DNA from: Tribonema minus | Lineage: Eukaryota; Sar; Xanthophyceae; Tribonematales; Tribonemataceae | DNA length: 64,000 nt | Assembly (NCBI GenBank): GCA_017506865.1 | Contig: JAFCMP010000179.1 | Location: 744,001 to 808,000, forward strand | Reading direction: 5' to 3' | Part shown: in pieces, positions 1-64,000 of the stretch | How positions within the stretch are numbered: the stretch's first letter is position 1 | Layout of the letters: the number at the start of each line of letters is the position of its first letter | The notes under the pieces: model-generated | What the model was told of the DNA's origin: nothing | The model's database searches: none | What the model saw: the letters and a program-made list of their open reading frames with translations, nothing else | Position numbers and translations under genes: made by a program

Positions 1-41
1 GCACAGGTATCTGTTATTCTTAAGCTGCTACTTTCACTCAC

Positions 42-101
42 AGCAGTCGTGCGCGCGGCGCGGCGCTTGCGCGGGCTGGTCTCCATCTTGGCGCGGCGCA
101 C
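42..101 (-). CDS. candidate small basic exon (NLS-like)
   Basis: On the minus strand a GCAG acceptor (102-105) and a GTGAGT donor (36-41) bracket 60 nt with one open frame, giving a peptide with the basic run SPRKRRAAR. That run resembles a nuclear localisation signal or a basic tail. It lies downstream of the Gln-rich gene on the same strand and could be its last part, but I could not link the phases. The other two frames are also open, so this is tentative. Confidence 0.25.
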
Positions 102-106
102 CTGCA

Positions 107-700
107 CCTGCTCCTGCCTGCGCCATACCAATACGCATGCAGGCGGTTAGGGTTAGGTTTTGGGGTTTGAAGTTGAGGACAGGGTTTAGGGGAACGTTCA
201 TTGATTTACACGCCAATGTTCAGACTGGCACGTAGGGTTTGGATAAGAGTGGAGCGATAGCGTCAAGCGTTGGGGGCTTACCTGCTCCTGCCTGCGTCAC
301 ACCGATACGCAGACAGGCACTTAGGGTTGAGGTTCAGAGTTGAGGTTAGGGTTCTGGAGTAGGGTTATGCACACACAGATACCTGCACCTGCTCCTGCCT
401 GCGTCACACCAACGCACAGACAGGCACTTAGGGTTAGGCTCTAGGGTTTAGGACTGAGGTTAGGGTTGAGGGGAGGGTTCATTCATGTACACGACAATGT
501 TCAGACAGGCACATAGGGGTAGGATGAGAGTGGAGCGATAGCGGTTTAACTTAAACGCATTAGGGGCTTACCTGCTCCTGCCTGCGTCACATCAATACGC
601 AGACAGGCACGTAAGGTTAGGGCTCAAAGACAAGGGTAGGGTCAGGGTTAGGGTCGTGCACACACAGGTATGCGTGGCAGCACAGCAGCGTTGCGGACCC
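107..700. repeat. tandem repeat with TTAGGG-type tracts
   Basis: The word CCTGCTCCTGCCTGCG recurs at 107, 281, 388 and 571. Spacing alternates long-short-long (174, 107, 183), so the higher-order period is about 281-290 bp. Each copy is followed by ACAGGCACxTAGGG and degenerate TTAGGG runs. On the minus strand each copy ends in a GCAG|GTAAG-like donor, so these look like decayed copies of an exon end plus the start of its intron. No gene is evident between 700 and 1050. Confidence 0.75.
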
Positions 701-1170
701 TGACAGTGAACGTTAGCGTAGAGTGTGCGCGCACAATCGTTCTGCGTCGACTCTCGCCATGTGAAGCATAGCACATGCTGGGGGAAGCTGTGCAGTTTTA
801 CGGTACAGATAATCAGATACGCACCTTGGATTAGATCATTCTAGTGATTAGGCTTTCCTGCAATTAAGAAGTAAATAGACATGGGTCAGCTCTGCAGATG
901 CTTTCAGGCACCCGCCCCTCCCCTTTTCAACCTTCCTGAGCTGTCCAGCCCCCTGACTTAGCTCAAGTAGGGGTGCTGCCAACATCAAACCCTAATCCTA
1001 ACTAAGATGCCGCATGTTGCAACCGTGCTGTGCCCCTGCAGCTGCTGTGCAATTCACTGCGTGCACTTCACTGCGTGTTGCGCATTGCACCAGCAGTTGA
1101 CGCTCCACTGAGCCGTAATGCACACAAATACTGTGCCCCCCCCCCCCCCCCGCCACCCCCCCCCCGTGTT

Positions 1171-4100
1171 GCTTTCCAGCGGTAGCAGCGCGGCCTCTTG
1201 TTCATCGCAGCTGCGCACGCGTGAGGGTGCCACAACGCGCCTGGCACACTGTCATAGTAACTGCTGGCATGCCCTGCCGAACAGTTGACGCTCCGCTGAC
1301 CTCTGACCCCCCCCCCCCCCCCCTGCTTTCCAGCGATAGCAGCACGGCCTTTTGTTCATCGCAGTTATGCAGGCATGTGGCTGTCACAGCGCTCAGCACA
1401 CTGTCGCAGCTGCTCAGCAGCGCCGTCACATTGCTCAGTACGATGTGTCACAGCTACACGATCGTGCAAGCTGTCTGGAAAAGGGTCCGAAAAGGCACCG
1501 CTGCAGGCTGTGCCGTGGCACGGAGCGCTGCTGCAGCGCGTGACTCGGTGAGTGCTGACGCAGCTTGCGCGTTGTGTGCGCATACGGTCGCAGCTGCTCA
1601 GTAGTACATTGTCACAGCGCTCAGGACCATGTCAACGCGAATGCAACGCAAAATGTGCGACGCTGTCCAAAAAGATGTCCAACAAGGCACTACTGTAGAC
1701 TGTGCCGTGGCACGGAGTGTTGCTGCCGCGGGTAACACTGTGAGCGCTGACGCGGCTCGCGCGCTGCGTGGATGTCAGCGTACGACCGCAGGCACAACGC
1801 AGTCTCACCGCCACAGTCTCACCGCCGCCGCCAAGAAAAGCTATCACCAACAAGGCGCCGTTGTAGACTTGGCGTCGAGCGCTGCTGAGAGCGCGTACCT
1901 CTGAGCGTTGATGCAACTCGCGCGCGCGGCGCGCTCCGCGTGGATGTCAGCGTAAGACCGCAGGCGCAGCGCAGTCTCGCCGCCGCTGCCGTCGCCGCCG
2001 GCGGCGCCGCCACCGCCGCTGCAGCCCTCGCGATCGGAGCCGGAGCAGCTGCTGCGCTTCTGGTGCGAGGCGAGGCCTTTGGTTACGTGCCTGCGGCGCG
2101 CACCACCGCACGACACCGCAGCGCTCAACACCGGGCATTATCGGAAACTTCACTTTGCTGAATAAAATGGTGTTGGCAACGCTGCGTTTCTTCGGTGTGT
2201 GGGCAGCGGCCGTTGATCGATGCCAAGGTATGGTAGCAGTAGGGGTCAGGGCTGGTCCTAACCCTAAATCTAGCCTAAACCGAAGTGAACTTAGGGTTTT
2301 GTCTGACCTGAATCCGCGCACCGCATTGCACCGCACACCGCAGCGCTCAACACCACTTACCCTAACCCCTAGCCCAACGCTAAGCCTAGGGGTTTGTCTA
2401 ATCCTATCCCGCGCACCGCACGGCACCGCACACCGCAGCGCTCAACACCGGTGCCCATACCACCCTTTGTGAATGGTGTTTGTAACTGTTGTTGTTGTGT
2501 GACCCTTACTTTTTAAAAGCGACGGGGCGCTGTTGTTGCAGCCACACGTTCATGTGGGTTAGGATTGGCCTCAACCCTAATACCTCACCCTCAGCAGCGC
2601 ACACACCAGCTCAACAGCGCTCAACACCGGTGCATCGGAACCTGACTGTACATTGTTTCATGGACGCGGGGGCAGCCCCCCTACACTAATCCTAAACCTA
2701 ACCCTCCATTAGGGCCAGCAGCGGGGTCAGGGTTAGTCTTGATCTCAACCCTAACTCTAACCCTAGGCCAAACCCTCATCCTAGGATGTGTGTCTGAACG
2801 TGCCACACTTCTCGCACACGAGGCAATGGGCATCACGGCACGCGCTGATGACTCACGCCGTGGCGTGCAATGCACACTTCAGAACATCACGCCCTAACCC
2901 TAGCCCTATCCCTGACTGCGCACATCTCACAAACTCTGACCTCGCCCTAAGCCTGAGGCATTTTGGCAACAGCTCTGGGCACATTTTATTTCACACTGTG
3001 CCTATGTTCTACGCTCGCCAAGTTTTTTTAACTTGTGTATTGGGATGGTTTTTTTAATGGTCGAAAATAAGGGTGAGGTCCAGTCCTGGCGTTGACCCGC
3101 CCCGATATGTTGCTCAGCAGCTGCCACGCTCAACGTGCATGAGGCCAAGTGCATACTGACGCGTGCATGGAGCACGTGGTCACCCTGACACTGACTCCTA
3201 GGGTAACCCTCAGATGAGGGTTGGAGGTGAGGGTTACGCTAGGAGTCAGGGTAAAGGGTATGCCAAAATTCTGACCTACGCTAACCCTACCCCACGCATC
3301 GTGTCCTGGTGCATTGCACCACTCCATAATGCAATCCGTAGAGAGTGATGGCGCGCTCAATATGAAGCACTCTATGGCAGTCAACGCGCGACCCCCCCCT
3401 CCCGCCCCCCACATAAGCTCTGAACGATTCTGGTGCAAGTCAAAGCCGTGCATCTGCCCAGTTGGTGCGATGCCAAGCAGTGACCGCGCCACAATTTCGG
3501 CTTACGGCTAGGGGTTTGAATAAGGTAGGGTTAGGCTAACTCTCTCCGTAGACCCCAGCTAGGCTAACCCTGCCCCTAAACCCCTTACCCTACCGCTTGT
3601 TTTGAGGGGGCAAGACACCAGCATACAGTACACCAACGTCGCATTGTGATCGCACCGAACGAGCAGCAAGCGGTGGCGTGCAGCGCGCTACGCAACCGCG
3701 CATTTCTACAGCTACGCTGCGTTTGTCTAGGGGCTGTCGAAACGAAGTTCGCGATTAAAGCCTCGCACCCAACAGGGATATGAAGGCATGGCACAACGCA
3801 CTTAAAATCTGCGCGCATATGGCACGTGCTGCTTGAGACACAGGTGGCGCGCCTGAGTTGGCGCCTGGCGTGCAAGACGTGCACACAAATGCATGCACTG
3901 CATACCTTGACGTATGCATGTATGCTCGCATACATTAAAAGCGGTAGTGTGAGCCGTGCACGTAAACGCAATGCAATACACACAAAACGTGCCCTGTGCA
4001 CTGACTGCCTGGGAAGGCATCGAGCGAGACGCACACACACACACACATACCAATGATGCCATACAGCAGGCATTACCACCTAATGATATACTTCAACAGC

Positions 4101-7100
4101 TTCTTGAAGAGGTAAAATTAAAGTGCACTGCATATATATACACATACCTGTGGGCCCTGAGCCGCTGCTGTGCGCCCTGAGCCGCTGCAGCTCCTTCTTG
4201 TGCTCGCGCATGAGCTCTTCACTAATTCTATCAGTTCTTCGAGATGTGACTTCAACAAAGTAAATGCATACATACATACCTGTGCGCCCTAAGCCTCTGC
4301 AGCTCCTTCTTGCGCTCGCGCATGAGCTCTTCACTACTTCAATCAGTTCTTCAAGATGTGACTTAAAGTGCATATATACAAACCTGTGCGCCTTGAGCCG
4401 CTGCAGCTGATGTCATACAGCAGACGATATACCTGATGATACAAGCATACTTCCACATGTACTTGAAGAAATGAACAGTTGAAGTGCAAAACCTGGTACT
4501 CAGCACAACAAACATACTTCAACAACTTCTTGAAGTAGTGAATACACACCTGTGCGCCCTGAGCCGCTGCAGCTCCTTCTTGCGCTCGCGCATTAGCTCG
4601 TCAATGTTCACCGCCTTGCGGCGCGGAGACGCGCTGCCGGCCCTGTTCACATACATACATACCCAAAGCGACAGGTTGAGACGTTGAGACATGCTGCAGC
4701 CATTGTTTGCAAACAGCTTTAAAGTAAAACTTCAAAGTACATAATGATCACACAGCGCAGCAAGCATGGTGCCAAGATGTGCTGCCGCTTTTGTTGATAT
4801 ATTTCACACGCGCTGCCGGCCCTGTTCACATACATACATACCCAAAGCAATGGGTTGAGACGTGCTGCAGCCATCGTTTGAATTAGATAATGGTTGCACA
4901 GCGTAGTGAGCATAGTGTCGGGATGTGCTGCCGGCCCTGTCCACCTACATGACTACCCAAAGCACTGGCATGGGCGTTTGAAACTTGCTGCCGCTTTTGC
5001 CAATACGTTTCATGCATCTGTACATAGCGATAGCCATGGTAAGCTTGACTTCTGCAGCTTTAGGTTGAGTTTGCATCTATGCGCATCTACGCCTGAGTGT
5101 GTACACGGGACATACATACATACCCAGAGCAATGACATGGGCGTTGAGACGTGCTGCCGCCCTTTTTGCCTACAGCTTCAAAGTACACATACTTATCACA
5201 CAGCGCAGTAAGCATGGTGATCAGAAATGCTGCCAGCCCTGTTTGCACACATGCATGCATACACAATGACCGTTGAGGTATAGCTATATATAGGTGGCAG
5301 TACTCACCTCTGCGCCCTGCTGACCTTGGGCGTACTGCTGTACGTGTAACTGTCATTGAGCTGACCATCAGCGAAGTTAAGACAAGGCACCAGCAGATAG
5401 CTCACCGCAGCCCCTTCCGTCCCCTTGAGCGACGGGGGCTCGTACATGTACGACTAACTGTCATGTATCTGACTGAGCATCAGCATTCTAACGATCTGAA
5501 GACGAAGGCGGCAGTGCTCACCTCTGCGCCCCGCTGTCCTTGGGCGTATTGCTGTACATGTAACCGTCATTGCGCTGAGCATCAGCGAAGTTAAGACAAG
5601 GCACCAGCAGATAGCTCACCTCAGCCCCTTCCGTCCCCTTGAGCGATGGTTGTACATGTAACTGTCACGAATGTTGACTGAGCATCAGCGATCTGACGAC
5701 CTGAAAGGCAGCAGTGCTCACCTCTGCGCCGTGCTGTCCTTGGGCGTATCGCTGTACGTGTAACTGTCATTGGCGGCCGCTATGTCGCGCGGGGGGGTCA
5801 CAGGGGGGGGCGCAGGGATGTCGGCAGCCTGTGGAAATAAAAGAAAAAGCAACTCGCGTGGATCAAATGCGTGGATCAAATGGCGACTGTAAATGCCACG
5901 CGCGGCAAGTGCTCCAGGCTACATGCTCTCAGCTACAGTGTGACGCAAACTTGGAGGCTGCAGCAGCAACAGCAGTCAAACAAGGGTCGTGAGCACTTCA
6001 AGTCACATAGTACATGACAAAAGGGGTGACCCACGCTCGGCAACAGCAGCAGAACAGCAGCAGCAGCAGCAACAGCTCCACAGCGCTCAGCATCAAAAGC
6101 AGCAAAAGAAACCTAGCCGTTAGCCCTAACCCCTGACCCAGCCCTGGTGCTCAGCATCTACAGCAGCAGTGCTCAACCGCAACATTAGCAGCATAGCTCA
6201 ACAACAGCAGCGCTCTCACCTGCAGCGGCATAAGAGTAATGGAGTCTACGCCGTAGCGCTGCGCGGCGCTCAGCATCAACAGCAGCACCAACAAAAACTA
6301 ACCCTCAATTCTAACGCTGGTGCTCAGCATCACTAGCAGCAGTGCTCAACAGCAGCACCAGCGCTCTCACCTGCGGCGGCGTGATGGTGATGGAGTCGAC
6401 GCCGTAGCGCTGCGCGGCGCGCGCCTTCAACAGCAGCAGTGCTCAGCACCAATGTCAGCGCTCAACAGCAGCGTAGCGCGCGCCTTCAACAGCAGCAGTG
6501 CTCAGCAACACCAGCAACATCGCTTAACAGCAACACCACCGCTCTCACCTGCAGCGGCGTGACGGTGATGGAGTCGACGCCGTAGCGCTGCGCGGCGCGC
6601 GCCTTGACGTCGGGCCCCGCGCCATACCCCTCGCCACGCGGGGAGCCCGCGGCGGGTGCGCGCGGCGGAGACTGCAATGGGGATTGCAAATTTGGTTCAA
6701 AGATGGAAGTGAGCGATGCGAGCAACCGTGCATTTTCGCTGCGCTTGCAGATCACAACACGGTAGTGAGCCATGCACGCCTCGCTGAGGCATGCTGCGCT
6801 GCGCGGGGAGCCCGCAGCGGGCGCGCGCGGCGGAGACTGCAAATGGGGACGTTGTGAACAAACGCATGTGATTAGCCATGGTACCGTCTTGTCCACGTAT
6901 GCTCCAGGACACCTGGCCTTTTTTTCAAAAGGGGGCAGGGCGTTTAAAAGGGGTGGATGCGATTTGAGAAGAGGACAAAGATCGGCTTCTATGCACTTCG
7001 TTCCCCTGCTGGATGATTGGTCCGCGTCGTACTCCTCGCCATCCACAGCGTGCGCGTGCGGCAGAAACCGCCGCAGCTAAGCAAAGTCCGCAATGGCTGC

Positions 7101-7847
7101 CAGCAGCGGTCACATCCACATGTCTTGAAGTCTGAATTATCAAGTCAACTTCATGTTGTGCCATCGCCATCAGCGCTCACCGCAGGAGGCGCGCCGCCCC
7201 ATGACGCCGCCTGCTGCTACTGCGCACACTCTGCATCAGTGCTCTGCAGAGGTGCTGAATGAGACTTGTCACGATATGAAAACCTACATGACCCCAGCCA
7301 ACTCCAAACTGAGTTCTTCAGTACCCTGTAGCTGCCGTTAGTATTGTGCTCACCGCAGGTGTCGCGCCGCCCCACGGCGCCGCCCTCTGCTGCTGCTGCT
7401 GCTGCCGCTGCTGCTGCTGCGCAAACTCTGCACCAGCGCTCAGCTGCTCGACCAAAATTGTGGTATACAAAAATCCAAGTCAACTCATAGTCAACTTGAC
7501 GTCATTCTTTTAGGAACACACTGCAACTGCACTAAGTCGTGCTCACCGCAGGCGTCGCGCCGCCCCACGGCGCCGTCCGCTGCTGCTGCTGCCGCTGCTG
7601 CTGCTGCGCAAAGTCAGCATCAGCGCTCAGCTGCTCCACGACCACATCCGGCATCGCCGCCGGCGGGTGGTGATACGCGCCATCGGCATAAAACCCCTGC
7701 TGCTGCTGCTGCTGCGGCGGTGGCGCTGCGCCGTAGCGCTGCTGCTGCTGCTGCTGCTGGAAGGGGTTGGCGTGCGGAGGGCGCGGCATCGCCAGCGCGT
7801 AGCTGCGGTCCATGGACATGCCGGATACGTCCGGATCCTGAGCGCTG
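1171..7847 (-). CDS. Gln-rich / coiled-coil protein, multi-exon, function unknown
   Basis: I built this minus-strand gene from exons 7547-7847, 6549-6671, 5722-5828, 4550-4642, 1899-2051 and one whose upstream edge is at 1210. All junctions are AG|...|GT, and the phases agree throughout (2-0, 0-0, 0-2, 2-2, 2-2, 2). The protein begins within SAQDPDVSGMSMDRSYA, then has two poly-Gln blocks and VVEQLSADADFA. Next come a Pro/Ala/Gly-rich linker, RYGVDSITVTPLQ, NDSYTYSDTPKDS, and a charged helix (VNIDELMRERKKELQRLR) likely to form a coiled coil. A Gly-rich stretch and ALRLRSYADIHAERAARA follow. The first exon, upstream of 7847, and the 3' end, where the frame enters a G-homopolymer below 1171, are unresolved. 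I do not recognise the family. Poly-Gln plus coiled coil suggests a scaffold or regulatory protein, by inference only. Confidence 0.6.
1323..1800 (-). repeat. exon echoes downstream of exon 1899-2051
   Basis: On the minus strand the end of exon 1899-2051 (CTGCGGTCTTACGCTGACAT and onward to its donor) recurs in decayed form at about 1700-1790 and 1540-1600. The start of the next exon (AACAAGAGGCCGCGCTGCT, 1171-1210) has a second copy at 1327-1365 beside another C-homopolymer. Copies include the splice junction and some intron. Confidence 0.7.
2095..2640. repeat. CACCGCAGCGCTCAACACCGG repeat family, four local copies
   Basis: A segment ending CAGCGCTCAACACC, preceded by runs of GCACCGCA, occurs near 2112, 2335, 2428 and 2605. 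CCCTAA-type tracts and TTAGGGTTT lie between copies. From 2160 to 4100 I see only such repeats, CCCTAA-like runs (2250-2800, 2890-2930, 3180-3260, 3500-3600) and short open frames without splice support. Confidence 0.6.
4028..4052. repeat. (AC)n microsatellite
   Basis: A short run of CA dinucleotides sits in the presumed intron between exons 4550-4642 and 1899-2051 of the Gln-rich gene. Confidence 0.8.
4110..4420 (-). repeat. three echoes of the coiled-coil exon end
   Basis: The end of exon 4550-4642 (minus strand, reading ...RERKKELQRLRAH then donor) is repeated at about 4150-4220, 4275-4335 and, shortest, 4383-4412. Each copy keeps the GCTGCAGCGGCTCAGGGCGC block and a following GTATGT- or GTTTGT-like donor. 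The flanking intron words (ACTTCAAC, CTTCTTGAAGT) are also duplicated, giving a tandem period of about 110-160 bp. Confidence 0.85.
4643..5250 (-). repeat. acceptor-side echoes of exon 4550-4642
   Basis: The exon start with its upstream intron (plus strand GCTGCCGGCCCTGTTCAC then ACATACATACCCAAAG) recurs at about 4806, 4928 and 5228 with increasing divergence. Each copy carries the CAG acceptor. Confidence 0.8.
5289..5721 (-). repeat. donor-side echoes of exon 5722-5828
   Basis: The end of exon 5722-5828 (minus strand: NDSYTY..TPK...AQR then GTGAG) is repeated at 5289-5355 and 5513-5575. The intervening intron block (AAGACAAGGCACCAGCAGAT) is also duplicated, at 5378 and 5594. Copies are close to the functional exon, so the duplication is fairly recent. 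Confidence 0.85.
6040..6548 (-). repeat. donor-side echoes of exon 6549-6671 plus CAG-rich tract
   Basis: The exon end (RYGVDSITVTPLQ then GTGAG) is echoed at 6217-6270 and 6370-6425. Between the copies lie runs of CAGCAG and GCTCAGCATCAACAGCAGC in several near-copies. Only copy 6549-6671 keeps the whole exon. Confidence 0.8.
6781..7090 (-). repeat. acceptor-side echoes of exon 6549-6671
   Basis: The start of exon 6549-6671 with its acceptor (minus strand TTTGCAG|TCTCCGCCGCGCG) is repeated at 6793-6842. A more decayed copy lies at about 7030-7075. Flanking intron is included. Confidence 0.7.
7184..7546 (-). repeat. donor-side echoes of the poly-Gln exon
   Basis: The end of exon 7547-7847 (CAG-rich block, GGGGCGGCGCGACxCCTGCG, GTGAGC donor) is repeated at 7346-7450, which still reads VEQLSAGAEFAQQQ. 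A shorter copy lies at 7184-7245. Confidence 0.85.
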
Positions 7848-8420
7848 CTGCACGAGAGAGGCGAGTCACCGCAGGAAAAAAAGTTGAAGTTGGGGTGAGG
7901 TTTGGGTCAGAGGGAGGCGGAGAGTCACAGAGAGAGCCAAGAGACGGCGGGATACGCCACGGCGGCTGAGCACTGCCGTGCTGCTGCTGCAGCGACGGTA
8001 ACGGTTAAGCACAAGCTGGTATAGAGGCAAATGACGCCAGGCCGTGCTGCTGCTGCAGCGACGGTAACGGTTAAGCACAAGCTGGTATAGAGGCAAATGA
8101 CGCCAGGCTGAAGCGTAGCTGCGGTCCATCGAGAGGCCGGAGACGCCTGCTTCCTGAGCGCTGCTGCAGGGTAGGGTTGAAGTTGAAGTTGGGGTAAGGC
8201 TTTCGGTCAGAGAGAGGCGAAGAGGTACAGCAGCGGGAGGCGTGAGAGAGCGGGATACGTGGTTGAGCACTGCCGTGCTGCTGCAGCGGCAGCAGGAATG
8301 GTCTTTTAAGAAGCACCGGCTGCAGGCGGTCAGAATAAAGGCTGACCAGGACGTGAGTGACAGCGTAGCTGCGGGCCTTGACGGCCGCGCTTGCTGAGCG
8401 CTGCTGCGGGTTAGGGTTGA
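7848..8420 (-). repeat. acceptor-side echoes of the poly-Gln exon
   Basis: The start of exon 7547-7847 (CAG|C AGC GCT CAG ... GACCGCAGCTACGC) is repeated at 8106-8170, which reads SAQEAGVSGLSMDRSYA, and at 8362-8408. Intron blocks with GAGAGAG and TTGAAGTTGGGG are duplicated alongside. Confidence 0.85.
7975..8106. repeat. exact 66-bp tandem duplication
   Basis: Positions 7975-8040 and 8041-8106 are identical over all 66 bases (starting GCCGTGCTGCTGCTGCAGCG). No divergence is visible, so this is either very young or an assembly artefact. Confidence 0.9.
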
Positions 8421-8675
8421 AGTTGGGGTTTGGGTCAGAAGGTCAGAGAGAGGTGGAGAGTCGCAGAGAGAGAGAGAGAGGCAGAGAGGCGCAGCAGCGG
8501 ACGCATAAGTCCAGCGAGGAACAGAGAACTATGAGATGAAATCCAAGAAACATGGAAGTGAAGAGTGCTGTGAAAAGAGTTCCGCATTTCCTGCAGCGTG
8601 TTTTTGTAACTTCAAGCAGCTGACGTAACTTCAATAAGTTGTCCACGCACTGCCCACGCAGCGACCATCATGAAG

Positions 8676-8695
8676 CTAACCCTAACCCTAACCCT
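8676..8695. repeat. interstitial telomere-type CCCTAA tract
   Basis: Just over three perfect CTAACC units sit well inside the window and are not at a chromosome end. The stretch 8696-9350 contains no exon I can support. Confidence 0.85.
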
Positions 8696-9353
8696 GCCCT
8701 GCCATGTACAGCATTTGCCAACGAGCACTTTTCAGGTGTATGTATGGCAGGCACAGGCACTTGTACTTGCAAATTTAAGCCTCAAATGGCACCTGAAGTG
8801 ACACACAAGGCATGGCACAGCCACCGCCCGTCGCGTGACGCGCAACACACACTGGGTGACTGCAACAAGAAATGAGAATGTCATCATTTAATTTTGAGGG
8901 CGCTATTTAAGCCTTTTAAGAAAACAAACTTGCTTGTACACGCTTCAATGAGCCGAGGCCCCCAGGACCAGAGCAAAATGATGTTACAGTGGAAGCAGTG
9001 AATGGGGGGATGTGCGTTGATATGTGATAAAGTCCCCGAACCAAGGAACAAAATGCCCAAACAGTTGCAATGCCTTTTCTTCACTGCATACTCAGATTGA
9101 CAATTGCCAGAATTGCTGTTCGTGTGTGGGTGGAAGTTTGTCACTGCTGCTGTGAACCACCTGTGCTCAAAATTACCACATTGAGGCTTCCTATTCATCA
9201 GTGGGTGTCAGTTCATTATTGCTGCTGTGAGCAAAAATGCATGATCCACACTAGTAAATGGCCATGTAAACAATGCATGTGCCCAAAAAATCACCTGTCC
9301 TCGGCGTTCCCAAACAGCGGCGACCCCCCTGACTCATCTTGCGGGGCTGTGCC

Positions 9354-10080
9354 GCTCATGGTATGTATGTATGACCTGCACACCAAACAAGGACAGCAGA
9401 CGACAGTCCAATTTAATTCAAATGTGCTGGGATGCAGGCAAGTAGGTATGTAGGTATACAAGTAGTAGGGAAGGTAGTGTATCAGGGATCAGGACCCGCA
9501 GCTCGTGGTATGCATGTATGACCTTTGCACAAACAATGACAGCGGACAACAGACCACTTCAACACTTCAACTCTGCTGGGAGGCAGGTAGGAGTAGGTAT
9601 AAGAGCTAAAGAAGGTAGGGTACTAGGATCATGACATGCGGCCCAAGGCTCATGACGTCTGCACGCACCAGAAGATAGCGGACAACATTCCAGTTGAACG
9701 ATTTGATTTTGCTGGGAGGCAGGTAAGCAGGTCACCAGCGGTAAAGACGGTAGGGTATCAGTGTCATGATATGCAGCCCATGGCATAAATGACGTCTGCA
9801 CGCACCAAGAACAGCGGCCAACACTTCAATTCAACCATCAATTTTGCTGGGAGGCAGGCAGGAAGGCATGTAGGTCTGCACGAGGTAAGGCAGGTAGGGC
9901 ATCAGGGAATCAGGACATGCAGCTCATAATGGTATTTATGTAATAACTTTGCACACAACCAGGACAGCGAGACAACGCCACAGGCCACGGTCGCGTCTGC
10001 ACGCAAGCGCACGCCGTGGGAGGCAGGCATGTAGGTATGCAAGGCGGAAGGTATGTACAGTAGGGGTCTCAGGACACGCA
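9354..10080. repeat. five-copy tandem array, ~135-160 bp unit
   Basis: A unit with CATGxCCT, AACAATGACAGCGGACAAC, TGCTGGGAGGCAGG, GTAGGTAT and ATCAGGAxxxGCAGCTC repeats with period about 138-160 bp near 9354, 9502, 9640, 9775 and 9920. The array abuts 10078-10120, where the minus strand reads LRYGAANERSKPQL between a CAG acceptor and a weak GTGTCC donor. It may therefore be the echo array of that candidate exon. Confidence 0.75.
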
Positions 10081-10120
10081 GCTGCGGCTTGCTGCGTTCA
10101 TTCGCCGCGCCATAGCGCAG

Positions 10121-12007
10121 CTGCATGGGAGTGATTGATGTGTTTTCGTTGCTGATGAGCGTGGCGGTTGCAGGCCGTGCTGATGCAGCATCCCGGTTGC
10201 GGAAAACTGAGCACTGACCCTAAGAAGGCTGAGCGGTGCGCACGCATCCGGTCGCATGCGGTGTGCGGCGTTCGCCTCACGCCACCACCATCGAGCCACA
10301 CTCAGCAAGCCACAAAACTGTGGCTTCATTGCATCCGCGTTGACTTTGAGTGCACGACTGCGCTTACTTGTGAATATACGAGATAGAGTGAGCAGTGGCA
10401 GTTGGTGGACAAGCACTCTGAGCGTTCACGTATTTTGTCCCTGCTTGGCTGCGAGGCTTTTACCAGCGCGTCATCGCACCGTTTGACGCCGTAATGGTAC
10501 AACTGTAAGTCCCCATTCCTGCCCATCAGAACAGGAGGACACGCGCATGAAGTCCGTGATCTTGCCTCTGCATCGTGCAAGGTGACACACTTACCGTGTC
10601 CAATACCTGGAATAGCGGTTGCTCTTACTAGAAATACCGCTCAGCCTGAGGTCATCATGTGCTACGCAGCCGACGGTCGTTGTCACAGCTACGGCAGCAT
10701 AGCATGAAGCCAAGTGCCAGCCAGGTGTGTGTGATTTCGCTACAACGGTAATTGGCCATATCAGACGCCAGGCATCGCCTGCAATGAAAACCTCATGCGA
10801 AAGCACTGCAATTGCGCACAACGCATGATTTCGAGGCTCCAGAATCCGCTGCTTGCAGGCAGACGGCAAGGCTGCAGCATTGATGGGAGTCGAGGCATCA
10901 TCAACAAATCCTGTTCACAAAATTCACCTGAGAAGGTGCGCTGTTGAGGCAGCCCGCCAGGGTGGTCCAGATCCGAGGCTCCTGAGCAATTCAAACGCAC
11001 CCTCTTCGGACTTCACTGTCGCCTTGCAAGCCTGAGAGTAGTGATCGCACGAGCTCGAGCGCAGGGAGAACTGTACCCCCGGGGGGTCAGGTCCCCTTCC
11101 TTCCTATCTGTTCATCTGATCTTTCTCGCAAGCCAAAGGCGACTTGAGCGCATTGCAAAGGGGGGACCGCTTGGATTCTATCGCCTACCTCAGCTACACG
11201 CCGTAGGCTCGTGTGAACGCGAGCACGGTAAGGGAGATTCGCTGCTCACATCTGGACTTGAACTCGGGAGAGAAGATCAGGTGCGTGAGATCGAGCTCAC
11301 GATTGCACCTTACCAGGTTGTTGCATGTCAACCTGGACCTTCATGTTTCCTGTGAACTGCGCCTTTGACACCCTATGGTCTATGCGCACACGGCCGCACT
11401 ACGGCCAAATCCGCATCACGCACACGGTGGATAACTGAACTCGACGACGTAAGATTTACTCAGATTTCATGGCATCAAATTCTGTTTCGAATCATTAATG
11501 GGATACAAGCATATGCGTGTGCCTGCGAAGTCACTTTGCATCCGGCCCACCTCCTCGTTCGGATCAGCTGCATCTTTTGCTGAAACTGCAACTGACACCC
11601 TCAGTTGATTGCCCCCTGATGGCTGTAGTCACAATTGCAGCTTGCTTTTCCATTGACTCTACTGGCTGCCTTCAATTTTTGCGCGCATTTTGTTCAACTG
11701 AAGTTGTTGCAGGCTGCTTGAGCCATCCAGCAAGGCCCTTAACCTGCACAGTCGGAATACGGTTCAGAAGTGTCACTGCACCAGAGTGGCAAGCTGTTTC
11801 ACAATGCTTCTCGATCACGGGGTCAGTCCTTGCCCTCAACGCAGGGCTGCTGAAGGCGCGCGGATCAGTACACAGATAGGTCTGTTGGCGCTGTGTCTGA
11901 GCCGATGTGCCCTCTTCCCAACATAGCATGCACCCACAATTACAATACCCCCCGCACGTGCATGCATACACAACGCATGTACGAACCTCGTTGCAGTCTT
12001 TGGAGCC
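10121..12007. other. unique-texture interval, no supported gene
   Basis: This stretch lacks the tandem echoes, TTAGGG runs and homopolymers seen on both sides. It has several medium open frames (for example plus 11041-11355, and minus 11672-11971 ending near VQVKGLAGWLKQ), but no splice-consistent chain and no family I recognise. It could hold a decayed mobile element and the promoter region of the UBX gene. Confidence 0.4.
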
Positions 12008-15000
12008 ATGGAATCTGACAGTGGTGGCACAGCGGGGCGCGGCGGCGGCGGCGGTCGCCAGCAGGTATGTACGCCCTTAACCTCAGCCTTCACTTCCGCT
12101 CTGTGCAACCTGAATGTTGTTCCAGTCAGGCAGTTTCCAGTCGGAAGTGTGTCAATTTGGATTTCTTATCTCAGTCAGAGGGTTTTTTCGGCTCACAGGC
12201 ATGCACGGTTTGTGCAGCGATTGCACCGTTGAATGTGTGCAGTGTACGTGCTTTGGTTTGCAGCATGTAATGCATTCCCCAATGTGATGCGTGCATGCTG
12301 TGTGCAGTGGACATGTAGTTTGTAAATACATTGCAGTTGCGTACATAAGGCCGGCCGCATTTCCTCATGTAATGCATCTTTGTTCATTGATGGCAGTGCT
12401 CAAGACCGCTCCTCTCGCATGTTGGGCTCCCTCTTTTGGGCATCTGTTTGTGGGCCAGGGTCATGCCTGTGTGCTCACTCCGTTGCTGAGCCATGTCATG
12501 GCATTGATGACCACGGTGCAGCCCAATGGCGTTGCTGTGCCCTCGTGAGAGTCTGATCCATGCCATTACTGAGCCATGTCATCACGTTGCTGACCACTGT
12601 GCAGCCGCAGGAGCAGCCCGCTCCCCCCTCCATACCGCACTCCAACGCTGCCCACTGTTGACTCATGAGTCAAGCCATTACTGAGCAATGTCATATCGTT
12701 GCTGAGCACTGTGCAGGCCGCCGCAGCGCTGCCCGCTCCGCCCTCCATACCGCGCTCCAATGCCGGGGCCCCTGTTGACTCATGACTCATGAGTCATGCA
12801 ATTGCTGAGCCATGTCATCATGTTGCTGAGTGCTGTGCAGGCTGCAGGAGCATCGCTGCCCGCTCTGCCGATCACCTCACGCCTTAACGCTGTGCCCCCT
12901 GTTGACAAAAATCATGAGTTCATGCCATTACTGAGCCATGCCATCACGTTGCTGAGCGGTGCAGGCCGCCGCAGCAGTGCTGCCCGTTCCGCCGACCGCC
13001 CCACGCTCCAATGCCGGGGCCCCCGTTGACTCATGACTCATGAGTCATGCCGTTGCTGAGCCGTGTCATCGCATTGTGAGCGCTGTGCAGGCCGCAGGAG
13101 CAAGGCTGCCACACACATTTCAATTTTTTTCTGTTGCGTCAGTGTTGGCAACATCATGAGCCATTACTGAGCGATGTCATATCGTTGCTGCGCGCTGTGC
13201 AGGCCGCCGGAGCAGCGCTGCCCGCTCTGTTGACCGCCCCGCGCTCCACTGCCGAGGCCCCTTGTCGAGTGTGATCCATGCCGTTGCTGAGCAATGTCAT
13301 ATATTTGCGGAGCGCTGTGCAGGCGGCCGCGGGGCCTGTTGACTCAGGACTCATGAGTCATGCCGTTGCTGAGCAATGTCATATGTTGCTGAGCGCTGTG
13401 CAGGCCGCAGCAGCAGCGCTGCCCGCTCCGCCCTCCATACCGCGCTCCAACGCCGTGCCGGCTGGCGCGGGCCTCACCCAGGAGCGAGGCGAGCAGATCA
13501 GGTACAGTTCACCAGGATACAGCGGTGTACTGTGCTGACTGGCCGATGACACAGCCCCTGCCATGTGGCGTTGTTATTTGTGCTCCGCAGCACGTTTGGT
13601 AGCATCACAGGCGCCGCATCCCTTGAAGCGCACATGGTACATGTCAATCTTGGGGTAAGTGTTAGGGTCAGGGGCAGGGGCAGGGTTAACCCCAAACGTA
13701 AGGTCACCATCCTGACCCTCACCTCATCCTAGTCTAATCCTAATGCTCACTCCAACCCTAACCCTATATGCTTTGCACACAGTACTGTCACACCTGAACA
13801 CACGGCATGCGTTGTTTCTGTTGTCCTTATTTTTGACAGCACTTTCATGAGCATCACCGGCGCTGACCCTGACATCTCCGCACACTATCTGGAGGTGAGA
13901 GAGCACTCTGGAAGTTTGAAAGCTAAATTTCTGTTTCAACAAAATTGAATGCGAAATTCCTGTCAAATCTGTTAATACCTGCGGCTTTCCTTCAGATTAG
14001 TTGTCCACTGGTTGCAATGAATGAGCAGGCGTCATGCCCATGCTTTGCCCTACGCTTGTGCGCTTTTCATCGACTTCAACCATCTTCAAGTCTGCGGTGC
14101 TTCCTTGCACTTCGTTTTGTTTTGCCTGAGCATCTTGTGCACTTCATCTTCTTGTGCCTGAGCATGGCGCTGCCCGCACCTGGTGCAGATTCCCTTTGTC
14201 TGCCAGTGGAGCATCGCTACGGATCCACGCTGTCAACGTAGAATCGTGTGTTGTGTCAGAAAGAAGCACGTCCCAGAGCGCATTCGTTCGGCCCTGACTC
14301 CGAGAGGGCAGGTTAGAAGTGGGTTTTGGATCTGAGAAAGACCTGCCTGACCACGCCCTAACTCTAACCCTAACCCTAATTGAGTACAGGCCCATGGAAG
14401 TTGGACGTTGAAGTATGGCTTACAGTGCATGGGTATCTCAGATGCAGAACTCGGATTTGTTCTTCTCGCTCTTATGTGCACATAGCTGCAAGCTACTCTT
14501 CATTTTCCACCTTATGTTTGACGTCGTGAGCAGGAGAGGGATGCGAGGATCCATCTGAGATGGACCTATCTGACCTAACCCTAACCCCTAACCCTAGCCC
14601 TAACCTTTACCCTAACCCTGATTGAGCACAGGCCATGGGCTGGCAGCTGGAAGCGGCAGTTACCATGTTCATGGAGGGGAACGAAGAGGGGGGTATGGGG
14701 GGGGGGGGAGGGGGCGGTGGCGGCGGCGGCGGCGGCGGGGGGGGGCTCATGGGCCAAGCCGGCGGAGGCGGCGGAGCGAGCGCGTTTGCCTCTGATGATG
14801 TGGGGTGAGTACTGCATGTAACCAAATGTTTTTAAAAGGTAGTTTCACTTATGATATTGAAGTTACAAGATCACTTTTCTGACGCCAGCGCACTGGCCTC
14901 TGGATATCCATGTGCTGTGCGTGACGCGGGGTGAGTACTGCATGTAGTGTAATGTATGTTGAAGATTCAGTTTAGAAGTTGAAGTTGCTCACAAGGTGCT

Positions 15001-18000
15001 TACATTTTGGCTCTGGCGTGTGCGCATTTGCCGCTGGAGTTTTCTGTTCGTAATGCATGTTAATATCGGCGGAGCCAGCGCATTCGTCTCTGATGATGTG
15101 GGGTGAGTACTGCATGTACATGTATATTGAAGTTTTACTCTTTATGTTGAAGTTACAAGATCAAGCGCGCATTCGCCTCTGATGATATGGGGTGAGTGAA
15201 TGAGTGATGTATGCATCTCTAATCACAGTAAATAAGCATATGATAGTGAGGATGCAGCGCATGAAATTTCATGTGGGGCCAGTGCATTTGCCTCTGATGG
15301 CTTCGCGCGACTCAAGTATTTTGTGTGGTACATGACTTTAAGGCCTGCGCATCTGCCGCCGATGATGTGGGTCGATATGTTGAAGTATGACAAAAAGGAC
15401 TCACTACAGAAGCCGTCTCTACACCTTCACAGCTATGATGAGAAACTGGGGGCTCTGTTGCAGGCTACGGCGGCGGCATACCGTTCATGCACGAACGCCC
15501 CTCGACTCTATGCACAGAACTCTTCACTTCTTGTTTCATGAAAACGAACCAAAAGATCATAGAGCTCTAGGTGACAAGCGGTGATTAGCTGTCGATTGTA
15601 TGCCTCCACCTATAACTTATAGGTAACCGTGGTCGCCGCTGCTGCGGCAATTGGCCATGAGTCAAACAGTGCCACCATTTTTCTTACTTCTGAAGTACGC
15701 TGGAAGTACACGCAAATGTTGCACCCGGCCATATAATACTTGAAAGCCTTCGGTGCCCTGCGACAGTTACCTGGCAGTAGGCTCATTTTAGTATACGTAG
15801 CCTCCCCACACACGTATGCTCCTTGGGGGGGGGGAGGGGTGCATTGCAGTAGTACTCGGTGACTGGTACTCAAAACTATGTTGCTGCGGTGCTGCCTTGC
15901 GACAGGTACCTGACAGTAGGCTCATACTAGTATATATAGCCTCCCCACACATGTATGCTCCTTGGGGGGGGGGTTGCACTGCAGTACTAGTTTTTGACTG
16001 GTATGCAAAATAACCTGTTGCTGCCCTGCTGCCTTGCAACAGGTACCTGGCAAGTCAAATGCGGGCCTACAACGAGGCCACCCAGGTCCTGGGACCAGGT
16101 AAGGCTAGGATTTGAACTCAGTTTAGGGTTGAAGTTAGAGCGTAGCCAGAATCAGGTCGCAGGTGGGGCTACCAATAAGCTGTCGACATCGGCAACCTAG
16201 CATTCACGCCCCTACCTGACAATTTCAGGTGAGGGTAGCTCAACAGGAGCATTAAAAAATGAGGTTGGTGGTTAGGCTTATTACGCAGTTCGTGCCGCGC
16301 TCAGGGGTTAGGGCTAGTCCGAGGGCTAGAGTCAGGGTTGGGTCAGCTACGTTCCAGCGCCACCCCTCATTAGCCATAGTCCATGTGTAACGATGTGCAG
16401 CAGTAGCATGACATCAGCGGTGGTGGTATGTGCGCGCATTGGGGTTGGGTTTAGGGCTAGGGTTATGGTTGGGGTGTGCGCTCTGCAGCGCAGGTGCAGC
16501 AAACAAACTTGAAGATGCTGAAGCACTGCCTCCACGACTGTGAATAGATGGTCATAAAGTTCGCTTTTGGTGTTGAAGTGCTTGACACCTCTTGCGCACT
16601 GGTGCCTTGCTCCTCTGCCTAGAGGGCAACACCATCTGTGGCTGCGGCAGCGTTCTTTTTTCAGTTGTGAGTTCCCAGCATAATGAAGCATCAATTTTCA
16701 CCTGAATTGATGGGCTGTGAAAGTGCGGTCTAGCTAGCGCCAAAATCGGAACCGCAGCGCCACGCGTCTAGTCTAAGCGCATACATACTCTGGCTGAGCG
16801 TTGCTGCACACCGCCACTGCGGCCGAGTCGCACTGGATCACCGCATTGGGCGCGCAACGCAATGCTTCAGTCCGAACCATACCGATGGAGTCATACTTTG
16901 TGATGAGGGCTAGGGTCGACAACTGCCCTCTGTCGCTGACGTGTTGTGCCTAGTGTTAGGGTTAGGGTTAGGGTTAGACCGATCCAGAACTGCCTTCTGG
17001 CGCTGATCATCTGTGACTAGGGCTAGGTCGATAACCGCCTCCTGTCGCTGATAATTTGTGAGTTGGGCTAGGTCAACAACTGCCTCCTGTCGCTGTGCGA
17101 ACCCGCTTGATTTGCTGCATGAGTGCTGCCCCCGCCTCGAGCGCTGCAACGCCTTGATCATCTGCTGCAGAAGAGTCACGCTGATGCTGCATTGCAGCGG
17201 CAGAGGCGACATGGGCTGCCGAGCGCATACGTACCTACCTCCCCCCACGACGCTGCGTCTGACCCCTACACCCTACCCCAACCCCAGCCCCAAGGCTGGA
17301 CACAGCCTCGCTTCAACCCCAAATGTAACCCTACATTGCAGAGGGCGACATGGGCAGAGGCAGCGGCGGTGGAACGGTGCTGTCCGAGCTGCCTCCAACC
17401 CTAGTGTTAGGGTTAGAGTTGGACAACCCATGACTATTGCTACACTAAACCCCCAACCTTAAACCTCGCCCTTACCCTACTTCTGCCTGCTTAACCCCAA
17501 TCTTAATCCTATTTTTATGCCGCAGAAGGCCGAAACATATTTCTGGCTGCTTAACCCCAATCTCAATCTTGTTTTATTGCTGCAAAGGGCGACTTGAGCG
17601 GAGGCGGCGGCGGCGGTGGAGCAGCGCTGTCCGAGCTCTGCTCAGGGCCAGGGTTAGGTCAACCCTAGAAAACCCATGTCCATTGCTACACTGATCTCTA
17701 ACCTTAAACCTCGCCCTACCAATATTTTTGGCTGCTTAGCCCCATATTTAACGCTGTTTGCATGCTGCAGAGGGCGACATGAGCGGAGGGGGCGGCGGCG
17801 GTGGAGCAGCGCTGTCCGAGCCGCAGCCGTTTGCCACCGCAGGCGGCGGCCGACGCTATGACGGACTAGAATCAGGTACTGGAGTCATGTATGCGCAATA
17901 CTTCTATGTCACTTGAAGTATAGACACATGTCGTTCAGTACCGTCAGCAGCGCGCAGCGATACGAAGCGCTGGCGGCTTCTGCTATTGGAGTCATGTATG

Positions 18001-21000
18001 CACAATATACGTTCTGTTCAGGGTTTATGTTTTCTGGACTATAGATGAATGTCGTTTGCCATCACCGGCAGCGCGCGGCTTTCGTGGCGGTGTAGTCAGG
18101 TACTGGAGGCATGTATACGCAATGTATACGCAATATAATTCCTAAGTACGTACGTACTTCAAGTTCTAGTTTTCTGGAAGCATAGACACGTATCATTTGC
18201 CACTACCGGCAGCGCTCGACGCTATGGCGCACCGGAGTCAGGTACTGGAGTCATGTACGCGCAACATACTCCCCAAGTACGTACTTCAAGCTTCAGTTTT
18301 CTGAAAGCATAGGCACGTATTGTCTGCCACCGCCTGCGGCGTGCGGCGGTACAACGCTCTGGAGTCAGGTACTGGAGTCATGTATGCGCAATATACGTAC
18401 TTGAGTTTACATTTCTTGAGGTAAAGACGCATGTCGTTTGCCGCTGTCGGCAGCGCCTGACGCTATGATGCGCTGGAGTCAGGTGCTGGGCCAGCAGAAC
18501 TGCAGTACACCACACACCACCAGATCCATGCAAGAGTGATCATTGTGCAAGTGCAGGCAAGGCAGGTGACGCTCCCACTTGTCACTGCTCAGCAAGCCCT
18601 AAGCATAGGGCGCACGCGATGCTACCACATGTACGCATATCGTTTGCCACCACCAGGAGTGCTGTGATGCGCTGGAGTCAGGCACGTTGAACTTGCACTT
18701 GAAGTCACGGGACCAGTGCCGCATCTCCCTTGCTTGCGCACCAAACAGCTCGGACGTAGTGTCGATAGCGCCACACGCATGCATACACTGTGAAGTTTTT
18801 TTTTTCATCACTGCGTATTGTGGTACATGTAGTCGTATGATCAGCACTGAATCATCACGACCATAGCAAATTGTCCTGTGCGCAGTGCTGGCCGGCTCTA
18901 GATAGCCCGGACCTGAAACAATGGCGCAAAGGTCCCTTTTATTGCGCAGCAAAGTCTAGAATAAGAGGGATTACCTGATTCATGCCCTCCCTGCACGAAA
19001 AGTGAGTGTATATGCGTTGAACTTGCACTTGAAGTCAGTGACTGAGCGGAGGTCGGGCGCCCGCCGTTCTCATGTACTTGTAAAGTCTGTTCGCGTGTGA
19101 GTTTCTTCGACACAATCTCTTGCTGTGCAGCGCTGGCCGGTCTTGACGGGCTGGACCTATGGAAACGAATCGAAAGATCGTAGAGCTCTAGGTGACAGAG
19201 GATGGTTAGCCGCAAGTGCCTTCCACCAATAACCGTGGTCGCCGCTGCTGCAGTCATTGGCCACCTATAATAGACGACGGAGCGGAGGTCAGGGGCCCCC
19301 GCCATTTTCGCATGCATGATTTAAATTCAATATATATATATATATATGCGCACGCGTGTTCTCCTCAACACAATATTTCGGTGTACGATGATGTTCCTGA
19401 CTTGTGGTGGCCAATCTAAATAATTTCATCGTCCTGCCGTGCAGCGCTGGCGGGTCTTGATGGCCTGGACCTAGACGGCGGAGCGGAGGTCAGGGCACCC
19501 GCCCCGCGACTGCACGACACTCTCATACACACGCCCGTGTCGGCGCTGCAAAGGTGAGCATGTAACTTCAACTTATGCATAACTTCAACTTGTGTATAAC
19601 TTCAACTCTGAGGTCAGGGCACCCGCCCCGCGACTGCACGACACTCTCATACACACGCCCGTGTCGGCGCTGCAAAGGTGAGCACACAAAACTTGGACTT
19701 ATTTACAAATTCATTTTGTCTCTGAAACTTCAACTTTGGTATAACTTCGACTTTGAGGTCAGGGCACACGCCCGTGTCGGCGCTGCAACGGTGAGCACAC
19801 AACTTCAACTTATTCACAAATTTCATCTTGAAACTTCAACCTTGGTATAGCTTCAACTTTGAGGTCAGGGGCCCGCCCTGCCGGCATGAGACTCTCATCC
19901 ACACGCCTGTGTCGGCGCTGCACAGGCGAGCACACAACCCCAACTCATATATATATATGTGTGTATAACCTCAATTTTGAGGTAAGGGCCCCCGCCCCCC
20001 GCCTGCACGACACCCTCATACACACGCCCGTGGCAGCGCTGCACAGGCGTTTACACAAGTTCAACTCATGTAGAACTTAAACTTGTGTATAACTTCATTT
20101 TTGAGTTCAGGGGCCCCGGGCACCTGCACGACACCCCCATACACACGCCCCTGGGGGGTCGCTGCATAGGCGAGCATGAACGTCAACTTGTGTAAAGCCT
20201 CAACATGTGCGCAACTCTTGTGTACAACTTTCAACTCTTACTTCACACTCAACAGCTATGAAGGCATTGTATGGTGTTGTTTGAAGCGCATTCAGATCCC
20301 GTGGGGGTCGCTACGGGTAAGCACTGACTTGTGGACAACTTGAAGTGTGACTTCAATCCTGAGTACGAGCCACGAACCTTTGCTGATGGCACTCCGGTTG
20401 GAATGGATAGCTGTGCCGCCCTGTGTCTCTTATTCATTTATTTATAAACATGTCAACATGCACTACATATGCGCACATTCAGGAATGGCGATAACATTGT
20501 GGGCACTCGCGATGCAGCATGGAGCGATTGGCGATACCGCTGTTTTGATAGAAGTGACGCTGTCGTTTGCGCTGCAACTCTGGCGGATATGTCTACGCTC
20601 AGTCACCCTGGGCCCCACCCTCAAAACCCTTGGTAAACTTCAAGTGAAGAACACACATCAAACGCTCTCCACATTTGCCTTTGGATGTGCATTCTTGCAC
20701 GCGCGTGTGCATTTGTATACATACAGGGTTCTTTGTATACAATTCTTCGCACGCGCACCCATCAAGTACATCCAAGCTTCTCAGGCCCCGCTCAACCACG
20801 GACTATGGTGTCTATTCTCATGTACATTCAAAGTGTGGTTCTTGAAGTGTATACTTCCAAGTGGGGAGTGCGCACGCGTCGTGATATAAACCTTGGTCAC
20901 AACAGCGCTCAGCCACTGTGTCCCTGCCTGTGTCTGCACTGCTCAGAGGCGGAACAATGATGCCTGCGGACAGCGCACTTCAACTACCCAATGCTGAGGT

Positions 21001-24000
21001 GAGCACACGTAACTGCAGCACTGACAGTGCACTTCAAGCACCCAATGCAGAGGTGAGCACACGTAACTGCAACACTCAGTCACTGTCCCTGCTCCATCCG
21101 CATTGCTCAGAGGCGCCCCGAATAGCCTCGTGATAAGCCGAAGAAACACAAGCGCCAACCCTTACTCTAACCCTTACGTCTCGTGAGGAGAAGGTGTGCA
21201 ATGGCTGGTGCTGCGAACACAGCTTCCTGACCCTGCATTCACAGCATGTTGTGCATGCTACTTCACAGCGTTCCGATGGCGCTCTCAAGTACTTGCAGTT
21301 GACGTACCGATAGTCCGCACGCTTGGACGGCAGCAGAGGCGCCTTGAAGCTGATGGCTGACGCGTGGATGCCTCGGCAACCCACTCTAGGCATGTGCTTT
21401 AATTAAGCCAGCTTGTGAGCTCATGGCGCGTGATTAGGGTTAGGGTTAGGGTTAGGGTTAGGGCGGAGGCGCCTTGAAGCTGATAGCTGACGCCTGAATG
21501 CTTTGACAGCGCACTCCTGCTTTGAGTGAGCTCGCGACGCGCGGTTAGGGTTAGGGTTAGGATTAGGGATTAGGGTTAGGAGTAGGTTTTTGTCCCCTGC
21601 CACATCTGCCAGCATGGAAAGTGTGCTGTGTTCATGCGCGGGGGGGGGGGGGGGGGTCATTTCCCTCAAGTGTGTCAATAGTACTTCAAAGTTTTGCGCC
21701 TGCGACACTGCAGTGATGACCATGTACATGTATAGCTGGCAAGATTTGCTGCATGCGCTGACACTCGCCGCATGCGAAGGGGGGAGAGCTCAAAGCACGT
21801 TGTACTTGGAGAGTCCTTGGAGAGTAGTTCAAGTGCGAACGAGTTGTTGTTTGAGTGCTTTTCCCCGCCGCGACAAATATGCCGTATGTGCTGACACAAT
21901 GAATTCGGCGAGCGAGCGTGCAGGGGGAGAGCACAGAGGATATTGACTTGTAAGTAATGTTTTCTGAGTACTTCGACATGTACTCTACAGTAAATCAGGA
22001 GTGCTTCAAGTGTCTGTGCCCGTGACACAGTAAATAACTGTGTACGATTGGTGCCAAAATCATCCGCATGTGCTCATATGGAAAACGCGCTCTGCGTTCG
22101 CGCAGGGAGAGAGCACGGAGTGGCTTTTTTCGCCGCCAACGGACATGGCTGGTGTTGCCGTGCCTACGAGAGCTTGGCTTTGTGCGGCCTAGCAGAATGT
22201 GAATGGCTGCCACACGCTCGCCTCCCCCTTTCTGTGCCCCCTTGCTGGTTCCTGGTTTTTGGCCCCAATTTTTTCTCTAAATTGCCGAAAACTCTGACAT
22301 GTGCTCATATGGAAAACGCGCTCTGCGTTCGCGCAGGGAGAGAGCACGGAGTGGCTGTTTCCGCCACCGACGGACATGATAGAGCGGTCCAGTTTCAGCG
22401 ATACGCGGCAGGCAAGTCACCGTAGAAGTTGTACTTGCAGTTTATGCTGTGCCTTGTTCCACATGCACCCCTTTCTTGTTTCGGTTGTCTGTTTCTCACA
22501 GGGCAAACCATGCCAGCAAGCAGTTTCTCCGCAGAAGTATTACAGAGCCTTCGATGTCACGCCTGAATAGCATGCGAACCCCGGCGCGTCTGAAGTTTGA
22601 AAAGAAAATGCAGTTTACGTGGTTGCGGCTCCTGAATTTGACTTGCACTTGGCATACCATGTGTTTCTTCAGCCTTCATGTGCCTCAAAGGACTGCTCCC
22701 TATGCCAGCCCACCAGCCAACGCTCAGCTGCACTGCTGCAGCAGGTGCCTTGCTGATTTGTGCGTGCACAGTCTCGCTGATTTGTGTTGGCCAACCAACA
22801 AACACTCCGCTCCCTTGCATGTGCACCTCTTAGCAGCAATGTCACAACCTGTCAGGCCTGTTCCCCAATTGCAGGCATGAGAAAACGTACGGCCGCAACT
22901 TGCTCATGCCTTTGGTCGAGGCTCTGTCATGACGTTGCGCCGAACAGCTGTGCGCTGCTGTAGCAGCCGTTTCTGGGGGTCATGCACCCATCCACATACC
23001 TCAGGAATGTGTTTCTGAGAACCATTGCTTCGGTGTGGCTCTGTTGTGGCCGTGCCGCCTTCTATTAATCCAGTCCCCAATCTAGCCCTAGCCTAACCCT
23101 AACCTGGTCACCATTTATCTACAGCCGAGCTCTCTTATGCGCGCGATGCCATCGTGAGTGACTCACGCCATGATCGTCGCGCATGCATCTGAGCTCTGTT
23201 ATGCGCGCACGCGATGCCATTGTGAGTGACTCACGCCACTATCGCCACGCATGTGTTGTACGTGCCGTTACTGCAGGCGTGCCGGCAGCGCAAGGAGTGG
23301 ATCATGGTCAACATTCAGGTTCGTCGTCAACTGGGTACAGTGTACCCTGAACGTCAAGTACTACTTCAAGATAATCTTGCGGTGACGCGCCCGCTTCAAG
23401 TGTGTGCATGTTGCTGTTTATAAATGTTGGTGAGCAGTAACCCTAGCCCTAACCCTAGGTATGTCCGTTGGCTGCTCCCGTCGGTGCAATTGCACACATG
23501 TGACATGTCACCAATTTGTGAGTACAAAGCCACGTTTACAAATCCACGGGTACATGACTCAGTGACCTGTCTTCATTGTCGCTGCGGTGACTGCAAGAGG
23601 GCTCCAATTTTCTGCAAGTTTGGTGACAAATCCACGAGTACATTCTATGAGTACCAGCTCATGATTAGTAGTACACGAGTACGTGAGTTCATGACCTGGC
23701 TTGGGTTGCTAACCTTTCATAACCTTGCAATTCTTTGCAAGTACAAGTCCAACAGTGGAAGTAACATGAAGAAAAGTCCACCACATTAGTGTATGTCCCT
23801 TGGCTCTCGCTGCTGTGATGCCACCTGTGACTTGAAGTCCATGAGTACATGAGTGAACGTCGCGGACTCGCCGTGACTCGCTATATGAGTGCATGACCCG
23901 TGATTCGCTATATGAGTGCATGACTCGCTGACCTTCTTCAAACCTCAAAGCCTCTGAGAGAGCAAACGCATTAGTGAAAGGACATGATTGTGCGTCGTCA

Positions 24001-27000
24001 TGACTCGTCCTTTGGCTCTCACTGCTGTGATGCCTCCTGTCTACAACTTGAAGTCCATGAGTAAACGACTCCGACTCGACGTGACTCGCTGCCGCGACGC
24101 AGGACCGCTCCAATCCTCAAAACGCTTTGTGAGGTCGAGTCCATGAGTTCAAGTACACGAGTAGATACACCAGTCACTTTCTACATGAATGTACATTTTT
24201 TTATTATAAAGAGTACATGAGAATTAATAAAAAGTACATGGGTACATGACTTATTTGGCTGTTTGTGGCTGCTACAAGTACATAGGTACTCGAGTTGTTT
24301 TTGCGGGCTGCCGCAACATTAGTGTACATGGAATTAGTAAGAAGTACATGATAATTAATAAAAAGTACATGCGTACATGACTTATTTGGCTGTTTGTGGC
24401 TGCTACATGTGCAGGACCGCTCGGTGTTTGCAAGCCACAGGCTCAACCGCGACGTCTGGAGCGACGAGACAGTGCGCGCCCTTGTCTCAGAGAGCTTTGT
24501 CTTCTGGCAGCGCGAGGTCACCAGGTATGTATTTATGTGAACAATGTACTCGCTTTGTGTACTTTTGATGCATGTAGGATGATCACACCACGCGAGGATC
24601 GTGTGCGGTACTTCATAGGCACGGTGTCAACAACGTAATGCATGACTTTGATGCTAGCCTTTTGTCTCAGAGAGCTTTGTCTTCTAGCAGCGCGAGGCCA
24701 CCAGGTCTGAGCAGCATGTATATCATGTACTTGGTGTATGTACTTTGACGTATGTAGGGTGATCAGTTCGCCAGACGACGAGGTACGTACGCGTGTATCT
24801 ATGTATGCATACATGTTTGTATGTATGCATACATGTTTGATAAATCAGAGCACACAAGCAGGTACTTCGCAGAAGGGATTGTTTGCAGCACGATGCGACC
24901 AGCCTAAGATCAGGGTTAGGGTTAGGGTTATGTTTAGGTTTGCACGGTGAGTAGAACACAGACGCTGCGGCATGCGCAATGGCGCAATGCCAGTGACCAT
25001 TCAATATACGTCTCGGTGCTCTCCCCCCCCCCCCCTGCCGCCCCTCTCCCCTCGTGACACAGCGACAGCGCTGCTGCAAACGCTACGCTGCACACAACAT
25101 GACGCTGTCTACAGCCAACAATTCACATCGCAGTGCTCCAATGTCCCCCCGCCCCCCCCCCTCCCCCTCGCCATCATGATGCAGCGAGGACGCACAGGGC
25201 TTCTGCGAACGCTGTAGCATGCGCAGCGACGCGCTGCCTGTTACTGCCATCATTGATCCGCGCTGCTGCCATTAGCAGCCCCGCTCACTGCTGCTGTCCC
25301 CCGTTCTCATCACGATGCAGTGAGGATGCACAGGGCTTCTGCGAACGCTACAGCGCATGCAGCGACGCACTGCCTGTAACTGCCATCACCAACGAAAACT
25401 CAGACCTGTCTCTGTCATGCCGCGTACGCGTCTGAAGGCACACCGGGATGCACAAGGTTGCTGCCATGCACGACAATGTTCACCCCCCCCCCCCCCTTCC
25501 CCCCTCGCCCCTCTCTCCGTCGTGACACAGCGACAGCGCTGCTGCAAATGCTACGCTGCGCACACTGTGACGCTGTCTACAGCCATCAGCTCACATCGCA
25601 GTGCTCAAATGCCCTCCCCCACCCCCACCCCCCCATGCCATCACGATGCAGCGAGGATGCGCAGGGCTTCTGCGAGCGCTACAGCGTGCGCAGCGACGCG
25701 CTGCCTGTGACTGCCATTATTGACCCGCGCACAGGCGGTATGCTGGTGCGTGTGGAGGGCTTCATCAGCCCGGAGGTGCGTCACCTGTTAAAGATCACCA
25801 AAGTTGAAGTAAGCAGTGCGCGGCAAACGCGTTGACTGGATTGCTCGTGCCCATTGCAGACTTCATCGGCCGCCTGTGTTGAAGTTTATGAAAATTTGAG
25901 TAGGTACTGCAGTTCCGCTGTTGGCGTGCTGGTGTGTGTTGAGGGCACCGACAGTTCAAGTGCGCATTCGCTGTCGAAGTTAATCAGTTGCTTGAAGTTG
26001 CTGTCGCTGGGCACTTGACTCCGTGCCAGTGCACTTGTGGCACGGTTCACTGCAACCGGTGCTTTGAATCAGCTCTGGCAGCATGCATGCCCCTGACGGG
26101 GGGCGTGGAGCGAATGACATTATGTGTTGAGGTCACTGTTTGTGCGCGCGTGCATGTTATTTGCAGCAACCGCCATTTGTCCCAGGCCGAATGCTTCATC
26201 ACCACGCGCCTGCGTACATGCACCTTTGGATAACCATTTGGTGGCACTGCATCCTGTGTGATTGCTTTGCTCCTGTGTGTTCGACTGCAAGTTTATGTGC
26301 AGAGATGTGAATTTCTGAGCTCCTCACTTTGAATGCTGTCATGTGCATGCAGGATATGTTTTCGTTTGATGACATTTTTTCACTCTGAGCACCGCGCCAG
26401 TAATGCGTGTGCAGCATGTACTTTAAAAATTTGAAGTTGAATTTGTCACTGAGCGCTGCCATCACGCGTGCGCAGGACATGTCATCGCTCATCATGGAGA
26501 TCATGGAGTCGCGCAGCACTAAAGCGGCATTACGTGTAGGCAGTACTTCAAATTCAAGTTGAACTTAGTACTTTAAAATGAAGTTGACCTTATAACTGCC
26601 GTGCGCAGGACAAGTCATCGCTCATCATGGAGTTCATGGAATCGCACAGCATATTATGACGTGTAGGCGGTACTTCAAATGCAAGTTGAACTTATCACTG
26701 AGCGCTCGTGCGTGCGCAGGACATGTCATCGCTCATCATGGAGTTCATGGAATCGCACAGCATGGAACGGCTCCCCAGCACGGCACCGAAGCTCAGGGTC
26801 ATTGGAAGGAAGTCGTCGTTCGCAGGGTGAGGGTTAGGGTTATGGTTTGCAGGCTATGAACGTGAGGGTTAGGGTCAGGTTAGGGTCAGGGTTTGCAGAA
26901 CGTCCTTGTTCGCAGGGTGAGCTCTGAGTGTAGTTCAGAGTTGCTGAGCATTCGGCTGACGCTACATTCAGCGCTGATTAACCGGATACATTTAGCAGTA

Positions 27001-30000
27001 GTTGCTGCTTCACCTGATATTACCACCCAACCCCGGGGCCACTGGCAGGAAGAGCTCCACAGTTGGGACGAGACAAGTCATTTGTTCGTTACTCTCGTAC
27101 TCGTAGAAGCACTCGTACGCAAGTACTCGTACTGTACGAGTACTTGTACATGATTTCGGAGGCAGTACTCGTGCAGTACGAGTACTCGTACATGGATCCT
27201 GGGGCGGTACTCGTACAGGACGATTACTCGTACATGATTTCGGAGGCCATGCTCGTACAGGACGAGTACTCGCACATCATTCCGGAGGCAGTACTCGTAC
27301 AGCACGAGTACTCGTACACGATTGTCATACCAGAACTCGTACAGTACTCGTACTCGTTTACTCGTCTCGTCCCAAGTGTGAAGAGCTCATTTGCAAGGAT
27401 ACTTTGTTGAGGGTCACAGCGAAGAGTGGGCATTTTTGACGTGCAATGCACCACTGATGGATAGTATCAGGCAACGATTGCTGCTTCAAACCATCCCATG
27501 GTGCTCTTAAGCCAGGGGGGTTGCTGTACAAGTTTTCGCCAGTTTGCCGCACAAATGTAAGATGTTTTTGGCAACATGTGCCTCAGATCTAGAAACCAGC
27601 AGGGGGACACAAGGCGCTAAGGGGCAATGGTGGCCCTAACCTAGCCCTCGTGCTCAACCTGAGAACGCAGATAACATGTGAAGCAGTCTCGCGTACATGT
27701 GAGCACTGGACAACCAACGAACTCGGCTCAATGTGGGCCCAGCTATATAGCTTGCTGTGTCTTCTGTGATGTCACGAGTGCCTGGCACGATTGTTTGCAA
27801 GATTCAGTCAGCCGTAGCCGCCCTGGTTCTGACCCACTTGTGAATGTCGTAGGGCAGGGCGATCGAACAGGGAAAGCTCGCTTGCTTGCGGGGCGAGCTT
27901 CAACTCTGCAGGGTGGACTTGAAGCGCAGCTTGCCGCCATGGCAGTGAAGTTGCAGTTCGGCTGAGGAGTGAAACCATGCCGACAGATAGTACTAGGCAA
28001 TAGTTCATTCTTCAACTCCTGTTTGATGCCAAAAAACTGAGCATCATCAGCCGCACAATGGTCTGCAGGTTCACACATCAGGTTCACACGTCGTAGCTGC
28101 CGTGTCCTGTGCTGAGCGCTGCTGTGTGGTTCTGCGGCGATGGCGGCACGCAACATGACCTCATGACGGAGCTGGTCATCGGCTTCTCGTCGTCAATTTG
28201 CTGTACGCTTCGAAGTCATTATCGAGATATTCATGTGCACGCCTATAGTGGAGCTCGGCCATTGACCTGGGTGTCAGTGCTCAGCGTCAACACTCATTAC
28301 ATTACATTCACGGTGTGTGCACTTCACGTCATGAATATACTGTTGCACCCACAATGGAGCTTCTGCAGTCTAAAGAACTGAGTGTACCTGTTCAGTTTAA
28401 TCATAACTTTACGCTTCAGTGCATGATTTCAATGTATGCACGCTGGGGATGGATCAGCCAAAGAGCTGAGCATTGCTGCTGCACATTCACATGCACTTTG
28501 GTGCATGAACATGTAACGCACGCTTGCCATGAAGATTTTTGTAGTCACAAAGGTGAGTTCCGCCCAGTCCAGTGGTATGCTAAGAACACACTTCGGTGCA
28601 TGGTTATTACGCTTAATCGGGATGGAGCACAGAGCTGAGCATTGCTGCTGCGCCCTGCGCTGCGCAGGCATGAGGATGAATCATCGGAGTATGCCGCCAA
28701 TCACAGCGCTGACGAGGCTTACGAAGACGGAGACGCAGCCGAGGAAGCACAGGTGGGATGTTGAGCGTTGTGCATGCCAGTTTGGCCTTATTTTGATGGA
28801 AACGCATCAAAAGGTCGTAGAGCTCTGGGCGACAAGGAGTGGTTGGCTGCAATTGTCTCTGCCAATGACAGTGGTCGCCGCTGCTGCAGTCATTGGCCAC
28901 GAGACAAATAGTGCCATCATATCCACAGCAGTCAAAAGACTTATGTGTGCAAGCTTTCTAACGTTGGAGGCATGAAGACTTTTTAATTTGATTCTGGCAG
29001 GTGGGGGGGATGTCGAGCACTGTGCATTCCATATTGGCCTTCATTGTGGAGATCTCGATCAGTGCTGGCAGGTGGGGGCGCATCGAGCGCTGTGCCAGTT
29101 TGGCCTTATTAATGCAGTTTTTGATCAGTTCTGGTATGCGCTGCGGACACCGTCTCTTTGAGCTGCGCGTCATTGCTGGCAGCAGCGGCAGCGCCAAAGG
29201 CCTTGCTCTTGCCTGCTTAAAGCGCTCAATGCCCACCGCCTCATGTGGTTCAACGGTGTGAGCCGCTTGATCATCCACATCGGATGTCACCTAACCCTAA
29301 CTCTAACCCTAGCCACACATTCCAGCCCCCCTGTCTATGTGGTCGCTGACCCCAAAACCTATGTCGTCTCGCAGTGTTATCGCTCACATCAGTTGTTGCG
29401 CTTGGTGCGTGTCGCCTCTGCAGGAGGAGCCTCTGCCCGATGAGCCGTTGGGGCTAGGGTTAGGGTTTGGTATGAGCTGCTTTATCATCCACATCGGACG
29501 CCTCCTGAACCTACCCCTAGCCACAAATCCCTACCCTCTTTCTGTGTGATCACCTGACCCCAAAACCACGCTGTTACTGCGTTGTCGCTGACATCAGTTA
29601 TTAGTAACTTATTACAGTTGGTGCCTGTCGTCTCTGCAGGAGGAGCCTCTGCCAGAAGAGCCGCCGGCAGATGCGCCCAATGCGACGCGAGTGCAGATAC
29701 GCCTCGCAGGTGAGGCACCTTATTGGGGGACTTGTGTCTACAAGAATGGTAGACCATGCTCCGGAAGTGAACGCACAAGATCAGCTTTTGATGTGATTAT
29801 TCGTTCAAAATGGTCCAGATGAGCCGCCGGCAGATGCGCCAAATGCCACGCGAGTGCAGATACGCCTTGTAGGTGAGGCGCCTTATCAGGGGACTTGTGT
29901 CTGCCAGAACAGGAGAAAAGTTGGACCAGGCTCCGGATGCATTCGAATGGGGTTGATTTTATTGTGCTGTGTGTGTTCAGATTACCGCAAGGACATATCC

Positions 30001-31833
30001 GACCAGGCCATTTTATGAAAGCAATCGGATCAATCGCGCACTGGCATCGACAGCTCCCACCCCCGTGTAAATCATTTTGACTGCAGAACGAACTTGTAAC
30101 ATCGAGTTGCCAATATGGCGGCCTGGCTTCCGGTGGCTGAGGGCTTCAATGTGGCAAACTTCAGATGTGGCGTTGTACAACATCCATCTGTTTGGATTGC
30201 TTGTCCACCGGCATGCTACAGTAAACACGTGATGCCGTTGGATGCTGCAGTGCCATTGCTGCAGCGAGTGTAGCATATGACACAGGTGTGACGACAGAGA
30301 GGTTGAGCGCGTGCAACGTATGACTAAGGGTACAGGTGTGGTGACTTGGGACTTGTTCGTGCTTGAGCTGAGCTTTCCGGCACGCGCACTTCAGTGCGCA
30401 CGTGCACGGTAGCCTCAGTTTCGTGCCTGGAAGGAACTACGTAACATAGGCCGCATTATGTCACGAGGGACTTGCTCAATTCCTGCGCCGATCGCGCATT
30501 GGGGTCGCTACAGTGCGTTTATGTTTCAAGTACACGATGTGCGCACAACTGGCATACTTTGAAGTAGGGTGAACGTGTAGAAGCGAAGGTCACAAATTTG
30601 CTCAGTGATCGGGGCACTTTGAGAGTATGCACTGTAGCAACCATGTAAGCATGGAGGCCATTGAATCAAGGCTGGAGCAAAACTATGTGCAGCATAATTC
30701 ATTTTTCTACCTGCTTGATTCGTGTGTGGATTACGCACACGCATCATCAGTGCTCGACTCTTGGTGTATGCTCATGTGCTAAACGAATCAGCTCTAGTGC
30801 TCCTTCTCTATGCACGCTATTTGCAGCGCTACGGGGCCTTCTCTATGCGTGCTAGAAGTATTTGAAGCTCTGCGCGCGCTCTGTTCTCATGTTGCCCCCT
30901 TGCTGTTTCCTCCGCCCTGTACCGTTTCTATGTGGCGGCCAAGCAGATGGCGGCAGCACAGTGACGCGCCGGTTCCTGCTGACCACGCCCGCCACCGCGC
31001 TATTTCAGCTTCTTAAACAGCAGGTGAGCAAGTCATCCGTTGCAAGAGTCTGGGCTGAATAGTATATACGAAGTAGCAAAAATTAAAAACTTTAAAGGCA
31101 GCAATTAACTCAACCAAAAAACAATTATCGCCAGTTTTGGTATGCTCTCTTGATGTGTGCTTGGCGAGCATCGTAGTGTCTGGACGATTAGGAGCGGACC
31201 ATGTGGAGTGCGATACGAGCCGCACGCATCGAGGGGTACATGCCATATACAGTAGGGTTGAAGTTACGTTTAGGGTTAGTTGACCACGACCCACCGACAG
31301 CACTCGCCTGTCTGTGTGAGTTTTCCACCTTCGCACACTGTAATGTACTCTATGCTGAACTGGGGCACTCCTCCTGAAACAGAATGATTAGGTTTGTTGT
31401 CCCCTCTTTGTCCAATGCATGTTCCCGATGCTGGTTCTCTGCCGGAGGCTGTTGCACAACGGCTTTTCAAGCTGGGTATTGCAAACAATTCTCCAATAAA
31501 ATGCGAGTGTCGCGCACAACTGCCTATGTACTCTTAGAAGCCGCACTTGACGCCGATGCTGCTTCTGTGCAGGTGCCAGAGGCTGCAGCAGAGCGGCCAT
31601 TTGAGCTGGTGACAGCAAAATAGCCTTCAAGTGTGTAATGCGAGCGACTTGCACGACAACCTTTCGTTGAACTTGGGATCGATGCTGCTTCTCTGCAGGT
31701 GCCGGAAGCTGCAGCGGGGCGGCCGTTTGAGCTTGCGTCGACCTTCCCACGGCGCACCGTGTCAGCGAGCAGCGGCCAGACACTGGCGGAAGCGGACCTG
31801 GCTAATTCAGCGCTAGTCATGCGGTGGTCATGA
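12008..31833 (+). CDS. UBXN7-like: UBX-domain protein 7-like Cdc48/p97 adaptor, 17 exons
   Basis: Exons: 12008-12064, 13404-13501, 13840-13894, 14632-14804, 16043-16098, 17771-17875, 19445-19553, 20947-20998, 22337-22411, 23277-23318, 24415-24524, 25652-25775, 26720-26826, 28668-28752, 29640-29709, 30947-31023, 31699-31833. They sum to 1530 nt (509 aa plus TGA) and every junction keeps phase. The UBA-like domain (about 52-86) reads FMSITGADPDISAHYLE then AMGWQLEAAVTMFMEG; a poly-Gly linker follows, then EVRAPAPRLHDTLI. The UAS thioredoxin-like domain (about 236-370) has EWLFPPPTDM, WIMVNIQ, SHRLNRDVWS, FVFWQ and AIIDPRTG. An acidic linker leads to the UBX domain (about 433-509) with TRVQIRLADGG and the p97-contact FPR at about 481-483. 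In this family UBA binds ubiquitin and UBX docks on the Cdc48 N-domain for degradation of ubiquitylated substrates. Human UBXN7 is of similar length; I see no clear UIM. Exons 5 and 6 rest mainly on phase. The ATG is the first one joined in frame to exon 2. Confidence 0.92.
12599..13403 (+). repeat. eight-copy echo array ending at UBX exon 2
   Basis: The intron end plus exon start (GCTGAGCGCTGTGCAG|GCCGC...) recurs with its GTGCAG at 12599, 12711, 12835, 12959, 13085, 13197, 13317 and 13398. Spacings are 112, 124, 124, 126, 112, 120 and 81. Only the last copy continues into the full exon 13404-13501. Most copies also carry TGACTCATGAGTCA or halves of it. Confidence 0.9.
14805..15375 (+). repeat. 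donor-side echoes of UBX exon 4
   Basis: The end of exon 4 (GCCTCTGATGATGTGG then GGTGAGTACTGCATGTA) is repeated near 14884-14945, 15066-15115, 15163-15200, 15275-15310 and 15345-15375, with progressive decay. A single acceptor-side echo of exon 4 lies upstream at about 14386-14410. Confidence 0.85.
15538..15681 (+). repeat. dispersed ~165-bp repeat, copy 1
   Basis: Related to copies at 19160-19265, 28797-28956 and (minus) 54124-54290. Shared words include AGAGCTCTAGGTGACA, GTGGTCGCCGCTGCTGC and ATTGGCCA. It lies in UBX intron 4. It may be a SINE or MITE; no terminal repeats or Pol III boxes are obvious. Confidence 0.8.
15690..16042 (+). repeat. acceptor-side echoes of UBX exon 5
   Basis: Units containing CACACATGTATGCTCCTTGG, a G-run and GCTGCCTTGCxACAGGTACCTG occur at about 15690-15790, 15791-15910 and 15911-16050. 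The last runs into exon 5. Confidence 0.85.
16917..17100 (+). repeat. four-copy ~50-65-bp tandem repeat
   Basis: The unit GGGCTAGGTCxAxAACTGCCTxCTGTCGCTG recurs at about 16915, 16979, 17028 and 17071 in UBX intron 5. A perfect TTAGGG run lies at 16955-16977. Confidence 0.8.
17160..17770 (+). repeat. acceptor-side echoes of UBX exon 6
   Basis: Copies of TGCAGAGGGCGACATGxGC plus GGCGGCGGTGGAGCAGCGCT occur at about 17200, 17335-17395 and 17579-17640 before the functional exon at 17771. Intron blocks (AACCCATGTCCATTGCTACA, CTTAAACCTCGCCCT) are duplicated with them. Confidence 0.85.
17876..18700 (+). repeat. donor-side echoes of UBX exon 6
   Basis: The end of exon 6 with its donor (CGACGCTATGxCG...GGAGTCAGGTACTGGAGTCA) recurs about six times at roughly 17950, 18080, 18210, 18335, 18450 and 18640. 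Most copies continue into TGTATGCGCAATATAC intron sequence. Period is about 115-130 bp. Confidence 0.88.
18884..19300 (+). repeat. acceptor-side echoes of UBX exon 7
   Basis: The exon 7 start (GCAG|CGCTGGCGGGTCTTGA) is echoed at about 18880-18910 and 19125-19158. The inner block GGCGGAGCGGAGGTCAGG is echoed at about 19044 and 19277. Confidence 0.8.
19160..19265 (+). repeat. dispersed ~165-bp repeat, copy 2
   Basis: Same family as 15538-15681: it starts GGAAACGAATCGAAAGATCG and includes GTGGTCGCCGCTGCTGCAG. It is truncated at its right end where exon 7 echo sequence begins. Confidence 0.8.
19329..19347. repeat. (TA)n microsatellite
   Basis: A short TA run lies in UBX intron 6, with another TA/TG run near 19948-19965 in intron 7. 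Confidence 0.85.
19554..20180 (+). repeat. five donor-side echoes of UBX exon 7
   Basis: The coding stretch for EVRAPAPRLHDTLIHTP plus the GTGAGCA donor is repeated at about 19612-19690 (almost identical), 19755-19800, 19860-19930, 19978-20050 and 20104-20175. Between copies the DNA is rich in AACTTCAACTT. These are the freshest echoes in the window; several still read in frame. Confidence 0.92.
20999..21125 (+). repeat. echoes of UBX exon 8
   Basis: The exon 8 end (GCACTTCAAxxACCCAATGC then GAG|GTGAGCACACGTAACTGCA) has a second copy at 21028-21070. An acceptor-side fragment (GCTCAGAGGCG) reappears at 21105. Confidence 0.85.
21340..21590. repeat. tandem unit ending in telomere-type repeats
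   Basis: Two ~125-bp units start GAGGCGCCTTGAAGCTGATxG and end in TTAGGG runs. The run at 21434-21463 is five perfect TTAGGG copies, the longest in the window; a degenerate run lies at 21544-21580. They lie inside UBX intron 8. Confidence 0.88.
21641..21657. repeat. G homopolymer
   Basis: An uninterrupted G run lies in intron 8. Similar G or C runs occur at 1136-1165, 1309-1323, 25021-25034, 25484-25494, 41192-41202, 57227-57241 and 57523-57538. These are likely hot spots for length error. Confidence 0.8.
21780..22336 (+). repeat. acceptor-side echoes of UBX exon 9
   Basis: The block GTTCGCGCAGGGAGAGAGCA plus GCACGGAGTGGCT occurs at 22088-22150 and, more decayed, at about 21770-21800 and 21905-21945. 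The functional copy starts at 22337. Upstream intron (ACATGTGCTCATATGGAAAA) is duplicated with it. Confidence 0.87.
22410..22413 (+). other. GC donor of UBX intron 9 (GC-AG intron)
   Basis: Exon 9 ends ...GATACGCGGCAG followed by GCAAGT, the usual context of the minor GC-AG class. It is the only position that keeps both phase and the UAS-domain reading into exon 10. Confidence 0.75.
23126..23276 (+). repeat. acceptor-side duplicates before UBX exon 10
   Basis: Two ~63-bp units share AGCTCTxTTATGCGCGC, GATGCCAT and GTGAGTGACTCACGCCA. The second leads into the exon 10 acceptor. Confidence 0.75.
23520..24414 (+). repeat. GAGTACATG-rich intron with nested duplications
   Basis: UBX intron 10 is dominated by words such as CATGAGTACATGA and ACGAGTACxTGAG. 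It holds a ~200-bp duplication (about 23800-23900 versus 24010-24100, with GCTCTC[GA]CTGCTGTGATG). It also holds acceptor-side echoes of exon 11 (ATTAATAAAAAGTACATG, TTTGGCTGTTTGTGGCTGC) at 24230-24290 and 24355-24405. Confidence 0.75.
24660..24710 (+). repeat. donor-side echo of UBX exon 11
   Basis: TTGTCTCAGAGAGCTTTGTC plus the following TTCTxGCAGCGCGAGG is repeated nearly identically 180 bp after exon 11. It is followed by GTCTGAG in place of the functional GTATGT. Confidence 0.85.
25055..25651 (+). repeat. acceptor-side echoes of UBX exon 12
   Basis: The exon 12 start (GATGCAG|CGAGGATGCGCAGG and onward) is echoed at 25178-25260 and 25313-25395, both still coding-like (QGFCERYSACSDALPVTAI). 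A more diverged pair lies at 25058-25135 and 25523-25600, adjacent to poly-C runs. Echoes cover half or more of the exon. Confidence 0.9.
26471..26719 (+). repeat. acceptor-side echoes of UBX exon 13
   Basis: GCGCAGGACATGTCATCGCT and the following CATCATGGAG are repeated at 26471-26515 and 26604-26650, each followed by GTACTTCAAAT-rich intron. Only the copy at 26720 reads through to exon 13's end. Donor-side fragments recur at 26896-26925 and about 27030-27055. Confidence 0.9.
27062..27378. repeat. palindromic tandem repeat with inverted ends
   Basis: About six ~42-bp units each contain TACGAGTACTCGTA, a perfect palindrome, separated by ATGATTTCGGAGGCAGTACT-like spacers. The block is bounded by TTGGGACGAGACAAGT on the left and its inverted counterpart ACTCGTCTCGTCCCAA on the right. 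Both strands are open by chance of composition. It lies in UBX intron 13 and may be a hairpin-type mobile element with internal amplification. Confidence 0.8.
28440..28667 (+). repeat. acceptor-side echo before UBX exon 14
   Basis: AGAGCTGAGCATTGCTGCTG occurs at 28461 and 28631, the second leading into the exon 14 acceptor. CTTCxGTGCATG and AGAACACACTT-type words are shared. Confidence 0.7.
28797..28956 (+). repeat. dispersed ~165-bp repeat, copy 3 (most complete)
   Basis: It spans TGGAAACGCATCAAAAGGTC through GTGGTCGCCGCTGCTGCAG to GTGTGCAAGCTT. It lies in UBX intron 14, where it separates donor-side echoes of exon 14. Confidence 0.85.
28995..29115 (+). repeat. donor-side echoes of UBX exon 14
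   Basis: The exon 14 donor region (CAGGTGGGATGTTGAGCGTT plus TTTGGCCTTAT) recurs at 28998-29045 and 29068-29112. Confidence 0.8.
29280..29890 (+). repeat. echoes on both sides of UBX exon 15
   Basis: The start of exon 15 (CTCTGCAGGAGGAGCCTCTG) has an upstream copy at 29417-29450, with duplicated CATCATCCACATCGGA intron and CCCTAA tracts. Its end (GTGCAGATACGCCTxGxAGG then TGAGGCxCCTTAT) has a downstream copy at 29817-29910. Confidence 0.85.
31425..31698 (+). repeat. acceptor-side echoes of UBX exon 17
   Basis: TTCTGTGCAGGTGCCAGAGG and about 45 further bases form a copy at 31560-31622 that reads VPEAAAERPFELVTAK then stops. An older copy lies at 31430-31485. The functional copy is at 31699. 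Skipping to the first echo would truncate the UBX domain. Confidence 0.88.
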
Positions 31834-33164
31834 CAGGCTGCTGCATCGCCTCTGTCTGTAAATACATGTGCTTCAATATGAGTGCTTGAAGATGGACTTG
31901 ATCTGTCGCACTGTCTGCGTGGTGATGCGCATGATGCTGTGTGGTGTGGGAGGTCACATTGTTGAAGTACACCCGGGAAGCCAACATGTCTGAAGCAGCC
32001 CCGTGCGACCAGTATGCTATAATAGTAGTGTGCACCAAGTCGCATGAGTTCATATTCAAGTATGCTTTCTTGATGAAGTATATACAGTTGAGGTTCACCG
32101 CTGTGAATGTTCAGCGCTTGCACTGTATGGGCTGTCGTGATCAGCGAGCTATGAATACTTCAAGTTGTTTGTGCCACGCTCTGTGATGACGCCCATCATC
32201 AGTTAATTCACGCAATTTTGTCTGCGTTGGCCTGCATTCTGCGCCCTTGGCAAGGCTAACTGAGAAGAAACATCGCTCTGGGCTAGGCTAGTCTCGGGGC
32301 AAGAGCCAGGGACAGAGTCACTGACGCGTGGAAAAGAGTAAACCAGGGTGCATGCCGAGTCACACAATACATGACCAGTGCAGGGCGGGCCATTGCACGT
32401 CCCGTGCTAAACTGCATTAAGGCTTTAAGCCATGCGACATGGCCAATTTTTTTAAGCGCATCAGGCTCATGTCCGGTGCATGAGAACTTGAGTGAGCTTG
32501 TGCCACAATTGCAACAAAATACACTTGTGCTCGTGCGTAGCGAAGCAAGTGATGTTGCTGATGCGCAGCATGCCTGGGCATGCCAGCTCAGGATCGCTGA
32601 GTTTACCAAGCAGATGTGCAGCTGATGTCAGACAGATCGCGACCATCAAGATTGCAAGCGTCAAGCGAACGATTTCAAGTGCAAGTCGAACAGCAACAGA
32701 ATGCTCATTGTAGCAGCCATTCTTGCAATCCACAAGCGCTTTGTAGTGGTGTATGGCTGCTTGAGCAGTGCAACGGATGAAACGTGCAGTCATTGCTGCA
32801 CGTGTTGTGATTGTGCAGTAGGCGCTGCTGCTGCAATTGCGGACGCTGACACAATGTGATCACCGCAATGGCCTACTAGTCTGAAACGATGGTGTGAATT
32901 CTGACTAATTCCAAACTGGCTCATGTAAAAGTGAAGCAGCTGCCAAAAGCGAAGCATGGTCAACAGTGGCAGAATGAACACTCAAAAACATTGCAATGCT
33001 TTTATGAAACATACTTGTATTACTAAGCAGTGATCGCAAGCAGTGCTGCGTGTGCTGTCGCTGTGGTGTTCTATTATGCTACTCTCGTCCTATGAACTAA
33101 CTCATGCCCTACGTAGCGCTTAGGGGGGATGCTTTAGCTGCCTTTACAACATACTGGAGCCTAC
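31834..33164. other. intergenic, nothing recognised
   Basis: Only short open frames without splice-consistent partners are present. No repeats of the echo type are obvious. It should contain the polyadenylation region of the UBX gene; I could not single out a signal. Confidence 0.4.
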
Positions 33165-33466
33165 CTATGCAGCAGGAGTTTCATCAGCAATGAATGGCTG
33201 GCCGTACAGGCTTGATCGGGATAGAAGGCCACTGGAGCGCTTTTTCGAAGGACGCCATGCTGTGCTGCTGGCAGTCTTGGCTGTGAGGTCTTCGGACAGT
33301 AGGCCGCTGGCATTCCTCTCCGTGCTGCTGCTGCTGCTGCTGCTGCGTATGCTTGTGCGATGTGCGCTGTGTGCGATCTCGGTACCTGCCATCGTAGCCA
33401 CTGTTGCGGACATGACGCAAGCACTGCCGTGCAAGATGTCTGCCTGCGCTTGGCCTGCTGCTGCTG
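33165..33466 (-). CDS. candidate terminal exon, Ser/Thr-rich protein
   Basis: A CTCAG acceptor (minus strand, about 33467-33471) opens a frame reading SATVATMAGTEIAHSAHR, a poly-Ser run encoded by CAG/AGC repeats, then LLSEDLTAKTASSTAW, LYGQPFIADETPAA and TAG. All three frames are open through the CAG repeat, so the choice rests on composition. Its first 40 bp resemble the start of the exon at 38701-38982 (GGCCTGCTGCTGCTGAGCTG on the plus strand), suggesting a shared origin. Confidence 0.35.
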
Positions 33467-33789
33467 CTGAGCTGATGGCGTGGGTCAGGTGAGTGAGATG
33501 AGACTGTGCACGTCGATGCTTTAGAGCGCTCCCATCAAACCAATATATGCACCCTCATGGATCGTCCTCCTCACTCAAGCGATGATATCATCACTCAATG
33601 ACATTACATCGACTCTCACATCAAGCAACTTCAAGTTCAACGTGAAGTAGAAAACGAGGAGGAGGTTCAGCAGTGGCACAGTTTTTGCAGCCTAGCAGAG
33701 CGGCACAAACGTTCGTGCAACAGCATGCGCTCGCTCAGCAGCAGGGTCTCGCTCGTCATCATCGTGGCTTGGCAGCGCAAGGAGTATGG

Positions 33790-33920
33790 GTTCAGCATGC
33801 GGTGGAGCAAGCAGCATGCGGTGAAGCAGCAGCATGCGGTGGACCAGCTGCATGCGGTGAAGCATGCGGTGAACAGCAGTATGCAGTGAAGCACCAACAT
33901 GCGGTGGAGCAGCTGCAGGC
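33790..33920. repeat. GCATGCGGTG(G/A)AGCA minisatellite
   Basis: About eight imperfect 15-bp units form a short tandem array. Both strands stay open across it (33673-33936 on the plus strand), so the open frames are not evidence of a gene. Confidence 0.75.
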
Positions 33921-33936
33921 GTTCTTTCACTGGTAG

Positions 33937-36206
33937 CTGAATGTGTTCGCTGAGCCGCTTTTGGGACTAAGTTTCGTTGGCGCACCATCAGGCGGTGGCG
34001 CAGTAAGCGCTGACGCAACAGTAGATGGTTTGCGCAGTAATGGGTTTCGTTGAAGCTGCAAGTGTCGGTGAGGCAGCAAGTGACGGCGCAGCAGCAGGTG
34101 TGCGCTCGGCAGCAGCGGGACTGGCTGGCGCATCAGGTGGCAGGCATGCTGCAATTGTGGTCACAAAGGCGTTTCGCGACCGGATAAACACGACTGCCAC
34201 CAGGGCATGCTCTGTATGCTTCCACAAGAGAATCAGCAAGGCACTGACATTCGATTGGCTGCAACGGATGTGACTACTGTGACAGCGACGGGGAGGGTGC
34301 TGGTAGGAGAAACGGAGAGGGCGGGAAGAGCAGTGACATTTTCAAGCATGATGATTGACCGCGGTTCGCAAGTGCCGCGTGCTTGTCTGACTTGTGCGCC
34401 CAGGTTATGTCGATTTAATGTACAGGTACCGAGAAGGTGATGTGGAAGGCGGCAGCACACGCCACAAACACACTATCAGGTGGGGGGGAGCCGGTCTCAT
34501 ATCAGTCAAACGGAGAGAGAAAAGCGGTTCAGAGGGTGAGCGAGCGCCATCAATACTTGCCATCAACGCAGGAAGGTCATGAACTTCAAGGAGAGGATGT
34601 GGGCTTGAACATACAATTACACGTTTGCTGCATTCGCACACAGGGGGTAGCCACCTGTATACCGGATTTCACACTTTTGCCCTGCACTTGGCGCACTTTG
34701 TAATCCTCGTCAACTGCGTTTTTACCACTCATTGACAACTTGAAGGTAGGATGCTGTCCCAACAGTTTCTGTCATTTGTTCAGCAAGCAGCATCATGTGG
34801 CTCCTTGCACTGCATGCCAGCACAGACACCACCAGCTCCCGTACCTGAAGGAATATCCACCGGCGAGTATTGATACAGCAGCCGCTACTTCCCAAGTTCA
34901 GAATCTGCTGCCGTTGCATCTGTTCGAGGCAATAGTGGCAGACGGGTGGACTGGGGGGGGGGCAGCCTATGCACATGTCTCCCTTATGCCATATGCCGAT
35001 GCAGCTGCTCAGGCTCAGCTGGACATCAGCACAGGGACTTGATAGTGCTGTATGCTTGCGCAATCACACACATATTCCTCATCGAACTACCTTCTGCTGG
35101 AACAGGTGAAGTGTGTGCTGGTGAGTTCGCAGTTCACTGCATGTAAACATCCAACGTGCTACGGTAGGCATGATAGGTATCCACACGTACATAGGCACTC
35201 ATATGACATGAGTCTGAGGTAAAGAAACTGTCACAGCAGGCACATTCGAGATAGGCACGTTGGGCATTCCATCACTGCACACAATCTTTGGGGCAGCATA
35301 CTATTAGTGCATGACGCGTTGATAGGTGAAGATATTTCGTACATGAAAGGCATGATAACCTAGGCATTCCACCAATTGGAAGCACACGCAGTCTAAAGTT
35401 GATACACATGGTCTGCATGAGTTGCTGCACGCAACTGAAGCCGTGCTGTGTTACATGATGGCCTGCTTGGGGGCTGTAGCTGCACAAACACTGGCATTAT
35501 GCAGGCAGAGCTGCTGGGGGTATAGTATGTGCACATATGGGCATCGGATTCTGTATGGCCAGAGCCAGCTAGCTGCATGATGCCACATGCTGTTGGTGGC
35601 ATGTGGGCATCTGCATGCACTGCTGGGAGTACATGGGCCTGTGCATGACATTGTACTGCTGAGGGCACACTTGGTTAGAATTCTGCATATGCATGGTCTG
35701 GGGCAGGAAGGCATCACATGGACTGGGGTGATGGCACTGGAATGTACTACTGCTGAGGGTACATAGGCAACTGCACGGACCAAGGCAGCTGTGAAACACG
35801 AGACAGAACACACATGGCACGTGTGCTTCACACGAAAGCAACGACCTCAACATCAGCAATACTATTTTTGCAGCAGCACAACAAGAGTGAGTCTGAGAGT
35901 CTGACATTCATGGATGCAAGCAATGGTGATGGTCGTTGATCATGCGGAAAATTTCCATTTACGCCATTATGGTACTGTACAGTTGCTTCAACTACCGTAA
36001 CTGATGGGCACTAACTTCGATTGAATGACACCTTGACAAATTGAATGTGAAGTGACTTGTGCGGCACTGCTTGCACAGGCTCTGAGGCAATGGGGTCGAC
36101 CGGACTCCTGAATTGAACAGGGGGTTAATCATTATGCTGCTCGCACTGCATAGATCTAGTATGACGCGTCGTCATCGTCCTCATCTGATTCAACATCGGA
36201 TGAGTC
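33937..36206. other. no supported gene; low-complexity open frames
   Basis: Weak candidates only. Plus 34740-35042 contains LLPLHLFEAIVADGW and ends in TGA. Minus 35393-35907 is a Gln/Cys/Met/His-rich stretch built on CAGCAGTxCATG words and open in all three frames. None has matching splice sites or a family. Confidence 0.4.
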
Positions 36207-37767
36207 TTAAGATTGCTCGTCCTCCTCGCTCTGCCCGACATCAAAGTCACTGACATCACAGGAGCAAGGGCAGCCATCAAATGTGTGAAGTTCTTCCACA
36301 TCGTACCTATAGCCCGAGCGCTTCGCGCACTTGCAGATGTCCAGGGTCCATCCCCCCCAGCCACACCCGAGCTCTAGTGCGCGCATGAACTCCTGCACTG
36401 ACCAATTCTTCTCTTTAAGTAGGGTCGCAGGGCTCTGTGGCCACTGCGCCCCATGATCAAGGTAACCACCGCATAGAGTGGTCCCCAATACAGCTCCTCT
36501 CCATGATCGAGTAGCGCAGGGAGCGGTCAAGCCGCCGCTGTGACTGCCGAGCAAAGTGGCCGACATCCATAAGCCACTGCAGGACACTCATGTTGCCGTT
36601 CTGGGCGGCCGCTCTGATACTGTACTTGCTCAAAGAGCACTCAGGGTCTGTCTGCGTCTGCATGAGCCACTGCGCCACCCCTAGCTGACTGTGGTAGAGC
36701 GCAGTGTCCATGATGTTGTACTCTGCAACTTTGTACTCACCAACTGAGGGCCTGTAGCGCTGGAAACACAAGTCCCAGGTTCCGCGGAACCTCCCAGTAT
36801 CGCTACGGGCGTCTGCATGTCGCGAGCTGATGATCGGACCAAACAGCTCGGTGCCGTGAGTAATCAGATACTGCAAGGTGTGCATATGGCCCGACTTCGC
36901 AGCGCAACAACAAAGGCCTGCAATGAGCCACAGGGGGATTTCCCAGCGCCTCTCGTCTGCCCACTGCCGCAGCCACTGCAGTACCGCGCCCTTGTCGCCG
37001 TAATGCGCAGCCCACGACATGAGTTGCATAACATCTGTGTCCTCTATCGGCTCTAGTCGCTCACGGCGCCTGCGCACCTCTTTGAGAAAGTGGATATCGC
37101 CTGTAGATGCCGCCGTACGGATTGCACCAACTGTAAACCGCCACCCGCAAACAGAGAACCCCAGCGAGGTGGCAAGATCCATGAACTCTACATTGGCCAC
37201 CCTCCCTAGTGCTGAGTCAATGTAGATGATACCAAAGTCGTTGGAGTTGTGGGCGGTGATGACTTCCCTGACAAAACGCAGCGCAGCGGGGCTCTGGACT
37301 GCGGCATCTGCAGAAGTTGCGAACAGCCATTTGAGGCCGTACTCGTTAACGAGGTGTTCGGTGTATGCCGCCTTGAACGTCTTGCTGACGCTGGCAAGGA
37401 AGAGCCAGCGCCCGGGCCCGCAAAATGACAACACAGTCCGGCAAATATCAACACTCTGAAGTGCCGCTGACATGGGTGCCACTGGGTTGGTGGCTGCTTC
37501 CTTAGCTTTTCGCGCCGGCTCCTTCTCCCGCTTGTGTCCGCGCTGTTGAATGAAGCCGTCCATGTAAGCCACCCTCTCCACCAGCTTGCCGAGCTTCCGT
37601 CGCAGGTTGATGACTTCGACAGTGCGAGGGAGCAATTCGATGGCGATGCTGTTGGCTCTGACCTCGGTGTTGAGCGATGCTCTCCGTGTGCCCGCTGCAT
37701 TGGAAAAGGCATGCACGGAATGGTGTGCGTTCGAGGGATGAGCTTTTGTAGGCGAGGGACCCTTCAA
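36207..37767 (-). CDS. F-box-like / ankyrin-repeat protein, intronless, one frameshift
   Basis: An uninterrupted frame of 436 codons starts at ATG 37765-37767. The N-terminus has a charged helix (VINLRRKLGKLVERVAYMDG), then an F-box-like segment (DICRTVLSFCGPGRWLFLAS). Degenerate ankyrin units follow: AASTGDIHFLKEVRRR, AAHYGDKGAVLQWLRQW, AAKSGHMHTLQYLITHG, SQLGVAQWLMQ and AAQNGNMSVLQWLMD. The frame stops at 36457, but another frame continues the same pattern (DHGAQWPQSPATLLKEKNW, ALELGCGWGGWTLDICKCAK) to a stop at 36207. One extra base in a CC near 36461 would explain this. F-box/ankyrin proteins usually recruit substrates to SCF ubiquitin ligases; that role is inferred. Large intronless families of this kind are common in algae and giant viruses. 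Confidence 0.8.
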
Positions 37768-38700
37768 GGCGAGAGCCTTCTAATTCGAAAGTCAATTGCG
37801 TGTGCGATTCTCCGCACTACCGATTCTCCGCACTACCCATGTAATTTTGTGATGCCACGCTTGCTGAACTTTGCGACATGGAACTTCGATCTACATATAA
37901 TGCTGATGTTTGCGAGATGTTGCGCTCTGTCACCAATGAGCGCACTAGTATCGTTCCCTGCGGCCTCGCAGCAAGACTGTGTTTCCAATCAGCGCGCAGG
38001 GGTTTAGTTGCCGATGTTTAGTTCCACTTCCATTGATAAAAAAACCAGGAAGCAGCCAGCTTATTCTGGCGCGCTGGCTCTCCGCACTGTGGTTCACACG
38101 GTGTGTGTTGCTGCGCAAGGCGCGCTTTCCGAGGAGAGCCAGCATGTGCGGTGTTGCTGCGCAGGCGGCGCTGATCGCACGCAGCGTAGTGGCGCTTGGC
38201 ATGCATTGCGCTGCTGTCTCACGTCTGCGGCCACGCCTTGCAGCTGCCGCTCTCAGTACTGGTACCTCGCGCTGCCCATCAGTGAACTTACGCTCAACGG
38301 CTTGCAGATCGGATGAAGGGATTGTAACTAGCAGCCATTTTGGCGTTGACAATCATTGCCAGAGCGCGGTGCTGTGGAATTTATTTGGCGTGATGGCAAC
38401 ACGGCGTAGTGGCAGAAATAACGTAATTTCCACAGCAGGTACATAACGTGATCTCAACAGAAGCGTTGTGACCACAACCACCACGTACATTCTCGTTTGT
38501 GTATTTTTCTATTCAAGGCAACTGTTCAGGTGATAGTGCCTGACCCGCTTTGAGCGCAGCTTAGTAATACAAAGGGGTGTCTCTTCTGGGTCGCTCGCCT
38601 CCCATCTCTTTCACAAGGGGTTGGGTGCTTTCTTGTATGCTGTTTCAATGCACTGCCAATGCGCCAGCATGCACTGAGATTGCGTAATAAAAACGCTCAC

Positions 38701-38982
38701 CTATGCGAGACAGCGCCTGCGCCTCCTGATGATAAAGCTGCTGTCCTACCCACGGCAACCACGGCAGGTTTGCCGACCGCATGATCTGAGTCTTCAGCAC
38801 ACTATACACGTGCCATTCTTGGCCCTCGAGATCATCAGCGTCAGGGTCTACTTTGAGTGATAGCTCGTTGGCTGCGGACATGGGGGCCATCTGCAATTGC
38901 CTGCTGCCTGCGTTTGGCCTGCTGCTGCTGAGCTGTTGCCGCTGATCAAATGATGAGACGAGCCTTGGTGCACGTTGTCTCT
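38701..38982 (-). CDS. partial gene: exon of an unrecognised protein
   Basis: A GTGAGCG donor (38694-38700) closes a long coding-like frame that includes MSAANELSLKVDPDADD, EWHVYSVLKTQIMRSANL and WLPWVGQQLYHQEAQALSRI. The upstream part is a Ser/Gln-rich stretch after a CTCAG acceptor near 38983; alternatively the ATG at 38888-38890 starts the exon after a TTGCAG acceptor. Composition (acidic linker, amphipathic helices) looks real. No family recognised. Downstream exons were not found; the intronless ankyrin gene lies next on the same strand. Confidence 0.5.
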
Positions 38983-39239
38983 GAGCGCTCGAGTTCCCAC
39001 ACACACCGAACCACTTTTTTCATCATCTTGCAAGTTTAACAGTGAAGTAGAGACGTGGGCAATCAGCAATTGCCATCAATCGTTAACACAGAAGTTAATG
39101 AAGGGGGGCTTAATTCGAATTCAACATAAAAATGCACGTACGCATTATATGTATGCCCGGCCTGATTGCACACTCAAGAAACAAATGCTGTGGCACATGC
39201 ATGGCAATTTGCGTCAAAGCGATGTGAATATATTGGTTG

Positions 39240-39720
39240 TTCCCGACACGTGGAACCCGGCAGACATTGGACAGAGAAGCCCCAAAATGCGGGTTTGCTA
39301 TGTTATTGTGCATGCATGGGGATGATGGCAGCGACCCTCTGAGTCTGGCAGAGATTCAACAGAGAAGCACCAGAATGCTGGCAGAGTTTCAACAGACAGC
39401 ACCAGAAGCGGGTTCGATACTAGTATAGTACGTGAGTGTGCGCTGCACACTGCGCGTACATGTGGTCATTGACAGCGCCCCATCTGAACCTGCCGAGGCG
39501 AAGCGAGTACCACAATGCTGTTTCGCTATGCATATGTATAAGCGTGAGTGTGCATACATGTTGGTGAAGAGCACTACCTTTGAGTATATACCTGCGGGCA
39601 TTGTGAACTAACCTAACCTACCCCTAACCCTAACGACGGCATGCTCAGGGTGCCTCCATCTTGGAGGTAGGTGCACATTTCAGCGACCCTCTGAACCTGG
39701 CACGATGAAAAGAGCACAAG
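39240..39720. repeat. tandem echo units with GAACCTGGCA/GCACCAGAATGC words
   Basis: CAGCGACCCTCTGAxxCTGGCA occurs at about 39340, 39472 (diverged) and 39681. AGAGAAGCxCCAxAATGC occurs near 39270 and 39361. No parent exon was identified. A CCCTAACCCTAA-like tract lies near 39615-39635. Confidence 0.6.
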
Positions 39721-39984
39721 TATATTCATCATGAGCACTGCGTGATGAACAGCGCCCACTTGCATTTTGCAGGCGAGCTGTGCATTTCGGAGTCAAACCA
39801 GGTATTGTCAAGGCAAAGATGCACTGGTGCGCAGTTACACTTGAAGCAGCACTTGAAGTAGCTCGCGTTGCGACCTTGACAATAGAGCCACCACCAGTAA
39901 CACTGGCAAAGCAGGAAGGTTTCAGGGGTAGGGTTGGCAGGCACCGTCCAAACTTCAACAACTACACAGTAGGGGTGCGCACTG

Positions 39985-40262
39985 GCAGCAGCGCTTGCCG
40001 GTTGCCGCTGAAGCGGAGCTCTGCCAGGCGCGTTGTGCTTTCTGTGCTCGTGTGCTGTCGCGTGTCTCGAATAGTTTGCACTGGCGCAGCGGACGTGCTG
40101 CGTGAAACACGCTGTATGGCCCGCACAGCAGTGGCCGCATCCAGCAGCAGCGGCAGCGGCAGCGGCAGCGGCAGCAGCAGCGGTGGCCGCGCTCAGCAGC
40201 AGCAGCAGCAACAGCGGCGGCAGCAGCACGCAGCAGCGCTCAGCGGCAGCAGCAGCGCTCAC
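39985..40262 (-). repeat. echo of LRR exon end and (GCN)n tract
   Basis: The end of exon 40263-40357 (plus strand TTGCCGCTGAGGCGCAGCTC) is repeated at 40003-40030. Between the copies lies a long AGCAGCGGC/CAGCAG run at 40139-40260. The repeats follow the donor of that exon. Confidence 0.75.
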
Positions 40263-40871
40263 CTGTTGCCGCTGAGGCGCAGCTCTGCAAGGTGCTTGAT
40301 GTCGCTGATGGAGCTCGGAACGTCGCCGTCGAGACCGCGGCCGGCGAGATCCAAGATCTGCACGCAGCGGGCATCGTGTACATGCAAGTCATGAGTGAAT
40401 GAATGAATCAACATGCATGAGCACAAGCGAGATACAATGAAGATGCATGACCAGCACCACCCACTGTCAGCCGTGTCAGCGCGCCGACGCAGCACGGCAC
40501 GCGCCCCCCCCAGCACCTTGTTGAAGCTGAGATGCATCCATGAATGCATTTCGATCAACATGGAGGAGCACAAGTGAAAGAAATGAGGACAACTACCAGC
40601 AGCGCCCACCCTCAGCCGCGTCAGCGCCCCTACGCAGCGCGGCGCGCGCCCGCGCAGCGCCTTGTTGAAGCTGAGGTCGAGCGCGCGCAGCGCCGCGAGG
40701 CCGCCCCAACGTCTGCGGCAGCGCTCCGCTGAGGTTGTTGTTGGGCAGGCGCAGCGACGTGAGCGCGCCGTGGCGCACGCCGATGCCGTACCACCTGCGC
40801 ACCTCGCTGCCCAGCGCAAGCCAGCGCTCACAGCGCCATCACTGGTCGCCGGCGGTGGCGTGATACAGGTC
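40263..40871 (-). CDS. leucine-rich-repeat protein, two exons visible, damaged
   Basis: Exon 40610-40871 and exon 40263-40357 (minus strand) join in phase 0. The first reads DLYHATAGDQ, a TGA, WRCERWLALGSEVR, RWYGIGVRHGALTSL and RLPNNNLSGALPQTLG. A +1 shift follows (GGGG where GGG is expected, near 40712), then GLAALRALDLSFNKALRG and RCVGALTRLR. The second reads ILDLAGRGLDGDVPSSIS then DIKHLAELRLSGNR. This is the plant-receptor-like LRR pattern with its WYG cap. With a stop and a frameshift in this copy, the locus is a pseudogene or contains sequence errors. The missing 3' part should begin in phase 2 below 40263. Confidence 0.72.
40464..40609 (-). repeat. donor-side echo of LRR exon 40610-40871
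   Basis: The coding stretch for LSFNKxLxGxAPR...LTRL plus donor and intron (ATCAACATGxAxGAGCACAAG) is duplicated at about 40400-40530 in decayed form. Confidence 0.8.
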
Positions 40872-41460
40872 CTGGGTGTGTGTGTGGGGGGGGTGGGTGG
40901 GGGGCAGGGGGGGGGTTAAGGGGGGTTGGAGGGGGCGGGGTATGTGCAGGGTTGTAGGGGGGTGAAGATGTACCACAGGGGGGGTTAAGGGGGGGTGGGA
41001 GGGCGGGGTATGTGCAGCGCTGTAGGGGGGTGATGATTTACCCCTTGCGAACCTCGCTGTTCGGCGCGAGCCAGCGCTCCGCGCGCCACCACTGGTCGCC
41101 AGCAGTGGCGTGGTACAGGTCCTGGAGGGGGGGGTGGGGGGTTGTGGGGGGTGAAGATGGGGATGTGCGGAGGTTGCGTGATGTGTGTGTGTGGGGGGGG
41201 GGGGATACAGGTCCTGCGGGCGGGGTGAGGGGCGTATGTGCAGGGTTGCAGGAGGTGAAGATGGGGATGCCCAGTGGTGGCGTGGCACAGGGGGCGGCGT
41301 TATAGTTGTGACCTTGGGGTTGACTCGGAGAAGGGGGGGATGAGGTTGTAGGGGGGTGAAGATGGGGACGAGCGGTGGTTGCATGATGCAGGCGTGGGGG
41401 GGGGGGGATACAGGCGCAGCTGTGAGGTTGGGGAGGGGAAGGTGAGTGCATCACGTAGGG
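40872..41460 (-). repeat. G-rich intron with acceptor-side echoes of the LRR exon
   Basis: The plus strand is dense in GGGG runs, so the sense strand is polypyrimidine. The exon start (CAG|GACCTGTAxCACGCCAC) recurs at 41046-41124 and, as a stub, at 41206-41217. The copy at 41046-41124 is intact (DLYHATAGDQWWRAERWLAP) whereas the copy joined to the LRR exon carries the stop. Blocks GGGTATGTGCAGxGxTGTAGG and GGTGAAGATG repeat throughout. Confidence 0.8.
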
Positions 41461-42275
41461 TTGAAGTTGTGGTGAACTTGGCGGTACAGCAGTACGTTTT
41501 GCTGGTGTGCTGGCGCGCTGAGACAGCGCCGCAGGGCCCCAGGCTGCACGGTCCGCGTTGCTGGCACAGTGTTACTGCACCTTAACACAGGTGACATTGA
41601 TCATGCACGGCAGGCGGTGCAGGGACATTGAGGGCAGTCAGCGGACCATGCGCGCACGGGGTCGTCGAAGGCAGTCAGCAAGAAAGAGTGGCCGGGCAGG
41701 ACTGAGTCCCTATGCATTGTCGACGCAGCGCCTGGGTGCGGCGAGTGCAGGAAGGGCACCCACGTCTCCACTGCAACCGGCACGCGCACACATGGGTGCG
41801 CCAGCCTCAGTAGCGTGTCATGAATTCTGTTGCTCGGCAGAAGCGTGTGTGCAGGGAGCCGCGTGCCGCGACTTTTCAAGTTCAACCTGAAGTTGCTGCA
41901 GAGCCGCAGCTGGCGTGGGGAGCTCCGCACCCAGCGCCCGTCACGACGGTCGCAGCGCCATCTGAAGTCTACCCCATCAGTGCCCTTGCTGACACCGGCG
42001 CCTGCTAGAGTTTGTACTTGTGCTTGTCACATGATGGTCAAGCACTACAATGACATCCAGCTGCGTACTCTCGAATTGGTACAAGTCAAGAGGCAAAGCG
42101 CCTCCGGTGGCTGTCAGGAGCAGATAGGATGGGCCACAGCAGACACTGGTAATCGTGCAACACAGATGTCCGTTGGAAGCAGATTGCAGGTAAGGCACAC
42201 GACGGTGGTGATGACACATGTGATCACAAGGCACACCAGAGTTGATGCTGAAATACGGGCTGCAGTCTTGAGTAC
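41461..42275. other. retroelement-like remnant region
   Basis: No intact gene. Plus 41820-42008 ends in SEVYPISALADTGA, which resembles the active-site strand of a retropepsin, then stops. The resemblance is short and could be chance. It precedes the LINE fragment below. Confidence 0.3.
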
Positions 42276-43145
42276 ATGTGTGGCGACACCAGCCGCCGCC
42301 GCCAACAGGCTAGCGCGCGGGTCCTGGCGCAGCTGCGCAGCCAGCGTGCGTCCGGGGCAATGGCGTGGATGAGCGTGCCACCCGGTGCCAATGACCGCCC
42401 GGGTGCGGCGCCCATGTCCAGTATGGCAGCAGCCACGATGATTTTGGTTACGATCTTCATAGACGGGTGGGGCATACAGGGCGAGGTGTGCCCATGGCGG
42501 TGTAGTGACGTGAGCCCCACCTCCACGCATGCGATCAGCTGCCCCAGCCAGCACATACGGGGGCACAACGCGACACACACTGCCCAAAAGCGGTGCCTGC
42601 AGCGCATTTTGAGACAGCACCATGTCTCTATTGTGCGCAATGAGGACGCTAGCGTCTTCAAGGTACCGGGGTATCGGACGGACACAGTCATTGACCCAGG
42701 TTGCCTGCACTTTAGCAGTGCATACCGTAACAAGGGAATAGTGCTAGACACAAGTGTGCGCGCACCCACAGCGAGCTCGTACCTGACAGGCAAAACAAAT
42801 GCCTCGAACACGGACGGCTATGCTGCTGGGGTGGGGGAGGACGCGAAGGTCAAGCACCACACCGGCACCTTGACGTCATCTTGGGCTTTTGTACCATTCG
42901 TGCAGGAGTCGTACGGACGGCTGGGCAAGCAGACAAGACTTTTTGTCAAGGAGTTGGCAATGCATTCAGCACTGTGCTCAGGGGGGGGGAAGGCAGATGT
43001 GTTACGCAAGGCCGGGTTAGCTAAGCGTCAGATCCTCATTGAACTGAGCATGTCGCTGGCGCGGGAGTTGGCGGAGCGCGTCATGGCATACACACGCGGA
43101 GCCGAATGCTGGGCTGTGTTGCAGCGCCGATATCCAAGCTCCTAG
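42276..43145 (+). pseudogene. C-terminal fragment of a non-LTR (LINE) reverse transcriptase ORF
   Basis: A 289-codon frame matches, from memory of the family, the region after the RT domain of protist LINE ORF2 proteins. It has a zinc-binding-like H/C segment (HIRGHNATHTAQKRCLQRIL), then YRTDTVIDPG and VLDTSVRAPTASSYL. The hallmark WAFVPFVQESYGRLG follows, then LFVKELA and a tail with SMSLARELAERVM. The reverse-transcriptase and endonuclease domains are absent upstream, so this is a 5'-truncated copy, the usual fate of LINEs. No poly(A) tail or target-site duplication was identified. Confidence 0.72.
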
Positions 43146-44315
43146 GACACAGCGCAGACTAGGCTGCTGCGTTGACGCAAGCTTTTCGATTACATAGGCA
43201 CCCCGGCCTCCCTTGGGCCTTTATTAATACAAGTCCATACGTACATGTGTGGTTGTTCATGTGTTTGTTTTTGAAGCTTTAGCGCTGCTCAGGATTACAG
43301 CATGCAGCAGACCGACCTGGCCTGTCAGCGGCTCGAGTCATGATACACCTACAGCCCAAGAAACAGCACAGGATATTATCTGCACATTTTTCTGGTCAAC
43401 TCAGGCGGTGACAGACGGGCCAACCGCTGGTTGAGAAATCATGGTGGGAACCACATGCATACTGTACATCATGGCTACGACAGTCAAACTGGCGGCTAGA
43501 TGGATGAAGTGCATGCAGTCCAGGCCTGAACGACTACTTGACAGATGCAGTGCAAGATGCAGTCCCTGATCACGGGCGCAGGTGGTGGTGTTACAGCGGT
43601 GGGTGTGGTGGTAGTTGTTGTGCTGGTGGCACAGCAGCGCTGGTCGACCTCTTCTTGCACAATCTGGGCTTTGGCTTGGTGGCGATGGCAGTATGTGTGA
43701 CCAATGATAATATTCTGTATGGTCATCTGGAGCACAGTGCGCTGGTGCAGGAGCTGCTGTATTTATTCACGAATTGTGATGATATCTGGGAACATGGATT
43801 GCAGTCATTGCATGACTGCCAGGAAGTGTGGTACACGACAAGTTGAGTTGATGCTCAGCGGCGCTCTTCAGCAAAGGTCCACGATCCCATGCAGAAATTA
43901 AAAAGGGCACAATTCCATGACTCAATACATTGTCATGGTGGTCTTGCCTATGATTGTGTTTGTTTCGCATTCTTTGTCAATGGTCCAAAGTGCCTGAACT
44001 TGAAGCTGCATCTGCTGCTATGATTTCTGCTATGATGACATTCCGCTTGTGATGTCGCATGTCGTCACGTGTTACTTGGCACATGACACAGAGTGTTACG
44101 TCTTGTGCTACATATTGGAAATTACGTTTTCTTGGGTGCATCAACGTAAAGTGCTGCTTTGTCTACGCCGCATTCCACCTCAGGCTAATACAGGTGTCTC
44201 GATCTATACCCGTTGCATAGTTACTGTAGTAGTAATACTGATACTTGACCAACATGGCTGAGCATGCCCTGTTGTGCTAATTATACTTTCAAATTGGCAA
44301 CAACCTGGTCTACTT
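43146..44315. other. no gene recognised
   Basis: Short open frames only. There is a GTGG-rich stretch at 43580-43640. It may include the 3' end of the LINE fragment. Confidence 0.4.
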
Positions 44316-46359
44316 CTGCATTTAGGGTGACTTTGGGGTGCCCAGGGTGGCACAGGGTGCTGTTGCAACAGGGTGGCCATATGTATGCCTTTGCGCACAT
44401 GGTGTCATGGCAAGCCCTAGGTGTCGAATAGACCACGGATGACGATGCAGGGTGCATGTATGAAGTCATGCACACATTATGCGCAAGCCCCGGCAATTTG
44501 TGTACAAGTGCAGCATATGTGAACGTGTGAAAGACATTCAGCACGCAGAAATGGCATGCACCTTTGAGCAAACGAGAAACACTCAGGAACAGGTGTACGT
44601 ATCTTGGACCAAACAACACACTGTTTTCATTTGCACTGGAAGTTGTTGCCTCAAAACACACAAAGTTGCTACCCAAATACTGCCCGCACATGATGGGATG
44701 TATGCACAGGCATGGGCTGTATGCAGCACTGCGCAGCATGGTGGGTGACCATGGCGCCGAGTGCTGCTGCTGTGACTCGCTGCTGCCGCTGAATGTTGTG
44801 TGCTGCACAATGTCGCATGCGACCGAAGTTCTCAAAAAACTGGTGCATGCTGCTGCTGTAATTGCTGTGCACACGTTGTCTGTCAAACTGCTGTCTGAAC
44901 TAAGCAAGCCAAGAACAGCTGCTGCTGTTGCAGCACAGCAAGGTCTAGAGACTGTCTAGGCAAGGGCGTTGTGGGCGTCCTGGTGGAATACTATCTTGTC
45001 TGCACCTGCGACGCTCAGGTCCAGGTAGGTAATGGACACCGACTGCCACCGCGCATCCGGCTCAGTCTGGGCCCAGCCTCCGCGCGCCTTGTTGATAAGG
45101 TTCGGCAGCTTCCACTCGTCCATGCACAGACGGATCCGCCGCTCCTCCACCTCGCCTGCATTGCAGCGCCACTTGCTCACGTAAATGACCTTGATCTTGA
45201 AGTACTTCTTGGGCTGGCTCACGCTGAGGCTGCCAGGGTCGGTCGCGGTAGCGCGGTACTGGGTGCCGTCCGGGCTGCGGGCGGTGGTAAAGCCATAGCC
45301 CTCATCGTCCCTGCAGAGCTTCTTGGGCACCAGGCGTGTGCCATCGGGGCCGCAGCCGCCGAAGCAGTCCAGGAAGCCCATGTTGATATTGAAGGGGATG
45401 TCGTTGGTGGCCAGGTAGTGGAGCAGGGAGCCAGGAGCAGACAGCTCGCCGCACTTGGCCTGCAGCTGCGGCTCTGTCAGCGGAGGGTGCCCAGCCAGGC
45501 CTCCCTCCAGCTGCACCGCCTCCTGAGCAGCAAGCTTGACCTCTTTGAGAGCAGCCTTCTTGGCAGCGTTCTGGCGAGCGGTGCTGGCAGCCATGTGGCC
45601 AAGATGCATGTCGCAGGAGCCCTTTGAAGGAACCGCCCTGTTGAGCTTGTTGATGCGCCGCAGGTGCTGCTCCACTGTGTCCTCCGTTGCCAGGCCCGAT
45701 GCTTTGGACAACTTGATCTTACAGCACTCGAGAGGCAGCGAAGTGCCTGCACCCGCGTTGTAGTGCGTTCCGCTGCGGCAAACCATCATCAGCTCCTCCT
45801 CCTCCTCCTCCTGCTGGTGCTGCTGCTGCTGAGGGCTAATCAGGGCAACAGCTGACGCAGCAGCAGCAGCTGCAGGGCTCTGCTGAGAGAATTATGGAAA
45901 GATAGGCGGCAGGGCACCGCTGCTGGCAGCAGCGGCCATGGCCATGCTGGGTTCGGAGCGCTGCTTCTTGCCAGCAGGAGCAGCAGAAGCAGGCTTCTTG
46001 TTTTCACCAGCACTGCTGGCATAGCCCGAGGAATAGCCAGTATCACTACTGGCCGTGCCGCTGTCACTGCGGACCATCCAGCCCTCCATGATGCTCCTGC
46101 TGCTCCTCTTCGCCATGGTGTTTGCCTGCTTCTATTGCTGCCTAGTCTCGTCGTTCGTTGTTGGTGCTTCGCGCTCTTTTCTCTATCCCCCTAAAGTACC
46201 CGTGTCGGAGTGGTGCTTGAAGGCAAAGGGGGTTATTGTTCGTGGTCTATTCGACACCTAGGGCTTGCCATGACACCATGTGCACAAAGGCATACATATG
46301 GCCACCCTGTTGCAGCAGCACCATGTGCCAGCCTGCCCCCAAAGTCACCCTAAATGCAG
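44316..46359. mobile_element. candidate 2.04-kb element with ~120-bp terminal inverted repeats
   Basis: Left arm 44316-44437 and right arm 46241-46359 are inverted copies. Both contain CTGCATTTAGGGTGACTTTG, GCAACAGGGTGGCCATATGT and GTCATGGCAAGCCCTAGGTG, with only a few substitutions and small indels. They enclose one minus-strand gene. The arms begin CTGCATTTAGGG; no clear target-site duplication was seen. A further direct repeat, GGGGTGCCCAGGGTGGC, sits inside the left arm and just outside the right arm (46367-46383), so true ends may lie further out. This is a DNA transposon by structure, but the gene shows no transposase motif I know. Confidence 0.65.
44956..46116 (-). CDS. unknown protein inside the inverted-repeat element, one in-frame stop
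   Basis: One reading frame runs from ATG 46114-46116 to the stop at 44956, interrupted only by TAA at 45892-45894. The N-terminal part is Ser/Ala-rich with a basic KKPASAAPAGKKQRSE. After the stop come Ala-rich, poly-Gln (QQQQHQQ) and poly-Glu runs. The conserved-looking domain then has GTHYNAGAGTSLPLECCKI, EQHLRRINKLNRAVPS, NINMGFLDCFGGCGPDG, YFKIKVIYVSKWRCNAG and VSITYLDLSVAGADKIVF. A downstream start (MMVCRSG, 45787-45789) gives 277 aa. I do not recognise it. It could be the element's own protein or a captured gene; the stop suggests decay or a short unrecognised intron. Confidence 0.6.
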
Positions 46360-48079
46360 GGTTTGGGGGGTGCCCAGGGTGGCCCTTAAGGGGGGTGAAT
46401 AAAATGCTCGCACATTGTGTCGTGTGTGTGTGAAGTATAGGTATAGTTTTCTGCTGTCTACACATGTAGAGGATCAAAAATTGACGAACATGGCAGTTCA
46501 GTGTAAGCATGTAATCGGCATTAAACTGGGTTTAATCCAGCCTGGACTGTACGCGCAGCTGCATACCATAGTATAGATGGTTCCGCATAATCAACATGTC
46601 GACAGCACTGTTTTGCTGCGTGCACATGTGCAAAGCCATGCAGACTTAACGGTCATATCTATGTGCATGCAACTTGAAGCAGTGCTCAAAAGTTGGTGCC
46701 TGCTGTTGCTTAACTAGGACACCAGGCGATCAACTTAGCAAGGGGAGCAGACCACTGGCAATGTTGGGGCATGTACAAAGTGGTGTGCCACCACGGTTCA
46801 ACTTGAAGTTGCATTGCACAAGGCTTGTGTAGGCATGCATGTTGCATGTGTAGGAGGACAGCATGGTGCGCGTGTGACTACTTGTCAACTTTGTACACAC
46901 TGGGATTGACTTGAAATGACTGCAGCCTGTTGCTGACACAAAGACACGTGGATCAATGTGGTGAGGCGCTTTACGTCTGAGCTCAAGCTTGCGTGCACTT
47001 GTCCAATGGTCAAAGTAGCCGTCCCCAGCCAAAGCGCAGTCTAAGGTGCCACCATTGCTAGGATACCACTTTGTCTGCAGTGCACTGCATGCACTTATGG
47101 AACCGAGCTGGCACTGAATGGCGTGCGTGGCGTGGCAATTCGTCAGCTGCTGCAGTACATGCAAGAGGCGTCATCATGGGGGGCGGCAGGCAGCAGTCTG
47201 TGAGCCGGGTACGTGACATATGGGCACACATTCAGATGAATGTGCATACATGCTGGCTGGCGACAACATACCTGTACTAGTAGGTGCCCATGTCAAGCTT
47301 GAGCAGACTCTCTGTGTGGCATGCATGCACATGCAGTCAAGATGGTGCAGTCTGATCACGTGGTCTACTGCTTCAGAGTATACTACGTATGTGCATGCCA
47401 TCAGAGCAGTACGTGGCACGCGAAAAGTCACAAGAGAACATGACACAGACACAGAAGAGCACACGACACAGTGTGCAGCGCCGGCACCACAACAACTCAA
47501 TTGTAAACAATGGCATGCAGATATCGATATATCGCGATAGACTCTATGTGTGTGTTCATTACATTCAAAGCGTGCCTGCAATCATGCCACAGTGCATACA
47601 TGCACCTGGCAGCGCTTGGAATTTGCGTGCGTGTTCTCATGTGTTCATCGCCAATTGACATACGCTGCCCGCTTACAGCCATGGCATGCCACCAGGTGAA
47701 CATGGACTCCGTTTGCCTGCATGCACATATGGGCCATGTGCAGCATCATGCCACAATGGTGCCATGCTGTAAATCCTGCTACTTGAATGCCATGATTGTA
47801 TACCAAATGTCCAGCGTGCTTCACTAGACTCTACCTAGCGCACATCTGCGGTACAATCTTATGCTGGGCCATGTGCCACCTCAGACCCTTAGGCTACTAG
47901 TAAAAGTATGTACATACAAACTGCTACCCGAGCGGACTGTGGCCAGGGTCCGGGCCCTTAAGATTCCCAATCATGCTTTACCCCGCGCCCCCCCCCTCTC
48001 CCTCTCTGGGGGTCACGTATGCCACCAACTTGAACAAAATCTATAACTGAACTTCGTTAAAAACCTACTAGCATTGAAA
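46360..48079. other. no intact gene; one remnant-like frame
   Basis: Minus 46730-47164 includes WYPSNGGTLDCALAGDGYFD, DHWTSARKLELRRK and HIDPRVFVSATGC, which looks protein-like but has no family and no splice partners. Part of it resembles the duplicated segment at 53099-53280. Confidence 0.35.
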
Positions 48080-48231
48080 TTAGGGCGCCGACGCGCTGTC
48101 GGTTTTTTCTGAGACAGAGTGAGGCTCTGCGCGTGCACGTTTACTAGGGGGCTCAACAGGATGCTGCTGCCCTGCACCTGACACAGCTGCCCTGCGCTTC
48201 TTCCGCCTGAGCTGCTCGGAGGCCTTCCAGA

Positions 48232-48364
48232 TGTGCGTCCAGGTGTTGTCGACACAATGTCATGTGCCATGCACACGTGTCTCGGTACCTGTACGACATG
48301 GGGCGATGTCGTACAGGTACCGAGACACGTGCATGGCACATGTGTCGACAACACCTGGACGCAC
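48232..48364. mobile_element. near-perfect hairpin (MITE-like), copy 1
   Basis: Arms 48232-48299 and 48306-48364 are complementary apart from two small indels, with a 6-nt loop. Outer ends read TGTGCGTCCAGGTGTTGTCG and the inner core CTCGGTACCTGTACGACAT. It interrupts the zinc-finger gene, which reads coherently on both sides. A related element lies at 52389-52590. Confidence 0.85.
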
Positions 48365-48728
48365 ACAGACTTTCGATGCAGCGACCAACGTTCCGACACC
48401 CATCGTCATGTTGGGGAAGAAAACAAGGCCCGCAACGATGGCAACCTTGGCAGGAGTGAGTTCGCCAAGGTCCAAGCCGCCCCCAGGGTGCACTGGTTGC
48501 AGTGGCAGCACAGCAGGCGCGTGCGGCTTGAGGGGCGAGATCGGTGGAGGCGGGGTCGGTGGTGGCACCGTTGGTGGTCCACCGGGCAGTACGGGGGCTG
48601 GCTCTTGTTTGCTGGGCAAGTCGTGGTTGCTGGTATCTTCCTGTATGAGAATGACCGGCTCACCGGCACAAGTCGGGCACTTCTTGAGGTGAGTCACCCT
48701 CTTTGTCTGCTGTTCGGTCCAAAATGCC

Positions 48729-48792
48729 GTTTCTATCACGACGTGGCGGTCCAAAATGCTGTTTCTATCACGACGTGGCGGACGACTCCTTT
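48729..48792. repeat. 32-bp tandem duplication within a coding region
   Basis: CCAAAATGCxGTTTCTATCA plus CGACGTGGCGG occurs twice in direct succession with a single difference. Removing one copy restores a continuous frame through the last CxxC motif. Confidence 0.85.
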
Positions 48793-49423
48793 GCCTTCGC
48801 ACTTGATGCAGAGCTTGTACGGCTGCCGCGTGAAGAAAGTCCCAAAGCACAGCCGGCATGATGCATATGCGCATCACATGTTTTGAACGGGCACGGGAAC
48901 GGCTTGCCGGGTAGAGCGCACTTGCCATCGCAGAGCCTACAGGTCTTCGCTGGCACAACCTCGTCCCCCCACCAGTTTAACTGGGCAGGCTGTCCTCCCT
49001 CGCCATCGCAGGCGGGACACTTCGTATTGAGGGCCGCCATGCTTCCTATTGATACTGAGTTCGGCTCAAAGTTGTCTTGCTGAATGTTATGGCGTGCAGT
49101 AGACCTTGAAGAACACACTGAGAGCGAGCCGGTGCGAGAGCAAGCTCACCTAAATAAAAAAAACTGTTCAACCTCAACCTCAACCGACATAATATACAAC
49201 CTCAACCGTTGCTTCCCGCACTTGTAGTCTAAAAGGATCACATGAGGGGGCCTATGAACCAGCTCTCTGCGAGACTTTGAGATTGGGCCGCTCGCACTGA
49301 CTCTTTGTGGCAGCACGGGGGCCCATAAATGAAACTCCGAGAACGGGACGTGGAGCGAAAGCAGGAACATGTTCGTTCTGATCGTAGACGTTGATACTTT
49401 AAGCACATCGACGCTGGCGCGGA

Positions 49424-49867
49424 ATGTTTGCCGCCGACGCGGTACGGGGGCTTCTAGCGCTAGCGGAGGACAGCGATCCCCGAAGGGCGTTGTGCGATTT
49501 CGGAAACTACTGCTACGTTGTGGTGGTGGCCCTCGTGGGACTGCACCTCGTGCTCGGCCGCATGCCGGTGATCGGCAAGCATCTCTCAAGCGCGCTGCTA
49601 GTGCCTTGCCGAGCGACGATGTGCGTGCTGTGCCACACCAAGCTAGCCGATTACCTGATATTTGCCGCGTCTGACATCGCGTCGCACAACTGGAGCTCTC
49701 CGTACCTGACCTCGAGCAGCCTCTGCTGGCTGTTGTTTTGGACAACCTGCGTGGCCGGGTTACACTCGAATGTTGAGCCAAAGCCGCAACTGGCGAGAAG
49801 GAGGGCACCAGTAGCTGAGGTTATACCTCCTGACACACTGGACGACAATCCAACAGCGCCTGGATGA
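49424..49867 (+). CDS. small membrane protein, 147 aa, function unknown
   Basis: An intronless frame runs from ATG 49424 to TGA. It has a short acidic N-terminus (LLALAEDSDPRRALCDFGN) and a strong hydrophobic helix (YCYVVVVALVGLHLVLG). Next are a CxxC-containing loop (ATMCVLCHTKLADYLIF), a second hydrophobic segment (SSSLCWLLFWTTCVAGLH) and a charged C-tail rich in Pro and Arg. This suggests two or three membrane segments. It is divergent from the zinc-finger gene with 383 bp between the starts, so they may share a promoter. Family not recognised. Confidence 0.55.
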   Translation: MFAADAVRGLLALAEDSDPRRALCDFGNYCYVVVVALVGLHLVLGRMPVIGKHLSSALLVPCRATMCVLCHTKLADYLIFAASDIASHNWSSPYLTSSSLCWLLFWTTCVAGLHSNVEPKPQLARRRAPVAEVIPPDTLDDNPTAPG

Positions 49868-52388
49868 GCGAGACCATCGCTCCGGCATCACGGAGACCTA
49901 GCGCTGAGTGCAGGACACACACAGCTTGCAATCTGAGGCCGAGAGGCGCCGGAGTCAAGCAACTGATGAGTAAGTGAGCCATAACATAGGCAACAAAGGC
50001 AGTTTTCATGAGCTGCTGCAAGGCCGAAGCCCCACTGGTGGCATGTGGGGTCGTATGACACTATAGTGACTGTTGTAGTAGTCTCTAAAACTTTTGGCAA
50101 ATTGAATGTTGCAGGCCTGACCGCAACCATGGTGCAAATATATTCAAGTTCAGTATTTACAATAGAAATTTGTGTCATATTCCAACATGCCATCACACGT
50201 TTGCATTTTGCCGTGCACAAAGCATCGTTTGTCATTGCAACATGTTGATCTGTTCGAATAAAGCGTACAGCGTGTCATTGCAATGATGACTGCGCTTAAG
50301 CTTACAGCATGGCGTTGCTCACCCCGTCTGGCAGGTAATGTCTAGCCTCTTACCTGCGGTGCGTACTAGTACTTTGCAGTCCAGAGCACTGCTACAGGGT
50401 CACCGCAGCATGCTCAGTGCTGCTTCAGCTAGCTGAAAAGCTCCCCCACGCTCAGGCTGTGCCACAGTGTGTGACCACACAAGCTTCAAGTTAGTAACAT
50501 GTGGTCAAGGGCCCTTAAAAATTGTGGGCTCGGAGTGCTTCCCTTTGTGCACACATGTCATTGCTTTGGTGACCGTGGTGGCCGCGACTAGGCCAGTGTA
50601 CATGGCATCATGTGTCAGAGATGTTGCTTGCGCGCACATGTGAACACGTTGTTTACTAATAGCACATCACATTGTACTGCAGTACCATCATATTTTGAGT
50701 ATTTTGATGAATCAGTGTGCAAACTTGAAGCTACAAACTCAACACAGTACTGTACTACGTACTGTAACAAAATAATGTCATGTGTGAGAATACCGCAGTA
50801 CATTTTATGCATAAAAGTGTATTCAAAAATTAATATGGTGCGGCACCGTGCTGGTTTCTGAGATACTTGCTGAAACAATAGAGTTGCCATGGCGATTAGC
50901 AGCAGAACCGCAACAGGGCGAAACAGGAGGGAAGGCGGGGGCTGAGGTAACTCAGCTGCTGGCAGACAACTGCGCTGCGCACTGAATAGACAGTAGACTG
51001 ACACTGACACCACAACAACATCGGGCACAGTGCGTGTGTGGTTTAGCACTGACTTGATAGAGTGGAGAGCAGGCCACAAATGGCAACTGCAACTGCACAA
51101 ACCATCGGCCATGGCAGGTACCTGCGGGTGACACATCACCCCACAGAGTAAAATCCCCTCAGAGAAAAGCTATAGTATACCCACATCTCACAAACATAGA
51201 GGCAAGCGCTCTGCAAACGTTGTGAAGCTTGCAGACCAAGTCCCTGAAGTAAGTGTATGGCACGTGCGTGCACCCTGGCCCGACTTTAATAGGTACAAGT
51301 CAGTGGGGGGGGCACATGGAGGAGGACGTAGGGGAGGACCCCGAGATGCCATTTGGCGGCGGCGGCGTTTGAGTGGTTGTCGTTGCGACACTTTCAGCCT
51401 GTCATACGACATGTAGATTCCTTACAGCTAGATGCCAATCATCTGGGCTTTTTCGCGCCCTGAGCGAGAATTAATAAAAAGTACAAGTCAGGCTTGCCCA
51501 GCGTGGCATTAGCTGTCATAAACTGAGACAATTCAAATAGCATTTCATGTGTTCTGAAACCATGACGTTTGCCGCACCCTCCCATGCATCAAAGTTCAAC
51601 CTACACCTCAGCAAACTGCAGCCCTCGTCATCAACAAGAGTATGACCCGCTCTGCAGCGTGCTTTTGTGGTACCATCAGCAATGGCAACTGCGATCTTCA
51701 CATGGTGCACATTGGTTTTGTTTGGTAATTGGGGAGCAGGGGGTGTCAGCATGCAATATAAATTACCACTTGATGATGTGGAGTACACACAGAACAAGCA
51801 TCAAGCGTAAACCAAGCTGTTGACCTTAAGGCCACGTCCATGCACTTGCAGTGCGACTTGCACGCTACAGGAGAGCAAGAGCAGGTGAGACTTTTGAAGT
51901 TTGAACTCGGAGGTTAAATTGAGGGCCTTTGCGCTTGGCAGTGTCACTGGCGAGGGGAAAGGTGTGGCTGCGGCAGTGCCTCTGGTCACAACATGCACGG
52001 TTCGTACTGCGTGTGGGAGTGCTGCCCAACTGCTACTGTAACAGCAGTCCCACCAGCGCCACTGCGGTCAGAAACCTCACGAGAGCGTCCCGCGCAAATA
52101 CGTCTCTTGTGCCCTGTTGTATGATTACTGATCATCTAGCTATCACCTGGTGCAGTGCAAAAAGCTTATGCACTGCGTGTATTGCTCGCGGCTTGATGTG
52201 ACACAGTGCATGTGTTGCATCCCGTCTTGCTGCTGGGGTCACACTGTATAAGGCAGGCTTTTGTAAAATTCTGTGATGCATTCAGCCCAAATGATGGTGT
52301 CTGAGGGGTCTCCATCGCCATCGCCTACAAACATGTGATCTGCGGTACCGGTGATTATATGATGCATCAATCTTGGGCCCCTGACCTT
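49868..52388. other. no gene recognised
   Basis: Only short unsupported frames on both strands. AT-richer than flanking regions around 50040-50280 and 50650-50880. Confidence 0.4.
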
Positions 52389-52590
52389 CACTGCAGCTGG
52401 GCGCCCAGGCGTTGTCGACGCAACATGCCGCGGTACCTGTACGACATGATGCAATGCATCTCAGTACCTGTACCATATCACGCATACTGTCGTACAGGTA
52501 CATGAATGTTGTACAGGAACCAAGATGCGTTGCATACTGTCGTGCAGGTACCGAGATGGTTGCACCGACAATAACACCCGGCCGGGCGCA
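52389..52590. mobile_element. hairpin (MITE-like) element, copy 2, internally expanded
   Basis: Outer end CCCAGGCGTTGTCGACGC matches the end of the element at 48232. The core GGTACCTGTACGACAT is present four times, two in each orientation, with ATGCAACGCATCT spacers. The halves form an imperfect ~75-bp inverted repeat. It lies just downstream of the stop codon of the exon 52609-52806. Confidence 0.75.
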
Positions 52591-52608
52591 CACGCTAGCG
52601 CACGCATC

Positions 52609-52806
52609 TCACGATTTGGTTGCCGGCAGCACGAACATGTCATTGCCGTCCAGCCACCCGTCGATGTCGATGACTTGCCAGTTGATGTCAGACCAGACTT
52701 TGCTGGCTGCCTCCAACGCAGCCAAGTCAAACGCTGATGGCACCGGCCGCCGTTGCGTCGACTCCAGGCGGACCTGGTGCGTCCGTGTCTCGACCGCATC
52801 ACTGCC
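52609..52806 (-). CDS. terminal exon of an unrecognised gene
   Basis: A CCCGCAG acceptor (52807-52813) opens a frame reading GSDAVETRTHQVRLES, PSAFDLAALEAASKVWSD and INWQVIDIDGWLDGNDMF, then VLPATKS and TGA at 52609-52611. The amphipathic and acidic composition looks genuine. Upstream exons, expected above 52866, were not identified. Confidence 0.5.
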   Translation of the reverse strand, partial: GSDAVETRTHQVRLESTQRRPVPSAFDLAALEAASKVWSDINWQVIDIDGWLDGNDMFVLPATKS

Positions 52807-53098
52807 CTGCGGGCATGCAAAATGAGCGAGCGGTACGACTCGACTTTGTGAGAGGTTGTGGCTCAAAACATTGAGGTAGCGCTGCGGCAGCTGCTATCGC
52901 TGGCAGTTGTGCGTTTGATTTGTTGGTGTCCTCAGGGAAACCCCCTGGGGTTCAGTGGAGCGGACCCTCAAGGCGACGTCAGCAGCCTTGACAATGTGTC
53001 GCCACCTCACAACGACGCTGCACGCGCTCAGTAAAAAGAAAGGGTGGCATAGCGCGGGACTGAGGCGGCCAGCTTGAGGTGACCCTGGCTTTGCCACT

Positions 53099-53280
53099 GA
53101 GCTCAATAGCTTGAGCACACTTGGCAGGGTAGCTGTCCCCTTCTGCGGTGCCAGGATACCATGGCCCCCCCTATCCTATCGAGACAAATGGTGGTAACCG
53201 TGGCTTCCCCACTGCGCTAATACGCTTGTGTATGCTTGGCAGGGTAGCCGTCCCCTTCTGAGGTGCCAGGATACCACAAG
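53099..53280. repeat. tandem duplication (period ~107-111 bp)
   Basis: TTGGCAGGGTAGCxGTCCCC plus TTCTGxGGTGCCAGGATACC occurs at 53121-53162 and 53234-53276. A more distant relative is at 47015-47070. Confidence 0.75.
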
Positions 53281-53301
53281 CTCGAGTTACCAAAGCAGCG
53301 C

Positions 53302-53600
53302 TCAGTCTGCTGCTGGCAGCAGCACTTCAAGTGGCAAGGGCATGGAGGTGATGCTCTGCAGCAATTGGCAGTTGCGTCTACCAGGGGACTCCGGAAGGTA
53401 GATAAGTTGAAGGGTTTTGCAGAAGCGCCGCTTTAGAACCGGCACATCAAGTGTGAAGAGTGCACAGTTTCTGCGCGATGATCGAGGGAACTGTGCTTGT
53501 TCGTCAGGAATGATGACATGAGTGTTCATAAAGCAAAGCGGTTCGCGACGCCGTGTGGTGCCATGAGGTCCGAGGGGTGCGACGTGCGGAGCTAGGGTTA
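53302..53600 (-). CDS. possible 3' exon, unknown protein
   Basis: A minus-strand frame reads FMNTHVIIPDEQAQFPRSS, CALFTLDVPVLKRRFCKTL, LIYLPESPGRRNCQLLQ and LPLEVLLPAAD, then TGA at 53302-53304. The upstream half contains telomere-type sequence, so the exon must start at or below about 53600; no acceptor is convincing. Confidence 0.3.
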
Positions 53601-54123
53601 AGGTTAACTCAATGTAGAAGACAACCAGACATTGCCAAGTACCCCCAAAGGAAAGCTGGGTCCTACATACCATACACATGCAGCTGCAAGTAGCAACGTT
53701 TTTTTCTCTGCGCATTGTGCACTGGACGTTTGAAACTATGCATAACATGAGGTTACGTTATATGATGCGGCAACTATTTCAATGCTTGAACGATGCATGA
53801 TATATGGCCATATGGCTTGCACGACGTCATTGTAGATGCTGACAAGTGCTTCTCACCCGAGCGCCAACGCACCAACGCACGGTTCGTCATGCTTCGTTGC
53901 CCACTCTGCACCCACTTGAGGGTCATACATTGGACGGTGCACGAGAGATTTAATTTAACCCACACTTCATACACAAAGTGCAAACACACACCAATGGTGT
54001 CTCATGAAGATAATGATTTATAACAATTCATTCTTTAGGAACAAAATTATACGTGACGTGACACACCAACGGTGTCTCATAAAGATGATGGTATACCAAC
54101 AATTATATAAGTATTCAAACTTG

Positions 54124-54290
54124 AAGCTTGCACACAGAAGTCTTTTGACTACTGTGGAGATGATGGCACTGCTTGACTCGTGGCCACTGACTGCAGCACC
54201 GGCGACCACGGTTATTGGTGGAAGGCACTTCCGGCAAACCATCCCTCAGGGCTTGTCACTGACAGCTCTACGATCTTTTGATTCGATTCC
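54124..54290 (-). repeat. dispersed ~165-bp repeat, copy 4 (inverted)
   Basis: It runs AAGCTTGCACACAGAAGTC through CGACCACGGTTATTGGTGG to ACGATCTTTTGATTCGATTC. This is the inverse of the family seen in UBX introns 4, 6 and 14, which shows that the repeat is dispersed and not a local echo. Confidence 0.85.
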
Positions 54291-54345
54291 ATTCAATACT
54301 TCGAAGTACATAAGTGAATAAAAAATAAACAGCACCACGCATCAC

Positions 54346-57059
54346 CTGTACAATGGCGCCGGTCGCCGTCTTGCGCACGAAGAACGTCTCGCGGCACACC
54401 AGCTGCAGATCCACGTGCACTGTGCGGATGCGCTGGCGGGACATCATCCGGTCCAAGACCTCCTTTTGTATTATCGCCTGACGGCAACGCAGGGAAGGGT
54501 TGTTGTGAGTGGTCAGATGGCCATACTGAGGGGTAGAGTCCAGAATCTCATAATACTTCTAATTGATTCCAAGGGATATACTTACTTGTATACATAGAAA
54601 TGCAACTTCTCCCTGTCTGACGGCAACGCGATCAGACGGCCAAACTGAGGGGTAGAGTCTAGAATCTTCATAATAAATAATCCCAAGGTATATACCTGTA
54701 CACATAGAAATGCAACTTCTCCCTGTCTGACAGCGACGCAGGGGAAGGTTGCTGTGAGTGGTTAGACGGCCATACTGAGGGTAGAGTCTAGAAATTGATT
54801 CCAAGGTACAGCATATACATGTATACATAGAAATGCAACTTGCTCCTGGTGATTATGACAGGGGAGGCACCGCATTACAACGGGGGGCAGCATGCAGAGG
54901 TACCGGGGTGAGAGGCACCGGGAGGGGTAGCCGTGAATTTGTGCAGAGCGCACGCTGGTAACGTTAAATCTTGACTATCACTACCGCAACCAACCGCAAG
55001 GACTTCTGCCTCAGAGTCTGACGCCAGCCTGAATACTGCGCCGGTTGCACTACAGCGCCGCTGGATTGGACCGGGCTCCGTTGTGTTCAGGACCAACAAG
55101 TATGCAGGTACGGTGTGGGACGTAGATGCATCCATGGCGCTGTACAACATCATACCCAGCCAGCAGCAATGCAGCTGCAGACGTAGTGCACCGCGCACCT
55201 CTGTCTTGCTGCACCACACAATGTTATGATAAGACAGGGGCACCTCCAAGTGTACCAAATGGTATGCGCACACTACCTGAGCAGACTTTCTCAGCCAGAT
55301 AGCACTTTGAAGTTGCCTCACACGTACTCCTACCTCACCACCTATCTGGCCAGACTTTCTCAACCACAAGGCCAGTTGCCTCACTTTACCCCTACCTCAC
55401 ACACACTATACTGTTGCGTCGCGCGTGCTTGCGATCCACTCGCAGGACAGACAGATTCAGAGTCAGAGGCAGTGCCTCCGAGTCAGGCTGCTGCGGCGGC
55501 CGGTCGTCTGTGCCACGCGCACAATGGGCTTGGTGTCGTGCGGGTCGTATAGGCGCACGTCTTCCGATCGCTGACAAGCGAATGGTTTGAGGCGGAATCT
55601 GGCAGCGCGCGGCCTGCGCACGCACCTCCTGTTCAGCTACACTCAGGCTGACAGGGCCAGGGCCGCCGCGGCGCCTCCGAGTCGGATAGATCTGCCTGAA
55701 GGCGTTCCCCATATTGCGCAGGAAGACCTTCATACCCGAGTCCTCGTGAATGCGAGGGTCAAAGGCGTCGCCACGCACGGCGCCTTCGACCATGCCCGTC
55801 CCCACAATGGTGACGTCCACAATGTCGTGCAGCGCGTAGCACGGGGCGAGGCCTCTTGCAGACGCCTGAGCTGCTGCAGACGCGTAGAAGTCCGCCAGGT
55901 TTTCCTGCAGCAGCCCATGAAAGAACGCGTGTCGGGGGCGCCGGTGCGTGTATGTTTGTATAAGGCAGCTGGCTGTACTTTACCACTATGCTCAGAATGA
56001 TCATCGTGGCTCGCTCGGGCGATGTGTGGTTGAGTCGGCTGTATTGCGCCCCAAGCAAGCACAAGACCCATCAGCTGCTGGCTGCACTGTGACGGTGCAG
56101 TTTTGCCTGCCCAGCTGGCTGTACAGTGCAGTTCTGCCTGCCCAACGAACTCTGAAGGCCGGTACAAAAAAGCTTTTCCAATGCTGGTGTTAATGATTTT
56201 CAATGTATGCATAGATGAATGAATTATAATGATCTCAACATGACTATGATTCAAATGAAAAACATCCACCACCTCGGCACCATGGCTGCAGCCATCATTC
56301 ACTTCTGGGATTTGAATGGTTAGAATTTGAGCCCAGCAAAGCCCGACGGGCAGTGCCATCAATTGCACACCTGTACTGCGCGAAGGAATGCATGTGAGGC
56401 AACTGGCCCGACCGGGTAAAGACATTCGACCAGTGTGCAGCGCATAATTTTAAGCATGTGGTCCGATCGGCGATGCGTCAATCCTCAGCAGCGCGTCAAT
56501 ATTCAGCAGCGTGCTTTGTGACCTCTCCAGCCAAAACATATATGTACATACATCTATAACCTCGGCGCACTGCAAGCGGCACCGCCTATCTTCTTGAAGT
56601 TCAATGCCTCCACTCGTCCCGTCGCGGCAAAACTTCAAAAACCGTCATGCCCAGGGCTGCTGTCTGCGAGGAATGAGCGTTCGCCTTACCTCCATGACCG
56701 CACGAAGATCGAGCTTCATGTCTGCCTCGCCTGTGTCTGTGTCAGCAGTGCTCAGTACGCTGCCGCCGCCGCCGCCGCCGCTGCCGCCCGCTTTTGCAGG
56801 CGCCACATTGCCGCTCCGCACCCCGCCCCGGATGCTGCTGCGGCCCGAAGGGCTGCCATCACTGGGTGTGAAAGTGCTGCTGCCGCCGGCGCCGCCGTCG
56901 CGGCTGTCAGCCTTGCCTTTGACCAGGGCCTGCAGCGGCTGCCCGGTCTGAAATATGGCCGCAGCGCATGCGCGGAACGCCACTGCCCCCCCCTTGGGAA
57001 TCTCCCTCGCTGTGTACCACGAGCTGGCTCCGCCGCCGAGGCGCTTCATCACCCGGAAC
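54346..57059 (-). CDS. multi-exon gene, possible mitochondrial protein
   Basis: Three minus-strand exons that may belong together. Exon 56690-57059 (CGCAG acceptor, GTAAGG donor, phase 2-0) reads MKRLGGGASSWYTAREIP and VAFRACAAAIFQTGQPLQ, a Gly/Ser-rich linker, and ADMKLDLRAVME. A middle exon covering about 55683-55955 reads AFFHGLLQENLADFYASAA, LAPCYALHDIVDVTIVGTG and FDPRIHEDSGMKVFLRNMG; its ends are uncertain. Exon 54346-54477 (TCAG acceptor, GTGATG donor, phase 0-0) reads AIIQKEVLDRMMSRQRIR and VHVDLQLVCRETFFVRK then TATGAIVQ. The last exon resembles the sheet of Tim44-like / mL45-type domains, and the first could be a targeting leader; both are weak inferences. Connection between the exons is not proven. 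Confidence 0.45.
54478..54850 (-). repeat. three-copy ~125-bp echo array at exon 54346-54477
   Basis: Units start at 54478, 54600 and 54724. They share CTGACxGCxACGC, GGTTxTTGTGAGTGGT, AGAxGGCCAxACTGAGGGG, GTAGAGTCTAGAA and TACATAGAAATGCAACTT. The first unit's CTGAC contains the acceptor of the exon. Confidence 0.85.
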
Positions 57060-57797
57060 CTGCGGCGTTCGAAATGGCAAGGGCAACGGGCTGGCTCATG
57101 ACTCGACTCGTGAGTTGCGAGCAGTGGCGGTGGCTGTGGGTGTCGCAAGATTGACCGGGCTTTTTGCAAAACGGACCGCTAAGGTATAGGTCGGACGGCT
57201 CGAAGCCGAGGGTTGTCCCCAGGGCTGGGGAGGGGGGGGGGGGCATGGCATTCACTGCCTGATGCCTGCAGTGAGACATCTGCTTGTCATCAGCTTGCTG
57301 CATTGAGCATGGCGGCGGCGCATGCAAAAGCAGGATTCCGCTACAGTGATGGTAACCTTCCTCGCTCGAAAGTGATCAGCTGGTGGTGGCAGGACTATAC
57401 TAGTAAAAACTCATTGTCTCGCTTGACACAAGGGTCATCTGGGCTTTTCCGTACTACGATCAATAACCAGCAGTAATTCGACAGTCTCAGGCATGTATGC
57501 ATGCGCAGCGTTGAGCAGACATGCCCCCCCCCCCCCCCACCCCTTTCAGAATCGAGGTCGCCTGGACGTGAACAGATCTGCGGACACACACACGAGCGCG
57601 CAGGATCTGAGATATGCTTACAACACACAAGAGGCAATGCTTCCAGTGCTGCCGGGCGCACGTCACAGCGCACACACCTGTGACGAGGGTCGTCTTAGTA
57701 ACCCACACGTGCAAGCCACGACCACCGCAACAACGCACGTGCAACGAGTAGCCACCGCTACAAGTGTACTAATTAAACTGCGCTGCGTGCGCGTCAC

Positions 57798-58077
57798 TCA
57801 CTCTGCTTTGTAGTTGCGATAGGCCTTGGTAAGGCCCGACACCGCCGCCGGCGCCTCGCGCCAAGGAAACGAGCTGAGATTGCCGCTGGTGCTCGCAGCG
57901 CCCCCCACGGTGCCACCCCCCCCTACACCATCCACCGCTGCGGTCTGCCAGTTCTGCCAGTAGCCACTGGTACCGGACCCCCTGACAACCCCCTGTGTCA
58001 ATGCTTGCCCTGCTTTGGCGGCGAGCAGCGCCGCGCGCGCGCCGTGACGCGCGTGCATGAGCGATGCTGCTTTGCTG
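57798..58077 (-). CDS. terminal exon, Gly/Ala-rich protein
   Basis: An ACTCGCAG acceptor opens, in phase 2, a frame of 93 codons: SKAASLMHARHGARAALLAA, KAGQALTQGVVRGSGTSGYW, QNWQTAAVDGVGGGG, NLSSFPWREAPAAVSG, LTKAYRNYKAE and TGA at 57798-57800. The frame is uniform and well bounded. Upstream exons lie above 58085 and were not identified. Family unknown. Confidence 0.6.
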
Positions 58078-58729
58078 CTGCGAGTGGGGAGCAGGCAAAG
58101 GGACATTTGCCAGTGTGTGATATTACAAGTAATTGGTTGCTAGCGGACTACAGTTGGCCTTTTTCATACTTCTCTGCTCGAGATGATGACGAAGTTAAAA
58201 AAACCTAGGGTTGTTGTTGAACAGCTGCTCCATGCTAATTTCAGTATAGGCTCTGTGGGACACAGAGTAGTGCCTCAGCCACCATGCACTGCCAGATGAA
58301 CAGTCTCACGGCCAAGTGCTCAGGGGGCGGATGCTGTGGTAAACAACGAAATGCAGCTCGCTAGAAGCAATCCCCTGCCTCGCGCCAATGCTTCGACCTT
58401 TCTGCCTCTGCTATTTGCGTGTCGAGATAAGTGTGGCTTGTGAAGAGGAGAGCGCTTTACAATGCCCAGGTCCAGATCGCAGCTCACACTGCTGACTGCT
58501 TTCTGTTTGTCCTGGTGAAGATATAGTCGGCTGCTGTAGGTAAATCTTAACTATGGACTCACGGCAGCAGTAGGCCCCGTGAAGAAGCGCGAACAAGATT
58601 CAACTGACGCCAGTGATGGTTCTTTATGGCACTGAGGCTCACCTGCCGTCGCTCGACTCACACGTGGAGAGATATCAAACCAACTTTAAGCCCAACTTCA
58701 ACAGAACTGTTCGACCGTTGTTTTTTTTT

Positions 58730-59203
58730 TTACTCAAGAGCGCGTGCAACATCATATGAGCCACGATCAACAGTGGGGTCGATGACGTGTTGGCTGCTAT
58801 TTTTGAAGAGGGGGCGCCACGGCTTACACCGCACGGACGGCCCAAGCTCAAAGTGAACATCAGCGTGAAGTTTTACCTTTTGTTTGCTATTCCACGTTTT
58901 CTGCACAGTGTCCTGACATGCTAACTGGTGGATTTCAACAATGATCCTGTTGAATGCTTCTGCTTTTGAACCAAACATCATCAAATGCGTGCTTGCTGAT
59001 AGCAGGCGTGCGTGACGTGCAAAGGGCAGCAAATTGAATGAGCTCTGCGGCCAGCCTCTTGAGGGCGGTACGTATGCTACTACAGCAGAAACTTGACGTG
59101 TTGTTGAATGAACAGCCTGTTGCAGTGCTAGTGTAGGCAGAGTGCGCAGTTTTGCAGCAATATTGAACATGTGCAGGGATCGCGTGCTGAGAATCTGACT
59201 CAT
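58730..59203 (-). CDS. hypothetical protein, 157 aa, weak
   Basis: An open frame contains AKLRTLPTLALQQAVHS, SFNLLPFARHARLLS, FGSKAEAFNRIIVEIHQLA and HFELGPSVRCKPWRPLF, ending TAG. No motif or splice support. It is the longest frame between 58078 and 59459; the rest of that interval shows nothing. Confidence 0.25.
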   Translation of the reverse strand: MSQILSTRSLHMFNIAAKLRTLPTLALQQAVHSTTRQVSAVVAYVPPSRGWPQSSFNLLPFARHARLLSASTHLMMFGSKAEAFNRIIVEIHQLACQDTVQKTWNSKQKVKLHADVHFELGPSVRCKPWRPLFKNSSQHVIDPTVDRGSYDVARALE

Positions 59204-59459
59204 AAACGTGAATGCACTGTTACCAGCACAGAGGACTCAGCGACGCTCAGGCAGCTACGCGGTACACAGCACACATGACAGCAAAGTCGACCTGCCAGGC
59301 GAATTCCTGACTGTCACGCCTTCAACAATTACCATGAAAAGTTGGCCATACAGCACTTTGGCAGCTATGCACCCACCCACTTGACGATGATCACAGTGTG
59401 CAGCGCTTCGATGATCACAGTGTGCAACGCTTTGCACAAGCCCTACTTGTGAAAAACCT

Positions 59460-60129
59460 TCACGCTTGTCGTCTCAGCAGCCGCAGCTCCTGCGCCCCCA
59501 GCAAGATCTTCTTGTCTCCCACCTGCAGCTGCTGCTTCCCTAGCCGGCGCAGGTACGCCCACAGTTCATCCCTGTCTGCCATGCCCATGTACTCGCCGTG
59601 ACCCTGCCTGAGAACTGCCTTCACACCATCTGCGTCGCTTTGTAGGTCATCATCTTCCCTCTCTAACGCCGCAATTTTCTTCTCGATGTCAGCCAGGCTG
59701 AGCTTTTGATTGCCATGCCTCGGGCTAGCAGTGGGGTCCGTCGCAGCCAGGTGGACAGCACCTGCAATCAAGACAAGAATTTCAGACATGGAAAGTTGAC
59801 GTTAACTACATGCGGTGATCGAGGCAGCAAGGCCTGCATGCCGGCCTCAACGAAACCAGCACCATTTAGCTGAAAAAAAAACTTTGTCTAGCAGTCAATG
59901 CGGCGCTGACACCAGCCCGGAGTCTTGGCCAGCAACATCGCGCTTTACCTGCGCGGCGCTGGCAATGGCTGGCGGCAGAGATTAGCCCGCGCTTGGCCCC
60001 AACACAAATCGTTGGAACTGCAGGCGACAGTGACGAGCCTGGCCCCATGAGACCCTGCGCCTGTGCGCAGGCGGCTATAGCCACCACCATCCGCAGAGAC
60101 AAACGCATCGACACAATCTGCACGACCAC
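59460..60129 (-). CDS. secreted or plastid-targeted coiled-coil protein, 160 aa, two exons
   Basis: Exon 1 (59949-60129) starts with ATG and encodes a hydrophobic leader (RLSLRMVVAIAACAQAQG) followed by an uncharged, Ala/Ser-rich, basic segment (ICVGAKRGLISAASHCQRR). Its donor is GTAAAG. Exon 2 (59460-59761, TTGCAG acceptor) joins in phase 1 and gives SLADIEKKIAALEREDDDL, KAVLRQGHGEYMGMADRD, LWAYLRRLGKQQLQVGDK and LLGAQELRLLRRQA then TGA. The total, 483 nt, is divisible by three. The layout, signal peptide then transit-like region, matches the bipartite leaders of plastid proteins in algae with secondary plastids; no ASAFAP motif is clear, so plain secretion is possible. Role unknown. Confidence 0.7.
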
Positions 60130-60876
60130 GGTTTATTCCCACAGTTGAAGTTGCAGTTGAAATTGCAGTTGAAGTTCATGACCGGTGCGTGGAGGGAGTG
60201 TGTCAACGAGATTTCTCGGAGTTGCTGCCCACTCACGTATGGTTAGTGACGTCCCTAGCCTTGCACTCGCCGACCGAGTCAGGAATTGTTGGTACCAGGC
60301 CACTTTGGTGCTTCAGACACACACACTTGACCTTTGATTTCGGTGAGCTTGAGCATTCATGAGTACACGCAATAAGCTCTTGGGGCCACGCTGTATACTG
60401 CCCTTTTCATCTTGTTTGCCACTACTGCAAAGTTAGTGCACGCTTCGTGTCGCTTTGCTAGTGAGCACGCCTTCCACGACCCCGCACTTTTTGTTGTGGC
60501 TGCACCACCGCAGCCCTCTGAGCTGCCCTCATAGCCTGAAGGCACGCGCGTGTTGTCCCTGGGACTCCCCCTCTACACAACCCCCTCCCCAGTGTCAAAA
60601 AGGGGCAAGGGGAGGGGGCCAGGGGACAATACTCGCGGCTACCATCCCTCCCGAAGCGCCGAACCAGACTCTGCATCATCAAGCAGACGCAAAGCCTGGT
60701 GCCAATGCGACTTGCGCGCCTGCAATCGCGTGGCTGAGTTTGGATTGGCATCACAGCGGCATGACTCACTCAGGACGCCGACACCGGACGCACACTTGCA
60801 GTTCGACGGCACAGTGCCCAAGCCAGCCAGCCGCCCACGTACGCGCTCACGCACACGCTGCTGATGAAGCAGCGCA

Positions 60877-61113
60877 ATGTCGAGTAGACAAACTTTGAAG
60901 GCAGCGTTGCTGGCGGCGACGGCGGTGCGCAAGCGTCACCGTGCTCAACAAGAGCTGGCGGAACTGCGCCAGCAGGACATGCAGCACCGCTGCCAAGTGG
61001 AGCTGAACGCGCAGTCGGACGGCACTTTGGCAACGCGCCATGGATGGGATGCAGTCACTACGGTAGCATCAGGACACACTTTAGTCAGCACTGCTGGTAG
61101 ATTGGTCGCTTGA
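60877..61113 (+). CDS. possible small helical protein, 78 aa
   Basis: ATG 60877 opens SSRQTLKAALLAATAVRKR, HRAQQELAELRQQDMQHRC, VELNAQSDGTLATRHG and a stop. The helical, charged composition is plausible; there is no other support. It could be a first exon. The rest of 60130-61425 shows nothing convincing. Confidence 0.3.
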   Translation: MSSRQTLKAALLAATAVRKRHRAQQELAELRQQDMQHRCQVELNAQSDGTLATRHGWDAVTTVASGHTLVSTAGRLVA

Positions 61114-61425
61114 ACGTGGAAGAAAGAGGCATGTCCGCATCATGGTCCTCTCATACGCCATGTGCGATATGCGCAAGCTGTCTGGCTGCAATGTGAGGCG
61201 TAAAAAGCATCCGACAGTCTGAGGCAGCACAATGACCAAGGCGCCGTTTCGTTCACGTCACGGACCATATCAAAATGGGGCATTTGCCGCTGGCAAGGGC
61301 GAGGGCTGTTGCAGCTGGGCACTGCTGCGATCTGAAAGAGTACTGCAAAGGGGGGGCAACTACACATTTGCAACATCACCTGCAAACCGATGCTACCAAT
61401 TGCGGTGACGCCTGTGCACACACAG

Positions 61426-61845
61426 TCATTGCAACAACTTGAAGATGCCACTGTTGAAGTTGAATTTGGCCATCATGATGATCTCTTCTGGTGACAGTGC
61501 GCTGCAACTGGCGACGCCCTTGTTGCACCCATTGATAGTGCAGAGCACGCACCACATGGTGCGGCCCGCAAGTTCGTCTGCCCCCTGTCTCCGCAGCCGC
61601 AGCTGCGACGATATGGCTGTAAACAACGTGCGGTATTGTGCCGCTGAGAGTTGCAGACTGGCCGTCGCTTCGTCGTCGTTGCTGCGGCCGAGCTGCGTCG
61701 CGTGCCGCGCGCACGCCACCGCCGTTGCGGAGCGCTGTGCCAGCGTCGCTGCCATCGCCGAGCTGCGGCGCCGCCGCGGCACTGCCGCTGTACGCCGCGC
61801 ACACACGCGCCTTCTTGTTTTCACCACCCTGGCTCCAAGCATCAC
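61426..61845 (-). CDS. possible protein, up to 139 aa, basic N-terminus
   Basis: The minus-strand frame includes MAATLAQRSATAVACAR, LSAAQYRTLFTAISSQLRL, GADELAGRTMWCVLCTING, ALSPEEIIMMAKFNFNSG and KLLQ then stop. An overlapping plus-strand frame of 176 codons exists; the minus frame has the more protein-like sequence. An internal start at about 61755 is possible. Confidence 0.35.
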   Translation of the reverse strand: MMLGARVVKTRRRVCARRTAAVPRRRRSSAMAATLAQRSATAVACARHATQLGRSNDDEATASLQLSAAQYRTLFTAISSQLRLRRQGADELAGRTMWCVLCTINGCNKGVASCSALSPEEIIMMAKFNFNSGIFKLLQ

Positions 61846-62182
61846 TTCGGGTCGCCGTGTGCCAGATGGGCCGACGCTACACTGTTGCTGCGTCGTGATT
61901 CAGCAGCAGCGGCCGCTGCCCGACTGTCGTGACCTACGTCTATGCGTGGGGAGCTCGCGTCAGCACTAACGGGAGTGATCCATCTGTTTGGAGGTTTCGT
62001 CACTCGTATTCTTGTGCTGCTTGCATTCTGCACGGCATCACCGCCTGCACTACTTGAACAATTGCCAACTATTGCGCTTCCTGTGTCACCACGCGCCACC
62101 TGTTGACAAATCAATCGCGGGACCCGCAGAATAAACCTGCCACTTCAACTTCTCGTGTGTGGGAAGAAGCGTGCGTGCATGC

Positions 62183-63424
62183 ATGGACGAGGACCAGCGA
62201 GACGACGTAAGGGAATCCGCGGTATCTGATGATACTGCCTTGTCGAGGCGGCTCGGCCTGCGCTGGCGGTACCGCCGCCTGTATCAGAGCCAGTTATCAG
62301 CGCTGTCACGGGCGCAGGAAAACCTTGCGATTGCCTTTTCAACAGAACAAGTGCGTGAAGAAATTGCATGGCGACAGCAGCTGAGATTGTTTTGGGAACC
62401 ATACGTGGCTCTCACGCAGGAGGAGCAGGAGCTAGAAAAGCAAGGTGAGCTACTGTATGCTATGCGGCTCAAAGCAGAGAGTGCGTGAGAAGCGCTTCAC
62501 GACCTGCACGACAACACGTTCGCACAGAATTGAAAGCGCATTTGCTTTTCACGGGCAGGTAGCTGAGAGCCTCTGCCTCTCCATGATCAGCAAGATATTC
62601 AGTGTGCAAGTGGACGTGCTCTGTGTAATGTACAGAGGCGCTTATGTACATGTGAAGTCGTTCTCCTGTCCGGTTGACCTCTTACCATGTTGTTTCCACT
62701 ATCACATAGTGCACCACTGACCATTGCATGCACGTCATCAATTTTGTGACCAGTCCTGTCCGCATCTACTGTTGATGCGAACTTCTAACCTTTACCCAAG
62801 CAACTCCAACTCCTGGTGCTAAAGACACGAAAGCACTTTGCTCTGAGTGTGCACACAGCTTTGATTTTCATGCTGCATGTGGATTGAGAACTTGTGAACA
62901 CAGCATGATTCCCCTGCCATCGATAGTGCATTGCAACGTGTGACCTGTTCATGCAGGCACTCATACTTTGAAGTATTGCCTACATGCACAAGCAGTGATA
63001 CTTTGCTGTGCACAGAGTGCCCATTGCATGCAATCACCTTTTGAGCCATTGCTGGCATTCCATACCGATGGAACAGACAGGACTGATAAGCATGATTTTC
63101 ATCGAACAATCATGCACCAGCTGTCACGCCACTCACTAGGCACTGCGTTGTATCGCTGGCCGACCTTGCCTTCAGGTAAACTAAAAGCACTGCAGATCGA
63201 GCCGCAAGTGACAAGTGACAAGCTAATGATTGGTGTAGCCAGCAGCGATTTGCCGCCAGACCTTGTGCTCTTCTACCTTGCATTACTGGCGGCCAACGGA
63301 GTGGAGACCTGGGAAGCTGCGCTGCGGTTGGATGCCGCATCGCCTTGCTTTGAGGGCGTGCCTCCAGTGCTGGTCATGCAGTTGCTGAGCATCATCGACA
63401 GGCTCCAGCGTGATGACGTGCAAG
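62183..63424 (+). CDS. partial gene, two exons, runs off right edge
   Basis: Exon 1 (62183-62444) starts MDEDQRDDVRESAVSDD and continues LGLRWRYRRLYQSQLSAL, EQVREEIAWRQQLRLFWEP, YVALTQEEQELEKQ to a GTGAGC donor. Exon 2 (63176-63424, TTCAG acceptor) joins in phase 1 and gives KLKALQIEPQVTSDKLMIG, SDLPPDLVLFYLALLAANG, ETWEAALRLDAASPCF and LVMQLLSIIDRLQRDDVQ to a GTAAAG donor. The amphipathic helices look genuine; family not recognised. An earlier in-frame ATG at 62159 would add eight residues. Further exons should lie beyond the window; 63425-64000 shows none. Confidence 0.62.
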
Positions 63425-64000
63425 GTAAAGCAGCACACTCTGCGTACAAACCATCCTGTGCTTAAGCTACACCCCTGATTCTGGCCCGGCCGACCAAGAG
63501 GGGGGTGTCCCCGGCACCAATCTCAAGTACTTCAGAAGTATTTCTTCTAACAATCTCAATTAGGCCTGATGGCATGCGTGTTTTTCTCAACCTTATTGTA
63601 GCTTGGCTCTATTGTGTGCTAACATGGTCAAGCACACGACGCGTTCCACCACAGCAGGCAAGCATATCTCAAGTGTTATGCTGACAAGTGTCATCATATG
63701 GATGCAATGTCTTGCAGCTGTTGATGCAACCACACAATGACAAAGTCTGCCGTCCATTTGCCACCCATGCATGTTCTTGCAACTTCACACATTAAAAGTT
63801 GATTTCAGAAAACGGATCGAACACACAACGGCACAAACGCAACCATCGCAAGTCTCACGGCCATCAAGTGCTCATATGGGCTGTTTTCGAGGCTCCCAAC
63901 TAGGCCTTGTCTAGGCTTTGGTTGCCTGTCTCCATTCGGTGTCTAAGTGCTTCTTTTGACGATGATACATTTTCGCCCAGTCGGCTGAATCATCAAGCAC

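Follow-up and report, generated by a model that had tools for sequence, protein, structure and literature searches.

The DNA analysed here (“the window”, 64,000 nt) is part of contig C179 in the 158-Mb, 554-contig assembly of the yellow-green alga Tribonema minus (PX clade). Positions 12008–31833 of its forward strand hold a UBXN7-like UBA/UAS/UBX gene whose 17 exons (Table 1) encode a protein of 509 aa. Pfam recognises UBA_4, Thioredoxin_7 and UBX domains in this protein, the UAS domain being thioredoxin-like, and its top match among solved structures is a UBX domain-containing protein 7. The transcript-derived EukProt protein P0001 is 94% identical to the model. Of the 16 exon joins it covers 13 (joins 4–16) in a single alignment block without gaps, joins 1–3 being beyond its reach. 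This agreement indicates that the working splice sites are right at those 13 joins and that the mRNA behind P0001 is free of any of the junction copies described below. Rfam gave no matches at its gathering thresholds.

The 16 introns of the gene (exact range 12065–31698, lengths 338–1841 nt) are rich in local direct repeats, among which are copies that span an exon–intron junction and lie inside the intron, apart from the working junction; these we call “echoes”. With relaxed criteria (a minimum of 5 nt to either side of the junction, E <= 1e-3, introns searched one by one) there are 37 echo copies at 17/32 junctions and in 13/16 introns, two of the echoes (introns 3 and 13) being weak. Under a strict test (at least 8 nt on each side, at least 35 bits) echoes are found at 14/32 junctions and in 11/16 introns, and the strict counts are lower bounds because the whole-sequence search misses some near copies, such as that of the exon 8 donor. 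The figure of at least 14 of 16 introns given in a preliminary description of the gene was thus slightly high. Intron 2 contains a sole candidate echo, seen by eye at 13592–13621, and the repeats of introns 9 and 10 are purely intronic, that of intron 10 ending 2 nt from the acceptor. The arrays which the same description had singled out at exon 2 (8 copies), at the exon 7 donor (6) and at the exon 12 acceptor (3–5) were recovered at about the sizes claimed; the exon 6 donor, credited with about seven copies, has four that span the junction.

Table 1. Exons of the UBXN7-like gene and echo-related features in its introns (window positions)
Feature	Position	Strand	Basis
Exons 1–6	12008-12064, 13404-13501, 13840-13894, 14632-14804, 16043-16098, 17771-17875	+	gene model
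Exons 7–12	19445-19553, 20947-20998, 22337-22411, 23277-23318, 24415-24524, 25652-25775	+	gene model
Exons 13–17	26720-26826, 28668-28752, 29640-29709, 30947-31023, 31699-31833	+	gene model
Exon 2 acceptor (junction 13403/13404), array of 7–8 echoes plus working copy	12480..13330	+	intron search; TRF
Exon 4 acceptor, marginal echo, 7 exon nt, CCCTAA-rich (intron 3)	14355..14397	+	intron search
Exon 4 donor, 3 echoes: 14922-14946, 15067-15163, 15167-15197	14922..15197	+	intron search
Exon 5 acceptor, echo, 10 exon nt	15754..15915	+	intron search
Exon 6 acceptor, echoes: 17337-17392, 17422-17530, 17537-17636	17337..17636	+	intron search
Exon 6 donor, 4 spanning echoes	18053..18489	+	intron search
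Exon 7 acceptor, echo (19118-19159 + 19271-19303) split by 105-bp dispersed repeat 19160-19264	19118..19303	+	
Exon 7 donor, 5 echoes in addition to the working copy	19610..20209	+	intron search
Exon 8 donor, echo 54 nt downstream of working copy; abutting pair	21023..21071	+	TRF, intron search
Exon 9 acceptor, echo 95% identical to 22298-22378	22067..22147	+	intron search
Exon 9 acceptor, dispersed-element fragment separating echo and working copy	22148..22297	.	genome search
Repeat of intron end before exon 11, non-spanning; partner ends 2 nt short of acceptor	24203..24282	+	
Exon 11 donor, echo	24662..24765	+	intron search
Exon 12 acceptor, 2 echoes (25039-25263, 25298-25386) plus working copy, arrayed	25039..25386	+	
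Exon 13 acceptor, 2 echoes	26434..26652	+	intron search
Exon 13 donor, weak echo, E 4e-4 (intron 13)	26882..26921	+	intron search
Exon 15 acceptor, echo	29303..29447	+	intron search
Exon 15 donor, echo	29815..29909	+	intron search
Exon 17 acceptor, echo	31554..31607	+	intron search

Self-comparison of the UBX gene yields 48 direct pairs, 27 of which contain a true junction, against 14.4 ± 4.0 when the junctions are shifted (0/5000 shifts as high). Inside its introns, 50 direct and 3 inverted pairs are present, and three dinucleotide shuffles per intron produced none; for the whole window the matches number 570 direct versus 27 inverted.

The survey was extended to 14 other gene models from the chaperonin family and from random 10-kb stretches. 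The UBX gene had been picked in the preliminary description for its echoes; neither the CCT family nor the random stretches were selected on that ground. Over the 15 genes, strict echoes occur at 48/164 junctions and in 37/82 introns, with a patchy distribution between genes. CCT5 has them at 14/24 junctions and in 10/12 introns, its introns containing 28 direct and no inverted pairs (none in shuffles); CCT8 has them at 5/14 junctions, with additional echoes starting just 3–4 nt before the acceptor, below the strict margin. At the other extreme are a CCT1-like gene, named by eye (1/18 junctions), another CCT gene (0/14) and an HSP60-like gene (1/10), these chaperonin genes together giving 2/42, as well as a P450-reductase-like gene (1/14) and PGK (0/4). 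The exon-edge copies therefore recur beyond the UBX gene, but their reported presence in nearly every intron is not a general rule, and some genes are almost free of them.

CCT5 and CCT8 were selected for protein searches on account of their echoes. The transcript protein P0020 agrees gap-free with CCT5 at 12/12 joins, and the CCT8 model corresponds to P0140, an annotated protein of this genome, gap-free at 7/7 joins. A protein search with a chaperonin model from the assembly gave an annotated CCT-theta protein of Tribonema minus with 100% identity over the query. The transcript proteins P0001 and P0020 are both near-identical to the models, which shows that a strain or close relative has been sampled. 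At the joins covered by proteins, including the 13/16 of the UBX gene, the mature joins equal single-copy exons and use solely the copy still attached to its exon. The models other than UBX, CCT5 and CCT8 are predictions with support at the family level.

These models come from a self-written gene finder, for which the UBX gene supplied the training set of the splice matrices and which calls many extra exons when its penalties are loose. For the 15-gene count the exons were picked by hand, and predicted exons judged false or lying beyond the confirmed domain were left out: the first exon of CCT1 was shortened, and the exons omitted were the first two of HSP60, one of four in HSP60b, two of four in CCTy, the last three of PGK, the last two and one empty exon of CPR, the first four of UPF0029, the last four of GH47, and the first and last of MYB. 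Also left out were the predicted genes in loci L005, L006, L009, L010, L012, L013, L014, L017, L018, L020, L021 and L022, the minus-strand genes of other loci (except CPR), the partial gene CCT_C279p, and the CCT loci on C516 and at C235:871 kb. The completing pieces for five genes (C51 and C135 among them) were chosen after overlapping matches had appeared in C51, C5 and C135.

Where exon sequence recurs in a flanking intron (71 exons, each 100 nt or longer), 74/82 matches derive from the exon end that faces this intron; counted by exon side, the facing end is used in 37/40, against 4.8 expected under random exon fragments. The other eight matches are interior and 15–35 nt long, and among the 82 there is none that reaches the far edge or spans the whole exon.

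We lean towards the view that the echoes are relics of a frequent in-place direct duplication of short segments, probably through the repair of staggered breaks, filtered by splicing. Duplications of this kind would be unusually frequent in Tribonema minus genes. One confined to an exon, or including an exon from end to end, would change the protein and be lost. One lying over a single junction would leave one copy attached to the rest of the exon, to be used in splicing, and convert the other into intron, with the same mRNA and a longer intron as the outcome; being invisible in the mRNA, such a duplication would be free to drift and add to intron length. The stranded copy would then decay, and some loci would grow into arrays of 3–8 copies, probably by unequal exchange. 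The likeliest initiating lesion would be a break whose ends are staggered over a long stretch, or a pair of offset nicks, fill-in of which would duplicate the overhang, and DNA may sometimes be caught between the copies during fill-in, as the exon 9 pair would exemplify. The difference between echo-full and echo-poor genes is left without account by this mechanism.

An analogous process is described in mammalian cells, where small tandem duplications arise by Pol alpha-primase fill-in at staggered breaks whose 3' overhangs measure about 50 bp (mouse and human; PMC8355091). The duplications described there resemble the echoes in being tens of bp long, direct and in place, and differ from them in that spacers and arrays are present here; for Tribonema the link is one of analogy. 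Fill-in of long staggered breaks would fit in-place direct copies of such size and could catch DNA.

The geometry of the copies bears on this mechanism. Recognisable blocks are mostly 45–90 bp long, and the copies are mostly spaced by 130–340 bp. A sample of 316 kb contains 35 pairs that are 90% identical or more; 4 of these abut and 26 are separated by more than 50 nt, so that the tandem arrangement described earlier for the UBX gene is borne out in part. Isolated two-copy loci account for 32/54 spaced pairs; in the arrays of exons 2 and 7, several units follow one another head to tail (TRF). For the most part the flanks beyond the blocks are unrelated, but similarity lies slightly above the null, with 13% of 75 flanks at p < 0.05 and a mean score of 7.3 vs 4.7 (p 0.05). 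Young pairs that are mostly spaced and have mostly unrelated flanks, which plain slippage does not produce, count to some extent against this reading.

The main rival to repair of staggered breaks is an old tandem duplication of longer, abutting units, the intronic halves of which were later deleted or replaced, leaving spaced blocks around the conserved junction. Some pairs do abut (that of the exon 8 donor and that at 7975–8108), the arrays repeat whole units, and the flank similarity lies slightly over the null. Nevertheless, flanks and spacers are unrelated even in pairs of 95–100% identity, which leaves little time for trimming, and we consider such a history possible but the less probable of the two.

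The preliminary description went further and placed the duplications on the splice junctions themselves. In both genes tested, the share of repeat clusters that include a junction is about double that expected under rotation: 13/23 clusters in UBX against 6.9 ± 1.7, and 14/16 in CCT5 against 7.0 ± 1.4, with 0/3000 rotations as high in either case. However, local direct repeats are also abundant away from junctions, 20% of pseudo-junctions being positive vs 15/32 real ones at 40 bits or more. Ascertainment moreover contributes to the raw excess: in the exon half of a pair, one partner alone is free to decay, and this half stays recognisable for longer. We therefore masked all exons and compared real exon edges with those of masked pseudo-exons set in introns. 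At 32 bits, 34/164 real and 216/1584 pseudo edges were positive (ratio 1.54, gene bootstrap 1.12–1.97, p 0.008), and at 40 bits 28/164 and 195/1584 (p 0.046); the ratio is conservative since pseudo edges can fall in junction-born arrays. In CCT5 alone the excess was weak or absent (7/24 real edges vs 68/264 and 56/264 pseudo edges in two runs).

Two other measures of coverage gave no significant result. The number of junctions covered did not differ significantly from rotation (p 0.058, 0.106 and 0.074), since long arrays meet junctions by chance, and the coverage near junctions, 0.41 against an intron mean of 0.32, had p 0.12 (p 0.10 with exons masked). Much of the apparent centring is thus due to the splicing filter, i.e., survivorship, and to easier detection; a modest real preference for junctions is possible, but not established.

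These figures also bear on the suggestion that junctions, or transcription and splicing at them, attract breaks or replication errors, so that the duplications would be truly centred there. The doubled frequency of junction-containing clusters and the masked excess speak for it; the small size of that excess, its weakness in CCT5, the insignificant coverage near junctions and the share of ascertainment speak against it, and we find such a hotspot rather unlikely. The same low expectation attaches to a more specific version, in which transcription- or splicing-linked breaks at boundaries would be repaired by duplication of the boundary, introns would largely be copies of their own exon edges and intact decoys would be a by-product. 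The special mechanism implied by the preliminary description is weakened accordingly; its observation of junction-spanning copies throughout the gene is upheld. The splicing filter, for its part, may not account for everything, given that a 1.5-fold edge excess persists after exon masking.

The spacers between copies were compared with the rest of the genome. Of ten searched, eight are single-copy and two, those of exon 9 and exon 7, contain dispersed repeats; in the 316-kb sample, 26/54 spacers match elsewhere, mostly within their own locus and in a few cases at a distance. The spacer of the exon 9 acceptor is a truncated dispersed element, exactly flanked by an 81-bp direct repeat, like a target duplication. 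This element recurs at about 40 further sites (41 listed matches including its own, with 40 of 140 candidates scored). Near it (L045) there are only three frames of at least 110 aa. This is the single example of caught DNA among the ten spacers, a point against the preferred mechanism.

Mobile-element insertions with very long target duplications could in principle make echoes, as the exon 9 pair with its flanked fragment illustrates. As a general cause, however, they are largely refuted and, in our estimate, very improbable: the predominance of single-copy spacers also led us to reject mobile DNA as their general source, the 105-bp dispersed repeat of the exon 7 acceptor lies within the echo and not between two copies, and seven further copies of the exon 9 element are without an abutting repeat.

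The sequence of the 51 distinct junction-spanning echo copies detected in UBX and CCT5 by the strict test is informative about their fate. Their identity to the working copy is 87% on the exon side and 80% on the intron side, and this difference fits decay with one constrained partner, as one member of each exon-side pair is kept by selection. Both bases of the splice dinucleotide match the working copy in 44/51 echoes, so the introns are indeed loaded with decoy splice sites, as had been proposed; the expected value is 76%, and neighbouring positions score equally high. If the exon were extended to the echo site, an in-frame stop would be met in 48/51 cases, and therefore use of the echoes would be harmful. 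The echoes look like decaying relics rather than exons. Contrary to what had been supposed, the divergence of the copies does not increase consistently with distance: nine arrays with at least three copies, from seven genes, gave four negative, four positive and one zero rank correlation of identity with distance.

One might still suggest that selection keeps the echoes as alternative, stepwise or poison splice sites. The survival of the dinucleotides, the nearly unchanged acceptor CAG positions of the UBX gene and the stops, which poison sites would also give, could be read in this way. But retention is not clearly over expectation, neighbouring positions are retained as well, the transcript proteins are without any echo and many genes lack echoes, which makes a function of this sort scarcely credible. 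We do not claim selection on the echo splice sites: the acceptor CAG seemed unusually conserved when UBX was taken by itself, but after pooling with CCT5 the retention of the splice dinucleotides is not clearly above expectation. Misassembly as the creator of the copies can practically be dismissed, as the copies (70–95% identity) differ by many substitutions and indels, direct pairs far exceed inverted ones, and the exon-edge rule is obeyed in many genes.

The origin of long introns is an open question, to which transposons are the usual answer. Among the 82 introns of the 15 genes, the duplicated fraction increases with intron length (Spearman 0.46, p 1e-5), its mean being 6% in introns below 500 nt, 18% at 500–900, 30% at 900–1300 and 31% above, in agreement with the earlier proposal that introns grow from such DNA. 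About 30% of the sequence in introns longer than 900 nt thus lies in local direct repeats, of which the exon-edge copies are the surely recognisable part.

Several known systems may be compared with the echoes. In tandem exon duplication, including that of mutually exclusive exons, whole exons are duplicated with both splice sites; additional exon-like copies then lie within introns, as they do here, but no exon match out of our 82 spans both edges. Intron gain by tandem genomic duplication, for which Gao and Lynch (2009) is a cited reference, is another such system. Duplication of exonic AGGT segments in tandem is a recognised route of such gain (PMC3443670; PMC2891723, the latter with cases in Drosophila). 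The echoes share with it a local duplication made intronic by splicing, in 51 junction-spanning copies; they differ from it in that the duplicated block already has a real junction and exon interiors are seldom copied, whereas there exonic sequence is duplicated and both splice sites are thereby created.

One precedent concerns a potato RdRp gene, in which a single tandem duplication crossing an intron–exon boundary created an intron via a cryptic donor (PMC4974935). There a direct duplication covers the intron end and the start of the next exon, and the exonic part of the upstream copy turns intronic, as in the echoes. Unlike that single event in one gene, we find dozens of copies at acceptors and donors, organised in part as arrays, with introns lengthened and no new joins. 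A single boundary-crossing duplication is therefore already known; the frequency observed here was not found in the searched literature, where the best matches among open-licence papers in PubMed Central contained no recognisable report of junction-spanning duplications this frequent, nor of Tribonema introns.

Introners (PMC9860276) are dispersed families of similar elements with short (3–9 bp) target duplications or terminal inverted repeats. Like the echoes, they are repeated DNA that adds intron sequence across the genome, but here each repeat is local to its own junction and 8/10 spacers searched are single-copy. Introners are accordingly a poor match for the echoes. The single element-like spacer has an 81-bp flanking repeat.

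If the pattern is genome-wide, Tribonema would represent a natural experiment: duplications are protected from selection by splicing, intron lengthening can be counted, and intact decoys accumulate. Decoys that would give a premature stop if used (48/51) offer a test of how the spliceosome picks the right copy. There is also a practical warning: our exon predictor called echoes as exons, and for genomes of this kind gene models should be backed by transcripts.

Two of the repeats in the UBX gene (Table) are dispersed through the genome. For the 105-bp repeat, which lies in an exon 7 acceptor echo (a decaying intronic copy of a block spanning the neighbouring exon–intron junction), a first pass over the genome gave 2043 candidate places, and the 40 of these that were scored match it at 96–98% identity; possibly, this repeat is a SINE. 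Stretches resembling it by eye occur near 15541 and 28794. The fragment at the exon 9 acceptor recurs at about 40 further places among the matches listed. The seven copies that were read run on leftward in a sequence common to them and have the right end in common, as would be expected of a 5'-truncated retroelement.

Features located in the UBX gene, elsewhere in the window and in L022
Feature	Location	Positions	Strand	Remarks
Dispersed repeat, 105 bp	UBX intron 6	19160–19264
Exon-like segment, 61 nt	UBX intron 7	20256–20316		AG and GT flanks
Dispersed-element fragment	UBX intron 8	22148–22297
Open frame, 440 aa	Window	36460–37779	(-)	Ankyrin-repeat-like by eye
Repeated 27-nt exons, predicted	L022	3758–4278		In frame (AQASAMQRD-like)

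Short TTAGGG/CCCTAA tracts are present at 21434–21463 and in other introns, and the word TTGAAGT/ACTTCAA recurs in introns and at other loci. The donor of intron 9, at 22412, is GC (GCAAGT) rather than GT, and GC replaces GT in three exon 7 donor echoes as well. The exon-like segment of intron 7 is phase-incompatible with exon 8 and was not found in the transcript protein aligned to the UBX gene.

In 100–9976, a gene region without a model that spans five 2-kb bins, local direct repeats make up 50–67% of every bin but one and include a perfect 66-bp tandem pair (7975–8108). In contrast to the gene region, 33500–62500 is nearly devoid of them (2.9% of pseudo-junctions, the comparison positions away from real splice junctions, score at least 40 bits), with exceptions near 40–41.4 kb and 53–55 kb. 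In L022, a locus sampled elsewhere in the genome, the repeats of predicted exons look like coding mini-exon repeats, not echoes.

Judged by eye, the 440-aa frame looks like a candidate ankyrin-repeat protein. Within a direct-repeat region on the same strand (39700–41500), open frames with leucine-rich-repeat-like text and exon-like segments present in copies were also seen by eye.
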